48,912 nucleotides of DNA from a virus: positions 1 to 48,912 of the IMG/VR virus record IMGVR_UViG_3300042988_001631. One strand, written 5' to 3'. The position numbers and the translations under genes were made by a program. Below, one piece after another: positions 1 through 48,912 of this stretch (positions are counted from its first letter, which is position 1; each line of letters starts with the position of its first letter). The notes under the pieces were generated by a model. It saw nothing but the letters and a program-made list of their open reading frames with translations. It was not told where the DNA came from and searched no databases.

Positions 1-1
1 A

Positions 2-193
2 CAAAATTTAAATGTTTTTCTTAACGGATCTCTAGCAATAAATTCTTTTAAAGGATATAATGTAATTTATATAAAAGAAGAATCAGAGGAAGAGGTTAAA
101 GTAGAATCAAAATCAAAAAATAAAAAATATAACATTAGTAATTGGAGGGATATTCCATTTGCTGATGTAATGCCATTAAAAATTATTACTTAA
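2..193 (+). CDS. Hypothetical protein, C-terminal fragment
   Basis: An open frame runs from the window edge to a TAA at 191-193, giving 63 residues of a protein whose start lies outside the window. The visible part has a Lys/Glu/Ser-rich stretch in the middle (repeated EEE, VKVES, KSKNKK) and ends in PLKIIT. No domain is recognisable. It points the same way as the following genes, 18 nt upstream of the next start, and is probably the last part of a longer plus-strand gene. Coding status is inferred only from the uninterrupted frame and the close spacing. Confidence 0.55.
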   Translation, partial: QNLNVFLNGSLAINSFKGYNVIYIKEESEEEVKVESKSKNKKYNISNWRDIPFADVMPLKIIT

Positions 194-211
194 CGCCAAA
201 AACATTAAAAC

Positions 212-520
212 ATGGCTGATATAAAATTGATTAGAGAGGCAACTGTTGAGGACACTCTCCACATTCACAAGACAGGCTCTAAACCTACAGGAGCTATTAA
301 AGAAATTCTAGATGCAGATCCTAGAGTAGGTAATGATGCTCAACTATTTGATCTAGTAGAAAGAATATCTTATACTCAACCTAGTACAGATAAAGAACGT
401 ATTGAAGCTGCTAATGGGACATTTAAACCACAGGAAATACGTGAAATAACCTCATGTAAAGTAGGTGCTCGTCTTGGAGGATTTCCAGGAGAGTATTCCA
501 TCTTTTCTTTAATCGTTTAA
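212..520 (+). CDS. Hypothetical protein, 102 aa
   Basis: A complete ATG-to-TAA frame encodes a 102-residue soluble protein with no membrane segment or signal peptide. The N-terminal half is helical and charged. The C-terminus carries a Gly/Pro-rich stretch (GARLGGFPGEY). I recognise no family. It sits 18 nt after the preceding stop and 9 nt before the next gene, in the tight co-directional packing seen throughout the plus strand. The ATG is preceded by an A-rich leader (cgccaaaaacattaaaac), as usual for Bacteroidota-type translation starts. Confidence 0.7.
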   Translation: MADIKLIREATVEDTLHIHKTGSKPTGAIKEILDADPRVGNDAQLFDLVERISYTQPSTDKERIEAANGTFKPQEIREITSCKVGARLGGFPGEYSIFSLIV

Positions 521-529
521 TTAAAAGCT

Positions 530-715
530 ATGGATATACTTATTTTCATTGTAGCAATTTTGTTGATCATAGTTGGTGGATTACTAACAGCTTTTATATT
601 GGATTTAATTATTCACTATGATCCTAAACCAGTTAAGAATAGTGTGTTTCTATTAGTAATAGGAATACTTATGTTTAGTACAGGGCTAGGATTATCAATT
701 TACATTATATCATGA
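530..715 (+). CDS. Small membrane protein, 61 aa
   Basis: This 61-residue protein is almost entirely two hydrophobic segments: about residues 3-27 (ILIFIVAILLIIVGGLL) and 38-60 (SVFLLVIGILMFSTGLGL), joined by a short polar turn containing HYDPKPVK. It should be an inner-membrane hairpin. Its TGA stop overlaps the next ATG in an ATGA arrangement, implying translational coupling. Size and topology would allow a holin or another small membrane effector, but no lysis gene is next to it, so no function is assigned. Confidence 0.7.
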   Translation: MDILIFIVAILLIIVGGLLTAFILDLIIHYDPKPVKNSVFLLVIGILMFSTGLGLSIYIIS

Positions 716-870
716 TCACAATATTTGTAGCAGAGCATTATGACACTCAATATGGGTGGCAGCTCGAGAAATTAACTCAGGTTCAAGCTGATCAAGCTGA
801 AGCTAAACTTGCTGAATTGAGAAATCAGCACCCTACATTACACTTTGAAAAGTCCTTAGCATATGCTTGA
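712..870 (+). CDS. Hypothetical protein, 52 aa
   Basis: This short frame begins at an ATG overlapping the previous stop (ATGA) and ends at TGA 868-870. The 52-residue product starts MITIFVAEHYD, is predicted helical, and has a Gln/Ala/Glu-rich middle (QVQADQAEAKLAEL) typical of a single amphipathic or coiled helix. No family is recognised. The overlaps at both ends (the next ATG is at 863) and the otherwise empty 150-nt gap between neighbours support it as a real gene. Confidence 0.6.
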   Translation: MITIFVAEHYDTQYGWQLEKLTQVQADQAEAKLAELRNQHPTLHFEKSLAYA

Positions 871-1027
871 AACAGGACACAATTCGGACAACACAGATAA
901 TCAGGATGATCCTATGGGTGATCCTGATGACTTCTGCATTTACTGCAAAATGAATGTTCCAAAAGCATGCAACGATCCTACTCGTTGTGTGAATATGAGG
1001 ACTCACATTGTAAATTTAAGCACGTGA
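863..1027 (+). CDS. Small Cys-rich protein, zinc-knuckle-like, 54 aa
   Basis: A 54-residue frame runs from ATG 863 to TGA 1025-1027. After an Asp/Asn-rich N-terminus it has a compact cysteine cluster: DFCIYC, then KACNDPTRCVN, a C-x2-C...C-x5-C pattern that could bind one zinc ion. The product of the gene at 3047 has the same arrangement (EFCLVC, then NCTDPEKCLN), which strongly supports this frame over the alternative frame covering 967-1027. The start overlaps the previous stop, and the TGA overlaps the GTG start of the next gene. The role is unknown; zinc binding is inferred from the cysteines. Confidence 0.65.
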   Translation: MLETGHNSDNTDNQDDPMGDPDDFCIYCKMNVPKACNDPTRCVNMRTHIVNLST

Positions 1028-1395
1028 CAGATCAAGAGTATAACAATGCAGTTAAATTACTTCTTTCAGAAGATTTTTACGAAACTGGATTATTACTATT
1101 ACTTCATGAATATGGTTTAGAACATATTGTTGGAGTAATAATCGATAATAATTGGAAAGACAGTGAAAAAAGACTGAAAAGAATTGGAAAATATTATATA
1201 CTTTTGATAGGTGGACAGTTAATTACAGTAAAGATGGTTTCTGAAAGTGGTGGTGTACCACAAAAAAGAAGTACTTTACCTTTATTTTACGAATCGGAAA
1301 CTAACTTTTTCTATCAGTACGAAGTAATACTTAAACTGATAGATCATATAAAAACAATAATTAATCATATTATTTATAACGATTTTAATATTTAA
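1024..1395 (+). CDS. Hypothetical protein, 123 aa (GTG start)
   Basis: The frame is open from an ATG at 967, but that start would overlap the zinc-knuckle gene by 61 nt. The GTG at 1024 forms a GTGA overlap with that gene's stop and gives a 123-residue product starting MTDQEYNNAVKLL. It is helical and leucine-rich early on (GLLLLLHEYGLEHIVGV), then has a mixed region and an Ile-rich tail. The hydrophobic patch looks like a buried helix, not a membrane span. No family is recognised. GTG starts recur in this window (7905, 37118). Confidence 0.6.
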   Translation: MTDQEYNNAVKLLLSEDFYETGLLLLLHEYGLEHIVGVIIDNNWKDSEKRLKRIGKYYILLIGGQLITVKMVSESGGVPQKRSTLPLFYESETNFFYQYEVILKLIDHIKTIINHIIYNDFNI

Positions 1396-1399
1396 AAAC

Positions 1400-1810
1400 A
1401 TGAAAGCACTATTTTTCGCTTTATCAATGATCTTAATGATCACAACTACATTTGCGCAAAGCAATAACAGTAAATATGAGGTTAAAGGCCTCCAAAGAGG
1501 AGAAAAATACTCCTACAACACTGTACTAGCACATTGTGGAAGAGGGTTAGAAGCTCATTCTTCTAATTACGTATTCCACATGGATGATATGGTACTAAAA
1601 CTATACGAAAACGACAAACTTCTCTGTGATATGGGTAAAGCGTACTTTCTAAAGAGTTTTGATACTCGCGAAGGAACTGTTTATGTGTACCAAACAGATG
1701 AAGTAAAAATACATTTTACAAGATTCAAATGGGATGAAGTTCATATTACTATACTATATGGTATGAAAACGCTTACATTTCAGAATGATGGTCAAGTTGC
1801 TGAAAAATGA
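1400..1810 (+). CDS. Secreted/periplasmic hypothetical protein, 136 aa
   Basis: The N-terminus is a clear Sec signal peptide: MK, a hydrophobic stretch (ALFFALSMILMITTT), then FAQ with likely cleavage after FA at about residue 19. There is no lipobox Cys, so the mature ~117-residue protein should be periplasmic or secreted. It has an even beta-strand-like pattern with two Cys (AHCGRG and LLCDMG) that could pair. No family is recognised. Its TGA overlaps the ATG of the next gene. Export of a phage protein suggests an envelope-directed role such as superinfection exclusion, but this is inference. Confidence 0.7.
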   Translation: MKALFFALSMILMITTTFAQSNNSKYEVKGLQRGEKYSYNTVLAHCGRGLEAHSSNYVFHMDDMVLKLYENDKLLCDMGKAYFLKSFDTREGTVYVYQTDEVKIHFTRFKWDEVHITILYGMKTLTFQNDGQVAEK

Positions 1811-2022
1811 TTGAATTATATCTAACACATCCAGATAAACCTAGATGTTGGATGTTTCGCATTTTTGACGCCAGAGAAAATTCTAACATTGAAACAGGTT
1901 TTATTACTACTAACGAGGCAAAAGCACTTCTAAAATCTAAATCTGGATGGAGATATATTTCTTTCAATTCATTTTTAGGTAGAAGTAAAAAGGTTCGCGG
2001 CTTTGTGATAAACTTATACTAA
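1807..2022 (+). CDS. Hypothetical protein, 71 aa
   Basis: The frame starts in an ATGA overlap with the secreted-protein gene and ends at TAA 2020-2022. The 71-residue product is basic toward its C-terminus (GRSKKVRGFVINLY) with a mixed alpha/beta appearance and several Trp residues. I recognise no domain. It is the last gene before the strong hairpin at 2027-2085 and so probably closes a small transcription unit. Confidence 0.65.
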   Translation: MIELYLTHPDKPRCWMFRIFDARENSNIETGFITTNEAKALLKSKSGWRYISFNSFLGRSKKVRGFVINLY

Positions 2023-2026
2023 ATAC

Positions 2027-2085
2027 AACTCAAGGATAGGCATCTCTGCTAAATTATCAATTGCGCGCACAGCCTTCCTTGAGTT
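2027..2085 (+). other. Long inverted repeat / structured RNA or terminator
   Basis: Positions 2027-2036 (AACTCAAGGA) pair perfectly with 2076-2085 (TCCTTGAGTT). The stem continues with AGGC 2038-2041 against GCCT 2072-2075 after one bulged T, making about 14 bp around a ~30-nt loop. It starts 4 nt after a stop codon and ends 41 nt before the next start, so it lies fully in the intergenic gap. The sequence after it (AATTTACT) is only weakly T-rich, so it may be a terminator, a processing site or a structured leader of the SPFH-like gene. Confidence 0.6.
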
Positions 2086-2125
2086 AATTTACTAGACGGG
2101 ATTAAAATTTTAATTACTTTATTTT

Positions 2126-2983
2126 ATGCTTAATCGATATCAAAAGGGTTTCATAACCTTATTTCTAGTACTCATCGCATGCTTTTTAACGTATATTGTC
2201 AATGTAATGGATGTTGGTAATTTTGCGGCCACTAACAAAGCTAATGCTCTTGGTGTTGCTCTTTTATTTAGTTGTATGTATGTTGCCTTATTCTTTCTTG
2301 GAAAACACGTGTGGCTCAAAATGTGCCTCTTATTACTACTCTTACAATCTTGTGATTACGCAAAATCAAACCAACAAGTTGTAGTCTCAAGTGATTGTGG
2401 TGTTACATGGAGTATAATTCCTGCAGGTAGTACAATTCCAAAACCTGGTATGAATGCATGTTTCATGAAAGTACTTATGCCTAATTATCCTATGCAAGGT
2501 GAATCGGTATTTGTTGCTAATCTAAAGGACCGTGTTCGGGCAAAAGTAAACATTGATTACGATTATAACATTACAAAACCTTTAGAATTTATCAAACAAG
2601 CAAAATATCTTGGGCGTGCTAACGTATCTGCCGATGATGATGCTGCTATTGGAAATGCGTTCGAAGGTGCTGAAAACATGGTTATAGATAAACGTATTAA
2701 GGATGTCGCAAAAGATATATTCCTTGATTCCGATATCGTAGAGCTTGATCAAAGCGAGTTAGAACAACTATTACACGATAAAAGTAATGAAGTTCTTGCT
2801 CCGTTTGGTGTTCAGCTTAATTTTATTACGCTTACATTTGATCTTGATGATCAAACTCGACAGGCTATTGATGTATCTACTGCTATGAAGATTTACCAAT
2901 CTAAAAGGTTGGATAGTGTTGGTAGTAAGGTTATTGTAGCTCGTGCTGGTGCCACACAGATTACTGTACAAGGCAAAGAGTAA
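2126..2983 (+). CDS. SPFH/band-7-like membrane protein, 285 aa
   Basis: The protein opens with hydrophobic segments at about residues 8-26 and 42-58, then a third at 66-75 ending in a lipobox-like LLLQSC (Cys76). Residues ~85-275 look like an SPFH (stomatin/prohibitin) domain: a beta-rich part, a VRAKVNIDYDYNIT strand region, the helix DKRIKDVAKDIFLD, then FGVQLNFITLTFDLDD followed by a helix and a Val/Ala-rich end. SPFH proteins form membrane-bound oligomeric rings or scaffolds. The fold call is by pattern, not by a search. The gene stands alone between two hairpins (2027-2085 and 3006-3034), so it may be an independent unit. A host-membrane or anti-superinfection role is conjecture. Confidence 0.6.
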   Translation: MLNRYQKGFITLFLVLIACFLTYIVNVMDVGNFAATNKANALGVALLFSCMYVALFFLGKHVWLKMCLLLLLLQSCDYAKSNQQVVVSSDCGVTWSIIPAGSTIPKPGMNACFMKVLMPNYPMQGESVFVANLKDRVRAKVNIDYDYNITKPLEFIKQAKYLGRANVSADDDAAIGNAFEGAENMVIDKRIKDVAKDIFLDSDIVELDQSELEQLLHDKSNEVLAPFGVQLNFITLTFDLDDQTRQAIDVSTAMKIYQSKRLDSVGSKVIVARAGATQITVQGKE

Positions 2984-3005
2984 CAAATTTTTTTTGCAAA
3001 ACAAT

Positions 3006-3034
3006 AGAGAAGGGTAGAAATACTCTTCTCTTTT
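3006..3034 (+). terminator. Rho-independent terminator after the SPFH-like gene
   Basis: Positions 3006-3016 pair with 3021-3031 as an 11-bp stem (one G-T wobble) closed by a GAAA tetraloop and followed by TTTT at 3031-3034 and further T-rich sequence. It lies 22 nt after the TAA of the upstream gene and 12 nt before the next ATG. This is the clearest intrinsic terminator on the plus strand before 40.9 kb. Confidence 0.8.
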
Positions 3035-3046
3035 ATATCTTATTAG

Positions 3047-3232
3047 ATGGCAGAACATAACCACCCTAGTACTGATAAAGAAACAGGATACGTAAACATT
3101 TACGAACAAGAATTTTGTTTAGTTTGTAATAAACAAGTCCTAAAACATAGAAATTGTACAGACCCTGAAAAGTGTCTTAATTATATCAAGGCACAATTAG
3201 AAGAGGAAAATAACAATAATAACGATATATAA
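3047..3232 (+). CDS. Small Cys-rich protein, zinc-knuckle-like, 61 aa
   Basis: A 61-residue protein with a central cysteine cluster: EFCLVC followed by NCTDPEKCLN, matching the C-x2-C...C-DP-x2-C-x-N layout of the 863-1027 product. It probably binds a structural zinc. The N-terminus is His/Asp-rich and the C-terminus is an acidic, Asn-rich tail (LEEENNNNND). It is the first gene after the terminator at 3006-3034. Two homologous copies 2 kb apart indicate duplication. The function is unknown; a small nucleic-acid- or protein-binding adaptor is possible. Confidence 0.7.
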   Translation: MAEHNHPSTDKETGYVNIYEQEFCLVCNKQVLKHRNCTDPEKCLNYIKAQLEEENNNNNDI

Positions 3233-3279
3233 TGGAATTTATTCTTATAGTAGGTTTGTAAATTGTCTTTGGCATATTA

Positions 3280-4074
3280 ATGAGACTAGACGCTAAAATA
3301 AATATTCTACAAAACAGTTATAGCACTTTTGTACAACTAGAAAAAGAAATAAATCAAAACCAAGTAAAAAGAATTTCTCTTTTGGAAAGAACAGTTGATT
3401 GTCTTCATACTATGGTAGAAGTTCTTGGTGAAGAAGAGCAAGACACTCTTACAGAAGTACAAAAAGGAATTATTGTGAGAATAATAAAACAAGTATATAA
3501 TATTGATGCGAATGATTATTCTAAGCGTACTCCTGAAGAGCTGATAGAACTTATACAAAAGCCTTCAGAAAACTTAGTATCAACGCTTAATATCAGAATT
3601 ACACAAGAAGTTAAAAGTTTTATTTCATGGTGTGTGCTGATGGTCCATTCTGAGTACAAGGCAGGCAATAAACAAATTCTTTTCTCAAATAAAGAAATAT
3701 CTGAGAAAAACAAAAAGATTTTACAAGAACTTGCCCAAAAGACTTATAGATTTTCTCCAGAATTTCTATCTAAAAAAGAGTTTAATACTCTTATTAGAAC
3801 ATATGGTAGTAAAAGTTACATCGAAAATAATTGTTTTGATGAGGATGAAATTGAAGCTACTGATGAGGATGTTGCTTATTTCCTACTTTGTCTTGAGAAA
3901 ATTCACAACGAGTACAAGGCAAAGAATCAAGAAGAGCTTGTTGTGTTTACAGAAGAAGAAATCAAGAATCTTGAAGAGGCAACAGAAGAGCTTGATAAGG
4001 CTATAAAAATGCTTGAAGAAGACCCTAAGACAGTCAAAAAAGATGTTATAGAGGATCAAACAGTGAAAGTATGA
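3280..4074 (+). CDS. Hypothetical helical protein, 264 aa
   Basis: A long, soluble, strongly helical protein. It begins with a heptad-like segment (VQLEKEINQNQVKRISLLERTV), continues with acidic and basic helices, and ends in a Glu/Lys-rich coiled-coil-like region (EEEIKNLEEATEELDKAIKML). No enzymatic motif or membrane span is visible. The TGA overlaps the ATG of the following membrane-protein gene, so the two may act together, for example as a membrane anchor and a cytoplasmic partner. This is inferred from the overlap only. Confidence 0.75.
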   Translation: MRLDAKINILQNSYSTFVQLEKEINQNQVKRISLLERTVDCLHTMVEVLGEEEQDTLTEVQKGIIVRIIKQVYNIDANDYSKRTPEELIELIQKPSENLVSTLNIRITQEVKSFISWCVLMVHSEYKAGNKQILFSNKEISEKNKKILQELAQKTYRFSPEFLSKKEFNTLIRTYGSKSYIENNCFDEDEIEATDEDVAYFLLCLEKIHNEYKAKNQEELVVFTEEEIKNLEEATEELDKAIKMLEEDPKTVKKDVIEDQTVKV

Positions 4075-4484
4075 GAGTAACACAAAAAGCTTTAGAAATA
4101 ATAATTTTTATAGGAATTATTATTTTCTATATTCTTACCTCTATTTTCTATGACTTTCCTGATTTATACGAGAACTTTAGTGCATTAGATAAGACAGTTA
4201 GCATGATTCAATCAATAACTACTTATCTTTTCTTTACAATATTATTAATTGTATTTATAAGAAATGCTGAAAATATAAAATTCTCAATCTTTATTCCAAT
4301 TCCTTTTACTGAAGCCACAAAAATGTGGAAATTAGAGAAAAGAAAGAAGAAATATGAGAAAAAGTTGAGGAAATATATAGCAAAAGGATGGACTCAAGAA
4401 GAGAGTAATTTGAGACATGAAATTAATATCATTAAGCATATTCTTAATGATTATAATAAGAGTGTCAAAAATAATACCAGATAA
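4071..4484 (+). CDS. Membrane protein with cytoplasmic basic tail, 137 aa
   Basis: Two membrane segments are evident, about residues 9-27 (EIIIFIGIIIFYILTSIF) and 50-68 (TTYLFFTILLIVFI). A strongly basic helical tail follows (MWKLEKRKKKYEKKLRKYI), likely cytoplasmic by the positive-inside rule. The start overlaps the previous gene's stop (ATGA). No family is recognised. The basic tail could contact nucleic acid, phospholipid or the acidic helical protein encoded just upstream. Confidence 0.7.
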   Translation: MRVTQKALEIIIFIGIIIFYILTSIFYDFPDLYENFSALDKTVSMIQSITTYLFFTILLIVFIRNAENIKFSIFIPIPFTEATKMWKLEKRKKKYEKKLRKYIAKGWTQEESNLRHEINIIKHILNDYNKSVKNNTR

Positions 4485-4510
4485 AAATACTCTTAGTTTT
4501 ATAAAGGAAT

Positions 4511-4614
4511 GCCCTATAGTTTAGTGGGAAAACATACGATCATATAGTCGGTAAATGCTTAGCATATAACAAGTCAAATTGATTATATTCCTCAGTTCGA
4601 GCCTGAGTAGGGCT
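4511..4614 (+). tRNA. tRNA-like gene with aberrant anticodon region
   Basis: Three tRNA signatures are present in order. The acceptor GCCCTA (4511-4516) pairs with TAGGGC (4608-4613). A D-arm GTTT/AAAC (4519-4522 and 4530-4533) has GGG in its loop. A T-arm CTCAG/CTGAG (4591-4595 and 4603-4607) carries the conserved TTCGA loop start. The anticodon arm is poor: only CGA/TCG (4537-4539 with 4548-4550) plus a bulge and an 8-nt loop, with no clear U33-anticodon. The stretch before the T-arm is ~37 nt, with hairpins ATGC/GCAT and ATATAA/TTATAT. CCA is not encoded. It could be a degenerate tRNA, a type II-like tRNA or a tRNA mimic; the isotype cannot be assigned. Confidence 0.4.
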
Positions 4615-4629
4615 ACAAAATTTAACAAG

Positions 4630-4875
4630 ATGAATTTAAAGCATATTTTAGAGGACATAAACAAAGAAACTAAGGATGTATCAACTTTCTCATTAGAGTG
4701 GCTTAAAAGCCGTTTAAATAAGAAATATGAGCATTTAAACTTAGCCTTTAGTTATCTAATAGACAGAGGTAAATTAATTGTTTCACACACAAAGAAAATC
4801 TTATCGAAAGGAGAATATGTAGATGAGATTTTTTATAGAACAGATGAAAAGAATAAAACAAATAAAAATGGCTGA
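4630..4875 (+). CDS. Hypothetical protein, 81 aa
   Basis: The frame is open further upstream, but starts before 4615 would overlap the tRNA-like element, so the ATG at 4630 is chosen. The 81-residue product starts MNLKHILEDINKETKD and is rich in Lys, Glu and Ser. It has a helix-turn-helix-like rhythm in the middle (LEWLKSRLNKKYEHLNLAFSY, then LIDRGKLIV), so a small winged-helix DNA-binding protein is possible but not demonstrated. Its TGA is at 4873-4875, and the next ATG at 4868 overlaps the end. Confidence 0.6.
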   Translation: MNLKHILEDINKETKDVSTFSLEWLKSRLNKKYEHLNLAFSYLIDRGKLIVSHTKKILSKGEYVDEIFYRTDEKNKTNKNG

Positions 4876-4990
4876 TAGTGGAGATCCAAAAAAATTCACA
4901 GATCAATTAGACGATCTTGACAAAAGACTTGACCAAATATTACAAGATCAAGTGCAGTGGTGTCAAGATAACTTTTTAAAAGATGAGTAA
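4868..4990 (+). CDS. Hypothetical protein, 40 aa
   Basis: This very short frame starts 8 nt inside the previous gene and ends at TAA 4988-4990, whose last A is the first base of the next ATG. The 40-residue product is acidic and helical (KFTDQLDDLDKRLDQILQDQ), like a short coiled coil. The overlaps at both ends and the filled gap support expression. No function is assigned. Confidence 0.55.
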   Translation: MADSGDPKKFTDQLDDLDKRLDQILQDQVQWCQDNFLKDE

Positions 4991-5520
4991 TGGGTTGTCA
5001 TACAAGATACCTAGTACCTATAGTAAGGGGTAAAGAAGAAATTCTTGCACTAGCGCGACAATTTTTTAATCAATCAGCTTACACAGATGATTGGCGTCAA
5101 ATGTTTCAATACGCAATTGATAAAGAATTGTCAGAGCCTTGTTGTAACCTAGCCGCTAATATGCTGCATAAAGATCATGGTGCGTATATTACTCATTCAG
5201 AAAATTGGATTCTTTATGGTAGTGTAGAGTGTCGTACTTATGTAGAGTATAATAAATTACATGGTACAAACTATATAAAGTACAGAAATTCATTAAAAGA
5301 TACTTACATAGAACATTATTCTGATGAGCCTAGAGTTGGAGGATATCCTGAGGATATAGTAAGAAACTATGACCAAATGATGTCTCTTATTAGTACTGGG
5401 GTTAGCACTGAAAATGGTGTTTATCAGTTTAATATACCAGAAGAAAGAAAAGAATTCATTTACAACCAAATCAGAGTCTTTTTCGAGAGACATCCTGATG
5501 GAATAATCACATTTGGCTAA
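4990..5520 (+). CDS. Hypothetical protein, 176 aa
   Basis: A 176-residue soluble protein starting MGCHTRYLVPIVRGKEE in a TAATG overlap with the preceding small gene. It contains scattered Cys and His residues (GCH, PCCN, MLHKDHG, VECRTY) without a regular zinc pattern, and a PRVGGYPEDIV segment toward the C-terminus. I do not recognise the family. The stop overlaps the next start, so it is the middle member of a coupled run from 4868 to 5756. Confidence 0.75.
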   Translation: MGCHTRYLVPIVRGKEEILALARQFFNQSAYTDDWRQMFQYAIDKELSEPCCNLAANMLHKDHGAYITHSENWILYGSVECRTYVEYNKLHGTNYIKYRNSLKDTYIEHYSDEPRVGGYPEDIVRNYDQMMSLISTGVSTENGVYQFNIPEERKEFIYNQIRVFFERHPDGIITFG

Positions 5521-5756
5521 TGAAAAAAGATCAGAAAATAACTTTGCTAAACGATCCTTACGTTCTAGTAAAGAAACATGACAATCATTACGATGTTGTC
5601 AAGAATGAAAAGTGTTTACAAGAGAATGTAGAGCTTCATGAAGCCATAGAATTTCTCATGAAACATGGTGAGGAAACAGAAACGTATTGTGAATGTTTGT
5701 ATCCTGGACACAGGAGCAAGCCTATCACTATTGCTCAATTAAAAAAGACTTTATAA
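5520..5756 (+). CDS. Hypothetical protein, 78 aa
   Basis: A 78-residue soluble protein beginning in a TAATG overlap with the upstream gene. The N-terminal third looks like beta-strands (YVLVKKHDNHYDVVKNEK), followed by a helix (VELHEAIEFLMKHG) and a short CEC...H segment (YCECLYPGHRSK) that could coordinate metal. No family is recognised. Only 3 nt separate it from the downstream lipoprotein gene. Confidence 0.7.
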   Translation: MKKDQKITLLNDPYVLVKKHDNHYDVVKNEKCLQENVELHEAIEFLMKHGEETETYCECLYPGHRSKPITIAQLKKTL

Positions 5757-5759
5757 GTT

Positions 5760-6050
5760 ATGAAAAGAATAGTATTTTTATTCTTGACATTGTTAGTACT
5801 AAGTACTTCATGTCAAAAGTCTATTTGTGAAATTCCTGGAATGCCAGATAAAGTAACTATCCATAATCACACATCTGTAGATGTAGTAGTAACAAAAACA
5901 AATGGAGGGTTTACTTACAGTATTCCAGCACACAGCAAATATGAAATACAACCAGTTAATGGTGGTATCTATACTTGGACTTACAACGGAAAATTTAACC
6001 AAGTAATAGCAAAAAATGATTGCCAGTGTTTTGTTATCAACATCTTCTAA
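5760..6050 (+). CDS. Predicted lipoprotein, 96 aa
   Basis: The N-terminus MKRIVFLFLTLLVLSTSC is a type II (lipoprotein) signal peptide with lipobox LSTSC and lipidation at Cys18. The following CQKSICE gives a short exposed linker. The mature ~79-residue domain appears beta-rich (KVTIHNHTSVDVVVTKTNGG, then IYTWTYNG) with Cys pairs near both ends, like a small immunoglobulin-like or beta-sandwich fold. It should be anchored in the host envelope. It is one of three lipoproteins encoded in the window; envelope exclusion of other phages is a plausible but untested role. Confidence 0.75.
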   Translation: MKRIVFLFLTLLVLSTSCQKSICEIPGMPDKVTIHNHTSVDVVVTKTNGGFTYSIPAHSKYEIQPVNGGIYTWTYNGKFNQVIAKNDCQCFVINIF

Positions 6051-6194
6051 ATGAAGTGGATAAAGAAACTATTGGGAAGTAAAGACGAGAAAGATAAACC
6101 AACTGTAACTGTTGGTGATGTAAAGATTAATAAAAAGGGGAATATGGTGTTGAAAGACACTCGTATTCCTCCATTAGACGGGGATTTATTATAA
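6051..6194 (+). CDS. Hypothetical protein, 47 aa
   Basis: This short frame starts directly after the lipoprotein stop (TAA then ATG) and ends at TAA 6192-6194. The product starts MKWIKKLLGSKDEKDK, a basic amphipathic N-terminal helix that could sit on a membrane surface, followed by a beta-like segment (TVTVGDVKINKKGNMVLKD). No family is recognised. It fills the gap between two clear genes, with 14 nt to the next start. Confidence 0.6.
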   Translation: MKWIKKLLGSKDEKDKPTVTVGDVKINKKGNMVLKDTRIPPLDGDLL

Positions 6195-6208
6195 AATTAT
6201 TATTTATC

Positions 6209-6688
6209 ATGGCAAAATTTTTTGAAAAAATCGAAAAACAGATTAAACAAAAAGTAGCTCTAGGAGCCAAATCTATTCAAAATTCAATCATTGATTCTGA
6301 GGCTGACAAAATTCAAAAAGAACGTGCAGAACTCATCACTAAAGGTATGGCAAAACAACGTAGCCTTGAAGGTCAATTAAAAGTCGATCAAAAATACACA
6401 ACTCCTGGCTCTTGGGTTCAAGCTAAAAATGCTGATGGTACTCCTATTATGGATGGAAAAAAGCCTGTAATGATTCAATTAGAAGGTTCTTGGGCAAATC
6501 CTGCCGATGGTCAAAAGCAATTCAAAACAATGGAACAAATTGAAGAATTGAACAATGCTATGGAGGCTTGTTGGAACCATGAACTTGTTGAAAATGCCAC
6601 TGCCGAACAAGAAGAAGCTTTCTACAAGAAAGATGTTGCTATTTGGGAGACTTTGAAAAAACTTGTCAATTCTGGCGATAAACAATAA
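6209..6688 (+). CDS. Hypothetical protein, 159 aa
   Basis: A 159-residue soluble protein. The N-terminal ~45 residues are a Lys-rich amphipathic helix (FFEKIEKQIKQKVALGAK). A beta-type segment with Gly and Pro follows (TTPGSWVQAKNADGTPIMDG), and the C-terminal half is acidic helices (TAEQEEAFYKKDVAIWETL). There are no catalytic motifs or membrane spans. A TAATG overlap couples it to the next gene. The codon pattern is richer in GC-ending codons (GGC, GCC) than in its neighbours. Confidence 0.75.
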   Translation: MAKFFEKIEKQIKQKVALGAKSIQNSIIDSEADKIQKERAELITKGMAKQRSLEGQLKVDQKYTTPGSWVQAKNADGTPIMDGKKPVMIQLEGSWANPADGQKQFKTMEQIEELNNAMEACWNHELVENATAEQEEAFYKKDVAIWETLKKLVNSGDKQ

Positions 6689-7056
6689 TGACTATAGTTG
6701 AAATAAAAAATGCTGCCAATAAACTCGCCTCCTTAAAGCATAACCCATACCTAGAGGATCTTAAGAAAGAGATTCTTAGGTATAAGGTAAAGGATCACAA
6801 ATTCTCAAGATCTTGTGGTTGTGAGTTATGTGTAGAAATAGGTAAAGAAATGAATGCTGCAAAAGCAATACGCTTAGTAGATTTCAAAGAATGGGAGCCT
6901 GGTATGTCTGATTACAAAAGAGAATTGTATCAGAATTTAGATAAGGCTAAACAGAATAGGAAAAAATTAGAGACCAGATTATCAACTTTCTTATATCCTG
7001 TTAAAGATGAGGAATTTTCAGTTCCTTTTGCTCGTAATAGGATGATAGGAGAGTAA
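6688..7056 (+). CDS. Hypothetical protein with CGCxxC motif, 122 aa
   Basis: This basic, helical 122-residue protein has a tight cysteine cluster SCGCELC at about residues 43-48, which may bind metal or form a disulfide. The rest is Lys/Arg-rich with a coiled-coil-like stretch (YQNLDKAKQNRKKLETRL). It starts in a TAATG overlap with the upstream gene. No family is recognised. Basic character plus the Cys cluster would suit a nucleic-acid-binding protein, but this is inference. Confidence 0.7.
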   Translation: MTIVEIKNAANKLASLKHNPYLEDLKKEILRYKVKDHKFSRSCGCELCVEIGKEMNAAKAIRLVDFKEWEPGMSDYKRELYQNLDKAKQNRKKLETRLSTFLYPVKDEEFSVPFARNRMIGE

Positions 7057-7071
7057 AACTTTTTATTACAA

Positions 7072-7416
7072 ATGAAAAATTCTAATAAAAAAGCGGTGAA
7101 TAGCCCAACTAAAAAATTGGCTGCACTAATCTTAAAATCAAAAAATCGTAAAACAATTGGCAAAGACGAGTTAGTCGATGCATTGGCTGGTTTGGTTGGT
7201 ACCAATTCCCGTAAACAATTTGAAGCAACTGTAAAACGTTTGGCTGAAGAGCAAGAAGCCGCTGCTGTTGAAGCAAAATTGGCGGAAGATAACGTTGAAA
7301 AAACTGAAAAACGTCAAATCAAAAAGCGCCAACAAAAATATAAAAAAATAGTGAACAAAAAATTAGAGCGTGGTCGCAAAACTAAACGCGCTTTGCAAGA
7401 GCATTTCGAGGGCTAA
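7072..7416 (+). CDS. Highly basic, helical hypothetical protein, 114 aa
   Basis: A 114-residue protein dominated by Lys and Arg (KRQIKKRQQKYKKIVNKK, then ERGRKTKRALQ) with an Ala/Glu-rich central helix (EEQEAAAVEAKLAEDNVEK). The composition suggests nucleic-acid binding, for example a DNA-packing or RNA-binding protein, but no HU, H-NS or HTH signature is visible. It is the last gene before an 80-nt gap with no convincing promoter or terminator. Codon choice (CGT, CGC, GCG) is slightly less AT-biased than that of its neighbours. Confidence 0.75.
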   Translation: MKNSNKKAVNSPTKKLAALILKSKNRKTIGKDELVDALAGLVGTNSRKQFEATVKRLAEEQEAAAVEAKLAEDNVEKTEKRQIKKRQQKYKKIVNKKLERGRKTKRALQEHFEG

Positions 7417-7496
7417 TAGCTATTCGTAGCACTAGACCCTGAACCCATTTAACTTTTTGAAAAACTTTATTAATTATTATTTAAAAATTTAAAAAC

Positions 7497-7904
7497 ATGA
7501 GAAAATTTATTTCTTATGGAGTAGGAGTGATGTTCCTCTTCTCCATTCTTTTTTCGCTTTTATCTTGTACTGATATTATGACTTATGATGGTCCAGTTGC
7601 CACAACACAAAATCAAGATTATCAAAGTCCTCCGCAAGAAAGTGAACATTTAGCAGATGGTGTTTATAGATGTCATGCTGGCTACGAATACGAAATTTGT
7701 ATGGAAACAGAGCCTGGTAATGGATTGTGTGATCTGTGTTATCGAACACAAGTGATGCAAGTCAATACTACTACTGATTCCACTAAATATATTACGTTTC
7801 ATTCTTTTGAATCTAAATCGGTTCGCCATATGGTTATCCTAGATCCTTGCTCCTATCGGCAGGTAAGAATGGGAACAGACAAATCTGTGGACCACGTAAT
7901 TTAG
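7497..7904 (+). CDS. Predicted lipoprotein, 135 aa
   Basis: The N-terminus (MRKFISYGVGVMFLFSILFSLLSC) is a lipoprotein signal with lipobox SLLSC, lipidated at Cys24. The next ~30 residues are Thr/Gln/Pro/Ser-rich, a flexible tether. The mature domain has several Cys, including YRCHAGYEYEICME and GLCDLCYRT, which may form disulfides in the envelope. It is preceded by an 80-nt A/T-rich leader ending aaaatttaaaaac. No family is recognised. Its TAG stop is immediately followed by the GTG start of the next gene. Confidence 0.75.
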   Translation: MRKFISYGVGVMFLFSILFSLLSCTDIMTYDGPVATTQNQDYQSPPQESEHLADGVYRCHAGYEYEICMETEPGNGLCDLCYRTQVMQVNTTTDSTKYITFHSFESKSVRHMVILDPCSYRQVRMGTDKSVDHVI

Positions 7905-8591
7905 GTGTCAAAAAAAGTTAATTTTCTAAGCAGAACTTACCGCGATTTACAGGCGGCTAAGGACTGCTTAGATAATACAATAAATCTAGATCATGTAACA
8001 AACTTTAATTATTCTATGTATCAATTTCCATCTAGTGGAAAAATATTTGGAATAAAATACACACCATCAATATCTTACGATGGAAAGATAATTGAAATAG
8101 TAGATCTAGAAAAAAAGAAGTTAGTAGTGCCTTTTTGTAAAAGAAAAGAAAACGCACTATTTAATTTAGTAACAAAAGTTAACAAAGATTATAATATTCT
8201 GATTGATGCAGATATTGTACGTCCAGTTTACTTTTGGTGTGTTATGGGAGAACTTACTGATTCTTATATTATATTATTTGCAATCAATTGGGATGGACTT
8301 TGGATTAGACCAGACCATTTTAGAGATTTCAAAAAAACTAGTACAAGAGACATAGATGAGTTAAACTATGAGGGTATATATTATCTAAACCAGTTTAAGT
8401 CACCAGAAGATGTAAATCTTAATACCCCATATACACATTCAGTAAGATTAGACTATTTTCTTGGTAACGACTTGTTATCAGAAATTATAGAAGAGAAAAG
8501 AAAAAAGAATGGTGACTCTGCATTAATTTTGCCAGAATCTCCATACTTATTTCAGAGAACAGAAACATGGTTTGTAATAAAATCTCATTAA
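7905..8591 (+). CDS. Hypothetical protein, 228 aa (GTG start)
   Basis: The reading frame begins with GTG immediately after the TAG stop of the lipoprotein gene. No ATG occurs in frame until about 8016, so GTG is preferred. The 228-residue product is soluble and mixed alpha/beta, with an aromatic-rich central region (PVYFWCVMGELTDSYIILFAINWDGLW) that could be a buried beta-sheet. I recognise no family. Only 4 nt separate it from the next gene. Confidence 0.7.
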   Translation: MSKKVNFLSRTYRDLQAAKDCLDNTINLDHVTNFNYSMYQFPSSGKIFGIKYTPSISYDGKIIEIVDLEKKKLVVPFCKRKENALFNLVTKVNKDYNILIDADIVRPVYFWCVMGELTDSYIILFAINWDGLWIRPDHFRDFKKTSTRDIDELNYEGIYYLNQFKSPEDVNLNTPYTHSVRLDYFLGNDLLSEIIEEKRKKNGDSALILPESPYLFQRTETWFVIKSH

Positions 8592-8595
8592 AATT

Positions 8596-9381
8596 ATGGA
8601 GAACAACATTAAATCTCAACCAAAAGCTAAAAAAGAGTTTACAAAGAAGTACGGTGTGTTTCAATTTAACTTGCAGCACAATGAACGCAGAGGAATAGAC
8701 TCTATGACTGCATTTCGAGTACTTGAAAATAAAGAAGGAAAAAGAAAGTCACTAAGACTTATTGTAAACCAAAATTGCGAAAATCTAAAGAATATGGTTC
8801 CTGGAGAATACTGGCACGTAGAGTATTACGAATCGGATGATAGGAACTACGCTGAGTGTGTACCTATTGAAAAAGCTGATACTAAGTCCAAAATTTCTAT
8901 CAGTAAAGACAGAGATAGAAATACTGTGGGTTTACTCATCTATGCTGAAGGTACTGAGGAGGGACAATACAACGAGATATTCAAAGCTGTTTTTCCAGAA
9001 AATCGTCAATTTACGAAAGTACAGGAAGAGCTTATCAAAAAGAAAATTGATAAGTTCAAATTACATTCATATGAAGACGAAATTGTTTATACGTATAGAG
9101 AAACTTTGGAAGCTGTTCGTCAAGCCGAAATTGATGCCAATAATGTAGCTAATTCAGCCGCGAAAATAATAGAGGAAATGGACTCTGAAGAGGTTGAAGG
9201 CCAAAAAGTGTCATATCAAACGCCAATGCTAGTTATCAGTCATATCAATAAAAAATTGAATCCATATAGTTTTGACGAAGATTTCAAATCGGCGGAAGAG
9301 CTTGCAGCTGAGGCTATTGACGAGCTTAACATTGTTGCTTTTGACAAGGCAAGAAACTTGTTTAAAGTAACATTGTCGTAA
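8596..9381 (+). CDS. Hypothetical protein, 261 aa
   Basis: A 261-residue soluble protein. The N-terminal ~90 residues look like a beta-barrel-type domain (FQFNLQHNERRG, then RLIVNQNCENLKN, then YWHVEYYES). An acidic/basic helical middle and an Ala/Glu-rich C-terminal half follow (ANNVANSAAKIIEEMDSEE, EELAAEAIDELN). The layout could fit an OB-fold plus helical tail, but I cannot establish this by eye. It follows the 228-aa gene by 4 nt and precedes the next by 5 nt. Confidence 0.75.
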   Translation: MENNIKSQPKAKKEFTKKYGVFQFNLQHNERRGIDSMTAFRVLENKEGKRKSLRLIVNQNCENLKNMVPGEYWHVEYYESDDRNYAECVPIEKADTKSKISISKDRDRNTVGLLIYAEGTEEGQYNEIFKAVFPENRQFTKVQEELIKKKIDKFKLHSYEDEIVYTYRETLEAVRQAEIDANNVANSAAKIIEEMDSEEVEGQKVSYQTPMLVISHINKKLNPYSFDEDFKSAEELAAEAIDELNIVAFDKARNLFKVTLS

Positions 9382-9386
9382 TACAA

Positions 9387-9890
9387 ATGTCTTTCGAAAT
9401 AAATGACCTCGTGGAATGGATTGTTCCTGAGGTCATTATTTCTAATTACAATCCAAAAAAGCATTTGCTCCATCTACTTCCATATGCCTTACCTATAAAA
9501 GCAATACAAGAAAACATAAAGTTAACAACTATTATTTCTGTAAGTGCTAATTTATTCGGGTTTGAGTATGGAAAATTTCAAGAGAATGATGGGGTAATCA
9601 TTGTTGAAAATGGTATCGAATACCATAGAAAGTTAGATATAAAAGAAGGAGTATGGGTTTATAGTGGGATAAAAGCAAAATTTCCAACTCTTCAATTAAG
9701 AAGAGATTTTGTGAAATTAGCAGAACCTATTCCTACTATAAACAATATAATAAAAGACGGGACTGTTTTTAAAACTAGCGAATATTCTGGAACTGTATAT
9801 GACATCAAAAAAGATGGAAATATTATGGTACAAATGTTTAATGGTAATCTATATTACATTGAAAGCAGATTCTTAACTAAATCTGCATAA
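9387..9890 (+). CDS. Hypothetical protein, 167 aa
   Basis: A 167-residue protein with strong beta-strand character (NDLVEWIVPEVIISNY, TTIISVSANLFGF, GTVYDIKKDGNIMVQMFNGN) and no Cys. It resembles small beta-barrel or SH3-like modules in pattern only. There is no signal peptide or membrane segment. The start follows the upstream stop by 5 nt. Function unknown. Confidence 0.7.
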   Translation: MSFEINDLVEWIVPEVIISNYNPKKHLLHLLPYALPIKAIQENIKLTTIISVSANLFGFEYGKFQENDGVIIVENGIEYHRKLDIKEGVWVYSGIKAKFPTLQLRRDFVKLAEPIPTINNIIKDGTVFKTSEYSGTVYDIKKDGNIMVQMFNGNLYYIESRFLTKSA

Positions 9891-9922
9891 TTTATTAAAT
9901 CATTTTAAAAAAAATTCTTACT

Positions 9923-10255
9923 ATGAAAAAGAAGAAAGTAGAAGTTACAGTATTAGGTAACAAGACTATTATAGACAACCTAGAGAACGAAAGAACTAAT
10001 CTTTTGGTACACATCCCAAGAAAAGATTTTCCTTTGAGAATGTGCAGAATCAAACATTTTATCACAAGAGAAAATTCTATAGAATTTTACGGAAATAGCT
10101 TGGTAAAATACGAAATAGATAGTTTAAAAGATCCTGCTGCAATTGCAGCAAAAATTAGATCGGCTTTAGAAGATAATAAGCCTAATCTAATCCTTGTGGA
10201 TAACGATTTCATTGAAAAAAATGCAGAAAATTCGGGAGATACTTCGGTTGATTAG
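9923..10255 (+). CDS. Hypothetical protein, 110 aa
   Basis: A small mixed alpha/beta protein (110 aa) with a basic start (MKKKKVEVTVLGNK) and an acidic, disordered C-terminus (NAENSGDTSVD). The leader (tcattttaaaaaaaattc) is typical of Bacteroidota-type starts. Its last 35 nt overlap the start of the next gene in another frame. No family is recognised. Confidence 0.7.
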   Translation: MKKKKVEVTVLGNKTIIDNLENERTNLLVHIPRKDFPLRMCRIKHFITRENSIEFYGNSLVKYEIDSLKDPAAIAAKIRSALEDNKPNLILVDNDFIEKNAENSGDTSVD

Positions 10256-10769
10256 ATTATTCCTCTTAGGGGGAATAAACTATTTTGAAAATAACAAGGA
10301 AAAGGTAGCTACAGATATTCCTGTAATACCTTTTTCTTATTTAGATAAGATAAATGGAGTTTACTTTACCTCTGTATCTAATTTATTTTATTGGTATACA
10401 GGAAAGTTGAGTTGTATAAGAACTTATCCAAAGAAATTTGAATTAGGTTCTGTGGAAAAAGTAATACTAAAGATATTCGATCAAGGATATGTCTTTAATA
10501 GTATAGAAGAAATTAGAATAAATAGTGGTGGAGTTTTATTATTAGGTAGTTATATATCTGAGATGAAAAACTCTATGGTTACTATTTATGGAGTTTACTT
10601 AGATCAAGAAAGCGTTCACCTAGACCTTATTATTAAGGTCGAGGGTATTAAAACAACTTTACTGTCTGCAGAAGCAGTAAGTATTGCATTTGCGTCTAAT
10701 AAAAAATTGTTTGTTGAGATGAACGTAGAAGAATGGTTTGAAGAGAAAAAGGAATCTAAAAAACAATAA
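10221..10769 (+). CDS. Hypothetical protein, 182 aa
   Basis: The frame can be extended upstream, but the ATG at 10221 follows an A-run (gaaaaaa) and minimises the overlap with the previous gene, so it is taken as the start. The product begins MQKIREILRLIRLFLLGG, a basic amphipathic/hydrophobic helix that may associate with the membrane. It then forms a beta-rich domain (GVYFTSVSNLFYWYTGKL, GGVLLLGSYISEM). No family is recognised. It ends 13 nt before the next start. Confidence 0.65.
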   Translation: MQKIREILRLIRLFLLGGINYFENNKEKVATDIPVIPFSYLDKINGVYFTSVSNLFYWYTGKLSCIRTYPKKFELGSVEKVILKIFDQGYVFNSIEEIRINSGGVLLLGSYISEMKNSMVTIYGVYLDQESVHLDLIIKVEGIKTTLLSAEAVSIAFASNKKLFVEMNVEEWFEEKKESKKQ

Positions 10770-10782
10770 AATTATTTTTATT

Positions 10783-11187
10783 ATGACTGTACGAGAATTA
10801 AGCCTACTCGCAATAATTTGCGACAAAGCTGGAGCAGAGTTATCTGATATTCCAGATAATATGCAAGAAAATTTAAAATCACTAGTACAAAGAAAATTGC
10901 TAGTGGTTACAGAAGATGAATTCATCAATCCTACTCAAAAAGGATTAATGATTATCAATACTGCAAAAAGTGAGATGAATTTTCAACGTATGTTGAGTCA
11001 AATGAATAACAGAATGTTGATTAATCTCATCCACAGAGCAGTAGAACTGGCTAGAGATAAAGGGTTGCACTTAAATGTAGTCTTTAAGAACCTAGAAGAT
11101 AAAGACTTTAATTATGTCTTTGGAGAGTTAGTTAAAGCTCAGAAAATAAGGGAAGAAAGAAAAGAACAATTAGAAATAATACAATAA
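10783..11187 (+). CDS. Winged-helix-like hypothetical protein, 134 aa
   Basis: The ATG at 10783, after a ttatttttatt leader, is preferred over an upstream in-frame start inside the previous gene. Residues ~1-62 fit a winged-helix pattern: a helix (RELSLLAIICDKAGAEL), a second helix, a recognition-helix-like stretch (NMQENLKSLVQRKLL), then a beta-wing (VVTEDEFINPTQKGLMII). The rest is helical and may dimerise. It lies just upstream of the C26 hydrolase and amidoligase genes and could regulate them. DNA binding is inferred from the pattern alone. Confidence 0.6.
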   Translation: MTVRELSLLAIICDKAGAELSDIPDNMQENLKSLVQRKLLVVTEDEFINPTQKGLMIINTAKSEMNFQRMLSQMNNRMLINLIHRAVELARDKGLHLNVVFKNLEDKDFNYVFGELVKAQKIREERKEQLEIIQ

Positions 11188-11198
11188 AATAGAGTTTT

Positions 11199-12125
11199 AT
11201 GAGTCAAAAAATCATTGGCATATTAGCCACTCAGTCAAATAATGCGGAAGGCTATAAAGGCATAACGATTGGTATTGAAGAGCAATATGCAAAATTGTTT
11301 TCTCAATATGGAAAAGTAGTATGTATTATGCCAAACACATTACCCTCTGATTACGCTAAAATAGATCTTTTGGTCTTACAAGGAGGGGCTGATTTGGATA
11401 CATCTTTTACTAGTGATGGTAAAGATTTGGTTGTTGGTAATGGCCCATCAAATCCAATGTATAGTCAATTTTATAAACACTTTCTTAATAAATGGATTGA
11501 CGCTGGTGTTCCCATTTTTGGCATATGTTTAGGGGCTCAGGCTCTTAATGTTTGTCTTGGGGGAGGTTTAACGCCTGATGGTCCTAATCATTCTCTTGCT
11601 GGTTTGCATCCAATTGCGGTGTACAACGAACAATTGGGACTTTATACTGTTAATGATTCTAAATTCCTAAAGATCAAAAGACCATTTAGTACTGAGGTTA
11701 ATTCTAGACATCATCAATTCATAAGACCCTTTCAACTTGCAGAATGTTTAATTCCAATTGCGTTAGGGGTTATGGATGATAGTTATCTAAAAACTCAGGA
11801 TAATATAAATAATCTTTGGGAAGCATCATCTAGTCCTAGTAGTTCTCCAGGACTATTAAAACGTTTTTATGACAGAAAGTTTACAGACATTAACAAGAGA
11901 ATTAGCCACATCGAGGCGTTTATGCATTCATCTAAAAAGATTGCGGGAGTACAGTGGCATCCTGAAAGCATGTGGATTTCATTATCTTCTTTTACAAGAG
12001 GATGTGAGGTTTCTCATGTAATCATTAATTGGTTATTAGAAGATGATGACAATGGAGTAAAAGTAAAGGTCGTTACCAACGATCCACCAAAAACAAAAAA
12101 TATAGCTACAACATTACAGGTATGA
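11199..12125 (+). CDS. Peptidase C26 / class I glutamine amidotransferase-like hydrolase
   Basis: A 308-residue enzyme of the class I amidotransferase fold. The nucleophile elbow GICLGAQ places the catalytic Cys at residue 110. The His-Glu pair is GVQWHPE (His254, Glu256). A VNSRHHQ motif at 167-173 resembles that of gamma-glutamyl-GABA hydrolases (PuuD type, peptidase C26), and QGGADLD at 61-67 is the oxyanion-side strand. The family hydrolyses gamma-glutamyl amide bonds. A Ser/Pro-rich insertion (~210-218) is atypical. Its TGA overlaps the ATG of the amidoligase, a pairing known for this amidoligase family, so the hydrolase may trim, edit or recycle the ligated product. Substrate unknown. 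Confidence 0.85.
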   Translation: MSQKIIGILATQSNNAEGYKGITIGIEEQYAKLFSQYGKVVCIMPNTLPSDYAKIDLLVLQGGADLDTSFTSDGKDLVVGNGPSNPMYSQFYKHFLNKWIDAGVPIFGICLGAQALNVCLGGGLTPDGPNHSLAGLHPIAVYNEQLGLYTVNDSKFLKIKRPFSTEVNSRHHQFIRPFQLAECLIPIALGVMDDSYLKTQDNINNLWEASSSPSSSPGLLKRFYDRKFTDINKRISHIEAFMHSSKKIAGVQWHPESMWISLSSFTRGCEVSHVIINWLLEDDDNGVKVKVVTNDPPKTKNIATTLQV

Positions 12126-13075
12126 AAGAGAAGATTAAAAACCTTCTTTTCAAAGGATTAACCCTTGAACAAATATCTAATCAATTAAACATTTCTGCAA
12201 AAGCTTTAAAAGAAGAAGTAAATAAATCTGGGTATCCTAAACTAAAATACTCTGTAGGAGTAGAATTAGAGGGTTATTCAACTTTAGGGTATAGTTCTCT
12301 TTTAAATACTTTAAAGCAAAATGGAGTAGATATTTCATTTAGAAGTTGGCAAGAACAATCATTGACAGGAGTTAATAATTGGACTTTAACAACTGATGGT
12401 ACAGTTAAAGGGTTTAAAGGTCAAAATGGTGAAAAAGGGATGGAGATTGTATCTCCTCCCCTTAGATCCTTAGACTCCTTGGAAAAGATATTAGAGCTTA
12501 TTAGAGATGGTGAAGTAATGGACGGTAAACACAACATGTTTAAAACAAATAAAACTTGTGGATTACATATTCATTTTGGTACTGAGGGAATGGATAAAGA
12601 AATGCTTAAAAAAGTTTATACAACATACAGATTATTTGAACCATTTCTTGACTTGATTTTAGCTAGTAGTAGGCTTAATAATGTTAACTGTAATACAATT
12701 AAAAATCTTTCTTTTGATAATGCAATAAAGGTTGAAACCAAAAAGTATTGGTCAGTAAGAACCAAAATAGATCGTGTTACAATTGAGTTTAGAAAGCATC
12801 AATCTTCCACAAATTTCAATAAGATTCGTAATTGGATTTTGATATTACAACAATTAATTCAGTACGCTGAAAAAACTACCCTAATTTCCATATTGGAAAA
12901 AGAGCCTTCTTTTTCGTATTTTTACGAAATTATCTCAAATCCAAATTTGATAGCCTATTATAATGCTAGAAAATATTCTTTTGAGAAGAAGGGAAACTTT
13001 AACAAAGATAAATTCAATTCTATAGTTGAGGAAACTTGGCTTCAAGTAGTTGAAGATACTTCGTTAAAGAATTAA
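12122..13075 (+). CDS. Amidoligase (Amidoligase_2-like), 317 aa, with N-terminal HTH-like segment
   Basis: The core carries the glutamine-synthetase-fold amidoligase motifs in order: GVELEG (46-51), TDGTVKG (91-97), GMEIVSPPL (106-114), CGLHIHFG (146-153) and TIEFRKHQSSTN (220-231). These hold the acidic, His and Arg residues expected to bind metal-ATP and substrate carboxylate. Residues ~1-37 (LTLEQISNQLNISAKALKEEV) look like a helix-turn-helix, an unusual addition. The family forms amide bonds between a carboxylate and an amine using ATP. It is translationally coupled (ATGA) to the C26 hydrolase and followed by a wall-hydrolase-like gene. The family call is firm; the substrate is unknown. 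Confidence 0.88.
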   Translation: MKEKIKNLLFKGLTLEQISNQLNISAKALKEEVNKSGYPKLKYSVGVELEGYSTLGYSSLLNTLKQNGVDISFRSWQEQSLTGVNNWTLTTDGTVKGFKGQNGEKGMEIVSPPLRSLDSLEKILELIRDGEVMDGKHNMFKTNKTCGLHIHFGTEGMDKEMLKKVYTTYRLFEPFLDLILASSRLNNVNCNTIKNLSFDNAIKVETKKYWSVRTKIDRVTIEFRKHQSSTNFNKIRNWILILQQLIQYAEKTTLISILEKEPSFSYFYEIISNPNLIAYYNARKYSFEKKGNFNKDKFNSIVEETWLQVVEDTSLKN

Positions 13076-13094
13076 TAATTTTTAATAATCTTAT

Positions 13095-13697
13095 ATGAAA
13101 AATGTACTATGGTCAATTTTAATTTGTTTATTATCATTTTCTGCAGGTAAATACATTTACCAACCACAAATTAATTTTGTAAATGATTGTCCAGTAATGG
13201 TATTTAAACCTGATACCATTGTTATTCCGAAAGATACTATGTATGTAGCAGCTTCGGATTTATTTAAATCTCGTCAAGATTTAGAGTTATTTATTAAGTA
13301 TGTAAAAACTCAATCAGGAAACTTAGATGATGATAATTGGGCCGTTATGAAAGTTATGAAAAATCGTATGCTCCAAGAAGGCGTAACATTCTCTGAATAC
13401 TTTTATAATAGGAGAATTAATAATTCTCAAACAATATCACGTGTTCTCTCAGGACAGCGTGTTCCAGGTTTTACTTTTTCTTGGGATAATCCAATGGACG
13501 TAGAGCTTGTACAAAGAGCTTTAGATGTCTTCTTTGGATCTATTCCAGCACACATAGATGAGGCTATTACACACGATGTTCAAGCTTTTGAATCTCATCC
13601 TATCTCTTGGAATTTAAACAATCCTAGAGGTATATTTGATAGAAAAAATATTGCTTGGACTGGTAGACATGAGTTTTATAGACTTAAAAATATTTAA
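13095..13697 (+). CDS. Possible SleB-like cell wall hydrolase, membrane-anchored, 200 aa
   Basis: The N-terminal segment (residues ~3-18, NVLWSILICLLSFSAG) is an uncleaved anchor or signal peptide, so the rest should face the periplasm. The domain at ~57-200 resembles SleB/Hydrolase_2 lytic enzymes in pattern: a helix followed by WAVMKVMKNRM (compare the VAxVxxNR helix), a middle containing ALDVFFGSIP, and the terminal GRHEFYRL. The usual EAxxE catalytic region appears as TQSGNLDD, so the active site may be altered or the similarity superficial. A lysis or peptidoglycan-remodelling role fits the neighbouring amidoligase but is unproven. Confidence 0.45.
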   Translation: MKNVLWSILICLLSFSAGKYIYQPQINFVNDCPVMVFKPDTIVIPKDTMYVAASDLFKSRQDLELFIKYVKTQSGNLDDDNWAVMKVMKNRMLQEGVTFSEYFYNRRINNSQTISRVLSGQRVPGFTFSWDNPMDVELVQRALDVFFGSIPAHIDEAITHDVQAFESHPISWNLNNPRGIFDRKNIAWTGRHEFYRLKNI

Positions 13698-13700
13698 TCT

Positions 13701-14066
13701 ATGGATTTTAAAGAAATAGAAGAAAAATTAATTAAGGAAAGAGAAAGACAGGAAAATATTCCAAAGGAAGGTTTTTGGTGGTCTAAGTATCAAACACAAT
13801 TTCCTATGCCTATTCCAAATCAGATTACTGAAGAAGAAGCTAAAGAGATTTATAGACTTATAAAACTAAAGGAAGAAGATGAAAGTGTAACTAGGCTAGT
13901 ATATAGAGGATTATCTCATTCAAGAATAGATAGATCTTTCTTAGGTTGTGAGGAGTATTTTTCTGATGAATTTAGATGGCCTGGTGATTTTGCGGAACAT
14001 TATGTTTTAAAGCATAAGGTTAAACCTTCCGATGCATTTTTAGCTTATATCGGGTATAAAAAATAA
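13701..14066 (+). CDS. Hypothetical protein, 121 aa
   Basis: A soluble 121-residue protein, highly charged and helical at the N-terminus (EIEEKLIKERERQENI). A Trp/Pro segment follows (GFWWSKYQTQFPMPIPNQ), then another charged helix, and the C-terminus contains HSRIDRSFLGCEEYF. No family is recognised. It begins 3 nt after the wall-hydrolase-like gene stop and probably shares its message. Confidence 0.7.
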   Translation: MDFKEIEEKLIKERERQENIPKEGFWWSKYQTQFPMPIPNQITEEEAKEIYRLIKLKEEDESVTRLVYRGLSHSRIDRSFLGCEEYFSDEFRWPGDFAEHYVLKHKVKPSDAFLAYIGYKK

Positions 14067-14081
14067 AAAATTTTTATAGTT

Positions 14082-14309
14082 ATGACTATTACAAAGGATA
14101 ATTATCCAGAATTATTTGAGACTCTTAAAGAGTTAATTAAAGATAAACCGAGTACCATATTCGGTATTGAATTGGTAATATTAGTTGAAAAGGAATTTGA
14201 TTTTTCTTCTATTTTGCCTTTTAGTTCAGAAATAAGAACGGAAAAGTTAATAGTACGCTATAATAAAGATTTACCTTTTAAATTTGACTCTAATTTATGC
14301 CAAGATTAA
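14082..14309 (+). CDS. Hypothetical protein, 75 aa
   Basis: A 75-residue soluble protein with a helical start (YPELFETLKELIKDKPSTI) and a central beta-like segment (FGIELVILVEKEFDFSSI). No motif is visible. The leader (aaaaaatttttatagtt) matches the A/T-rich initiation context. The last 13 nt overlap the start of the next gene. Confidence 0.65.
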   Translation: MTITKDNYPELFETLKELIKDKPSTIFGIELVILVEKEFDFSSILPFSSEIRTEKLIVRYNKDLPFKFDSNLCQD

Positions 14310-14494
14310 TAAGCATTGATACAAGTAAAGAAAAAGAAGTAAAACATGAGTATTGTGGTGCAGTTATAGGTTATAGAGAAGATGAACCTAAACTTGTACT
14401 TACATTATCTCGTAAAGGAGCAGAACATAATACTTTAACTTACTACATTGTTTGTCCTAACTGTGGCAAAGATGTTACAGTAGATAAAAACTAA
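14297..14494 (+). CDS. Zinc-ribbon-like small protein, 65 aa
   Basis: A 65-residue protein with two cysteine sites, EYCGAVIGY near residue 20 and VCPNCGKDV near residue 55, the usual layout of a small zinc ribbon. Its first five residues (MPRLI) are shared with the next gene's product. Similar small ribbon proteins are common in Bacteroidota phages and conjugative elements, but their functions are unknown. The gene overlaps its predecessor by 13 nt and ends 2 nt before its successor. Zinc binding is inferred from the CxxC pair. Confidence 0.7.
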   Translation: MPRLISIDTSKEKEVKHEYCGAVIGYREDEPKLVLTLSRKGAEHNTLTYYIVCPNCGKDVTVDKN

Positions 14495-14496
14495 AA

Positions 14497-14859
14497 ATGC
14501 CAAGATTAATCCAAATACAAGGGAATTGGGCAGATGAAATGGATACATATGGATTCATTGCAATGACTGATGGTGTCTTTGAAAGAACTGTAGAAGAGAT
14601 TAACGTACTTTTGAAAGATGTCGAATTTCCTTTAACAATAGGAATAGGCACTAATCAAGATATAGAGTACAAAAATAAAGAAGAGTATCTTGGAGATATT
14701 CTAGATCAAAGACCTAATATTAGTCAAGAAGAATTTGAATTTCTTAGAAGAATGTTCGGAGATGATCAAAGATCAGAAATAGTAAGATGGGGAGAAACAT
14801 CAGGAGTACTTGATGTAGACTTTATAAGAGAGAATTTAGATATTTTTGAAGATGAGTGA
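14497..14859 (+). CDS. Hypothetical acidic protein, 120 aa
   Basis: An acidic 120-residue soluble protein starting MPRLIQIQGNW, the same first five residues as the upstream zinc-ribbon protein, though the rest differs and lacks the Cys. It contains several Glu/Asp-rich helices (TVEEINVLLKDVEF, SQEEFEFLRRMFGDD). No known domain. It overlaps the next gene by 8 nt. Confidence 0.7.
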   Translation: MPRLIQIQGNWADEMDTYGFIAMTDGVFERTVEEINVLLKDVEFPLTIGIGTNQDIEYKNKEEYLGDILDQRPNISQEEFEFLRRMFGDDQRSEIVRWGETSGVLDVDFIRENLDIFEDE

Positions 14860-15067
14860 AGAATTAAGCGAACATAGAAAATATACAGATTTTGAAGATC
14901 TTTTAGAAACTCTTGTAAAGAACCAACTTAAAGGATCTGAAGCAATGATAGCTTCTGAAAGTATTGATGGATATTGGATAGATAATGGACAATTAGTTGC
15001 CCGCATATCCAGAAGTAAAGAAAAGAGTAGATTAGTTAAATTTGAACTAATGAAAATTGACTTTTAA
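14852..15067 (+). CDS. Hypothetical protein, 71 aa
   Basis: The ATG at 14852 is chosen over an in-frame TTG 6 nt upstream. It overlaps the previous stop by 8 nt. The 71-residue product is acidic/helical first (ELSEHRKYTDFEDLLETLVK), then beta-like (GYWIDNGQLVARISRS) and basic near the end. No family is recognised. Confidence 0.65.
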   Translation: MSEELSEHRKYTDFEDLLETLVKNQLKGSEAMIASESIDGYWIDNGQLVARISRSKEKSRLVKFELMKIDF

Positions 15068-15452
15068 ATCAAGTAATCTTCCAGTACAAGGGTCTCTCAT
15101 ACCCTTATATGAAGATATTATGAATGAAATAGGTTTGCTTGGAAAGGCTCAGTTTATCGAATTTGTTGATGAACCTAACACCGAGCAAACCTTTATTCGT
15201 AAAGAAATGCCCTCAAACAAACAAGAGGTATGGGCGCCTCGTAGAGCAAGATTAAAGATAAAGGAACTAACAGAAAAAGGTACTGGGTATAAACTTACTA
15301 TTGATTCAGAAATAGTTAAGGAGATAGCCTATCCTTATCGTATTGGTAATGTTCCTTCTGGTTGGTACTCAATTGTACAGCACAGAGACAAAAGCTTGCC
15401 TAGCTTCTTAGTAGATTCTTTTATTACTATTAATGGTATAGAATGCTTTTAA
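15057..15452 (+). CDS. Hypothetical protein, 131 aa (TTG start, or ATG at 15120)
   Basis: The frame opens at TTG 15057, overlapping the previous gene by 11 nt. The first in-frame ATG is at 15120, which would give 110 residues. The segment between reads as ordinary protein (NLPVQGSLIPLYEDI), so the longer form is kept with caution. The protein appears beta-rich in the second half (KLTIDSEIVKEIAYPYRIGN, WYSIVQHRD). No family is recognised. Its stop abuts the next ATG. Confidence 0.6.
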   Translation: MTFKSSNLPVQGSLIPLYEDIMNEIGLLGKAQFIEFVDEPNTEQTFIRKEMPSNKQEVWAPRRARLKIKELTEKGTGYKLTIDSEIVKEIAYPYRIGNVPSGWYSIVQHRDKSLPSFLVDSFITINGIECF

Positions 15453-15677
15453 ATGGGTTATAACGCAGTTAACATAAGAAATCGACTCCAACATCCACTG
15501 CCCAACTCAAGATCGCTTATTGTGGCTTTAATTGATGATAAATGGCACAAAATGGTGTGGATTCCACAGACAAAAGAGATTATGTATCTTAACGGAGAAC
15601 AATTCTCTCAAAAGATACAATTGAAAGATGAGGAAGACTTAACGTATCAATTAAGATACGAAAATTGGAAGATTTAA
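15453..15677 (+). CDS. Hypothetical protein, 74 aa
   Basis: A 74-residue protein starting immediately after the previous TAA. Strand-like segments (SLIVALIDDKWHKMVWIP, EIMYLNGEQF) suggest a small beta fold. There are no Cys and no membrane segment. It overlaps the in-frame region upstream of the next gene. No function is assigned. Confidence 0.65.
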   Translation: MGYNAVNIRNRLQHPLPNSRSLIVALIDDKWHKMVWIPQTKEIMYLNGEQFSQKIQLKDEEDLTYQLRYENWKI

Positions 15678-15679
15678 AG

Positions 15680-15931
15680 ATGTATGACACTAAATATTAT
15701 TTGTTTTTATTCCTATCTGTAGTTCTTTTCATATTTTTTATTATTTTTAATCTTACAAAATATGAAATTTTTCCGAGTAAAGGTAAATTAGTTGTGACTA
15801 ATATAGATGTATTAGACGGCAATAAAAATTGCCATCAAGTATTAATCGAATCATGTTATGGTTATGGTTATTTATATCTTATTGATTGCGATTTACGTTA
15901 TAGAATAGGTGATACTCTAATAGTAGAATAA
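15680..15931 (+). CDS. Single-pass membrane protein, 83 aa
   Basis: The ATG at 15680 follows the previous stop by 2 nt and is preferred over an upstream in-frame TTG. The product has one clear membrane span at about residues 6-25 (YYLFLFLSVVLFIFFIIFNL). A ~58-residue beta-type domain with two Cys near IESCYGYG and IDCDLRY follows, probably on the periplasmic side. The stop's last base is the first base of the next ATG (TAATG). Confidence 0.65.
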   Translation: MYDTKYYLFLFLSVVLFIFFIIFNLTKYEIFPSKGKLVVTNIDVLDGNKNCHQVLIESCYGYGYLYLIDCDLRYRIGDTLIVE

Positions 15932-16134
15932 TGAGAAAAATATGGTATTTTAATAATATCGTAGAAGTAAAAGAGTATCCTACAGATAAGGATACACTTG
16001 AAGTAGGTGATTTAGTTATCTTTGAAGAGGATGAAGAACTCTATCAATTTGAAGGGTATAAAGATAAAGGTAAAATGGGAGTTGTTCCCGTAGGATCAAA
16101 TCTTGTTACAAAAGAAGAGACAATATTTTGGTAA
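15931..16134 (+). CDS. Hypothetical protein, 67 aa, first copy of a tandem pair
   Basis: An acidic 67-residue protein starting MRKIWYFNNIVEVKEYP, with strand-like repeats (LEVGDLVIFEEDEELYQFEGY) consistent with a small SH3-like barrel. The next gene encodes a shorter relative with the same order of segments: V(E)VKE(Y/F)P, then EGDLxxF/Y, then Y(Q/R)F(E/D)GY. This is a tandem duplication. It begins in a TAATG overlap and ends 1 nt before the sister gene's ATG. Confidence 0.7.
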   Translation: MRKIWYFNNIVEVKEYPTDKDTLEVGDLVIFEEDEELYQFEGYKDKGKMGVVPVGSNLVTKEETIFW

Positions 16135-16135
16135 A

Positions 16136-16327
16136 ATGAGAATAATAACTATACATAATCAGGAAGTTGAAATTAAAGAATTTCCTGAGGATGAGCATAA
16201 AATTAAAGAAGGAGATTTGATATTATATAAAGATATTGTATATCGTTTCGATGGATATGAATATGGTACGTATGTAATAGCAACAAATCTTTCTACAGAA
16301 GAACAGGTTTATTTACCACACTATTAA
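16136..16327 (+). CDS. Hypothetical protein, 63 aa, second copy of a tandem pair
   Basis: The ATG at 16136 is chosen because it lies just after the upstream stop and aligns with the start of the sister protein at 15931; the frame extends upstream without need. The 63-residue product starts MRIITIHNQEVEIKEFP and follows the sister protein through GDLILYKDIVYRFDGYEYG to the end. The two proteins align over nearly their full length with clear divergence. No function is known. Confidence 0.7.
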   Translation: MRIITIHNQEVEIKEFPEDEHKIKEGDLILYKDIVYRFDGYEYGTYVIATNLSTEEQVYLPHY

Positions 16328-16328
16328 T

Positions 16329-16589
16329 ATGATTGAACATATAACAGTTCTAATATCACAAGTTTTATTTGTTATATTTAGAACTTTAAATATTCAACAC
16401 ACAATGACAGGGACTATACTAAAAAATGTTATCTCTAATTTAGCTCTGTCAAGCACTTGGTTAATGTCTATTTCATTGGGTATTAAATCAATAGTAGAAG
16501 GAAATGGTTGGTTAACTTTAACTTACCTAGTATCAGGATGTATAGGTCAGGTAATTGTATTATCACATAATGGGAGGGCTTGGGTATAA
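16329..16589 (+). CDS. Small membrane protein, 86 aa
   Basis: An 86-residue protein with hydrophobic segments at roughly residues 4-20 (HITVLISQVLFVIFRTL), 30-52 (LKNVISNLALSSTWLMSISLG) and 60-80 (WLTLTYLVSGCIGQVIVLSH). It is probably a two- or three-pass inner-membrane protein. The next gene encodes another small membrane protein and starts directly after the stop, so the pair may form one membrane complex. A holin-like role is possible, but no endolysin is adjacent. Confidence 0.7.
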   Translation: MIEHITVLISQVLFVIFRTLNIQHTMTGTILKNVISNLALSSTWLMSISLGIKSIVEGNGWLTLTYLVSGCIGQVIVLSHNGRAWV

Positions 16590-16814
16590 ATGGATAATGT
16601 TGTACCAATAATAGTAGTACTCACAGTTTTAGGGTATTACTTCAATATGGATAAAGATCCTTACATAAAACATTGTAGTTATTGGATATGGCTAGGAACT
16701 AATACATTCTGGATGTCATTAAATATCAGTCGGGAATTTTATGATATGGCACTTATGTTTGCTATATACTGTGGGTTTTGTATTTGGGGAATTTATAAAT
16801 ATTTTAAAGGATGA
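16590..16814 (+). CDS. Small membrane protein, 74 aa
   Basis: A 74-residue protein with three short hydrophobic stretches (VPIIVVLTVLGYYF, YWIWLGTNTFWMSLNI, MALMFAIYCGFCIWGIYKYF), predicted as a multi-pass membrane protein with a basic end. It immediately follows the 86-aa membrane protein gene and overlaps the next start in ATGA. No family is recognised. The pairing suggests the two work together. Confidence 0.7.
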   Translation: MDNVVPIIVVLTVLGYYFNMDKDPYIKHCSYWIWLGTNTFWMSLNISREFYDMALMFAIYCGFCIWGIYKYFKG

Positions 16815-17173
16815 CAAAAGAACAAACAGAGGAGTCTCTATTAATTGTAAATTTTTTAGAGTTAGAATCATACATATTACGCTCTAGTGATAGAAGTATT
16901 AATATGTATCGTACAGGTCCTTATGGTAATGTACCTTTAGGACATCTAAGATTCTTTGAGAATTGGAACCTACTTATGTTAGTTGTAGATAAAATCTATA
17001 AAATAGATAGGTATGATTTAGTTATTAGAAAAAATCATTGTTATATTAACGATACCGAAACAACTGAAATGGTTGCAGGAGCAATAGAAGATACAACGTT
17101 AGAAGCAGTTTATAAGGCTGTGTTACAATTTATAAAATGGTATAATGACCAAAAATTACAAAGAATTAATTGA
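16811..17173 (+). CDS. Hypothetical protein, 120 aa
   Basis: A soluble 120-residue protein starting in an ATGA overlap. Its pattern (HLRFFENWNLLMLVVDKIYKI, then a Cys-containing beta segment, then TTLEAVYKAVLQFIKWYNDQ) resembles a small conserved protein often annotated as hypothetical in Bacteroidota phages, recalled from general familiarity and not verified. No catalytic residues stand out. It overlaps the following gene by 29 nt. Confidence 0.7.
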   Translation: MTKEQTEESLLIVNFLELESYILRSSDRSINMYRTGPYGNVPLGHLRFFENWNLLMLVVDKIYKIDRYDLVIRKNHCYINDTETTEMVAGAIEDTTLEAVYKAVLQFIKWYNDQKLQRIN

Positions 17174-17621
17174 TTCCTTAAAGGAAGAGTGGATAGAAGT
17201 TATTCTTAATGACCCTAGTACTAGTAAAGTACAAAAGCTAAAGCTATTAGAAGAGAATACTCTATTCGATTATGAAGATACTTTAACTGGAGTAGCTCAA
17301 GATTGGGAACAAGAGCTGTATAATCTAATAGAAAATAGCGGACCTCCACCGTATAATTGGAATAAACATGTTATAATAACAGATGATTTAATTAACGGTA
17401 TTGACGGTAATCGTCACGAAAGATATTCTTTCTTAGATGTTATTCAAAGATTTAAATACAATGAATTTAACAAAGGTGAAAACTTTTTACACACAGTTGT
17501 AATTGCAAGAGGAAAAAGGTATAAAGATTTTGTAATCAAAAAAACTCTTAATGAAATCATTGATAAGATTTTTGATTACGCAGTAGAGAACAGAGTAATA
17601 GGTTTTGAAATTGATTGGTAA
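17145..17621 (+). CDS. Hypothetical protein, 158 aa
   Basis: A 158-residue soluble protein beginning MTKNYKELIDSLKEEW inside the end of the previous gene. It is acidic with a helical N-terminal half and strands near HVIITDDLI and HTVVIARGKRY. No family is recognised. The TAATG junction at 17619-17623 couples it to the next gene. Confidence 0.7.
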   Translation: MTKNYKELIDSLKEEWIEVILNDPSTSKVQKLKLLEENTLFDYEDTLTGVAQDWEQELYNLIENSGPPPYNWNKHVIITDDLINGIDGNRHERYSFLDVIQRFKYNEFNKGENFLHTVVIARGKRYKDFVIKKTLNEIIDKIFDYAVENRVIGFEIDW

Positions 17622-18016
17622 TGAATACAAAGCAATTAAACGAAATTAAAAAAGAATGGAGGAAAATAAGAACTGATCCAAGAAATTCACATTTAAGAAA
17701 AGGGCAAATTTTATATAATTTATTACCTAATTGTATTGCTAATCAAATCGTAGGTACTGAATTAGATCCATTCTATAGAAATGATAGAATTGTAGCCTGT
17801 CTAAGACATTTAGCATATTTAGCTAAAGAACAGGATATTAAGGAAGAACTATTTAGTAAATATCAATTAGAGTTGAAAAATGGGAAAGAAGTTAAAGAAA
17901 TCGAAGTCGAAAAGAAAATACTTCCATATATTAAAAAGCGGGTGGCTAAGAAGAATATTTCCTCAGTTAACGGCGAAGTGGAGCAAGGATCAGGAAGAGT
18001 GGGAGGAGATTTATAA
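17621..18016 (+). CDS. Hypothetical basic protein, 131 aa
   Basis: The ATG at 17621 overlaps the previous TAA by one base and is preferred over an in-frame TTG 6 nt upstream. The product is Lys/Arg-rich and helical (KQLNEIKKEWRKIRTDPRN, then RIVACLRHLAYLAKEQD) and ends in a Gly-rich tail (VEQGSGRVGGDL). It may bind nucleic acid by charge, but no motif is recognised. A 61-nt A/T-rich gap follows, with no evident signal. Confidence 0.65.
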   Translation: MNTKQLNEIKKEWRKIRTDPRNSHLRKGQILYNLLPNCIANQIVGTELDPFYRNDRIVACLRHLAYLAKEQDIKEELFSKYQLELKNGKEVKEIEVEKKILPYIKKRVAKKNISSVNGEVEQGSGRVGGDL

Positions 18017-18077
18017 TAAAGAACTTTATAAGAAAGATAAACATTGATTTTTATACAAGTCAAACAGAATTTTAAAT

Positions 18078-18371
18078 ATGGGTAAAGTTAACGTGCATTC
18101 ACATGCAATTGCTAAAAAGTATCTTAGAGATTATATAAGTAATAAAATTGATTTTGATCCTGCAACAGATTTTGGTCCAGGAATAGAGAATTTAATTGTA
18201 GAAGCTATGGTTTATTTTACAGAATATTACCGAGAGTATTTACTACAAGAAGTTTTCGAAGAAATGAGGTGGCATGTAGAAAAAGCTACTGAAAATACTA
18301 TTGATAACTTAGTAGATAATAAATTACAAGTGTACAAGGATATGTGTGAAGATCATGGAATTAAATTATAA
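18078..18371 (+). CDS. Hypothetical protein, 97 aa
   Basis: A helical 97-residue protein starting MGKVNVHSHAIAKKYLRDYI, acidic in its second half. No motif is visible apart from the N-terminal VHSHA. Its last 17 nt overlap the DNA polymerase gene, so it is probably co-translated with the polymerase and could be an accessory factor. This is inferred from position alone. Confidence 0.7.
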   Translation: MGKVNVHSHAIAKKYLRDYISNKIDFDPATDFGPGIENLIVEAMVYFTEYYREYLLQEVFEEMRWHVEKATENTIDNLVDNKLQVYKDMCEDHGIKL

Positions 18372-20376
18372 ATTTGTAGGTAGTTATAAAATACCTAATA
18401 TACCAAGTGCTTCATTAGATGAGGTTAAGGAATTTTTAAAGAATTCTAAAGAGTTCTGTTTAGATACAGAGACTACTGGGCTATGTCCTCATAAAGATAG
18501 GATTATAATGGTTCAAGTAGGTAATAAAGATGTACAGTACATTATAGATGTAAGAGATTTTGATATCACTCCTATACTACATCTTATAACCGACCCTAGT
18601 ACTGAAAAAATAGGGGCTAACCTAAAATTTGAATATAAAATGTTTTTAGGTACTTACGGAGTTCGTATCCAAAATCTTGTAGATGTAATGATACAAGAGA
18701 TGGTACTTACTTGTGGTCTTAAACATTCTGGATTCTCTTTGGCTAACTTAACTAAGAAATATCTAGATATAGAACTCCCAAAAGAAGTTCGTCTAGAGTT
18801 TACTAGAATTGGTAAAGAAAAGTTTGAGGAGCGTCATATCAAATATGGTGCAGGGGATGTTATATACCCTCAATTAATTAATGACATTCAACAAGACCTT
18901 ATTGAAAAAGACGGTCTTCTAGTAGCTGTAAGACTAGAAAATAATGTTGTTAAAGTAATGGGAGAGATGGAGTTTACTGGTATGCCAGTTAATACAGAGA
19001 GATGGAAAGAAATTGCTGATGCTAATGAAAGATTTGCACAAGAAAAAATTAAGCAATTAGATCAATATATTATTGATAACAAATTTTCTAAGTATTATAT
19101 ACCACAAAATCTATTCAATCAAGTACCTAAATGTACAATTAAGTGGACTTCTCCAAAAGAAGTTGCTAAGGTTTTTAGTGAACTTGGTATCCCTACTAAG
19201 ATTATTGATAAAGAAAAAACAAAGAAAGCAGAAGAAGAGTATGGAATTGAAATGGAATTTTATAAGGATACCATTGGTGGTCCAGAACTTGAGCAATATG
19301 CAAAACAATTTCCAATAATTCCAATATTCTTAGAATACCAAAAATATGCTAAAGCAAGTAAAGCTTTTGGTAATAAATGGTTAAAAGATAATATTAATTC
19401 TGTAACAGGAAGGGTACACAGTTCATTTTGGCAAATCTTAAATACTGGTAGATCTTCAAGTTCAAAACCTAATGTGCAACAGATTCCTTCATATAAGGAT
19501 AAGGATTTTCATCCTACTTATCAAGCACATAGAACTTGTTTTGAAGCACCTGAAGGATATAAACTAGTTGTTAAGGATTATAGTGGTCAAGAAAGTAGAG
19601 TATTGGCGGAGTTGAGTAATGAATCTTCTATGATTAACGAATTCGTTAATGGTACTGGGGATCTTCACTCATTAACTGCATCAAAAGTTTATTCAAGTAT
19701 TAGAGGAGAATATGTACATGTAGATAAGAAAACTAATACTGGACTTAGACAAAATGCTAAAACCCTTAATTTTGCCATATCTTATGGTGCTGGAGCATAT
19801 AAAATTGCTAAAGGGTTAAAAGTGTCAGAAGAAGAGGCACAAAAGATTATAGACAATTACTATGAATCTTTTCCTATGTTGGAAGCTTACTTTAAAAATG
19901 GACATAAATTTATTAAAGATAATGGTTTTATAATTATTGATCCTGTAACTAGGAGAAGAAGTTATTTTCCATTATATGATAGATTTGTTAAGTTAAATAA
20001 GCAAATAGAAGAGTTTAAGAAGATTCAAAGAATAAATAAAGAAGCTAAACTTGATAGAAGTATTTGGTCTGATTTCTATACCTTAAAAGGGATTATGGAA
20101 AGAATAAGCCAAAATTATCGTATTCAAGGATTGTCAGCTAGTATGACTAAAATTGCATTAGTTCTATTTTATCAATATCTGTTAGAACATAATTTGTTTG
20201 ATAAGGTAGAAATAATATTAGTACTACATGATGAGATAGTTGTGATGGCAAAAGACGAGGAAGTTGAAAGAATAGACAAAGTCTTAACCGATTGTATGCT
20301 TAAAGCAGGGAAAGTATTCTGCAAAAGAATTCCTATGGAAGTGTCAGGTGGACCTTGTACTGTTTGGGATCATTAA
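18355..20376 (+). CDS. Family A DNA polymerase with 3'-5' exonuclease domain
   Basis: The replicative polymerase. The ATG at 18355 (673 aa) is preferred over a GTG 9 nt upstream. The N-terminal proofreading exonuclease domain shows DTETTG (Asp37, Glu39), GANLKFEYK and YGAGD. The polymerase domain shows motif A DYSGQESR (~408-415), motif B RQNAKTLNFAISYG (~465-478) and motif C HDE (625-627), all with the expected catalytic acids and the Lys/Phe/Tyr of the O-helix. Length matches phage Pol I-type enzymes without a 5' nuclease domain. It heads the replication block, overlapping the 97-aa gene upstream, with a small acidic gene 6 nt downstream. Confidence 0.95.
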   Translation: MELNYKFVGSYKIPNIPSASLDEVKEFLKNSKEFCLDTETTGLCPHKDRIIMVQVGNKDVQYIIDVRDFDITPILHLITDPSTEKIGANLKFEYKMFLGTYGVRIQNLVDVMIQEMVLTCGLKHSGFSLANLTKKYLDIELPKEVRLEFTRIGKEKFEERHIKYGAGDVIYPQLINDIQQDLIEKDGLLVAVRLENNVVKVMGEMEFTGMPVNTERWKEIADANERFAQEKIKQLDQYIIDNKFSKYYIPQNLFNQVPKCTIKWTSPKEVAKVFSELGIPTKIIDKEKTKKAEEEYGIEMEFYKDTIGGPELEQYAKQFPIIPIFLEYQKYAKASKAFGNKWLKDNINSVTGRVHSSFWQILNTGRSSSSKPNVQQIPSYKDKDFHPTYQAHRTCFEAPEGYKLVVKDYSGQESRVLAELSNESSMINEFVNGTGDLHSLTASKVYSSIRGEYVHVDKKTNTGLRQNAKTLNFAISYGAGAYKIAKGLKVSEEEAQKIIDNYYESFPMLEAYFKNGHKFIKDNGFIIIDPVTRRRSYFPLYDRFVKLNKQIEEFKKIQRINKEAKLDRSIWSDFYTLKGIMERISQNYRIQGLSASMTKIALVLFYQYLLEHNLFDKVEIILVLHDEIVVMAKDEEVERIDKVLTDCMLKAGKVFCKRIPMEVSGGPCTVWDH

Positions 20377-20382
20377 AATAAT

Positions 20383-20688
20383 ATGTTTGTTGAAATAGAA
20401 AATGAAAAAGTACTAAGATTAATAGAAGAAGGTATATTAACTGCTAATAATTTCTATTTAGAAGACTTAGAAGAAGAATTTGACCAACTTTATCTAGCTT
20501 CTTTAGAAGAGTTAAGTCAAAAAGAAGTTGAACTCTTTAATAAAATAATAGCTCTTAAGCTAGAAGAAGAGTCTTATTTTTTATACAGGAATTCTGAATT
20601 TATTTTAGAAAGTCAATTTATAGAGATAATAGAAGAAAGAAACTTAGATAAAGCAAGAGAAATATTTAAGAAAGGAAAACCTAATTAA
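20383..20688 (+). CDS. Hypothetical acidic helical protein, 101 aa
   Basis: A very acidic, Leu/Glu-rich 101-residue protein (YLEDLEEEFDQLYLASLEEL, then LKLEEESYFLYRNSE) that is probably all-helical. It lies 6 nt after the DNA polymerase gene and may be a polymerase partner, but no family is recognised. A 26-nt gap precedes the next membrane-protein gene. Confidence 0.7.
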   Translation: MFVEIENEKVLRLIEEGILTANNFYLEDLEEEFDQLYLASLEELSQKEVELFNKIIALKLEEESYFLYRNSEFILESQFIEIIEERNLDKAREIFKKGKPN

Positions 20689-20714
20689 ATAAGGATCATT
20701 AAAAATATACTATT

Positions 20715-21887
20715 ATGTCAACATTAAAAAGTAACAAGAGTACGGACATATTCAAGTTCGGTAATACTCTATCAATGTTTGTTGAAGCAGGTTTCTTAGG
20801 TTTTGTGCCATTGATGCTTTTATGTTTCAATATTTTAGCTTGTTTTCAAGAGGCTTCTCTTGTATCACAAGTTATTCCTAGAATTGAGGGGAGTTATTAT
20901 AAGGCTCTATTATATACTGGTATCGCTTTAGGTGCTGGTATTATGTTTGCACCAAATTTTGTATGGTGGAGACAACTGAGAAAAGAAATAGCAACAGTAA
21001 AAGCAAGTCCAATATTACTAGGTAATTTTCAAAAAGATTACTTATCTAATTTAGAAGGAGGAAGAAATAAACATTTAGCCATTTGGATATTATGTATTTC
21101 TACTTCTATTCTTACACATGGACTTACTTTATTTTTCTGTACTATTGCATTCCAAAATCCTGAAGTGCTTAAGTCATTAAGTATGAAGGGTATGGAGGAT
21201 GTAAGTATTGCTTTTTGTGTAGTTGTTACAGGATCATGTTTTTTCTTAGATATCTTGTTAGGTGTATTTACCAATGCACAAGTAGATTTGGATTCTTATA
21301 AGCCTGATAATTCAAGAGATTTACAGATGCTTAAGGATGCTGAAAGCTACAATAAGATGGAAAAAGCACAGTTAGAAACTCGTGAAAAATTATTAGAGGA
21401 AGCAAGGGTAAATCAAGAAAAAGCAAATATTCTTAAAAAGAATGAAGCTGATTTAAATAAACTTAAAAAGGATGGTACAGTACCTTCTGGAAGTAATAAC
21501 ACTAACAGTAATAACTCTAATAACTCTACTAACAATCCAGCTTCTAATCCTGCACAACCAGGAAAAGATGTTCCAAAAAGCTCTTCTGGAAAGGCTATCT
21601 ATGATATTACTGATGTAGATGAATTCTATGGAGTATTATTTAATAACAGAGGATTAGATAAGGAAAAAATTGCGAAAGCTATTAAATCAGCAAACCAACA
21701 GAAATTTGAGAAAGAAATTGGTCCAGTGCTTTCAAGTTCTATGTCAGCTATAAGAACTTTATACAAAAATAAAGCTCAAGAAGAGGATTTAAATAAAAGG
21801 ATTACAATCATGGGGAAAGTAGAGGAAGAAATGAAAAAGGTAGAGGCACAGTTAAAAGCTATGGGATTACAACCTAGAAAGAGCTAA
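20715..21887 (+). CDS. Polytopic membrane protein with coiled coil and Asn-rich linker, 390 aa
   Basis: Four membrane spans are visible at about residues 22-44, 65-84, 120-146 and 163-185. A Lys/Glu-rich coiled-coil-like stretch follows (~205-252), then a low-complexity Asn/Ser/Pro linker (~257-292, e.g. NNTNSNNSNNSTNN) and a soluble C-terminal helical domain (~295-390). The cytoplasmic tail is about half the protein. No family is recognised. Its place between the DNA polymerase and helicase genes suggests a membrane anchor for replication or for a host-takeover complex, but that is conjecture. Confidence 0.75.
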   Translation: MSTLKSNKSTDIFKFGNTLSMFVEAGFLGFVPLMLLCFNILACFQEASLVSQVIPRIEGSYYKALLYTGIALGAGIMFAPNFVWWRQLRKEIATVKASPILLGNFQKDYLSNLEGGRNKHLAIWILCISTSILTHGLTLFFCTIAFQNPEVLKSLSMKGMEDVSIAFCVVVTGSCFFLDILLGVFTNAQVDLDSYKPDNSRDLQMLKDAESYNKMEKAQLETREKLLEEARVNQEKANILKKNEADLNKLKKDGTVPSGSNNTNSNNSNNSTNNPASNPAQPGKDVPKSSSGKAIYDITDVDEFYGVLFNNRGLDKEKIAKAIKSANQQKFEKEIGPVLSSSMSAIRTLYKNKAQEEDLNKRITIMGKVEEEMKKVEAQLKAMGLQPRKS

Positions 21888-21893
21888 TTAAAA

Positions 21894-22148
21894 ATGATAA
21901 GACTAACTAAAGGTGAAAATGGGATTAATTATAACTGCGAAATAAACTTAATCTTTGGAGAAACTAGTGAAGTTGGTCTATTTGGTTGGACCTATACAAT
22001 TTATTATTCTGACCTACATTATACGTATGATTGTAAAGAGCATGAAGTTTTATACGATTCTAGAAATGAGGCGTTTCTTTACGCTTATTTAAAAGTATTA
22101 TCATTGCAAGAAGAAAATGATACATATGAATGTAGAAGAAATCAATGA
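21894..22148 (+). CDS. Hypothetical protein, 84 aa
   Basis: An 84-residue soluble protein with alternating strand-like segments (NYNCEINLIFGETSEVGLFG, WTYTIYYSDLHYTY) and two or three Cys. It could be a small beta-sheet domain. It overlaps the next gene by 32 nt. No family is recognised. Confidence 0.65.
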   Translation: MIRLTKGENGINYNCEINLIFGETSEVGLFGWTYTIYYSDLHYTYDCKEHEVLYDSRNEAFLYAYLKVLSLQEENDTYECRRNQ

Positions 22149-22356
22149 TATTTGGATGTCTAAAAGTTTCTTAGTATCCAGAAGATATTTGTTGTTCTTT
22201 TATAGAAAATCTTTTGAAAATGATACTTGGGTTTTAGAATTATATGAAATAGCTAGAAAAGAAGGAGCACTATTTGCAAAACAATCTGAATCATACATTA
22301 ATTTATACTGTGAAGGATTGGAAAAAGTAATCTCATACATGCATGAAGATTTCTAA
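22117..22356 (+). CDS. Hypothetical protein, 79 aa
   Basis: The frame has ATG codons at 22117 and 22126; either could be the start (79 or 76 aa). The protein is helical with many aromatic residues (SRRYLLFFYRKSFEND, then LYCEGLEKVISYMHEDF). No motif is recognised. It overlaps both neighbours, which supports its being a coupled member of the run. Confidence 0.6.
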   Translation: MIHMNVEEINDIWMSKSFLVSRRYLLFFYRKSFENDTWVLELYEIARKEGALFAKQSESYINLYCEGLEKVISYMHEDF

Positions 22357-22579
22357 AATTGCGACCATACCTGATCTGTTTGGTAATATTAAAACAATAT
22401 ATGAAACAGATGAGTACGAGGGTAATATAATAAGCACCAAAGAAAAGGAAATCTTTGTACAAGTGTATGATAAGAAAACTAATACTTTAGTTGAAGGAGG
22501 AGAAGTGAAGGAATATAGTTATAATTTTGCGTACTTAAAACTGTATGAAATTATATGGAGATTAACGAATCAATTATAG
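22343..22579 (+). CDS. Hypothetical protein, 78 aa
   Basis: A 78-residue soluble protein with a strand-rich pattern (YEGNIISTKEKEIFVQVYDK). No known motif. It overlaps the upstream gene by 14 nt and the downstream winged-helix-like gene by 25 nt, part of a series of nested starts leading to the helicase. Confidence 0.65.
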   Translation: MKISKIATIPDLFGNIKTIYETDEYEGNIISTKEKEIFVQVYDKKTNTLVEGGEVKEYSYNFAYLKLYEIIWRLTNQL

Positions 22580-23157
22580 ATTCTTTAAAAAAGAATAATG
22601 TTTCCCTAACACAATATTTTGTTCTTTTTTGTTTAGATAATGATAAAGAACAATGGTATAGGGATTTAAAAGAAGATAGAACTGTTACTTTTCAGTTCTT
22701 AATTAGAAGAGGGTTTATAACCTCAGATTATAAAATTACAGAATTAGGATTAAAACTCCTAAATCAAAAGCTTTTACCAAAAACAGTTAAGAAACCTTTG
22801 AACTCACAAGAGAAACTTGAGGAGTGGTACAAGTGGTTTACTGAATTTTGGAATTTATACCCAGCATCTGATAAATTTAGACATTGGGAAAGAACTCGTT
22901 CTCTACGAGTAAACAAGATTAAGTCTTTTAAATTATTTAAGGAAATTCTTGAAAGAGGAGAAATTACTTACTATGATCTCAAGCAAGCGTTATTAGCTGA
23001 TATAAAAGCCAAACAAGATTCGTCTATATTGGAAAATCAGTTTAAGTATATGCAAGCAATTACTTCATGGTTAAGTAAAGGTATTTATGAGGGATATATT
23101 AGTGAATTAAAGAATGAATCTAATAATTTAGATGATGACAGAACAGTCTTCGAATAA
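22555..23157 (+). CDS. Possible replication-organiser/helicase-loader-like winged-helix protein, 200 aa
   Basis: The N-terminal ~75 residues have a winged-helix pattern (SLTQYFVLFCLDNDKEQWY, FQFLIRRGFIT, then YKITELGLKLL). The C-terminal half holds EFWNLYPASDKFRHWERTR and RSLRVNKIKSFKLFKEIL, a basic, Trp-containing segment like those of small phage replication proteins encoded beside DnaB helicases. It overlaps the DnaB-like gene by 26 nt, so a role in helicase loading or origin recognition is plausible. The fold call is by eye and the function is inferred from context. Confidence 0.55.
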   Translation: MEINESIIDSLKKNNVSLTQYFVLFCLDNDKEQWYRDLKEDRTVTFQFLIRRGFITSDYKITELGLKLLNQKLLPKTVKKPLNSQEKLEEWYKWFTEFWNLYPASDKFRHWERTRSLRVNKIKSFKLFKEILERGEITYYDLKQALLADIKAKQDSSILENQFKYMQAITSWLSKGIYEGYISELKNESNNLDDDRTVFE

Positions 23158-24133
23158 TACTTTAGAATATAGTCATATAAATTCTGCGATTAACTCAGCT
23201 CTCGCCTATATAAAAGGTAGGCGAGAGGGAGAGATTAAGAGTTTATTAACTGGATCTAAAAAGGTTAACAATAGTCTCTTAAACGGGATTGAATGGAATA
23301 GAATATTTACTATTGCAGCTATGTCAGGTTCTGGTAAATCAACGTATTGTGAGCAGCTTAAACGAGAGTTAATAGATTTAAACCCTGAACAAGAGTTTGA
23401 TATACTATCTTTTGAGTTTGAAATGCCAAGTTCAGAGCAAGTTTTACGGAATATTTCTGGTAAAACTAAGATGTCAGTATCCGATTTACTCTCATCAAAA
23501 GAACAAATTTCGGAGAAACATCTAAAATTTGCTGAAATAGCGGCTAATTCCATGCGTAAATATCCTATTTACAATGTAGAGAACACAGGTACAATAGAAC
23601 AAATTGTTAATACAATTTTATCTTTTGTAGACAAACAAGAAATTCAAAAAAGAAAAAGGGGATTAATTATAACAATTGATCACGTTCTTCTTACAAAAGG
23701 TAAGACAGGACAAGACGAGAGGAATATAGTTGCAATATTATATCGTACGATGGTAGATTTAAAGAAGCAGTTTATAAAAATGGGTATTCCCATTCTTATA
23801 ATATTGTTGTCTCAGTTAAACAGAAATATAGAAACTCCTGAGAGAATCTTAAATTCTGATTTACATTTCCCTACACGAAATGATTTGTTTGGATCAAGTG
23901 ATATATTTATGTGTTCTGATTATGTTTTGGTTATTCATAAACCAGCCTTATTAGGTTTGGTTAATTATGGAAAGCCATTACCAGATTATCCAAAGGGATT
24001 TCCTGTATGGAATCCTAAGGATAAGACTCAGGCAATGATATATTTTCATTTATTAAAACAAAGAACTGGTATACCAAAAGTACTTATGATGTTGGATAAC
24101 TTTAAAAATTCGTCTATTGATGAATCAAACTAA
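23132..24133 (+). CDS. DnaB-like replicative helicase (RecA-fold ATPase), 333 aa
   Basis: The protein corresponds to the C-terminal ATPase domain of DnaB with a short N-terminal extension (~55 aa). Walker A is AAMSGSGKST (62-71). The following LSFEFEM matches the DnaB LxxSLEM region. Walker B is LIITIDHV with Asp183, and the sensor-like motif is ILLSQLNR. The SSDIFMCSDYVLVIHKP segment corresponds to the DNA-binding loop/H4 region. The full N-terminal DnaB domain is absent, common in phage versions. It unwinds duplex DNA ahead of the family A polymerase. It overlaps genes on both sides. The start may be either ATG, at 23132 or 23135. Confidence 0.85.
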   Translation: MMTEQSSNNTLEYSHINSAINSALAYIKGRREGEIKSLLTGSKKVNNSLLNGIEWNRIFTIAAMSGSGKSTYCEQLKRELIDLNPEQEFDILSFEFEMPSSEQVLRNISGKTKMSVSDLLSSKEQISEKHLKFAEIAANSMRKYPIYNVENTGTIEQIVNTILSFVDKQEIQKRKRGLIITIDHVLLTKGKTGQDERNIVAILYRTMVDLKKQFIKMGIPILIILLSQLNRNIETPERILNSDLHFPTRNDLFGSSDIFMCSDYVLVIHKPALLGLVNYGKPLPDYPKGFPVWNPKDKTQAMIYFHLLKQRTGIPKVLMMLDNFKNSSIDESN

Positions 24134-25169
24134 GATTAAACCAATATCGAAAGAATACAAAAGTATTAATGATAAGATGATAAATTCCAACAATGGGAAT
24201 TTTGATATCATTCAATTTAGAAACAATGTGTATTCTGGACATTCCAGAACGAGAAGAGAGGCTGGATGTAGTCAGGATAGTACTTATTCCTCTTCTAATA
24301 TTATAGCTGAGGACATTGCTTTCATGTTTATCCCAACTGACTTTTGGGGAAAGAAAAATGATAATCCAACAAAAGAAGAAGTAAGTAAAATTCAAGAAGA
24401 TTTAAAAGCTTGGATACAATTTGGAAAAACTATTGGAATTAGAACAGAGTTTTTAGGAGTATTTACTCCCACAAACTTCTATAAAGAAAAGAACTTAAAA
24501 AATCTTCCTTCATGGACTAAAAACATTACAGATTGTTTTGTTGTTAGTTGGGATACTAGAGATTTAGTCTCTCCTAAACATGGATTAGGAACACTTTCAT
24601 TTATTCGTTATTTTTATAGTCCTTTAAGTAATTCAATTTACATGAAGACTGTTGAATTGGCGAATAAGTATCCAAAATTGAGGCCTCTTGAGTTGTTTTG
24701 GGCAGGACACATGTTTGGTGCAGGTAAAGCATATGATCCATACTATGGATTTTATGTAGTTCCCAACATATTTAGACAAAATGATTGTGATAGCTTTGAA
24801 GAGGATGATGATGGAGAAGAAATATCTTATTCTAATGTTACAGAATTGTGTGGCATAAAATCTTATTCTAGCCTTCATAATGATTATGTTCAAGGTAAAA
24901 ATCTTAACGCAGTTTGGACACAAATTGTTAGTGTTCCTATAATCTCAAAAAAGATTACCAGAGAGGAATTTAACAAAATGTTCAGTGCTAATATTTCTGA
25001 TTTTATGTGGAAGAAAATGGTAGAGATAAAGAAAGATCACATTGAAGGAATACCATTGGATAATGATAATGTACTATATGGTGATCAAATAGTACTTTAC
25101 TTTAACAAAAAAGATAAGGAAGGAAAACTAGATGAGGTAATCAGAAGCATGAAATTTCTAGAAATCTAA
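24120..25169 (+). CDS. Unknown protein coupled to a COOH-NH2 ligase, 349 aa
   Basis: The ATG at 24120 overlaps the end of the helicase gene by 14 nt; an in-frame TTG just upstream is ignored. The product is soluble and mixed alpha/beta, with segments such as AEDIAFMFIPTDFWG, CFVVSWDTRDLVSPKHG, LELFWAGHMFGAG and AVWTQIVSVPII. An acidic patch (FEEDDDGEE) lies at about residues 220-229. No known motif is evident. Its TAA overlaps the ATG of the phiEco32-type ligase, so a joint function, for example as ligase substrate, partner or second enzyme, is the main clue to its role. Confidence 0.75.
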   Translation: MNQTKIKPISKEYKSINDKMINSNNGNFDIIQFRNNVYSGHSRTRREAGCSQDSTYSSSNIIAEDIAFMFIPTDFWGKKNDNPTKEEVSKIQEDLKAWIQFGKTIGIRTEFLGVFTPTNFYKEKNLKNLPSWTKNITDCFVVSWDTRDLVSPKHGLGTLSFIRYFYSPLSNSIYMKTVELANKYPKLRPLELFWAGHMFGAGKAYDPYYGFYVVPNIFRQNDCDSFEEDDDGEEISYSNVTELCGIKSYSSLHNDYVQGKNLNAVWTQIVSVPIISKKITREEFNKMFSANISDFMWKKMVEIKKDHIEGIPLDNDNVLYGDQIVLYFNKKDKEGKLDEVIRSMKFLEI

Positions 25170-25990
25170 TGGAAAAAAAAGATTTTAAAATCAACATTTT
25201 AAGCTTAGGGTCTGATCCTGAGTTCTTTATTACTCGTGATGGTATATTCTACCCATCTTGTGGAATTATTGGAGGAACAAAAGAGGTTCCAAAACCTTTA
25301 AAAGAATCAGGAATAGAAGGACTATCGATTCAAGAAGATAACGTTGCAGTAGAAATTACAACTGCACCTTGTACTAGCAAAGAAATGTTTGTAAATAATA
25401 TTACAAATAGTATAGAGTACTTGCCAAAAGCATTTCCAAAAGAGTATGAATTATCCTTGAGTAAAGCTGCCTCAGCTTACTTTGATCCTAAGTATCTTGA
25501 TACTGAACAAGCACGTACCTTTGGATGTGATCCTGATGTTGATGCTTACACAGGTAAATTAAATGAAATTAGTGATTCTGCGAAAACCACTAACTTCCGT
25601 ACTTGTGGAGGCCATGTTCATATTGGTATCGAGGGAGGTAAAGATATGCCTAAATTATTGATGAGAAAATTCATTAAATTACTGGACTTGTATCTTGGTG
25701 TCCCTTCCCTAGTACTAGATAAAGACGTAGAACGTAGAAAATTGTACGGCAAATCTGGTTCTTTCCGTTATAAGCCTTATGGCTGTGAGTATCGTGTATT
25801 ATCAAATTTCTGGGTATTCGAACCTAAATTAATTGCTTGGGTATGGGATTCTGTTCAAAGAGCTGCAGAACACTTTAATAGCAATGAACCTATTGATTTC
25901 CGCAAAGTAAAAATGGCTATTGATGGCCGTGATATGGAGATTGTGGAGATGTTGATTAAAGATTATAAATTAAATTTAGTAACTGTTTAA
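25169..25990 (+). CDS. phiEco32-type COOH-NH2 ligase (amidoligase type 2)
   Basis: The 273-residue protein carries the motifs of the phage COOH-NH2 ligase-type 2 family (glutamine-synthetase/GCS-like fold): GSDPEFF (14-20), GGTKEVPKPL (35-44), QEDNVAVEIT (55-64), RTCGGHVHIG (144-153), and a conserved basic/aromatic tract from ERRKLYG (188) to EYRVLSNFW (207-215). The acidic DPE, E58/E62 and HVH residues should hold Mg-ATP; the Arg-rich tract should bind the carboxylate. It forms an amide bond between a carboxylate and an amine. It is coupled to an unknown 349-aa protein upstream and followed by the Sak4-like ATPase. The enzyme class is firm; the substrates are unknown. Confidence 0.88.
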   Translation: MEKKDFKINILSLGSDPEFFITRDGIFYPSCGIIGGTKEVPKPLKESGIEGLSIQEDNVAVEITTAPCTSKEMFVNNITNSIEYLPKAFPKEYELSLSKAASAYFDPKYLDTEQARTFGCDPDVDAYTGKLNEISDSAKTTNFRTCGGHVHIGIEGGKDMPKLLMRKFIKLLDLYLGVPSLVLDKDVERRKLYGKSGSFRYKPYGCEYRVLSNFWVFEPKLIAWVWDSVQRAAEHFNSNEPIDFRKVKMAIDGRDMEIVEMLIKDYKLNLVTV

Positions 25991-26003
25991 AAATTTGTCT
26001 TAT

Positions 26004-26702
26004 ATGGCAGTAGGTATCTTAGTACTGGGTCCTTGTGGTTCAGGTAAAACTTTTTCAGCTGGAACTTTAAATCCAAAATCTACGGTTTACATCAACTCTG
26101 ACAAAAAGAGTATGCCGTTTAAAGGTTGGAGAGAGGTGTATAATGCTGAAAATAAAAATTACATTGTGTCTTCTAATGCTTTGGATATTGCAAAATATAT
26201 TCAAGTAATTAGTGATAAGGCACCACATGTTAAAGTAATCTTAATTGATACTATTTCTTCTATTATGAGTGATAAAGAGATGGCAGAGATTAAGAAAAAA
26301 GCTTATGATAAATGGATTGACTATGCTGCAGACATTTATGAGTTATTCAAATTAACTCAATCTGAAGTATTAAGAGAAGACTTGTACATAGTGTTCTTGG
26401 GTCATACAGAAGAGTGGAAGGATAATCATGTGGTAAAACATCGCATGAAAAGTGGAGGAGCAAAATTAACCAATTTAAATGTAGAAGGTAAACTAACATA
26501 TACTTTATACACTGAAATTGAGTTTAATGAAGGGAAACCTGAGTATTATTTCATTACTCAAAGTGATGGAACTACGACAGCAAGGTCTCCTTTTGGATGT
26601 TTTGAGAGAAAAATTCCTAATGATCTTGGTTATGTAATTAAGAGAATTGATGAGTTTGAACACTCTAAAGAACCAGATGAAATTTTTAAAAACAATAATT
26701 AA
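26004..26702 (+). CDS. Sak4-like phage RecA-fold ATPase, 232 aa
   Basis: The start is placed at ATG 26004; an in-frame TTG lies 9 nt upstream. Walker A is GPCGSGKT (9-16) and Walker B VILIDTISS (Asp82). VFLGHTEEW and the closing YYFITQSDGTTTARSP...NDLGYVIKRIDEF pattern match the phage nucleotide-binding protein family (AAA_24), which includes Sak4-type single-strand annealing ATPases. It probably promotes DNA annealing or recombination with the SSB encoded nearby. It sits in the replication block between the COOH-NH2 ligase and a 289-aa unknown, overlapping the latter's start in TAATG. Confidence 0.8.
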   Translation: MAVGILVLGPCGSGKTFSAGTLNPKSTVYINSDKKSMPFKGWREVYNAENKNYIVSSNALDIAKYIQVISDKAPHVKVILIDTISSIMSDKEMAEIKKKAYDKWIDYAADIYELFKLTQSEVLREDLYIVFLGHTEEWKDNHVVKHRMKSGGAKLTNLNVEGKLTYTLYTEIEFNEGKPEYYFITQSDGTTTARSPFGCFERKIPNDLGYVIKRIDEFEHSKEPDEIFKNNN

Positions 26703-27571
26703 TGTTAGATCGAATTTTAGCTAGTATTCAAATATTATTGGAGAAAGCTACTAACAATGGATTACCAGCAGGGACAATTTTAAGAGTTAAGGATATACGA
26801 GATCCTAGAGTTTTATTATGTACTGTAGTAGGATTTGATAGTAATATCTGTAATCTTTCTATGGAAGAAAAGATGTCTCATAAGTTTTTAGGAGCAGATG
26901 TAAAAATAAATTCTGCAGATGCTGTACTATTACCAACAGGAGGAGCAAATTCTTTATATAGATATACTTTTCCAGTAGAATTCTGTATGAGAGTAAAAGG
27001 AAAGATAGAATTGAACAAAAAGAAAGGTAGATATTACCTAAGTCCAAATGTATTGGATTTACTTAGTATTGATCCTGAAGCTATTGCAATCACAAGACTC
27101 AGATTAATTGAAAGTAGAGGATTATTTTTACTTGCAGTTATTTCAGAAGAAGAAACAGATATTCCATTTTCTATTACAGAAACTGGCGCTATTCTTTTGG
27201 ATCCAGAGTATTCAAAAGTAATTGATGAAGTTTTATTTGAATCAGGAGTAATAAGAAATACTGAAATAGAAGAAATATCTATGGAAGTAAGTAAAACTCC
27301 TACAGTAGTAAAATCAGATAGACTTTCATTTACTTTTGGTCATAAGATTATGTTACCACCTAATCAAATGATTGATAAAGGATACTCAAAAGAAAAAGTA
27401 GCAGCAAGTTTTACTATTCCTCCTAGTTTTTCTGATATCATAGATGATTTACCTGAGAATGAACCTGATGCTGTTGAAGTATTAAATCCAGGAGTTAGAG
27501 AAGTTTTAAATACAGAAGCAGTTACAAATAGAGATAGATTTGAGGAATTCCTCAGAAACAGACCTAGATAA
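26702..27571 (+). CDS. Hypothetical protein, 289 aa
   Basis: A soluble 289-residue protein. The N-terminal 110 residues are beta-rich (GTILRVKDIRDPRVLLCTVVG). The middle is alpha/beta (ITRLRLIESRGLFLLAVISE), and the C-terminal third is acidic and disordered (PENEPDAVEVLNPGVRE) with a final basic RDRFEEFLRNRPR. It starts in TAATG with the Sak4-like gene and precedes the SSB gene, so it is likely part of the replication/recombination machinery, but I cannot identify a family. Confidence 0.75.
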   Translation: MLDRILASIQILLEKATNNGLPAGTILRVKDIRDPRVLLCTVVGFDSNICNLSMEEKMSHKFLGADVKINSADAVLLPTGGANSLYRYTFPVEFCMRVKGKIELNKKKGRYYLSPNVLDLLSIDPEAIAITRLRLIESRGLFLLAVISEEETDIPFSITETGAILLDPEYSKVIDEVLFESGVIRNTEIEEISMEVSKTPTVVKSDRLSFTFGHKIMLPPNQMIDKGYSKEKVAASFTIPPSFSDIIDDLPENEPDAVEVLNPGVREVLNTEAVTNRDRFEEFLRNRPR

Positions 27572-27607
27572 TTTATAATTTTATAATTTTTAAAAAATTT
27601 TTAAAAA
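27572..27607 (+). promoter_or_regulatory. A/T-only leader before the SSB gene
   Basis: The 36-nt gap before the SSB ATG consists only of A and T, with two TTTTTAAAAA-type blocks, one of them directly abutting the start codon. Such A-tracts just upstream of ATG are typical of strong Bacteroidota translation initiation, which does not rely on Shine-Dalgarno pairing. The self-complementary blocks could also act as a weak promoter or DNA-bending element; that is not demonstrated. Confidence 0.3.
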
Positions 27608-28219
27608 ATGAGTATTTATAATACTAAATCAGTTAATGATCTTATAGAAGATTCTACAAAAAGAAGCAAAATGGGAGTTGGAATTCACTCAAATTGTAAC
27701 TTAGAATCAATTGAAATTGCAAAAACAAAGGCTAATGTAGATTACATGGAATTTATTTTTGTTAAAAAAGAGGATAATACCTTTATGAATCAAAGAATTT
27801 GGTTTCCTAATCCGAATCCAAAACCATTTGATGGAGAAACTCCTGAACAAGCATTGGAAAGAGAGATTAAAAGTAAGTTATCTCATGTAGTGAAAATATT
27901 GAAAACTTTTGTATCTGAGAAAGATGCCGAGATCAATGCTAATTCATTTGGAGAATTTTGTTCAATTGCGAAAGCAAGAATTGAGAAAACAAACTTTAAA
28001 AATCAACCAGTTTATCTTAAAGTAATTTATGATAAAGATGGTGTATTTACTCAATTTCCTACTTTTCCTAACTATATTCAAAAACAAGTTGAGGGACAGG
28101 AGTGTAGAATTAAAATGTCTGCGTGGGAATTGGAAAATCGTTGTACTCCAGCAAAAATAAATGAAGCTCCTAAAGGAAGCGGAACTATCAATGCAGAGGA
28201 TGATGATTTACCATTCTAA
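27608..28219 (+). CDS. Single-stranded DNA-binding protein, 203 aa
   Basis: The C-terminus ends in EDDDLPF (residues 197-203), the acidic hydrophobic tip diagnostic of bacterial and phage SSBs that recruit replication partners. The body has strand-rich segments compatible with an OB fold (MGVGIHSNCNLESIEIAK, YMEFIFVKKEDNTFMNQ, QPVYLKVIYDKDGVF). It protects unwound DNA during replication and probably cooperates with the Sak4-like ATPase and primase encoded on either side. Its last ~20 nt overlap the primase start. The tip is direct evidence; the OB fold is inferred. Confidence 0.78.
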   Translation: MSIYNTKSVNDLIEDSTKRSKMGVGIHSNCNLESIEIAKTKANVDYMEFIFVKKEDNTFMNQRIWFPNPNPKPFDGETPEQALEREIKSKLSHVVKILKTFVSEKDAEINANSFGEFCSIAKARIEKTNFKNQPVYLKVIYDKDGVFTQFPTFPNYIQKQVEGQECRIKMSAWELENRCTPAKINEAPKGSGTINAEDDDLPF

Positions 28220-29186
28220 GAATTACGAAGAAAAGAATCTAGATAAGAGGGAGATACTTGAAAGGGTGTCTCCCCTTTCTATTTTTGAAAAGTACTTTGG
28301 ACAACAAATAGTACTAGGCAGGAAGTACAACTCTCCTTTTAGAGAAGATAGGAATCCTTCTTTTGTATTTTTTGAGGGAAACTCAAAATTAAAGTTTCAT
28401 GATTTTTCTACAGGAAAGTCTGGAGACTGTTTTGATTTTGTTTGTTCATTATATAATATGTCATTTAAAGAAGCATTAATAATGCTTAATAATGACTTTA
28501 ATTTGAATCTTAAAGATTCACAAGAACCTGTTAAAGTTAAAGATACTACAACTAAAAAACGTAAGGAAAAGCTAATTCAGGTAAAAATACAAAAGTATAC
28601 TAAAGAAGACCTCCAGTACTGGAGCAAATTCTTAATTACTGAAAAGGAGTTAAAAAGATTTAATATATTCTCTATACGAGAAGTATGGATAGATAAACAA
28701 TTGTATGCTACTTATTTAGGTGAAGATCCAATCTTTGGGTATCACTTTCCTAAGTCAGATCATATAAAAATATATCGTCCATTAACTAGATTTAAGAAAA
28801 ACAAGTGGATAGGAAATTCTAATAGAGATGATATTCACGGAGAAGATCAATTAAGATATGAGTCAGACTCTATTATCTTAACCTCTTCTTTGAAAGATAT
28901 TATGGTACTAGGGTTATTAGGATACGAGGCTATTGCTTTAAATTCTGAAGGAGCTCGTCCAAACAACCGAGTACTAGATATAATGGGGAGATATAAAAGA
29001 AAGTATATATTATACGATAACGATTCAGCAGGAGAAAATTACGCAGAGATGATTTTAAAATTAATTCCTGATGTAATTAAATTAAAAGTAATAGATGACA
29101 AATCAAAAGATCCTTCTGATTTTGTTAGAGAGAATGGGTTAGAAAAATTAAAACAAATGCTTGATGAACAAACAAGCAGAAAATAA
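28200..29186 (+). CDS. DnaG-like primase with degenerate zinc and Toprim residues
   Basis: ATG codons at 28191, 28200 and 28203 are possible starts; 28200 lies within the SSB gene's acidic-tip codons. The N-terminal domain follows the CHC2 layout (NSPFREDRNPSF, then KFHDFSTGKSGDCFDFV), but the usual Cys/His zinc ligands are replaced by Asn, Arg, Asp and Ser. The Toprim part has ILTSSLKDIMVLGLLGYEAI (the usual acidic EG at its start is SS) and the metal-binding LYDNDSAG (DxD), then DKSKDPSDFV. It should synthesise RNA primers for the family A polymerase. Loss of ligands suggests a phage-specific variant, not inactivity. Confidence 0.8.
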   Translation: MMIYHSKNYEEKNLDKREILERVSPLSIFEKYFGQQIVLGRKYNSPFREDRNPSFVFFEGNSKLKFHDFSTGKSGDCFDFVCSLYNMSFKEALIMLNNDFNLNLKDSQEPVKVKDTTTKKRKEKLIQVKIQKYTKEDLQYWSKFLITEKELKRFNIFSIREVWIDKQLYATYLGEDPIFGYHFPKSDHIKIYRPLTRFKKNKWIGNSNRDDIHGEDQLRYESDSIILTSSLKDIMVLGLLGYEAIALNSEGARPNNRVLDIMGRYKRKYILYDNDSAGENYAEMILKLIPDVIKLKVIDDKSKDPSDFVRENGLEKLKQMLDEQTSRK

Positions 29187-30102
29187 AGTAAAAGAGTTGC
29201 TTTGGGATAGAGTTTATGGTAAGTTATTACTAAGAAATTGGTTTGACTTCTTTTACAATTATCTTTCCTCTAAGGAGATGTATAAGATATTTGAAGCATT
29301 AAAACTTTATCCTAATGTTACTCCAGAATACAATAATATATTTGCACCATTTGATTTATTTGGGCCTCCGCATCTTAAGATGGTAATACTGACTGACATG
29401 CCAGACATAGATCAATCAGACGCAAATAATGGCTTAGGAATGAGTTATAGAAGAGGACTAGCTTTACCTACTGAAGTAAATCATTTTATAAGTCATATAA
29501 GATACTGTGAATTTCACGGAGTATGTTCAGATTTGTATAATAAAAAATACAGGTATCTTACTAGATTATTAGACGAAGCAAGAAATTTAAAAAGCAGTGA
29601 AGAAATAGAATTAGATTCATATTCTGCTGCTGAATATTTCAAGACTCTCCAAGAGATTGACTCAGAGAGAGAAAAATTAGATATTGAGTGGTATAGTCCA
29701 AATTCTTCATGGCAATATCCTCTTGAACATTTAGCTTCTCAAGGTGTATTACTTATGAATGTTATACCAACATTATCTACTGGTAGACGAGATATGATAC
29801 AGGCACACAGAAATACTTGGAAAGATTTTACTGAAATGGTTATTCATAATATTTCAGATAAATTAGATAATTTAATATTTTTATCTTTTCAAGAAAGGCC
29901 TAATGAAATAATTAAAAATCTGGTTAACGATGAAAAGCATTTAGTCATTACTTACCCAGATCCAGACGAACTTACATCAAGTAAAAAATTTTTTCTAACA
30001 TCTATAATTAATGAACAAATTACTGCTACAAAAGGAGTAGAAAAAGTAATTGATTTTAGATTAATCTTTGAAGAAAATGCAAAAACTATTGAACTTTTCT
30101 GA
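29164..30102 (+). CDS. Uracil-DNA glycosylase-fold protein lacking catalytic motifs, 312 aa
   Basis: The start is ATG 29164, overlapping the primase gene by 23 nt. Several blocks align with UNG-type uracil-DNA glycosylases: FAPF, MVILTDMPDI (UNG VILGQDPYH), GLGMSYRRG (UNG GLAFSV), LASQGVLLMN (UNG WARQGVLLLN), then HRNTWKDFTEMVI, and TYPDPDELTSSKKFF where UNG has HPSPLSAHRGFF. The catalytic Asp and His of UNG are not conserved (Met79 and Tyr264 at the aligned positions). A poxvirus-like precedent is a UDG-fold processivity factor. A ~60-residue charged helical insertion lies at ~125-185. Probably a replication accessory, not an active glycosylase. Confidence 0.72.
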   Translation: MNKQAENKVKELLWDRVYGKLLLRNWFDFFYNYLSSKEMYKIFEALKLYPNVTPEYNNIFAPFDLFGPPHLKMVILTDMPDIDQSDANNGLGMSYRRGLALPTEVNHFISHIRYCEFHGVCSDLYNKKYRYLTRLLDEARNLKSSEEIELDSYSAAEYFKTLQEIDSEREKLDIEWYSPNSSWQYPLEHLASQGVLLMNVIPTLSTGRRDMIQAHRNTWKDFTEMVIHNISDKLDNLIFLSFQERPNEIIKNLVNDEKHLVITYPDPDELTSSKKFFLTSIINEQITATKGVEKVIDFRLIFEENAKTIELF

Positions 30103-30658
30103 TCTTACAAAGGATCAAAAACAAGAATTGGAGAGAGTAGGAATATTGAGAATGAAAAGTGGAGAAAGCTTTTTAACTAATTATTTCTTAGTGTATGGAA
30201 CATTAAGACTTGGAATGGGTAATTGGGCATGGTGTTTCAATAAAAGAACAAAACATATCGCTACATTAGAACTTCCTGGATTTCTAAAAAGTCGTGGAAT
30301 TTCTTGTGAATTTACAGGAGATACAAGTCACGTTACTGTATTTGATTTATTTCAAGTAACAGATGAATTTGATAGAATTAATGCAGAGACAGATGCTCTT
30401 GAAGGAGTAAAATATGATGCATATAGAGCTTGTGCAGTTAGAATTAATCTAGAAGATGGGCCAATCATTGCTAAATTCTATGAAGCACCTTGGTCAAGTG
30501 CTGAACAAAAAGCAGCAAAAAATCCTAAGGGAGATTATGTAGGTAATGTTTACAAAACATACTCAAGTGATTTGAAAGAAAGACTAAAACAAGAGGCTCC
30601 AAAAGCGTATGAGTATTATTTTAAAGAAGAGGTTGAACAAGAAAAAATAACTGAATAA
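30077..30658 (+). CDS. Gamma-glutamylcyclotransferase (GGCT/AIG2)-like enzyme, 193 aa
   Basis: The ATG at 30077 (overlapping the UDG-like gene by 26 nt) is preferred over an in-frame TTG 9 nt upstream. The protein has the GGCT hallmark VYGTLRLGMGN (39-49), the substrate-binding loop, and ETDALEGVKYDAY (104-116), where Glu109 aligns with the family's catalytic Glu. The family releases 5-oxoproline from gamma-glutamyl amines. Known amidoligase neighbourhoods often contain such a cyclotransferase. It is coupled through TAATG to the ATP-grasp gene. An N-terminal extension of ~35 residues precedes the domain. The family call is good; the substrate is unknown. Confidence 0.8.
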   Translation: MQKLLNFSDLTKDQKQELERVGILRMKSGESFLTNYFLVYGTLRLGMGNWAWCFNKRTKHIATLELPGFLKSRGISCEFTGDTSHVTVFDLFQVTDEFDRINAETDALEGVKYDAYRACAVRINLEDGPIIAKFYEAPWSSAEQKAAKNPKGDYVGNVYKTYSSDLKERLKQEAPKAYEYYFKEEVEQEKITE

Positions 30659-31623
30659 TGAGTACTGAATTAAACGAACAATTTTCTCCTCACGTAATCA
30701 GCAAGAACCCATCAGCAGATAAGTTCCGAATTCAAAAAGATAAAGAGAAGCCAGAAGAAAGATTTCCTATAGGAAAATTTCCATATAAAACTCTAATCAA
30801 TTTAGGTAGTAGAACAGAAAACTGCTATGAAAAAGTAGCCTTAGTTCGTAAAGATGGTGGGGTAATCTTAAATCACCCTGATGTAATTAAAAATGCATCA
30901 AATAAAGTAAGATGTAAACAGTTCTTAGTTGATGCTGGTTTGCCTACACCGAAGTACCAAATGTTTGCAGAATTGAAATTAAGCGCTGCAGGAGTTCAAA
31001 ACTTCAGACTGGCCTTTCCTTGTGTTGCAAAACTTATTTATGGTAGTGGTGGAAAAGGAATGACAGTAATCAACGATATTAAGGAATTGGCAACTTTTAT
31101 TTCTTCTAAAAAATCTGAAGAATTAAATACTTATTTCATTGAAGAAGTATTTCAACCAGATATGAGCAAATCTTACGAGTATCGTGTGTCAGTGTCTCCT
31201 CTGCTTTTGATGAAAAGAGTTGATTATCCTCCTCAAAGTAATGGTGTCTCAGAAATAAATTACAAAGGAGAAATTATAGTACTAAGAAAATTAATGAAAC
31301 AAGAGGCTGTAGATGCAGGTAGTTTTGGAAGAAATATTGCCTTGGGAAATAGCTACTTTACTGCAAATTTCGAAAGAACATTTTCACGTAAAGGAAAATC
31401 TTGTTCTGTTGACAAAGCTGTTAGTTTAGCCTTAGATGCTTGTATGGCTTGTAATCTTGATTTTGGTGCTGTAGATATGTTGTGGGATTCTGAATCTGGA
31501 TCTTGGACAATTCTAGAAATAAATACTGCCCCATCAATGGGAGATGAAAATGCTGTTTTATCTTTCAGTAGATGGAAAAAAGCATTTAGACAGATGATTT
31601 TAGAAAAGAGAAAAGAAATTTAA
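30658..31623 (+). CDS. ATP-grasp carboxylate-amine ligase, 321 aa
   Basis: ATP-grasp motifs are present: the glycine-rich loop region VAKLIYGSGGKGM (123-135), the adenine-contact strand YFIEEVFQP (159-167), and the metal-binding AVDMLWD (271-277) and EINTAPSMGDEN (287-298). The order matches RimK/D-Ala-D-Ala-ligase-type enzymes that activate a carboxylate as acyl phosphate and join it to an amine. The N-terminal ~75 residues would be the substrate-side domain. It is coupled to the GGCT-like gene upstream and lies 9 nt before the class II amidotransferase. The class call is strong; acceptor and donor are unknown. Confidence 0.88.
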   Translation: MSTELNEQFSPHVISKNPSADKFRIQKDKEKPEERFPIGKFPYKTLINLGSRTENCYEKVALVRKDGGVILNHPDVIKNASNKVRCKQFLVDAGLPTPKYQMFAELKLSAAGVQNFRLAFPCVAKLIYGSGGKGMTVINDIKELATFISSKKSEELNTYFIEEVFQPDMSKSYEYRVSVSPLLLMKRVDYPPQSNGVSEINYKGEIIVLRKLMKQEAVDAGSFGRNIALGNSYFTANFERTFSRKGKSCSVDKAVSLALDACMACNLDFGAVDMLWDSESGSWTILEINTAPSMGDENAVLSFSRWKKAFRQMILEKRKEI

Positions 31624-31632
31624 TAATAAACT

Positions 31633-33552
31633 ATGTGCGGAATCGCAGGTTTTATAGGTAAGAAAGGAGAAATTTTTAATGAAATAATTCTTAATTATCT
31701 ACTATTAGCACAAGACTCCAGAGGAAAAGATAACTTTGGAGTCTTTTATACCACACGAGAAAATAATCAGAGACTACTATATGTACATAGAGGGGCTAAA
31801 AATGTAGATGGTAAAGGAACTGATATATCTTCTTTTCATAAACATTATGAAAAAGAAGGAAAATTTTGGGCAGGCAAAAAACCAAAATTTTATAATCCAT
31901 GTATAGTAATTGGTCACTCAAGATCTTCTTCTCGTGGAGGTGTTACATTATCTGATGCCCACCCAATTATAGCAAAAAATAGTGAAGAAAATCCTACTCG
32001 AACTGTGATTGGAGTTCATAACGGAACAATTACTAACGAAACAGAAATAGAAAGACATTTTGGATTGTCTCTCGACTATGGGTCATCAGACTCAGTACTT
32101 ATCTTCAATATTTTTGCACAAGGAGAAAAGGAAACTTTAGAATTCCTTTCTATGTACAGGGGTAGCGCAGCTTTGGTATGGCACATAAAAGAAGAACCAA
32201 ACAAGGTTTATGTATGGGCAGGAAAAGAAACTTACTCAAAAGTTAATACTCCTGAAAGACCTTTACACTATGTACAAACTAAGGCAGGAATATACATTTC
32301 TTCTGAACATAAACCTTTAGACGAGGCATTTTTAACTCTTCCTAACAGAAAGAAATATCTAGAAAGTAATACGATTGATTCGTATCATTTTGCTATGGAT
32401 GCTATTACTGTAATAGAAGATGGAGAAATAGTAGAAGTTATCAAAGTAGATAGAAATCCTACTAAAAGTACTAACTCATTTTCTTTACCAGCTCCAAGAT
32501 ACTTGGGTCATGAAGAAGATTCAGACTTTTATAATAGATTATCAAAAAAGAACAGAAGCGGATGCGTAGGCAGCTCAGCAAGCGAAATAAAAAAAAGTGA
32601 ATTAGAAACAATTAAAACTCTTTCCGCTGGAGTTCTAAATTCTGATGGTTTAAGTCAACAAGAGTTGTTTAGAAGTATTCAAGAGGGTAGGCTAGTTTTT
32701 AGTAAAGGACTATATTATTATAATGGTAACATTGCACATACTAAAGTAAAACTTAGAGAAAATGTCAGTGTAGAAAAATCTACTTATAATGATGTAGAAA
32801 TAGTGGATAGAATAACTACTTTTGACACAACTGGAAGAGGTATTTTTATATCAGAAGATAAGCATGCTTATTATGATGTAGAAGATATGACTCCTGCAGT
32901 AAATGTTGCAACAAAAGAATTATACTTCTATCGCGGAATACTTATTAATAACATAAGATCTTTAAAAGATTTACACATCTTCGAAATAAAAAACGAAGGT
33001 TCAGTATCTGGTACAATACTTCGTAGTTCTACTAATTTTCCTATTTGGTCAGGATTATTTAACAGAAAAGAAGATAAAAAAGATTGCCTTACTTTTATAA
33101 AACCAACTACTCTTTTAAACCATTCTGATCCAATAGATGGATTAGTTATTTGGCCTTATGTAAACAGAGGATATATCTTTAAAGAGTCAATGATAGTTGA
33201 GGTATTAACTAAAGAAAGAACAGAACATTTTAAAGAAACCTATGCTACTTTTGATAATATAAAATATTGTCTAAAATGTAAAGGAACTGTTGTAAGTGAT
33301 TGTCCTATGTGTGATGACAAATGCAGTACTAATGCTTTCCAAAAAGTTCTTGATAACATTGACGAGATAAATAGATATTTAGAAGAAGAGCAAGAAGATT
33401 TTAAGGATAAAGAATATATTGTAGTTTGTGATGATTGTGGATCAGTAACAACTCAAAATCATTTAGAGAGATGTGATACATGTTCTTCTATTAACATAGA
33501 GGAATTAGAAGATGAGGAAACATCTAAAATAAAAGCTTTCTTCATTAAGTAA
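31633..33552 (+). CDS. Class II glutamine amidotransferase with C-terminal zinc ribbons, 639 aa
   Basis: The N-terminus is MCGIAGFIG: Cys2 becomes the N-terminal nucleophile of a GATase II (Ntn) domain after Met removal. Supporting motifs are VIGHSRSSSRGG (92-103) and VIGVHNGTITN (125-135). This domain (~1-250) releases ammonia from glutamine. Residues ~250-540 match no synthetase I recognise. The end holds Cys-rich zinc-ribbon-like units: CLKCKG and CPMCDDKC at ~547-566, and CDDCGS with CDTCSS at ~598-618. It is coupled by TAATG to the third amidoligase. It probably supplies ammonia or makes an amide for the pathway. Confidence 0.88.
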   Translation: MCGIAGFIGKKGEIFNEIILNYLLLAQDSRGKDNFGVFYTTRENNQRLLYVHRGAKNVDGKGTDISSFHKHYEKEGKFWAGKKPKFYNPCIVIGHSRSSSRGGVTLSDAHPIIAKNSEENPTRTVIGVHNGTITNETEIERHFGLSLDYGSSDSVLIFNIFAQGEKETLEFLSMYRGSAALVWHIKEEPNKVYVWAGKETYSKVNTPERPLHYVQTKAGIYISSEHKPLDEAFLTLPNRKKYLESNTIDSYHFAMDAITVIEDGEIVEVIKVDRNPTKSTNSFSLPAPRYLGHEEDSDFYNRLSKKNRSGCVGSSASEIKKSELETIKTLSAGVLNSDGLSQQELFRSIQEGRLVFSKGLYYYNGNIAHTKVKLRENVSVEKSTYNDVEIVDRITTFDTTGRGIFISEDKHAYYDVEDMTPAVNVATKELYFYRGILINNIRSLKDLHIFEIKNEGSVSGTILRSSTNFPIWSGLFNRKEDKKDCLTFIKPTTLLNHSDPIDGLVIWPYVNRGYIFKESMIVEVLTKERTEHFKETYATFDNIKYCLKCKGTVVSDCPMCDDKCSTNAFQKVLDNIDEINRYLEEEQEDFKDKEYIVVCDDCGSVTTQNHLERCDTCSSINIEELEDEETSKIKAFFIK

Positions 33553-35117
33553 TGAGTGGAACCTATTTAAAAACAGACATAATTTACGGTAGGTTAGTTA
33601 TAACTAACTTACCTAAAGTTAAAATCAAAGAAAAGAATGCAGTAAAAGGTGCTATAGTTTATATAGAAGATCAACCTTTTATTATTGGAGAAGAAGTGCT
33701 CTTTTGTGATGAAACACAAAAATATGAAAATTCTAAAAATGTTAGATACGGAATCATAAATTCTCAAGGAGAACGAGGTACTATGTTATTTAACAATTTT
33801 AAGACAGTTCAAGTCATTTCGGCTGTAAAAAAGAAAGAAGATGAAGAATTATTTATTATGAATGAAGATATTGCATATTCTTTAGGATATTTGCCGTCTA
33901 AATCAAGTAATTATTTCTATCATCCAACTAAAGAGCCTGCTGAATTTTTATCTAAGTTAGCTTCTATAAGAACTTTTGCAATCAACATTAGAACTACGCA
34001 TCATGCAGATGATGCCAATAAAGCTTTTGTAGATATACAAAAAATCTACGAAGAAACAAAATATAAGAGTACATTCAGGTCAAGAACCATTGCCAGATTA
34101 TTAGGTAACCTTACTTTTGGAGTTGAATTTGAAACTAGTCAAGGAACTTTACAAACAAGCTTTTTGGGTCCTGGTGGTATTGTTCCTGTTGTTGATGGCT
34201 CCCTAAGTAGTAGAGATCAGTACGAGTATGCTACAGTTATTCTAAAAGGTGCTAAAGGTTTAGAATCTTTGAAGAAAGTATGCAAAAGATTAATGAGTCA
34301 ATGTAGAGTTGACCATTCTTGTGCTATGCATGTACATATTGGATCTTTACCTAAAAGAAAAGAGTTTATCCTTGCCTTGTACCAATTATTTTATAGACTT
34401 CAGGATGAATTATTTAATCTTGTTCCTTTCTATAAACGTCATGAACAAGCTATTATGGGTAAACAAAAAGAATACTCAGAGAGATTAATTGACTTAGGAA
34501 TTGGTGATAATAGTTTGTATAAAGCTAAGAGTAAGGAAGAATATGAAAAAGAGCTTATGAGACATTATAATGAGATATTCTCGTTTATTACTTGTGGAGC
34601 AAAACCAGACAAAAAAAATAATCCAAAAATATATAAGCAAACTAAATACACTCCATGGAATAGACAGTGGGATTGTCCTACTCGTTACTATGCCATGAAT
34701 TTGGTTAATTATTTCTTTTCTAGTGGTACCGTTGAATTTAGACTACATGGTCCTACAGTTAACTTCCACAAAACTCTTATGTGGTTATTAATTTGTAATA
34801 CCATTGTACGTTATGCAGATGTGTATTCTAAGAAAATTTTGGAAGGAAAGGATAAAATCAAATTAACTGATGTAATATGCCAGTTATATGATAATTTTGG
34901 AGAAGATGCTCCAACTAAAGTGTTGGATATTTACAAAGAAGTAACTGATAGTATCATACGTTATATGAATATTATTAGAGATAAGAACAAAAATGATAAT
35001 GTAAAAGCTGTACATAGAGCTTTAAATGGTAGAACTTCTGTAAACTCTGAGCATGTAAACAATGCTATGGAAGAGTTTAAGAATGATTCTACTTCTTTTA
35101 CAGAAGAATTATACTAA
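33552..35117 (+). CDS. Amidoligase (Amidoligase_2-like) with long N-terminal extension, 521 aa
   Basis: The catalytic domain (~185-480) has FGVEFET (189-195), DGSLSS (215-220) with EYAT (225-228), the core HSCAMHVHIG (255-264) and VEFRLHGPTVN (394-404), the same order as in the 12122-13075 amidoligase. The first ~180 residues are an extra domain, beta-rich at first (RLVITNLPKVKIKEKNAV), not seen in the smaller paralogue. It is predicted to form amide bonds with ATP. The TAATG overlap with the GATase II gene argues that the two enzymes share a pathway. The substrate cannot be assigned. Confidence 0.85.
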   Translation: MSGTYLKTDIIYGRLVITNLPKVKIKEKNAVKGAIVYIEDQPFIIGEEVLFCDETQKYENSKNVRYGIINSQGERGTMLFNNFKTVQVISAVKKKEDEELFIMNEDIAYSLGYLPSKSSNYFYHPTKEPAEFLSKLASIRTFAINIRTTHHADDANKAFVDIQKIYEETKYKSTFRSRTIARLLGNLTFGVEFETSQGTLQTSFLGPGGIVPVVDGSLSSRDQYEYATVILKGAKGLESLKKVCKRLMSQCRVDHSCAMHVHIGSLPKRKEFILALYQLFYRLQDELFNLVPFYKRHEQAIMGKQKEYSERLIDLGIGDNSLYKAKSKEEYEKELMRHYNEIFSFITCGAKPDKKNNPKIYKQTKYTPWNRQWDCPTRYYAMNLVNYFFSSGTVEFRLHGPTVNFHKTLMWLLICNTIVRYADVYSKKILEGKDKIKLTDVICQLYDNFGEDAPTKVLDIYKEVTDSIIRYMNIIRDKNKNDNVKAVHRALNGRTSVNSEHVNNAMEEFKNDSTSFTEELY

Positions 35118-35129
35118 AATCTTTATAAG

Positions 35130-35522
35130 ATGAGAGCAAAAAAGACAGGAAAGTTCAGATCTAAGTTGGAAAGCTTTTGTGCTGAACAATTAACTCTAAA
35201 TAAACTTCCTTTTGAGTATGAAAAGGTAAAGTATGTAATAACACCTTCCTTTAAGTACGAGGGAGTTTCTTTAGAGCGTATAGGAAAATCATTTATACAA
35301 CAACGTCAAGGACAAGCCGCGATTACTTACACCCCAGACTTTACTGGTACTGGGTGGCTTATTGAGTGCAAAGGTCATTTTACTACAACAGCAAGATTGA
35401 AGTGGAAATTATTCAAAAAGTACCTAGCAGAAAACTCAATTAAATTGGATTTATACATGCCTACAACCCAAAAGGAAGTAATGTATGTAATAGGAGAGAT
35501 CATTCGAAAAAACAACGAATAA
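35130..35522 (+). CDS. T7-type endonuclease I (Holliday junction resolvase)
   Basis: A 130-residue PD-(D/E)XK nuclease whose pattern matches phage endonuclease I: FRSKLESFCAEQL near the start, FEYEKVKYVI, then TYTPDFTGTGWLIECKG with catalytic Asp70, Glu79 and Lys81, and a following RLKWKLFKKY helix. These enzymes resolve branched DNA and can degrade host DNA. A ~20-residue insertion with Gln/Arg (SFIQQRQGQAAI) precedes the PDF motif. It lies 12 nt after the third amidoligase and is coupled to the exonuclease gene by TAATG. Confidence 0.85.
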   Translation: MRAKKTGKFRSKLESFCAEQLTLNKLPFEYEKVKYVITPSFKYEGVSLERIGKSFIQQRQGQAAITYTPDFTGTGWLIECKGHFTTTARLKWKLFKKYLAENSIKLDLYMPTTQKEVMYVIGEIIRKNNE

Positions 35523-36106
35523 TGGCCTTAAAACAGGTTTATATCGACATAGAAACCACTGGACTAACTAACAATAATGCGATCATTCAGATTGCAGGAA
35601 TTGTTGTTACTGGAGGTAGTATTAAAAGAAGATTCGTTATTAATATGAAACCAGACCATGGTCAAAAAATCAAGGTAAATAAGGATTTTCATGTTATTAA
35701 CAAGAGTAAAAATGTGCTTACCCAAAAAGAAGGGTTTGCTAAGTTTTGTAAAGAGCTTGAGTTATTTGTGGATAAGTATAACCCAAAGGATAAATTCCAA
35801 CTAATTGCTTACAATGCTGAATTTGAACAAGATAAATTATTTAACTTCTTCAAGTATCACAATTGCAATTTTTATGGTAGTTATTTCCATAGACCTGCTT
35901 TATGTTTGATGCAAAAATCTGCATGGGTATTACAAGATAAAAGAGCTAAATTGGAAAATTTCCAACAATCCACTGTAGCTAAAGAATTAAAAATTAAAGT
36001 AATTGAAGAGAGACTTCATGTTGCTGATTATGATATTGAGTTATCTTATGAGGTTAATAAGAAGTTAGATGAGTTTGTAAAAAACAAAATTCTAAATGAA
36101 AACTGA
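35522..36106 (+). CDS. DnaQ-like 3'-5' exonuclease (DEDDh), 194 aa
   Basis: Exonuclease motifs are complete: IDIETTGL (Asp9, Glu11) for Exo I, AYNAEFEQDKLF for Exo II, and HVADYDIELSYEV for Exo III (His plus Asp, the DEDDh type). The size fits a stand-alone epsilon-like exonuclease. The family A polymerase already has a proofreading domain, so this enzyme more likely serves recombination or DNA degradation together with the flanking nucleases. It overlaps the endonuclease gene by 1 nt and the next by 11 nt. Confidence 0.88.
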   Translation: MALKQVYIDIETTGLTNNNAIIQIAGIVVTGGSIKRRFVINMKPDHGQKIKVNKDFHVINKSKNVLTQKEGFAKFCKELELFVDKYNPKDKFQLIAYNAEFEQDKLFNFFKYHNCNFYGSYFHRPALCLMQKSAWVLQDKRAKLENFQQSTVAKELKIKVIEERLHVADYDIELSYEVNKKLDEFVKNKILNEN

Positions 36107-37115
36107 GAAAGAATACAGGGCAGATCCCAGCATATCTCAATCTAGTTTAGGATATCTTTCTACTCATCCTAAGTTTTTTAGACATAAAATGTTTACTAAA
36201 AAGGAAGAAGAGGAAGTTAAAGACTACTTTGTAGTAGGTGGAGCATTAGATACTCTACTTACTAATAAAGAAGAGTATCACAATATTTATATAGAAGAAC
36301 CTGATTATAAGTTAACTAAGATGATGAAAATCTTCTGCGAAGAATTTGTTCGTCAGAAATATGTCAATAAATGCGATGATGATTTAGCGTACGAATTGGC
36401 ACATATTCAATCTGGTTACAAAATATCCTTAGACAAAATCAAAAGGGTATTTAATGATACTGAGTGTCAAACCTATGTAAAGTTTTTATTAGAAAAGGAT
36501 ACTAAGTTAGTATTAAAAAGAGAAGATGCTATTTTGGTAAGGAGAATGTACAAACTTCTAACAGAGTCTGAGCATTGTGGATGGCTATTTAAAGAAGCAC
36601 CTGAAGGGATTAATATCTTATTTCAAGTTGCAATCTTTTTTGAAGTTGACCTAGTACCATGTAAAGGTTTGTTAGACATTGTTGTTATTGATCACAATAA
36701 TAAGACTATTCAAATTATTGACTTAAAAACAACTGCTAAGTCTGTTTACCAGTTTAAGCATTCTTTTATTACTTTTTACTATTATATACAGGCTGCCTTT
36801 TATACTAGGGCAATGGAAAGTTGGAAAAAAGAATGTAAAGAATATGGAGATATTTCTGAATATAGAATATTAAATTTCAAATTTTTAGTACAAGAGAAAT
36901 CTTGTTATAACTTGCCAGTATTCTATCCAGTTACTGACAATGATTTGAAAGTTGGTAAACTAGGTGGATACTTAAAATCTAGTAATGAATTTGTCAAAGG
37001 ATATGTTCAATTATTAGATGAGTATAAATGGCATAAAACAACTGATTATTGGGAAATGCCTAAAGATCTACTTCAGAATAATTTTCATATTGAACTAAAT
37101 GTTTTTAAACAATAA
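36096..37115 (+). CDS. RecB/RecE-like PD-(D/E)XK exonuclease, 339 aa
   Basis: The C-terminal half shows the Cas4/RecE-type PD-(D/E)XK core: CKGLLDIVVIDHNNKTIQ with Asp194, then IIDLKTT with Asp209 and Lys211, followed by a YYYIQAAFYTRAM helix carrying the conserved Gln and Tyr. Residues ~10-60 (SISQSSLGYLSTHPKFFRH, then VVGGALDTLLT) match the N-terminal helices of phage exonucleases of this type. It probably resects DNA ends for the Sak4-like annealing pathway. It is coupled (11-nt overlap) to the DnaQ-like gene. Confidence 0.83.
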   Translation: MKTEKEYRADPSISQSSLGYLSTHPKFFRHKMFTKKEEEEVKDYFVVGGALDTLLTNKEEYHNIYIEEPDYKLTKMMKIFCEEFVRQKYVNKCDDDLAYELAHIQSGYKISLDKIKRVFNDTECQTYVKFLLEKDTKLVLKREDAILVRRMYKLLTESEHCGWLFKEAPEGINILFQVAIFFEVDLVPCKGLLDIVVIDHNNKTIQIIDLKTTAKSVYQFKHSFITFYYYIQAAFYTRAMESWKKECKEYGDISEYRILNFKFLVQEKSCYNLPVFYPVTDNDLKVGKLGGYLKSSNEFVKGYVQLLDEYKWHKTTDYWEMPKDLLQNNFHIELNVFKQ

Positions 37116-37117
37116 TA

Positions 37118-37678
37118 GTGCAAGAAACAAAGAATAGATGGACTAAGACATCTTCGTTTTTAGTCCCTGCTTGCGGCTTAGATGTCGCAATACTGTTAGA
37201 ATATGGGTTTATAAATGCCTATTTAGACGATAGTAATTATAATAAAACAATTAATGATAATAATGTAGACATCTTTTTATTATTTGAATATAATCCTTCT
37301 AATATTAATTATGAAGATTTATCTTCTTCTTTAAGAAAACATGAAAATTTCTTAGATGAATATGATCCTTGTGATGGATTTATTATGGTTAGATTTAAAT
37401 TAAGTGATGAGTGGAAGCATATAAAAGAACAATTACTTACAAGTAAATACTCTCTTATAGACAGAGAATATGTTAAAAAATACTTCAATCCTAAAGTTAT
37501 TGTGGGAGAATCAATATATGGAGAATATCTGTATAAAGATTCAGTTAATTATCAAATATTGACTAAGTCTCCAGAACTGAAGAAGCGGTGGGAAGAGAGA
37601 TTGAATTTATCCTTTAAGGATGAGTACGAGGTATGTTCCAAGCTAGACATGGATGAAGAAGTATACAGAATAGGATAA
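37118..37678 (+). CDS. Hypothetical protein, 186 aa (GTG start)
   Basis: The frame starts with GTG 2 nt after the previous TAA. The product is an acidic soluble protein of mixed alpha/beta pattern (SSFLVPACGLDVAILLEYG, then FIMVRFKLSDEWKHI) with no recognised motif. The N-terminal half contains two Cys and an Asp/Asn-rich loop (LDDSNYNKTINDNNVD). It follows the nuclease genes and precedes a gene for a large unknown protein, so its role may lie with either. Confidence 0.7.
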   Translation: MQETKNRWTKTSSFLVPACGLDVAILLEYGFINAYLDDSNYNKTINDNNVDIFLLFEYNPSNINYEDLSSSLRKHENFLDEYDPCDGFIMVRFKLSDEWKHIKEQLLTSKYSLIDREYVKKYFNPKVIVGESIYGEYLYKDSVNYQILTKSPELKKRWEERLNLSFKDEYEVCSKLDMDEEVYRIG

Positions 37679-37696
37679 TAGAAATAAATAAAGTAA

Positions 37697-39544
37697 ATGC
37701 TGAATAAGTTTATACTTTGGATAATTTCATTATTTGGATATACACTCACTAAAATAGACTCTCCTCCTGTATTGGAGGAGGGTTTATCTAAACCTATTGA
37801 GAAAGAATATATTCCAGAAATGAAAGTTGAAAAATCACCTTTATTAGATATAATAGAGGAATTCAAAAAAGAAAGTAATACAACTTTAACAGGTGATCTA
37901 TATACAGATCTAGCTTGTTGGTTATTAAAGATAGAACCTAGTGATTTAGAAGATTTCTTAAGTAATTATAAAACTTTTTGCACAATAAGAGATATTCTTC
38001 CTAATAAAAACATAGAAGAATTTGCAGCTAGACCTAGAACAGTATTGATGAAGATGTTCAAATTATCTCCTTCTGAATTGTTCTTTGCTCAAAAACTTTC
38101 ACAAGTTAATGATATAATGCAAAAAAACTCTATTATTTTAGATAGGTTAGGTCTATCAAAGTATTCTTTGGACACAATTAAAGAAAAAGTATTTTCAAGT
38201 AAAGGAAGTAACTCAAACCTAAGAGTAGAGTTTGTAGATCTTATGCATAAAATTTATGCAGGAAGTGAAGATCATATGGAGTATACTGCGGAAGATTCTG
38301 ATCAGTATATGTCATTAGTAACTAAACTTATATCTAGAGTAGATAATTTACACAAATCAGGTAAATATGCTATGTTTAACTATACAGCAGAAGAAATAGA
38401 AAAAGCAATGGAATTGTTAGCTGCCATGTATTTCATAGCTATTCAGAATAAAGTAGAAACAGATAATGAAAATATTAAAAATGAACAACAACAAGTGGTA
38501 CAAATAAACTCTGAAAAAAGTAAAGATTTAAGATATTATCTATTTATTTCTGCCAACGGACTAGTTAAAAGGCAATTTTTATTGGATAAAGAATTTTCAA
38601 AATCTGATACAATCTTTCCTGAAAGTTTTGAAACTCCTACAGTAGTAAAAGTAGATGAAAGAGAATTTTCATTAATTACTAACAAAGAGTTTGTAGTTGA
38701 TATCTTTGAATCAAACTATGAAGGTGAAGTTGGAAAATTCTTAGGTAATTATGAAATTTCTTATAATTATCCTAATCAAACAGCAAGATTTAAAAAAACA
38801 GCAAACTATTTACAAAAAAATATTTTGTATGTAGATGTAGATACAGAAATACAAGCTAAAGATGATAAGTTTGGCATTAGTGGGTTAAAGCTTCTAAGAG
38901 CTTACTTACTAAAATATCCTAATGGAGGTTCCTTTTTTGTATATGACTCTGTTACTAGAAAGTTTCTAGGTGCATGTATGAATAGTCATATGGCTAGAAC
39001 TTCTGAAGACAAAATTGTAACCATTTATCCATATACAAGTAACGATAAAGATTTTACCAAAAATCTTAAAGAGGTAATTGATATAAAAAAATCTTTGTCA
39101 GTACTTGAATTAGAAGTAGAAGGAGAAACTTTATCTCAAGTTTATTTTAGAGATGAGTATGTATCTAACGGAATTACTACTTGGGAGTTCGTAGGTAAAA
39201 ATAGTATAGTAGCTATAAAAGGAGCTTTAAATGGAAGCATAGAACTATATAGTTCAGGTTTTTATGAGGAAGCAAAAGAAAACATTTATTTAGACAAATA
39301 TGTTAACCTCTATATTGGAGGAGTAAACTTTGGAAAATTTATTGTTGATGGTGCTAGTGATGCTTCTCATACTATAAAACTCAAAAGGGAAAAAGATGAG
39401 AAAATAGAGATCCCAGTTTTAGATATATTCAATTCTACTACTTCTAGTACGAAAACAATTATTAAAGAAGTAGAAAGACAGCCAGAAGTAAAAAGAAAAA
39501 GAATTTCAAAAAATAAAGTAGATAATGTACTGGAAATTATTTAG
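37697..39544 (+). CDS. Large unknown protein, 615 aa
   Basis: The N-terminus (FILWIISLFGYTL) could be an anchor. Residues ~60-260 are helical and acidic (LDIIEEFKKESN, YTAEEIEKAMELLAAMYF), and ~275-560 are beta-rich with repeated strand-turn patterns (YYLFISANGLVKR, VDEREFSLITNKEFVVD, GALNGSIELYSSGF). The C-terminal 45 residues are basic (RQPEVKRKRISKNKV). The composition is unlike the replication enzymes. A structural, membrane-linked or host-interaction role is possible, but I see no diagnostic motif. The end overlaps the lipoprotein gene by 20 nt. Confidence 0.75.
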   Translation: MLNKFILWIISLFGYTLTKIDSPPVLEEGLSKPIEKEYIPEMKVEKSPLLDIIEEFKKESNTTLTGDLYTDLACWLLKIEPSDLEDFLSNYKTFCTIRDILPNKNIEEFAARPRTVLMKMFKLSPSELFFAQKLSQVNDIMQKNSIILDRLGLSKYSLDTIKEKVFSSKGSNSNLRVEFVDLMHKIYAGSEDHMEYTAEDSDQYMSLVTKLISRVDNLHKSGKYAMFNYTAEEIEKAMELLAAMYFIAIQNKVETDNENIKNEQQQVVQINSEKSKDLRYYLFISANGLVKRQFLLDKEFSKSDTIFPESFETPTVVKVDEREFSLITNKEFVVDIFESNYEGEVGKFLGNYEISYNYPNQTARFKKTANYLQKNILYVDVDTEIQAKDDKFGISGLKLLRAYLLKYPNGGSFFVYDSVTRKFLGACMNSHMARTSEDKIVTIYPYTSNDKDFTKNLKEVIDIKKSLSVLELEVEGETLSQVYFRDEYVSNGITTWEFVGKNSIVAIKGALNGSIELYSSGFYEEAKENIYLDKYVNLYIGGVNFGKFIVDGASDASHTIKLKREKDEKIEIPVLDIFNSTTSSTKTIIKEVERQPEVKRKRISKNKVDNVLEII

Positions 39545-39860
39545 TATGATTTTTTTGTTGTTAGTAGTATCTTGCAACAAAAATCCTTTCAACAAAGACT
39601 CGATTAGAACTGTTGAAACACTTGAATACTCAGCTATGCCTGAGGAAGAGATTATAGATTTTAACTACACAAACGGAAGTACTGTAGTTATGATGGGAAA
39701 GTATTTGCCAGATAATGGTACATATAAATTTATGTATCTTATTAAAAGTGGGGTGTGGATTGGTACAAATACAGTATTTGGACTTGGCGATACGCTAAGA
39801 TTAGACCAGATGGACTTGCGTATAATTCCCACACTAAAAGAAAATGGAAATAAAAAATAA
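39525..39860 (+). CDS. Predicted lipoprotein, 111 aa
   Basis: The N-terminus MYWKLFSMIFLLLVVSC is a lipoprotein signal with lipobox VVSC (Cys17), followed by NKNPFNKDS as an exposed linker. The mature ~95 residues look like a small beta domain (GKYLPDNGTYKFMYLIKSG, then WIGTNTVFGLGDTLRL) of OB-fold-like pattern. It overlaps both neighbours (20 nt with the 615-aa gene, 17 nt with the next). It is the third lipoprotein in the window and may act in the host envelope. Confidence 0.72.
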   Translation: MYWKLFSMIFLLLVVSCNKNPFNKDSIRTVETLEYSAMPEEEIIDFNYTNGSTVVMMGKYLPDNGTYKFMYLIKSGVWIGTNTVFGLGDTLRLDQMDLRIIPTLKENGNKK

Positions 39861-40608
39861 AGAAATACAAGAACTTTATAATCTTAGTGAAGAAGCTCTT
39901 ATTGATAAAATAGAAACTATCAAGAATGATTATAAAGCTATTTTTGCTTCTACTAAAAGTTTACATAATGGTAAATATACAATATTTAGCAAAGAATTAT
40001 CAGCTTCTCCATTACTTTTAGAATGCTGTAAAGAATTTTTCAAACATATGTATGCTCTTATTTTAAAGAGAATTGAAAATGTAGAAGAAGACTCTAAAGG
40101 ACATATATTTATGTGTTATGAAGATTCTTACTCTAGTCAGTATGGTCCACAAAAAGTAAAAAAGTTTTGTAGAATAGAAAAGAAATTATATATAAACGCA
40201 ATATTTAATTGTTTTATAAGTATTATTTCGTATCCAAACCAAAACGCAGAAAAACTTTTTATGTTATCTACTGGTAGGGATTGTCCAATACAGCATCTTA
40301 ATATTACTCATTCACAAGTAAGATATGCTGTAGATGAAATTATATACTATACTAAATTAACTAATACTGGAGAACGTAGTACTAATGTTACTAATTCTTA
40401 TAATACTAGTAATGTATTTGTGACCAGTGCCTCAAGTACTCACCCAATAGCACTACAGTACCCTATGGTTTGTTTGGATCCTATTGGAAAAGGAATTTAT
40501 AATAGAACTGTTAATTATATTACAGATCCTAACAAATTCAGAGCTCTTACTTCTGAAGAAGCTGATAGTATTATAAGGCCTATTCTAGATGAAACACGTA
40601 AGAGTTAG
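39844..40608 (+). CDS. Hypothetical protein, 254 aa
   Basis: A soluble 254-residue protein. The N-terminal half is helical and Lys/Glu-rich (EIQELYNLSEEALIDKIE) and includes CCKEFFKHMYALIL. The C-terminal half is rich in Ser, Thr and Asn (STNVTNSYNTSNVFVTSASS) and lacks a recognised motif. The stop is TAG. Its end overlaps the 55-aa gene that follows. No function is assigned. Confidence 0.7.
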   Translation: MEIKNKEIQELYNLSEEALIDKIETIKNDYKAIFASTKSLHNGKYTIFSKELSASPLLLECCKEFFKHMYALILKRIENVEEDSKGHIFMCYEDSYSSQYGPQKVKKFCRIEKKLYINAIFNCFISIISYPNQNAEKLFMLSTGRDCPIQHLNITHSQVRYAVDEIIYYTKLTNTGERSTNVTNSYNTSNVFVTSASSTHPIALQYPMVCLDPIGKGIYNRTVNYITDPNKFRALTSEEADSIIRPILDETRKS

Positions 40609-40756
40609 AGTAATTAGAACAGGATTTATTCTTAATATGAAAATTATTGCGGATATTCCTGGTTTTTATAAGGTACAGTTTGAAAATGAAGTTCCTAAGT
40701 GGTATAGAAAAGGATTGTTTTACGGAAAAAATAAAGTTTACGAATTTTTAGACTAA
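40589..40756 (+). CDS. Small basic hypothetical protein, 55 aa
   Basis: This frame starts 20 nt before the stop of the 254-aa gene and ends at TAA 40754-40756. The 55-residue product is basic with a strand-like pattern (KHVRVRVIRTG, DIPGFYKVQFENEV, KWYRKGLFYGKNKVYEF), like a small beta-barrel or SH3-like protein. It fills the space before the last gene, and its overlap follows the local style. No family is recognised. Confidence 0.6.
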   Translation: MKHVRVRVIRTGFILNMKIIADIPGFYKVQFENEVPKWYRKGLFYGKNKVYEFLD

Positions 40757-40761
40757 AAATT

Positions 40762-40893
40762 ATGCAAGAAGAACAAGAAAAAAAAGTAATCGATAGACTT
40801 TGTGATGCTAATAGTCCAACTTCATTTCACGAAATGATTAAAGACTTTTGGCCTAATACCTATGCAAAGTTTATGGAAATTCTAGGTAAATAG
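40762..40893 (+). CDS. Small hypothetical protein, 43 aa
   Basis: A 43-residue frame (ATG 40762, TAG 40891-40893) encodes a helical protein starting MQEEQEKKVIDRLCDANS. It is 5 nt after the previous stop and 7 nt before the bidirectional terminator, making it the last plus-strand gene of the long co-directional run. No family is recognised. Its short length makes it the least certain of the small genes. Confidence 0.5.
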   Translation: MQEEQEKKVIDRLCDANSPTSFHEMIKDFWPNTYAKFMEILGK

Positions 40894-40900
40894 TAAAAAG

Positions 40901-40938
40901 AAAAGAGGGGATAAGATCTTGTGATCTACCCCCTTTTT
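40901..40938. terminator. Bidirectional terminator between convergent genes
   Basis: The hairpin pairs GGGG (40907-40910) with CCCC (40929-40932) and AGATC (40914-40918) with GATCT (40923-40927) around a TTGT loop. It is flanked by AAAAG on the left and CTTTTT on the right. The A-tract and T-tract give a poly-U tail on either strand, so it can terminate the plus-strand unit ending at 40893 and the minus-strand giant gene ending at 40951. Confidence 0.82.
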
Positions 40939-40950
40939 CCTTTTGGATTA

Positions 40951-43900
40951 TTACTCAGAATCTTCTAAGTCTAAATCATCTAACCATTTTTTTGTTTCAT
41001 AATAAGAAGATAATCCTCTTATACCTCTTTGAATTTCATTCCAACCTTTTAAATCTCCCTCAGTTGTCCAAGCATCGTCTGGTGCATTAAATGGTGAATA
41101 CCCTGTAGAGGCCCATAAAGACCACGCCATGTCATTACCAGCATCTAGTGTTTTATACAACCTAGTACCTGCTGCAGATGATGGGAAAGAAGTTATGTTC
41201 TTAACCATGTCTACTGGATTATAATTTTGAGAATATGTATCTAAAATATAAGCTCCCATACGTTTTAAAGAATTTTTTTCTTCTTCTTCTCCAAAGGCCC
41301 ACCCATATAATAACCAGAATGACATAAGAGAAGATAATACTGCTCCAGCCTCTAGTATATTCTTTTTCTGTTCTGGGGAAAGATTATCCCAAGCATAGGA
41401 CTCATTATTTAATAAATAACTTCCTAATCTAGTTCCCTTAACTAAGCTATTTAGTCTTAACCATTCTCCAATAAAACCAGCTAAAGTAATCCATCTACCC
41501 TCTGTTATTCGTTGTTGCCATTCAAGTACAGTTATATCATTTCCTTTTTCATCTTTAACTGTAACAATTTTACCATCATTACCTGGTACTGGTTTATACC
41601 TACCAAGTACATTTGAATAACTTAATGTTCCAAAGTTTGTTTTAAGTAATTGTGGTAAATGTTTTTTAAACTGAATAATAGCTTGTCCAATAGCATAGAA
41701 TTCAAAAGAAGTTCTTTCTCCTGGACGATACCCACCTTGAATTCTAGTATAAACATGTCTCATACTAGCTGCTTCTTTAGATGTTATTCCTCCAATCTTT
41801 TCAAGCTTATCTCCTACTTTAAGATATCCTCTAGTTGGTCCTATATAAGTTAATTCACTTTCTCCTGTAATAGGATTTACCTTCATCTCATACGCATCCC
41901 ACATAGATTTACCGTTCATTTCTTTTGTAGTAAACTTCATATTAAGCATTTGAGCTACCATTGTTACTTTAGAAATATATTCTTCAGGTAAAGTATGTAA
42001 CATATAAGCTACATCAGGAGATAGTAACTGAGTTTTTAACGTTTCTAAGTATCTTGAATTAGTAGCTAAATCATAAGCGTTAGAATCAAATCTGAACTCT
42101 TGAGATAGTCTCCATAACTTATTGTTATGATAATTACCTTTAACTTGTTCTCCAATAAATGAAGCAACAATACCAGAAGCTTTAATTAAATCTTTAGTAG
42201 TAAAATCTACTACACTAGCATTAGTACCTATAACTTTCTCTTTTAAACCCATTTTAATGAAGTCTCCCATCAAACCTTCCTTAATAGTAAACATACTAGC
42301 GATCGCAGCATTTTGGGCTGCTTTATGAGGTTTTACCCACATAAATACCGCACCTGCAGAAGATCTAGCTGCTTGTAATAATTTTAACGGGGAAATCTTC
42401 TTAACATATTTTCTATTTGGGTTTCTTTTATCTGTTACAGTAAAAGGAGATAATGTTGGGTTAGAAGTTAAATCAAATGGTTCTTCTCCTTTATGATATA
42501 GCTCCATAGAAATATGTTCATCTAAATACTTATTTATTCTACTAGCCTCTCCTTTATAAGAAGCCATTTGAATAGTGTATTGTAAACCTTTAGCTAAAGC
42601 ATGTACATCATCTAAATATTTTTTATGGTACATTGATCTCATGTACTTATCAAACATATTCTCAATATTACGAGAATATACTTTATTTGATCGAAGAGAC
42701 CTAGTACCTAAATACTTGATAGGGAGAGCTTCATCTCTATTTCCCCATTGTTCGTAGTCATATTCAGTAGAGAAAGTTAAATATTTATTTAATAAATTTC
42801 TAATATACTCCATTGGTCTTCCTTTAAACCTTTCTTTTAAGTCTTGATTTGTAGGAGCTACAACAGGAATAAAACCTTCATAATAATTAAATTTATCTCT
42901 TAGATCTTTATTAAGATTAAATAACTCTAAGTCAGAATAATTCTTAACTCCCATCTCAATACCACCAACCATATTAGGTTTATCTTTAACTGCAGTTCTA
43001 TTTAAGAATGCTGAGTCTCCTTTAAATGGTGATGCAAATCTTTCATTAACAAAATCTATAAACTCTTTTTGATTCTTTGTTAAAGCCTCATAAGCTTTTT
43101 TCTTTTCAGGATCTTTCTCATTTTTATGTAAGAATCTCTCCAAAGTTACACCATCTTCTGTAAATGTTGTATAGAATGGTTCATATAATTCATTAGTCAA
43201 CGGATCATATTTTTTAAGTGTTGCTTTACGTAAGAATCCTTTACCAGGCATTTTACTAGCTACGTAATCTTCTGATATTTTTTTAACTAATCTATTAAAC
43301 TTAGCCATATCTCTAGTAAACTCAGAATTAGCTTTATCTAATCCTTCATTTAATCTAGCTTGGTATAAGTTAACAATAGGATGATTAACATCTGCATTAA
43401 TACCAAACCATCTAGAACCATAAGAGATATCATCTGACCAGTTTTGAATATTATATCCTTCTTGTTTAGCAAATGCAACTAGTTCAAGGGTTAATTTCTT
43501 AATCTCTTGCATATCATCATGAGTTAATAATCTTTTATCCAATTTAGCTTGGATTTTCCATTTTAATTCATTTTGAGTTGCTATAATAACTTGTTCAGCT
43601 GTTTTATTCTCAGCTAACATTCTACCAGCTAAAGTAGGGTCTGTTGCATTATAATGTTTAGGATTAAATGCGTTAGGACTTTTCTCTAGTATTTGTTCAT
43701 ATATTCTAGGTTCTTCAGACTTATAGTATTGCTCAATCATACGTAAGAAATTAGCATGATTTGCTTTATTATAAGGATCATATGCTAAAGCCTCATACTT
43801 ATTAGGAATCCACATGATATCTAAATTTCTAAAAATTGCATCTGGATTTTCTACTTTCATCATGAATGCATAAAACATTACCTGCAATTGGTTCTTGGTT

Positions 43901-46900
43901 TTAGGATCAGCAAACATATGATTAAACTGATTACCGTATTTCATAAGAACATCATGTGTTTCTTTTTCAATACTTCTACCAGTCTTCCAATCTATGATAG
44001 AGTAAGATCCATCACTATGCTCTACTAACATATCCATAGTACCTGCGTATTTAAGTAGTGGACTACCTATAGTTACCTCAGAGAATATTTTATCTTTTTG
44101 ATCCTCTGGCACATTATCCTTATGTGAGTTTAATTGAAGTTTATCTAATAACTTATCATAAACTTGTTCAATCCATCCATAAGATGTTTCAGCATCTGGT
44201 ACAGGAGCATTCTCTAAAGCTTCCTCTAACTCATCTTCTAAATCTTCTTTAGATTTATTAGAGTATTTATTCCAAGATAATAACTCTAGCCACTTATGCA
44301 TTACTTTACCTTTAGCAATACCTACAGCATTTAAGTCATCTAAATATTGTATATATTCTTCTTTAGTAAGATCTTTTTTAATACCATCAATTGGAATAGC
44401 TGTTCCTTTAGGTACACCTTTAAATACTCCTTCAGCTTTTAATTGAGAACTAGTTAATCCCTTTTCCTTAGGAGTAGTACTAACAAACTTAGAAATAAAT
44501 CCAGTATAGTTATCAGTTACACGATTCCAAGCTTTGTTTGTAATAGAATAAATATAATGGTCTAATTGTTCTCCATTAGAGTCTGTAGCTACATTTATAT
44601 ACTTACTTTGTTCTAGTACATTCTTAGTTATTCCAGAAACTTCTGCAGGTTTAGAATTACCTATCTTATAGAATATCTCATTAGTATCTATAACTACAGA
44701 ACCTTTATTAATAGGATTATCTATTAAGTAGAATGAGTTATTTAATACCTGTGATAGTAAAGAATCATTTTCTACAACTCCTAGCAATCTTTTGAAGAAC
44801 TCTACAAATTTAGTTAATAAAGAATATTTCTTACCTGTATCAATTTTAAATGAATCTAATTCAGCCTGGAACTCAGGATTACTAAATGTTTCTGCAACAA
44901 ATTCATCAATATTTGTAAATCCATAGAATTTACCTGCACCAGCTTTAAACTCATCTTTATATTTTTTCTTCATAGCTTCTGAAGCTACTTTGAATAGTTT
45001 ATGTAAGTTAGCTTTAGCTCTTACTTGATCTCTTGATAATTTATTATCAGGAGTATGTAAATTAAACCAAGTTAAAGCATGAGTTAATTCATGTATTATA
45101 GTTGATTCAATTATTTCTGGTGAAACTCTTGTTCCATCTGGGTATTGCACAGCAATAGAAATTTCTTTAGGATAATTATTAACCCAATGTCCAATTACAT
45201 TTCCTTTATCAGTCTCTTTTACATTAATAGTTCTAACTGTTAATCCTTTTACAGCTGAAGAGAATTCTGGACTTAAGAATAAATTAGCCATTAATTTACC
45301 TGCAGTAGATCCATTAACTTGTATATCTTTTAATACATTCTCAAGAGATAAGAATTTATTTCTATCTGCAGTTGTAATAGAAGATTTAGTACCTTTATAA
45401 TTTAATTCTACCTTAGATACTTTTTTAACTAATTTATAATCTTCTCCTTTAGAGTCAATGTATTGTTCATAATCTTTATTTTCTAATGGAGTTATCTCGA
45501 ATTCCATTTCATTAATACCATACTCATTAACTTTAGGATCAGTTAATTTCTTAGTTACCATATAATACTTTCTATACATTCTTGCTCCATCATTTGTAGG
45601 ATATAGCATTATGATAGACCCAGTACCATGTTCGTCTTTTGTCTTAATATCATTATAGTAGTTATCAGAAATAGATACTTTAGTTGTATTGTCAGGATCA
45701 GCTACTGCTCTAGATAATATTGAACTATCAAAAGCTAATGCAGTAGAGTATTTCTCTGCTAACTCTTTTCTAAAGAATAATCCTATTCTTCTTTTTAAAG
45801 TACCTATCTTAGTATAGAATACAGGAAAGTTAGATTGCTCGTCAGATTCTACAGCTATTTTTATTTTCTTAAATACATTCTTACCAAATTTTAAGAAGTC
45901 ACCCATAGTGTCTTTACCTTTAAGATCAAATCTTAAATTATAATATATACCATAAGCTTTATCATATGCTGCACTTCTCCAAGTACCTTGAGCTACTTCA
46001 ACTCTTGTTGGTTTCTTACGAGTTTCTCCAACATTATTACCTCTTTCAATTACCTCTTGAACTTCAAATAATTCTTTATATACATCTAATTTAGTTAATG
46101 CTTCTTTTAATTCTGCATCTAACTCATCCATATAAGGTTTAACAATATCTGGAGGTAAAGAAGTAGAATAGTTTGTAGATCCAAATTGTAAACCAAAGTT
46201 TAAGATTGCATATCTTACAAAGTCTTGTTGAAATTCTGTATAACCAACATTAGGCGTATAACTATATGTAATATTACCTTTATCATCTATATTTACTCTA
46301 TTTAATTTTACAAAATCCTCTTGGAATAATAAGAAATCTTCTAACTTCAAATTATTACCTGCAGTAAATTGTGCGTACCTTGTATCAAATCTTCCTGGTC
46401 TAATAGCAATATTTTCTATAAATCCATTAGAAATGTTATGTGCTTTTAAAAATAATTTAACATCTTCTAACTTATCTAAGAATGCTTGTGACCAAGCTTC
46501 AGCTCCAGTAGTATAATCTTTTACTCCTGTAGCAGTTCTATATTCTTTAGTTAATCTTAAATTAATTTTTTCCATTAATGGAATACCAGAAGCTATAAAT
46601 TTAACAAAGTCACTTTTAACTGTTTCTATTGTTTCATTCTTAGTACCAATAGACATATTAGAAGTCTTAACTATTTCAGTAGCTAATTTAGTTAAAGCCT
46701 TATCGTGTTTAAGAAACATTGTTTCAATAGAATCTACCAAGTACTTAAATGCTTCATATGCTAATTTAATGTGTGGATTATTATTAAACAATGCAGGAAT
46801 ATCAAAAGAGAATGAATCTCTCATTTTTACTTCGTCTTCCTTAAAATCAAACATCTCTTCCCATTTTTCTTGGGTAGTAGACATGTCTGCTTTATTACTT

Positions 46901-48912
46901 GGAAATTGTCTAATGATATTTAAAGCAGAACTCATTGTAGAAATATCTTCTCCAATATTCATAGCTTTTTCTACTTCTAATAATATTGCGTACTGTCTTA
47001 CAATAGAATGTTCAGGATCAATAACATCTTTAAATGCTTTATCCATATCACCATTATCGTATGCTCTAAAATCGATTAAATCTTTTATAAAAGCATCTTC
47101 TAAATCAAGATCTGTTAATTGTTCTTGTTGAGCATATATAGGTAATAATTCTAAATCTTCTTGAGAAATAGCTTTAAACATTTCTTCTAAAGCTTCTTTT
47201 TTCTTATTGATTTCAGAAGTCTTAAATCCAGTAGAACTCATTTGTTCTATTGCAGGTTGTCTCATTAATAGTACAGTTGTTCTTAAAGGAACACCAAGTC
47301 CTATTAAAGCTACATAAGCATTAGAGGTTAATCCAGAGGCATTAATAGTTGGAAGAATTTGTTCTTTAACGTTATCTATCGCTGAGTTAACTAAAGCATC
47401 TAGTGTTCTCCATACTGGCCACCCGTCTTTACCTACTTCAAATTCTCTAATTCTATCAAATATCTTACCACCTAATTTAATAGCGGGTACATTTAAGAAA
47501 GGAGTAGTTGATTTTTCATCTTTAGAAGTTTTAGATTTAGCAGTAAGTTCTTCTATAGTTCTTTCAGTTTCTTTAAGAATACTTAATAACTCGTCACGTT
47601 TTTTCTCACGTTGTTTAACCGATTCAGGATTAGTACTAGGGTCAAGTTTACGAAGTTCTTCATTAACATTTGACAGTAAAGTCTCCTGTACTTTTTTAGC
47701 TTCTTTTAATTTCTTAAGTTCTTTTTTAACTGCTACAGTATTATTACCATAATCACCAGAGTTTAACATATAAGCTAATGATTTAAAACCATTAGCAAAT
47801 ACACCTACAAGTGCAGCTCCGTCCATAGACGACTTAAATACTTTATAATTACCTGAAGGATTACTTAAATCAGGTCTTTGTTGTACCTCACCTGCTTCTT
47901 CTATTCCTTCTTTGGTAGCTTTATCACCATGAATATGTTTATAACGTCTTTGTTGAAGATCTTTTAACATAGTAAACATAGTATCTTCACCATCACCATT
48001 AAATATTTCCATACTAATAGGTTCGACCATACGAGATCTATTCTCAGGTTTAAGAATCATATCTATAAAACCTTGAGTAATAACATTGGTATAATATTTA
48101 TCTTCTACTTTATCTATAAGCTTTAATTTCTTTTTATCCTCTTTATATTGTTCTTTTAATTCAGATATGATCTTTTCAAATTTATCCTTAGCTATTGGAT
48201 GATATTCTTTATTAACTAACTCATAGCCTATTGGTGAACTTGCCTCGTACCCAAATAATTCTGCTTCTTCTGGTTTATAGAAAGATCTAACAAGCATAAA
48301 CAAGGAGTCAACGTCAAAGTCAGATCCATGTAATACTACAAGTTCTTTAGGTGCGATAATAGCATTTGTACCTCGAGAGTCATAGAATCCTGCAATCTTA
48401 ATTGCTACAGCAGAGTGTAACTCTGTAGAAGGAATACGGAAACCTAACATATCAGAAGTGGTGAAGAATCTCTTTCCAGTTTTAAGCATCTCTTTAATAG
48501 AGTCTTCTACTTCTCTTGGTAAAACTCCTTCAGGGAAAATTACTTCAGCTTCTAAGTGACCTTTATCTTCACTTTGGTTAAACTTTAATTTTTCTCTAAG
48601 AGCTTTATTCTTTTTATTTACTTCAATACCAAAGTCTGTTTGTAAAATAAGCTTTTCACCAGGTAATCTGAATCCTACAGAAGATTTAGTTACGTCTGCA
48701 GCTATTTGTGTTAATGCTTTATTAACAATATAAGGAGCTTGGAATGAAACACCTTCACCAAGAAGTTCTTGATAACGTTCATTACCTTTTCCAGACATTG
48801 CTTCAAATATATATTTAGATAACTTAGTTAAAGATAGCTTACCATCTTCATCAGTTATTCTTCTTTTAAATTTACCTAAACCTTTTTCAATTAATTTTGC
48901 AGTATACTCATG
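40951..48912 (-). CDS. Giant virion-type protein: RNA polymerase, HExxH and PD-(D/E)XK nuclease motifs; 5' end outside window
   Basis: At least 2653 codons; the frame stays open to the window edge, so the Met at 48798 is internal. Residues below count from it. GSDFDVDSLF (158-167) after RIPSTELHS and a Gly-rich strand matches the beta-prime catalytic loop (NADFDGD, preceded by R-x-P); DFDVD at 160-164 should bind Mg. IIHELTHAL holds HExxH at 1236-1240, with EFVAETFS after it (zincin). IIDWKTGRS (Asp1603, Lys1605) with a preceding GTMDM and a following QLQVMFYAF is a Cas4/RecB-like nuclease. Near the C-terminus, SFWLLYGWAF is membrane-prone. crAss-like phages carry such giant RNAP proteins in virions for early transcription; ejection into the host is inferred. 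Confidence 0.85.
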   Translation of the reverse strand, partial: HEYTAKLIEKGLGKFKRRITDEDGKLSLTKLSKYIFEAMSGKGNERYQELLGEGVSFQAPYIVNKALTQIAADVTKSSVGFRLPGEKLILQTDFGIEVNKKNKALREKLKFNQSEDKGHLEAEVIFPEGVLPREVEDSIKEMLKTGKRFFTTSDMLGFRIPSTELHSAVAIKIAGFYDSRGTNAIIAPKELVVLHGSDFDVDSLFMLVRSFYKPEEAELFGYEASSPIGYELVNKEYHPIAKDKFEKIISELKEQYKEDKKKLKLIDKVEDKYYTNVITQGFIDMILKPENRSRMVEPISMEIFNGDGEDTMFTMLKDLQQRRYKHIHGDKATKEGIEEAGEVQQRPDLSNPSGNYKVFKSSMDGAALVGVFANGFKSLAYMLNSGDYGNNTVAVKKELKKLKEAKKVQETLLSNVNEELRKLDPSTNPESVKQREKKRDELLSILKETERTIEELTAKSKTSKDEKSTTPFLNVPAIKLGGKIFDRIREFEVGKDGWPVWRTLDALVNSAIDNVKEQILPTINASGLTSNAYVALIGLGVPLRTTVLLMRQPAIEQMSSTGFKTSEINKKKEALEEMFKAISQEDLELLPIYAQQEQLTDLDLEDAFIKDLIDFRAYDNGDMDKAFKDVIDPEHSIVRQYAILLEVEKAMNIGEDISTMSSALNIIRQFPSNKADMSTTQEKWEEMFDFKEDEVKMRDSFSFDIPALFNNNPHIKLAYEAFKYLVDSIETMFLKHDKALTKLATEIVKTSNMSIGTKNETIETVKSDFVKFIASGIPLMEKINLRLTKEYRTATGVKDYTTGAEAWSQAFLDKLEDVKLFLKAHNISNGFIENIAIRPGRFDTRYAQFTAGNNLKLEDFLLFQEDFVKLNRVNIDDKGNITYSYTPNVGYTEFQQDFVRYAILNFGLQFGSTNYSTSLPPDIVKPYMDELDAELKEALTKLDVYKELFEVQEVIERGNNVGETRKKPTRVEVAQGTWRSAAYDKAYGIYYNLRFDLKGKDTMGDFLKFGKNVFKKIKIAVESDEQSNFPVFYTKIGTLKRRIGLFFRKELAEKYSTALAFDSSILSRAVADPDNTTKVSISDNYYNDIKTKDEHGTGSIIMLYPTNDGARMYRKYYMVTKKLTDPKVNEYGINEMEFEITPLENKDYEQYIDSKGEDYKLVKKVSKVELNYKGTKSSITTADRNKFLSLENVLKDIQVNGSTAGKLMANLFLSPEFSSAVKGLTVRTINVKETDKGNVIGHWVNNYPKEISIAVQYPDGTRVSPEIIESTIIHELTHALTWFNLHTPDNKLSRDQVRAKANLHKLFKVASEAMKKKYKDEFKAGAGKFYGFTNIDEFVAETFSNPEFQAELDSFKIDTGKKYSLLTKFVEFFKRLLGVVENDSLLSQVLNNSFYLIDNPINKGSVVIDTNEIFYKIGNSKPAEVSGITKNVLEQSKYINVATDSNGEQLDHYIYSITNKAWNRVTDNYTGFISKFVSTTPKEKGLTSSQLKAEGVFKGVPKGTAIPIDGIKKDLTKEEYIQYLDDLNAVGIAKGKVMHKWLELLSWNKYSNKSKEDLEDELEEALENAPVPDAETSYGWIEQVYDKLLDKLQLNSHKDNVPEDQKDKIFSEVTIGSPLLKYAGTMDMLVEHSDGSYSIIDWKTGRSIEKETHDVLMKYGNQFNHMFADPKTKNQLQVMFYAFMMKVENPDAIFRNLDIMWIPNKYEALAYDPYNKANHANFLRMIEQYYKSEEPRIYEQILEKSPNAFNPKHYNATDPTLAGRMLAENKTAEQVIIATQNELKWKIQAKLDKRLLTHDDMQEIKKLTLELVAFAKQEGYNIQNWSDDISYGSRWFGINADVNHPIVNLYQARLNEGLDKANSEFTRDMAKFNRLVKKISEDYVASKMPGKGFLRKATLKKYDPLTNELYEPFYTTFTEDGVTLERFLHKNEKDPEKKKAYEALTKNQKEFIDFVNERFASPFKGDSAFLNRTAVKDKPNMVGGIEMGVKNYSDLELFNLNKDLRDKFNYYEGFIPVVAPTNQDLKERFKGRPMEYIRNLLNKYLTFSTEYDYEQWGNRDEALPIKYLGTRSLRSNKVYSRNIENMFDKYMRSMYHKKYLDDVHALAKGLQYTIQMASYKGEASRINKYLDEHISMELYHKGEEPFDLTSNPTLSPFTVTDKRNPNRKYVKKISPLKLLQAARSSAGAVFMWVKPHKAAQNAAIASMFTIKEGLMGDFIKMGLKEKVIGTNASVVDFTTKDLIKASGIVASFIGEQVKGNYHNNKLWRLSQEFRFDSNAYDLATNSRYLETLKTQLLSPDVAYMLHTLPEEYISKVTMVAQMLNMKFTTKEMNGKSMWDAYEMKVNPITGESELTYIGPTRGYLKVGDKLEKIGGITSKEAASMRHVYTRIQGGYRPGERTSFEFYAIGQAIIQFKKHLPQLLKTNFGTLSYSNVLGRYKPVPGNDGKIVTVKDEKGNDITVLEWQQRITEGRWITLAGFIGEWLRLNSLVKGTRLGSYLLNNESYAWDNLSPEQKKNILEAGAVLSSLMSFWLLYGWAFGEEEEKNSLKRMGAYILDTYSQNYNPVDMVKNITSFPSSAAGTRLYKTLDAGNDMAWSLWASTGYSPFNAPDDAWTTEGDLKGWNEIQRGIRGLSSYYETKKWLDDLDLEDSE

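Follow-up and report, generated by a model that had tools for sequence, protein, structure and literature searches.

Does a phage gene for a C26-type hydrolase, joined to one for an amidoligase, specify a pair of enzymes that break and make the same amide, what would that amide be attached to, and does the membrane-anchored protein encoded just downstream take part? These questions are raised by three consecutive open reading frames in a viral DNA of 48,912 nucleotides (IMG/VR record IMGVR_UViG_3300042988_001631), here called the window. The original prediction had read the three genes as a hydrolase-amidoligase pair of a kind known from bacteria, followed by a SleB-like wall hydrolase, the set possibly protecting or marking the wall of the infected cell. 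We favor, at a probability of roughly 60%, a reading in which the C26 enzyme and the amidoligase make and break an amide of the gamma-glutamyl type, as a pair within the scattered peptidoglycan-modification module of a crAss-like phage. The first description was correct but partial, and it concerned a kind of phage system that has already been described. What is new is that the phage is crAss-like, that the genes are scattered in three groups and that a C26 gene is paired with a ligase gene in an unusual way.

Organization of the Locus

The coordinates of the three genes, the 4-nt ATGA overlap between the first two (12122-12125), the 19-nt gap that separates the amidoligase gene from the third, and the N-terminal hydrophobic anchor of gene 3 were all as first described (Table 1). 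Close spacing is the rule in this genome. Among the 61 gene junctions of the window, 46 have a spacing of 20 nt or less, seven overlap by 1 nt and four by 4 nt; because 4-nt overlaps are ordinary here, the ATGA overlap was rejected as a sign of a special link between the C26 and amidoligase genes. Searches for RNA families and tRNAs found none. A promoter scan returned 42 hits, the level expected from shuffled sequence (49.8), and no operon boundary was therefore drawn. Terminator-like sites numbered 11, compared with 2.3 in shuffles, and most of them fell within coding regions or faced the minus strand.

Table 1. Amide-bond genes of the window and the gene adjoining the C26-amidoligase pair.
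Feature	Coordinates	Strand	Length, class or matches
C26/class-I GATase-fold enzyme, predicted gamma-glutamyl hydrolase (gene 1)	11199..12125	+	308 aa; 'second C26' clade
Amidoligase_2 number 1, COOH-NH2 ligase, stand-alone type (gene 2)	12122..13075	+	317 aa; PF12224, PHROG 2443, tree
Orphan protein with N-terminal hydrophobic anchor (gene 3)	13095..13697	+	200 aa; no family match
phiEco32-type COOH-NH2 ligase type 2	25169..25990	+	PF14395 2.2e-11
AIG2/GGCT-like gamma-glutamyl(amine)cyclotransferase	30068..30658	+	PF06094 6.3e-5, just above curated cut-off
RimK-like ATP-grasp ligase	30658..31623	+	PF08443 6.6e-9; TIGR00768 1.3e-18
Class-II glutamine amidotransferase, N-terminal MCGIAG	31633..33552	+	PF13522 4e-9; PHROG 4736 3.9e-16
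Amidoligase_2 number 2, module amidoligase of crAss-like clade	33552..35117	+	PF12224 5.2e-12; PHROG 2443 1.8e-16

The C26 Enzyme: Hydrolase or Ammonia Donor

Gene 1 matches Peptidase_C26 (PF07722) with an E-value of 3.7e-21 (76.3 bits against a curated cut-off of 20.5). Its Cys-His-Glu triad is intact: Cys110, in the GICxG motif, and His254 and Glu256, in QxHPE, are invariant in an alignment of 32 sequences that includes the window protein, as are Gln114 and the HHQ motif (H171-H172-Q173). No non-gamma-glutamyl active-site architecture was found, and the claim that a gamma-glutamyl-hydrolase-type enzyme adjoins an amidoligase holds, with both enzymes intact. The nearest solved relatives in a profile search of the PDB were Lin1909, SpuA and PuuD. 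An AlphaFold model, built on an alignment of related viral sequences, has a mean pLDDT of 70.1, with low confidence at residues 144-158, 191-228 and 286-308. Its best structural match is PuuD (VIA Z 20.7, 3.0 Å over 219 residues), followed by SpuA (20.3) and plant gamma-glutamyl peptidase (18.4), while ammonia-donating glutamine amidotransferases (GATases) score about 17-18 and below. When Foldseek matches were ranked by E-value, the GATase of GMP synthase came first, and the preference of the fold for hydrolases, judged on a model with weak loops, is thus moderate. Distant GATase-fold proteins were the sole matches in a library of viral structures.

The class-I GATase domain PF00117 also scores on gene 1 (9.5e-17). 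Together with the Foldseek ranking, the intact triad and the close coupling of the two genes, this score is what might be expected if the protein were a glutaminase supplying the amidoligase with ammonia; the product would then be a single primary amide, e.g., at residue two of the stem peptide of the wall. We regard this as unlikely, given that gamma-glutamyl hydrolases are the nearest relatives in sequence and the nearest matches in full-length structure, that the phage module described below already has a class-II GATase, and that class-II GATases are also what the ligase's nearest relatives in bacteria use. Gene 1 is instead predicted, from its model and relatives, to be a gamma-glutamyl hydrolase that cleaves a gamma-glutamyl amide.

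Phylogenetic analysis placed the window protein inside a clade of 12 members (support 100/94), termed here the second C26, whose genes co-exist with a module-type C26 gene in related phages of ~70-100 kb. The second C26 gene lies inside the module at five loci (L083, L090, L042, L048, and L064) and kilobases away from it at four (L043, L051, L055, and L070). Six module-bearing crAss-like contigs (L043, L051, L055, L070, L083, and L090) carry two different C26 genes, one of the module type and one of the window's clade. A module-type C26 gene was found neither in the window nor in the further 35 kb that the contig of a twin record, described below, adds to it.

The Amidoligase and Its Association with C26 Enzymes

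Gene 2 matches Amidoligase_2 (PF12224; 1.1e-19, 71.8 bits against a cut-off of 22) and PHROG 2443 (7.1e-23), and it retains D92, E108, H149, H151, E222, and R224, which occupy columns that are invariant across 12 divergent relatives. A second, weaker amidoligase match, at 34725, belongs to a true paralogue, the last gene of Table 1. The paralogue clusters with the module ligases of crAss-like phages (support 100/98). The ligase of gene 2 is on a long branch of the amidoligase tree, where its nearest neighbors are stand-alone phage amidoligases and its placement is unsure. By eye, neither the C26 protein nor the amidoligase has a signal peptide, which suggests that both are cytoplasmic.

The pairing of these families is indeed known from bacteria. 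PF12224 occurs in 23 of 398 Pseudomonadota genomes, and in 19 of the 23 a C26 gene is immediately downstream on the same strand, mostly overlapping the ligase gene; the context of these pairs varies and includes no third wall gene. The Pseudomonadota units differ from the window in that the ligase gene precedes the C26 gene, whereas in the window the C26 gene comes first and overlaps the ligase gene, an order seen in the window only among the viral loci examined. The window ligase is also nearer to a Bacteroidota/prophage lineage than to the ligase of the Pseudomonadota unit. A functional link between the Amidoligase_2 and C26 families, in both gene orders, is well supported, and the window's own pair looks to have been assembled independently. 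Two observations count against a make/break pair that belongs to the module. A distance of about 12-22 kb separates the pair from the rest of the module, and the relatives of its stand-alone-type ligase, in Bacteroidota and other genomes, have a small class-II GATase as the next gene in 20 of 80 cases and a C26 gene in none.

A Dispersed Phage Module

The original prediction caught part of the system only, since five more amide-bond genes are present elsewhere in the window (Table 1). A COOH-NH2 ligase, an amidoligase, an ATP-grasp ligase, a class-II GATase and a GGCT thus occur together in one phage, as in a module that has been described in phiEco32, LUZ24-like and RIO-1-like phages (PMC5498523, PMC3890496, PMC11945000). 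The same gene set is found clustered in the annotated Alcaligenes phage vB_Af_QDWS535 and in a Zobellviridae phage, and it occurs without C26 in the LUZ24-like phage UFV-P2 (PMC3890496). The COOH-NH2 ligase of the window is 35-42% identical to proteins of Zobellviridae, Alcaligenes and Leptolyngbya phages. An ORF for a Sak4-like ssDNA annealing ATPase is located directly behind its gene (25995-26702; PHROG 2872, 7.6e-48). Iyer 2009, as cited by others, and Hardies 2013 are also cited for the phage module.

The extent of the association was assessed by a scan of IMG/VR with an alignment of the COOH-NH2 ligase, which yielded 306 relatives; 80 were kept, and the counts that follow cover the 79 loci besides the twin. 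C26 is encoded at 66 of these loci, an amidoligase and a class-II GATase at 76 each, an ATP-grasp ligase at 72 and a GGCT at 21, nearly always within 5 kb and on the same strand. The sample contains a few near-duplicates and some incomplete contigs. The co-occurrence is not circular, because the COOH-NH2 ligase gene, and none of the genes counted, served to select the loci. With relatives of this ligase in 313 named phage records as well as the 306 in IMG/VR, the module is present in hundreds of phages. The window resembles these phages in gene content and differs from them in three respects: its genes are in three places (at 11-13, 25, and 30-35 kb), whereas most related loci are compact; the phage is crAss-like; and an additional amidoligase is coupled directly to a C26 gene of another clade. 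Variable positions of the module genes have been noted in the literature (PMC11945000).

The Protein Encoded by Gene 3

The third gene had been thought to encode a SleB-like wall hydrolase. Its product, with a single N-terminal hydrophobic segment, does share some features with the SleB-type PF07486 proteins of T5-like, Pakpunavirus and Vequintavirus phages, which are about 150-190 aa in length and have an N-terminal signal or anchor, and short motif fragments of the SleB type occur in the same order (AV..V..NR; a terminal GRHEFYR). These likenesses, together with gene adjacency, could suggest a three-gene wall set in which the enzymes add an amide to peptidoglycan and take it off again, with gene 3 supplying a degenerate SleB-type anchored binder or inactive hydrolase. 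The comparisons do not favor this idea. Gene 3 has no match in Pfam, PHROG, NCBIfam or the PDB sequences, and PF07486 (SleB/Hydrolase_2) in particular does not match it. Six phage SleB-type proteins were gathered with a consensus query, which was checked by its matches to the solved SleB structures 4F55 and 4FET, and were aligned into an HMM for scoring gene 3 and its shuffles; gene 3 scored no better than the shuffles. An hhalign comparison of gene 3 with the SleB profile gave a probability of 3.5%, and in the alignment, which is weak at that place, the YFEARGE stretch of the (Y/F)xEARGE motif is replaced by YVKTQSG so that the catalytic Glu is absent. A single-sequence AlphaFold prediction was uninformative (pLDDT 38.5).

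Homologues of gene 3 were absent from 60 module-bearing and comparison records, and elsewhere in IMG/VR the twin record alone has one. With no homologue at related loci, conservation gives no ground for tying gene 3 to genes 1 and 2. In addition, the enzymes have no signal peptide, whereas gene 3 is anchored. The SleB assignment was rejected as unproven; a degenerate fold of that type is conceivable, an active lytic enzyme is unlikely, and the three-gene wall set strikes us as improbable. Gene 3 encodes an orphan membrane-anchored protein, probably a bystander that would lie outside the amide system.

Predicted Chemistry and the Question of the Target

For the make/break pair, we infer the direction of the two reactions from analogy with PuuA/PuuD. 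The amidoligase, an ATP-dependent enzyme of the glutamine-synthetase/GCS-type fold, would condense an amine with a carboxylate, probably that at the gamma position of glutamate. The C26 enzyme would cleave a bond of this kind via a thioester on Cys110, in the manner of E. coli PuuD, which acts behind PuuA. In PuuA/PuuD and in the SpuA system, a GS-type ligase makes a gamma-glutamyl amide from which a C26 hydrolase removes the glutamate, and the fold of the window C26 protein is closest to these hydrolases. The window differs from PuuA/PuuD in that its ligase is an Amidoligase_2 protein rather than PuuA, and identity in the structural comparison is about 20-22%. What reactions the pair carries out and what it acts on are separate questions, and the probabilities that we attach to the answers overlap.

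The substrates of PuuD and SpuA, which match the C26 model best in structure, are gamma-glutamyl-GABA or gamma-glutamyl-polyamine. The pair might likewise act on small amines (polyamines or amino acids) and serve nitrogen or polyamine metabolism during infection rather than the wall, a reading that we hold to be somewhat less probable than even. The GGCT in the window is consistent with it, as are the Pseudomonadota pairs, which are solitary and without neighboring wall genes, and a similar gene set has been interpreted in terms of nitrogen metabolism in Phage-ZRK32 (PMC10945688). On the other hand, an ATP-grasp enzyme and several ligases exceed what amine recycling would need, and the published reading of the phage module is wall modification (PMC5498523).

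That published hypothesis proposes odd linkages in peptidoglycan side chains and the exclusion of superinfecting phages (PMC5498523, PMC10580990, PMC11945000). The suggestion that the genes modify or protect the wall survives to the extent that the pair belongs to such a module; as a property of the three-gene set, it does not. Wall-peptide precursors would be the likeliest substrate of the make/break pair, early in infection, and in phage PSA-HP1 expression of the module starts at once upon infection (PMC7082346). The COOH-NH2 ligase, ATP-grasp ligase, class-II amidotransferase, GGCT, second amidoligase and the pair may jointly rearrange linkages of peptides or amines in the cytoplasm of the infected cell. 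No reported substrate was found here for the phage module or for phage amidoligases. The wall as target of the pair or the module is plausible but unproven, at odds somewhat short of even. As a minimal two-enzyme unit, the direct C26-ligase pair offers a means of deciding between wall and small-amine targets.

The Phage and Its Host

A twin record, IMGVR_UViG_3300047552_001072, is identical to the window over 7263-48912 (41.6 kb) save for an extra A in the window at 40785. Being the same sequence, it is no independent evidence, although it extends the available genome. The capsid protein on this record matches PHROG 11589 (1.5e-69), and a tblastn search with it found 126 records, from Flavobacterium, Bacteroides and crAss phages. 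The crAss-like phages cr108 and cr111 have DNA polymerases to which that of this phage is about 31% identical, and a giant RNAP-like ORF matches cr4_1 and phi14:2 over short stretches. A related capsid is encoded in ten other module-bearing IMG/VR records, several of them 94-100 kb in length, and also in Leptolyngbya phage Lbo-JY46, and a giant ORF matching the RNAP-like protein was present in 9 of 15 records compared. By its major capsid protein and RNAP-like giant protein, the phage is classed as crAss-like. The host is probably a member of the Bacteroidota, judging from the kin of the capsid and the ligase.

The literature covered, which was partial, contained no publication joining the terms 'crAss-like' and 'amidoligase'. 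With its presence in crAss-like phages, the known range of the module now includes a very abundant phage group. A broader and rather doubtful proposal is that crAss-like phages in general carry a dispersed, duplicated module, in which the second C26 and an independently acquired amidoligase would form a second make/break circuit with another substrate. If so, this circuit would let the phage mark wall precursors or amines reversibly in a Bacteroidota host.

Several other features of these genomes were observed. The RNAP-like ORF of the window (40951-48798, minus strand; 2615 aa) is the 3' part of a much longer frame, which on the twin record stays open for >4000 aa upstream and includes the same start residues. 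Two ORFs upstream of the pair encode a membrane-anchored protein with a weak Band-7/SPFH match (2126-2983; E 0.076) and a predicted lipoprotein with an LLSC lipobox identified by eye (7497-7904). Leptolyngbya phage Lbo-JY46 (PP438436.1, L020) has the module, a capsid match of the crAss-like kind and a DNA polymerase similar to that of this phage; it would be notable for a cyanobacterium to have a phage related to crAss.
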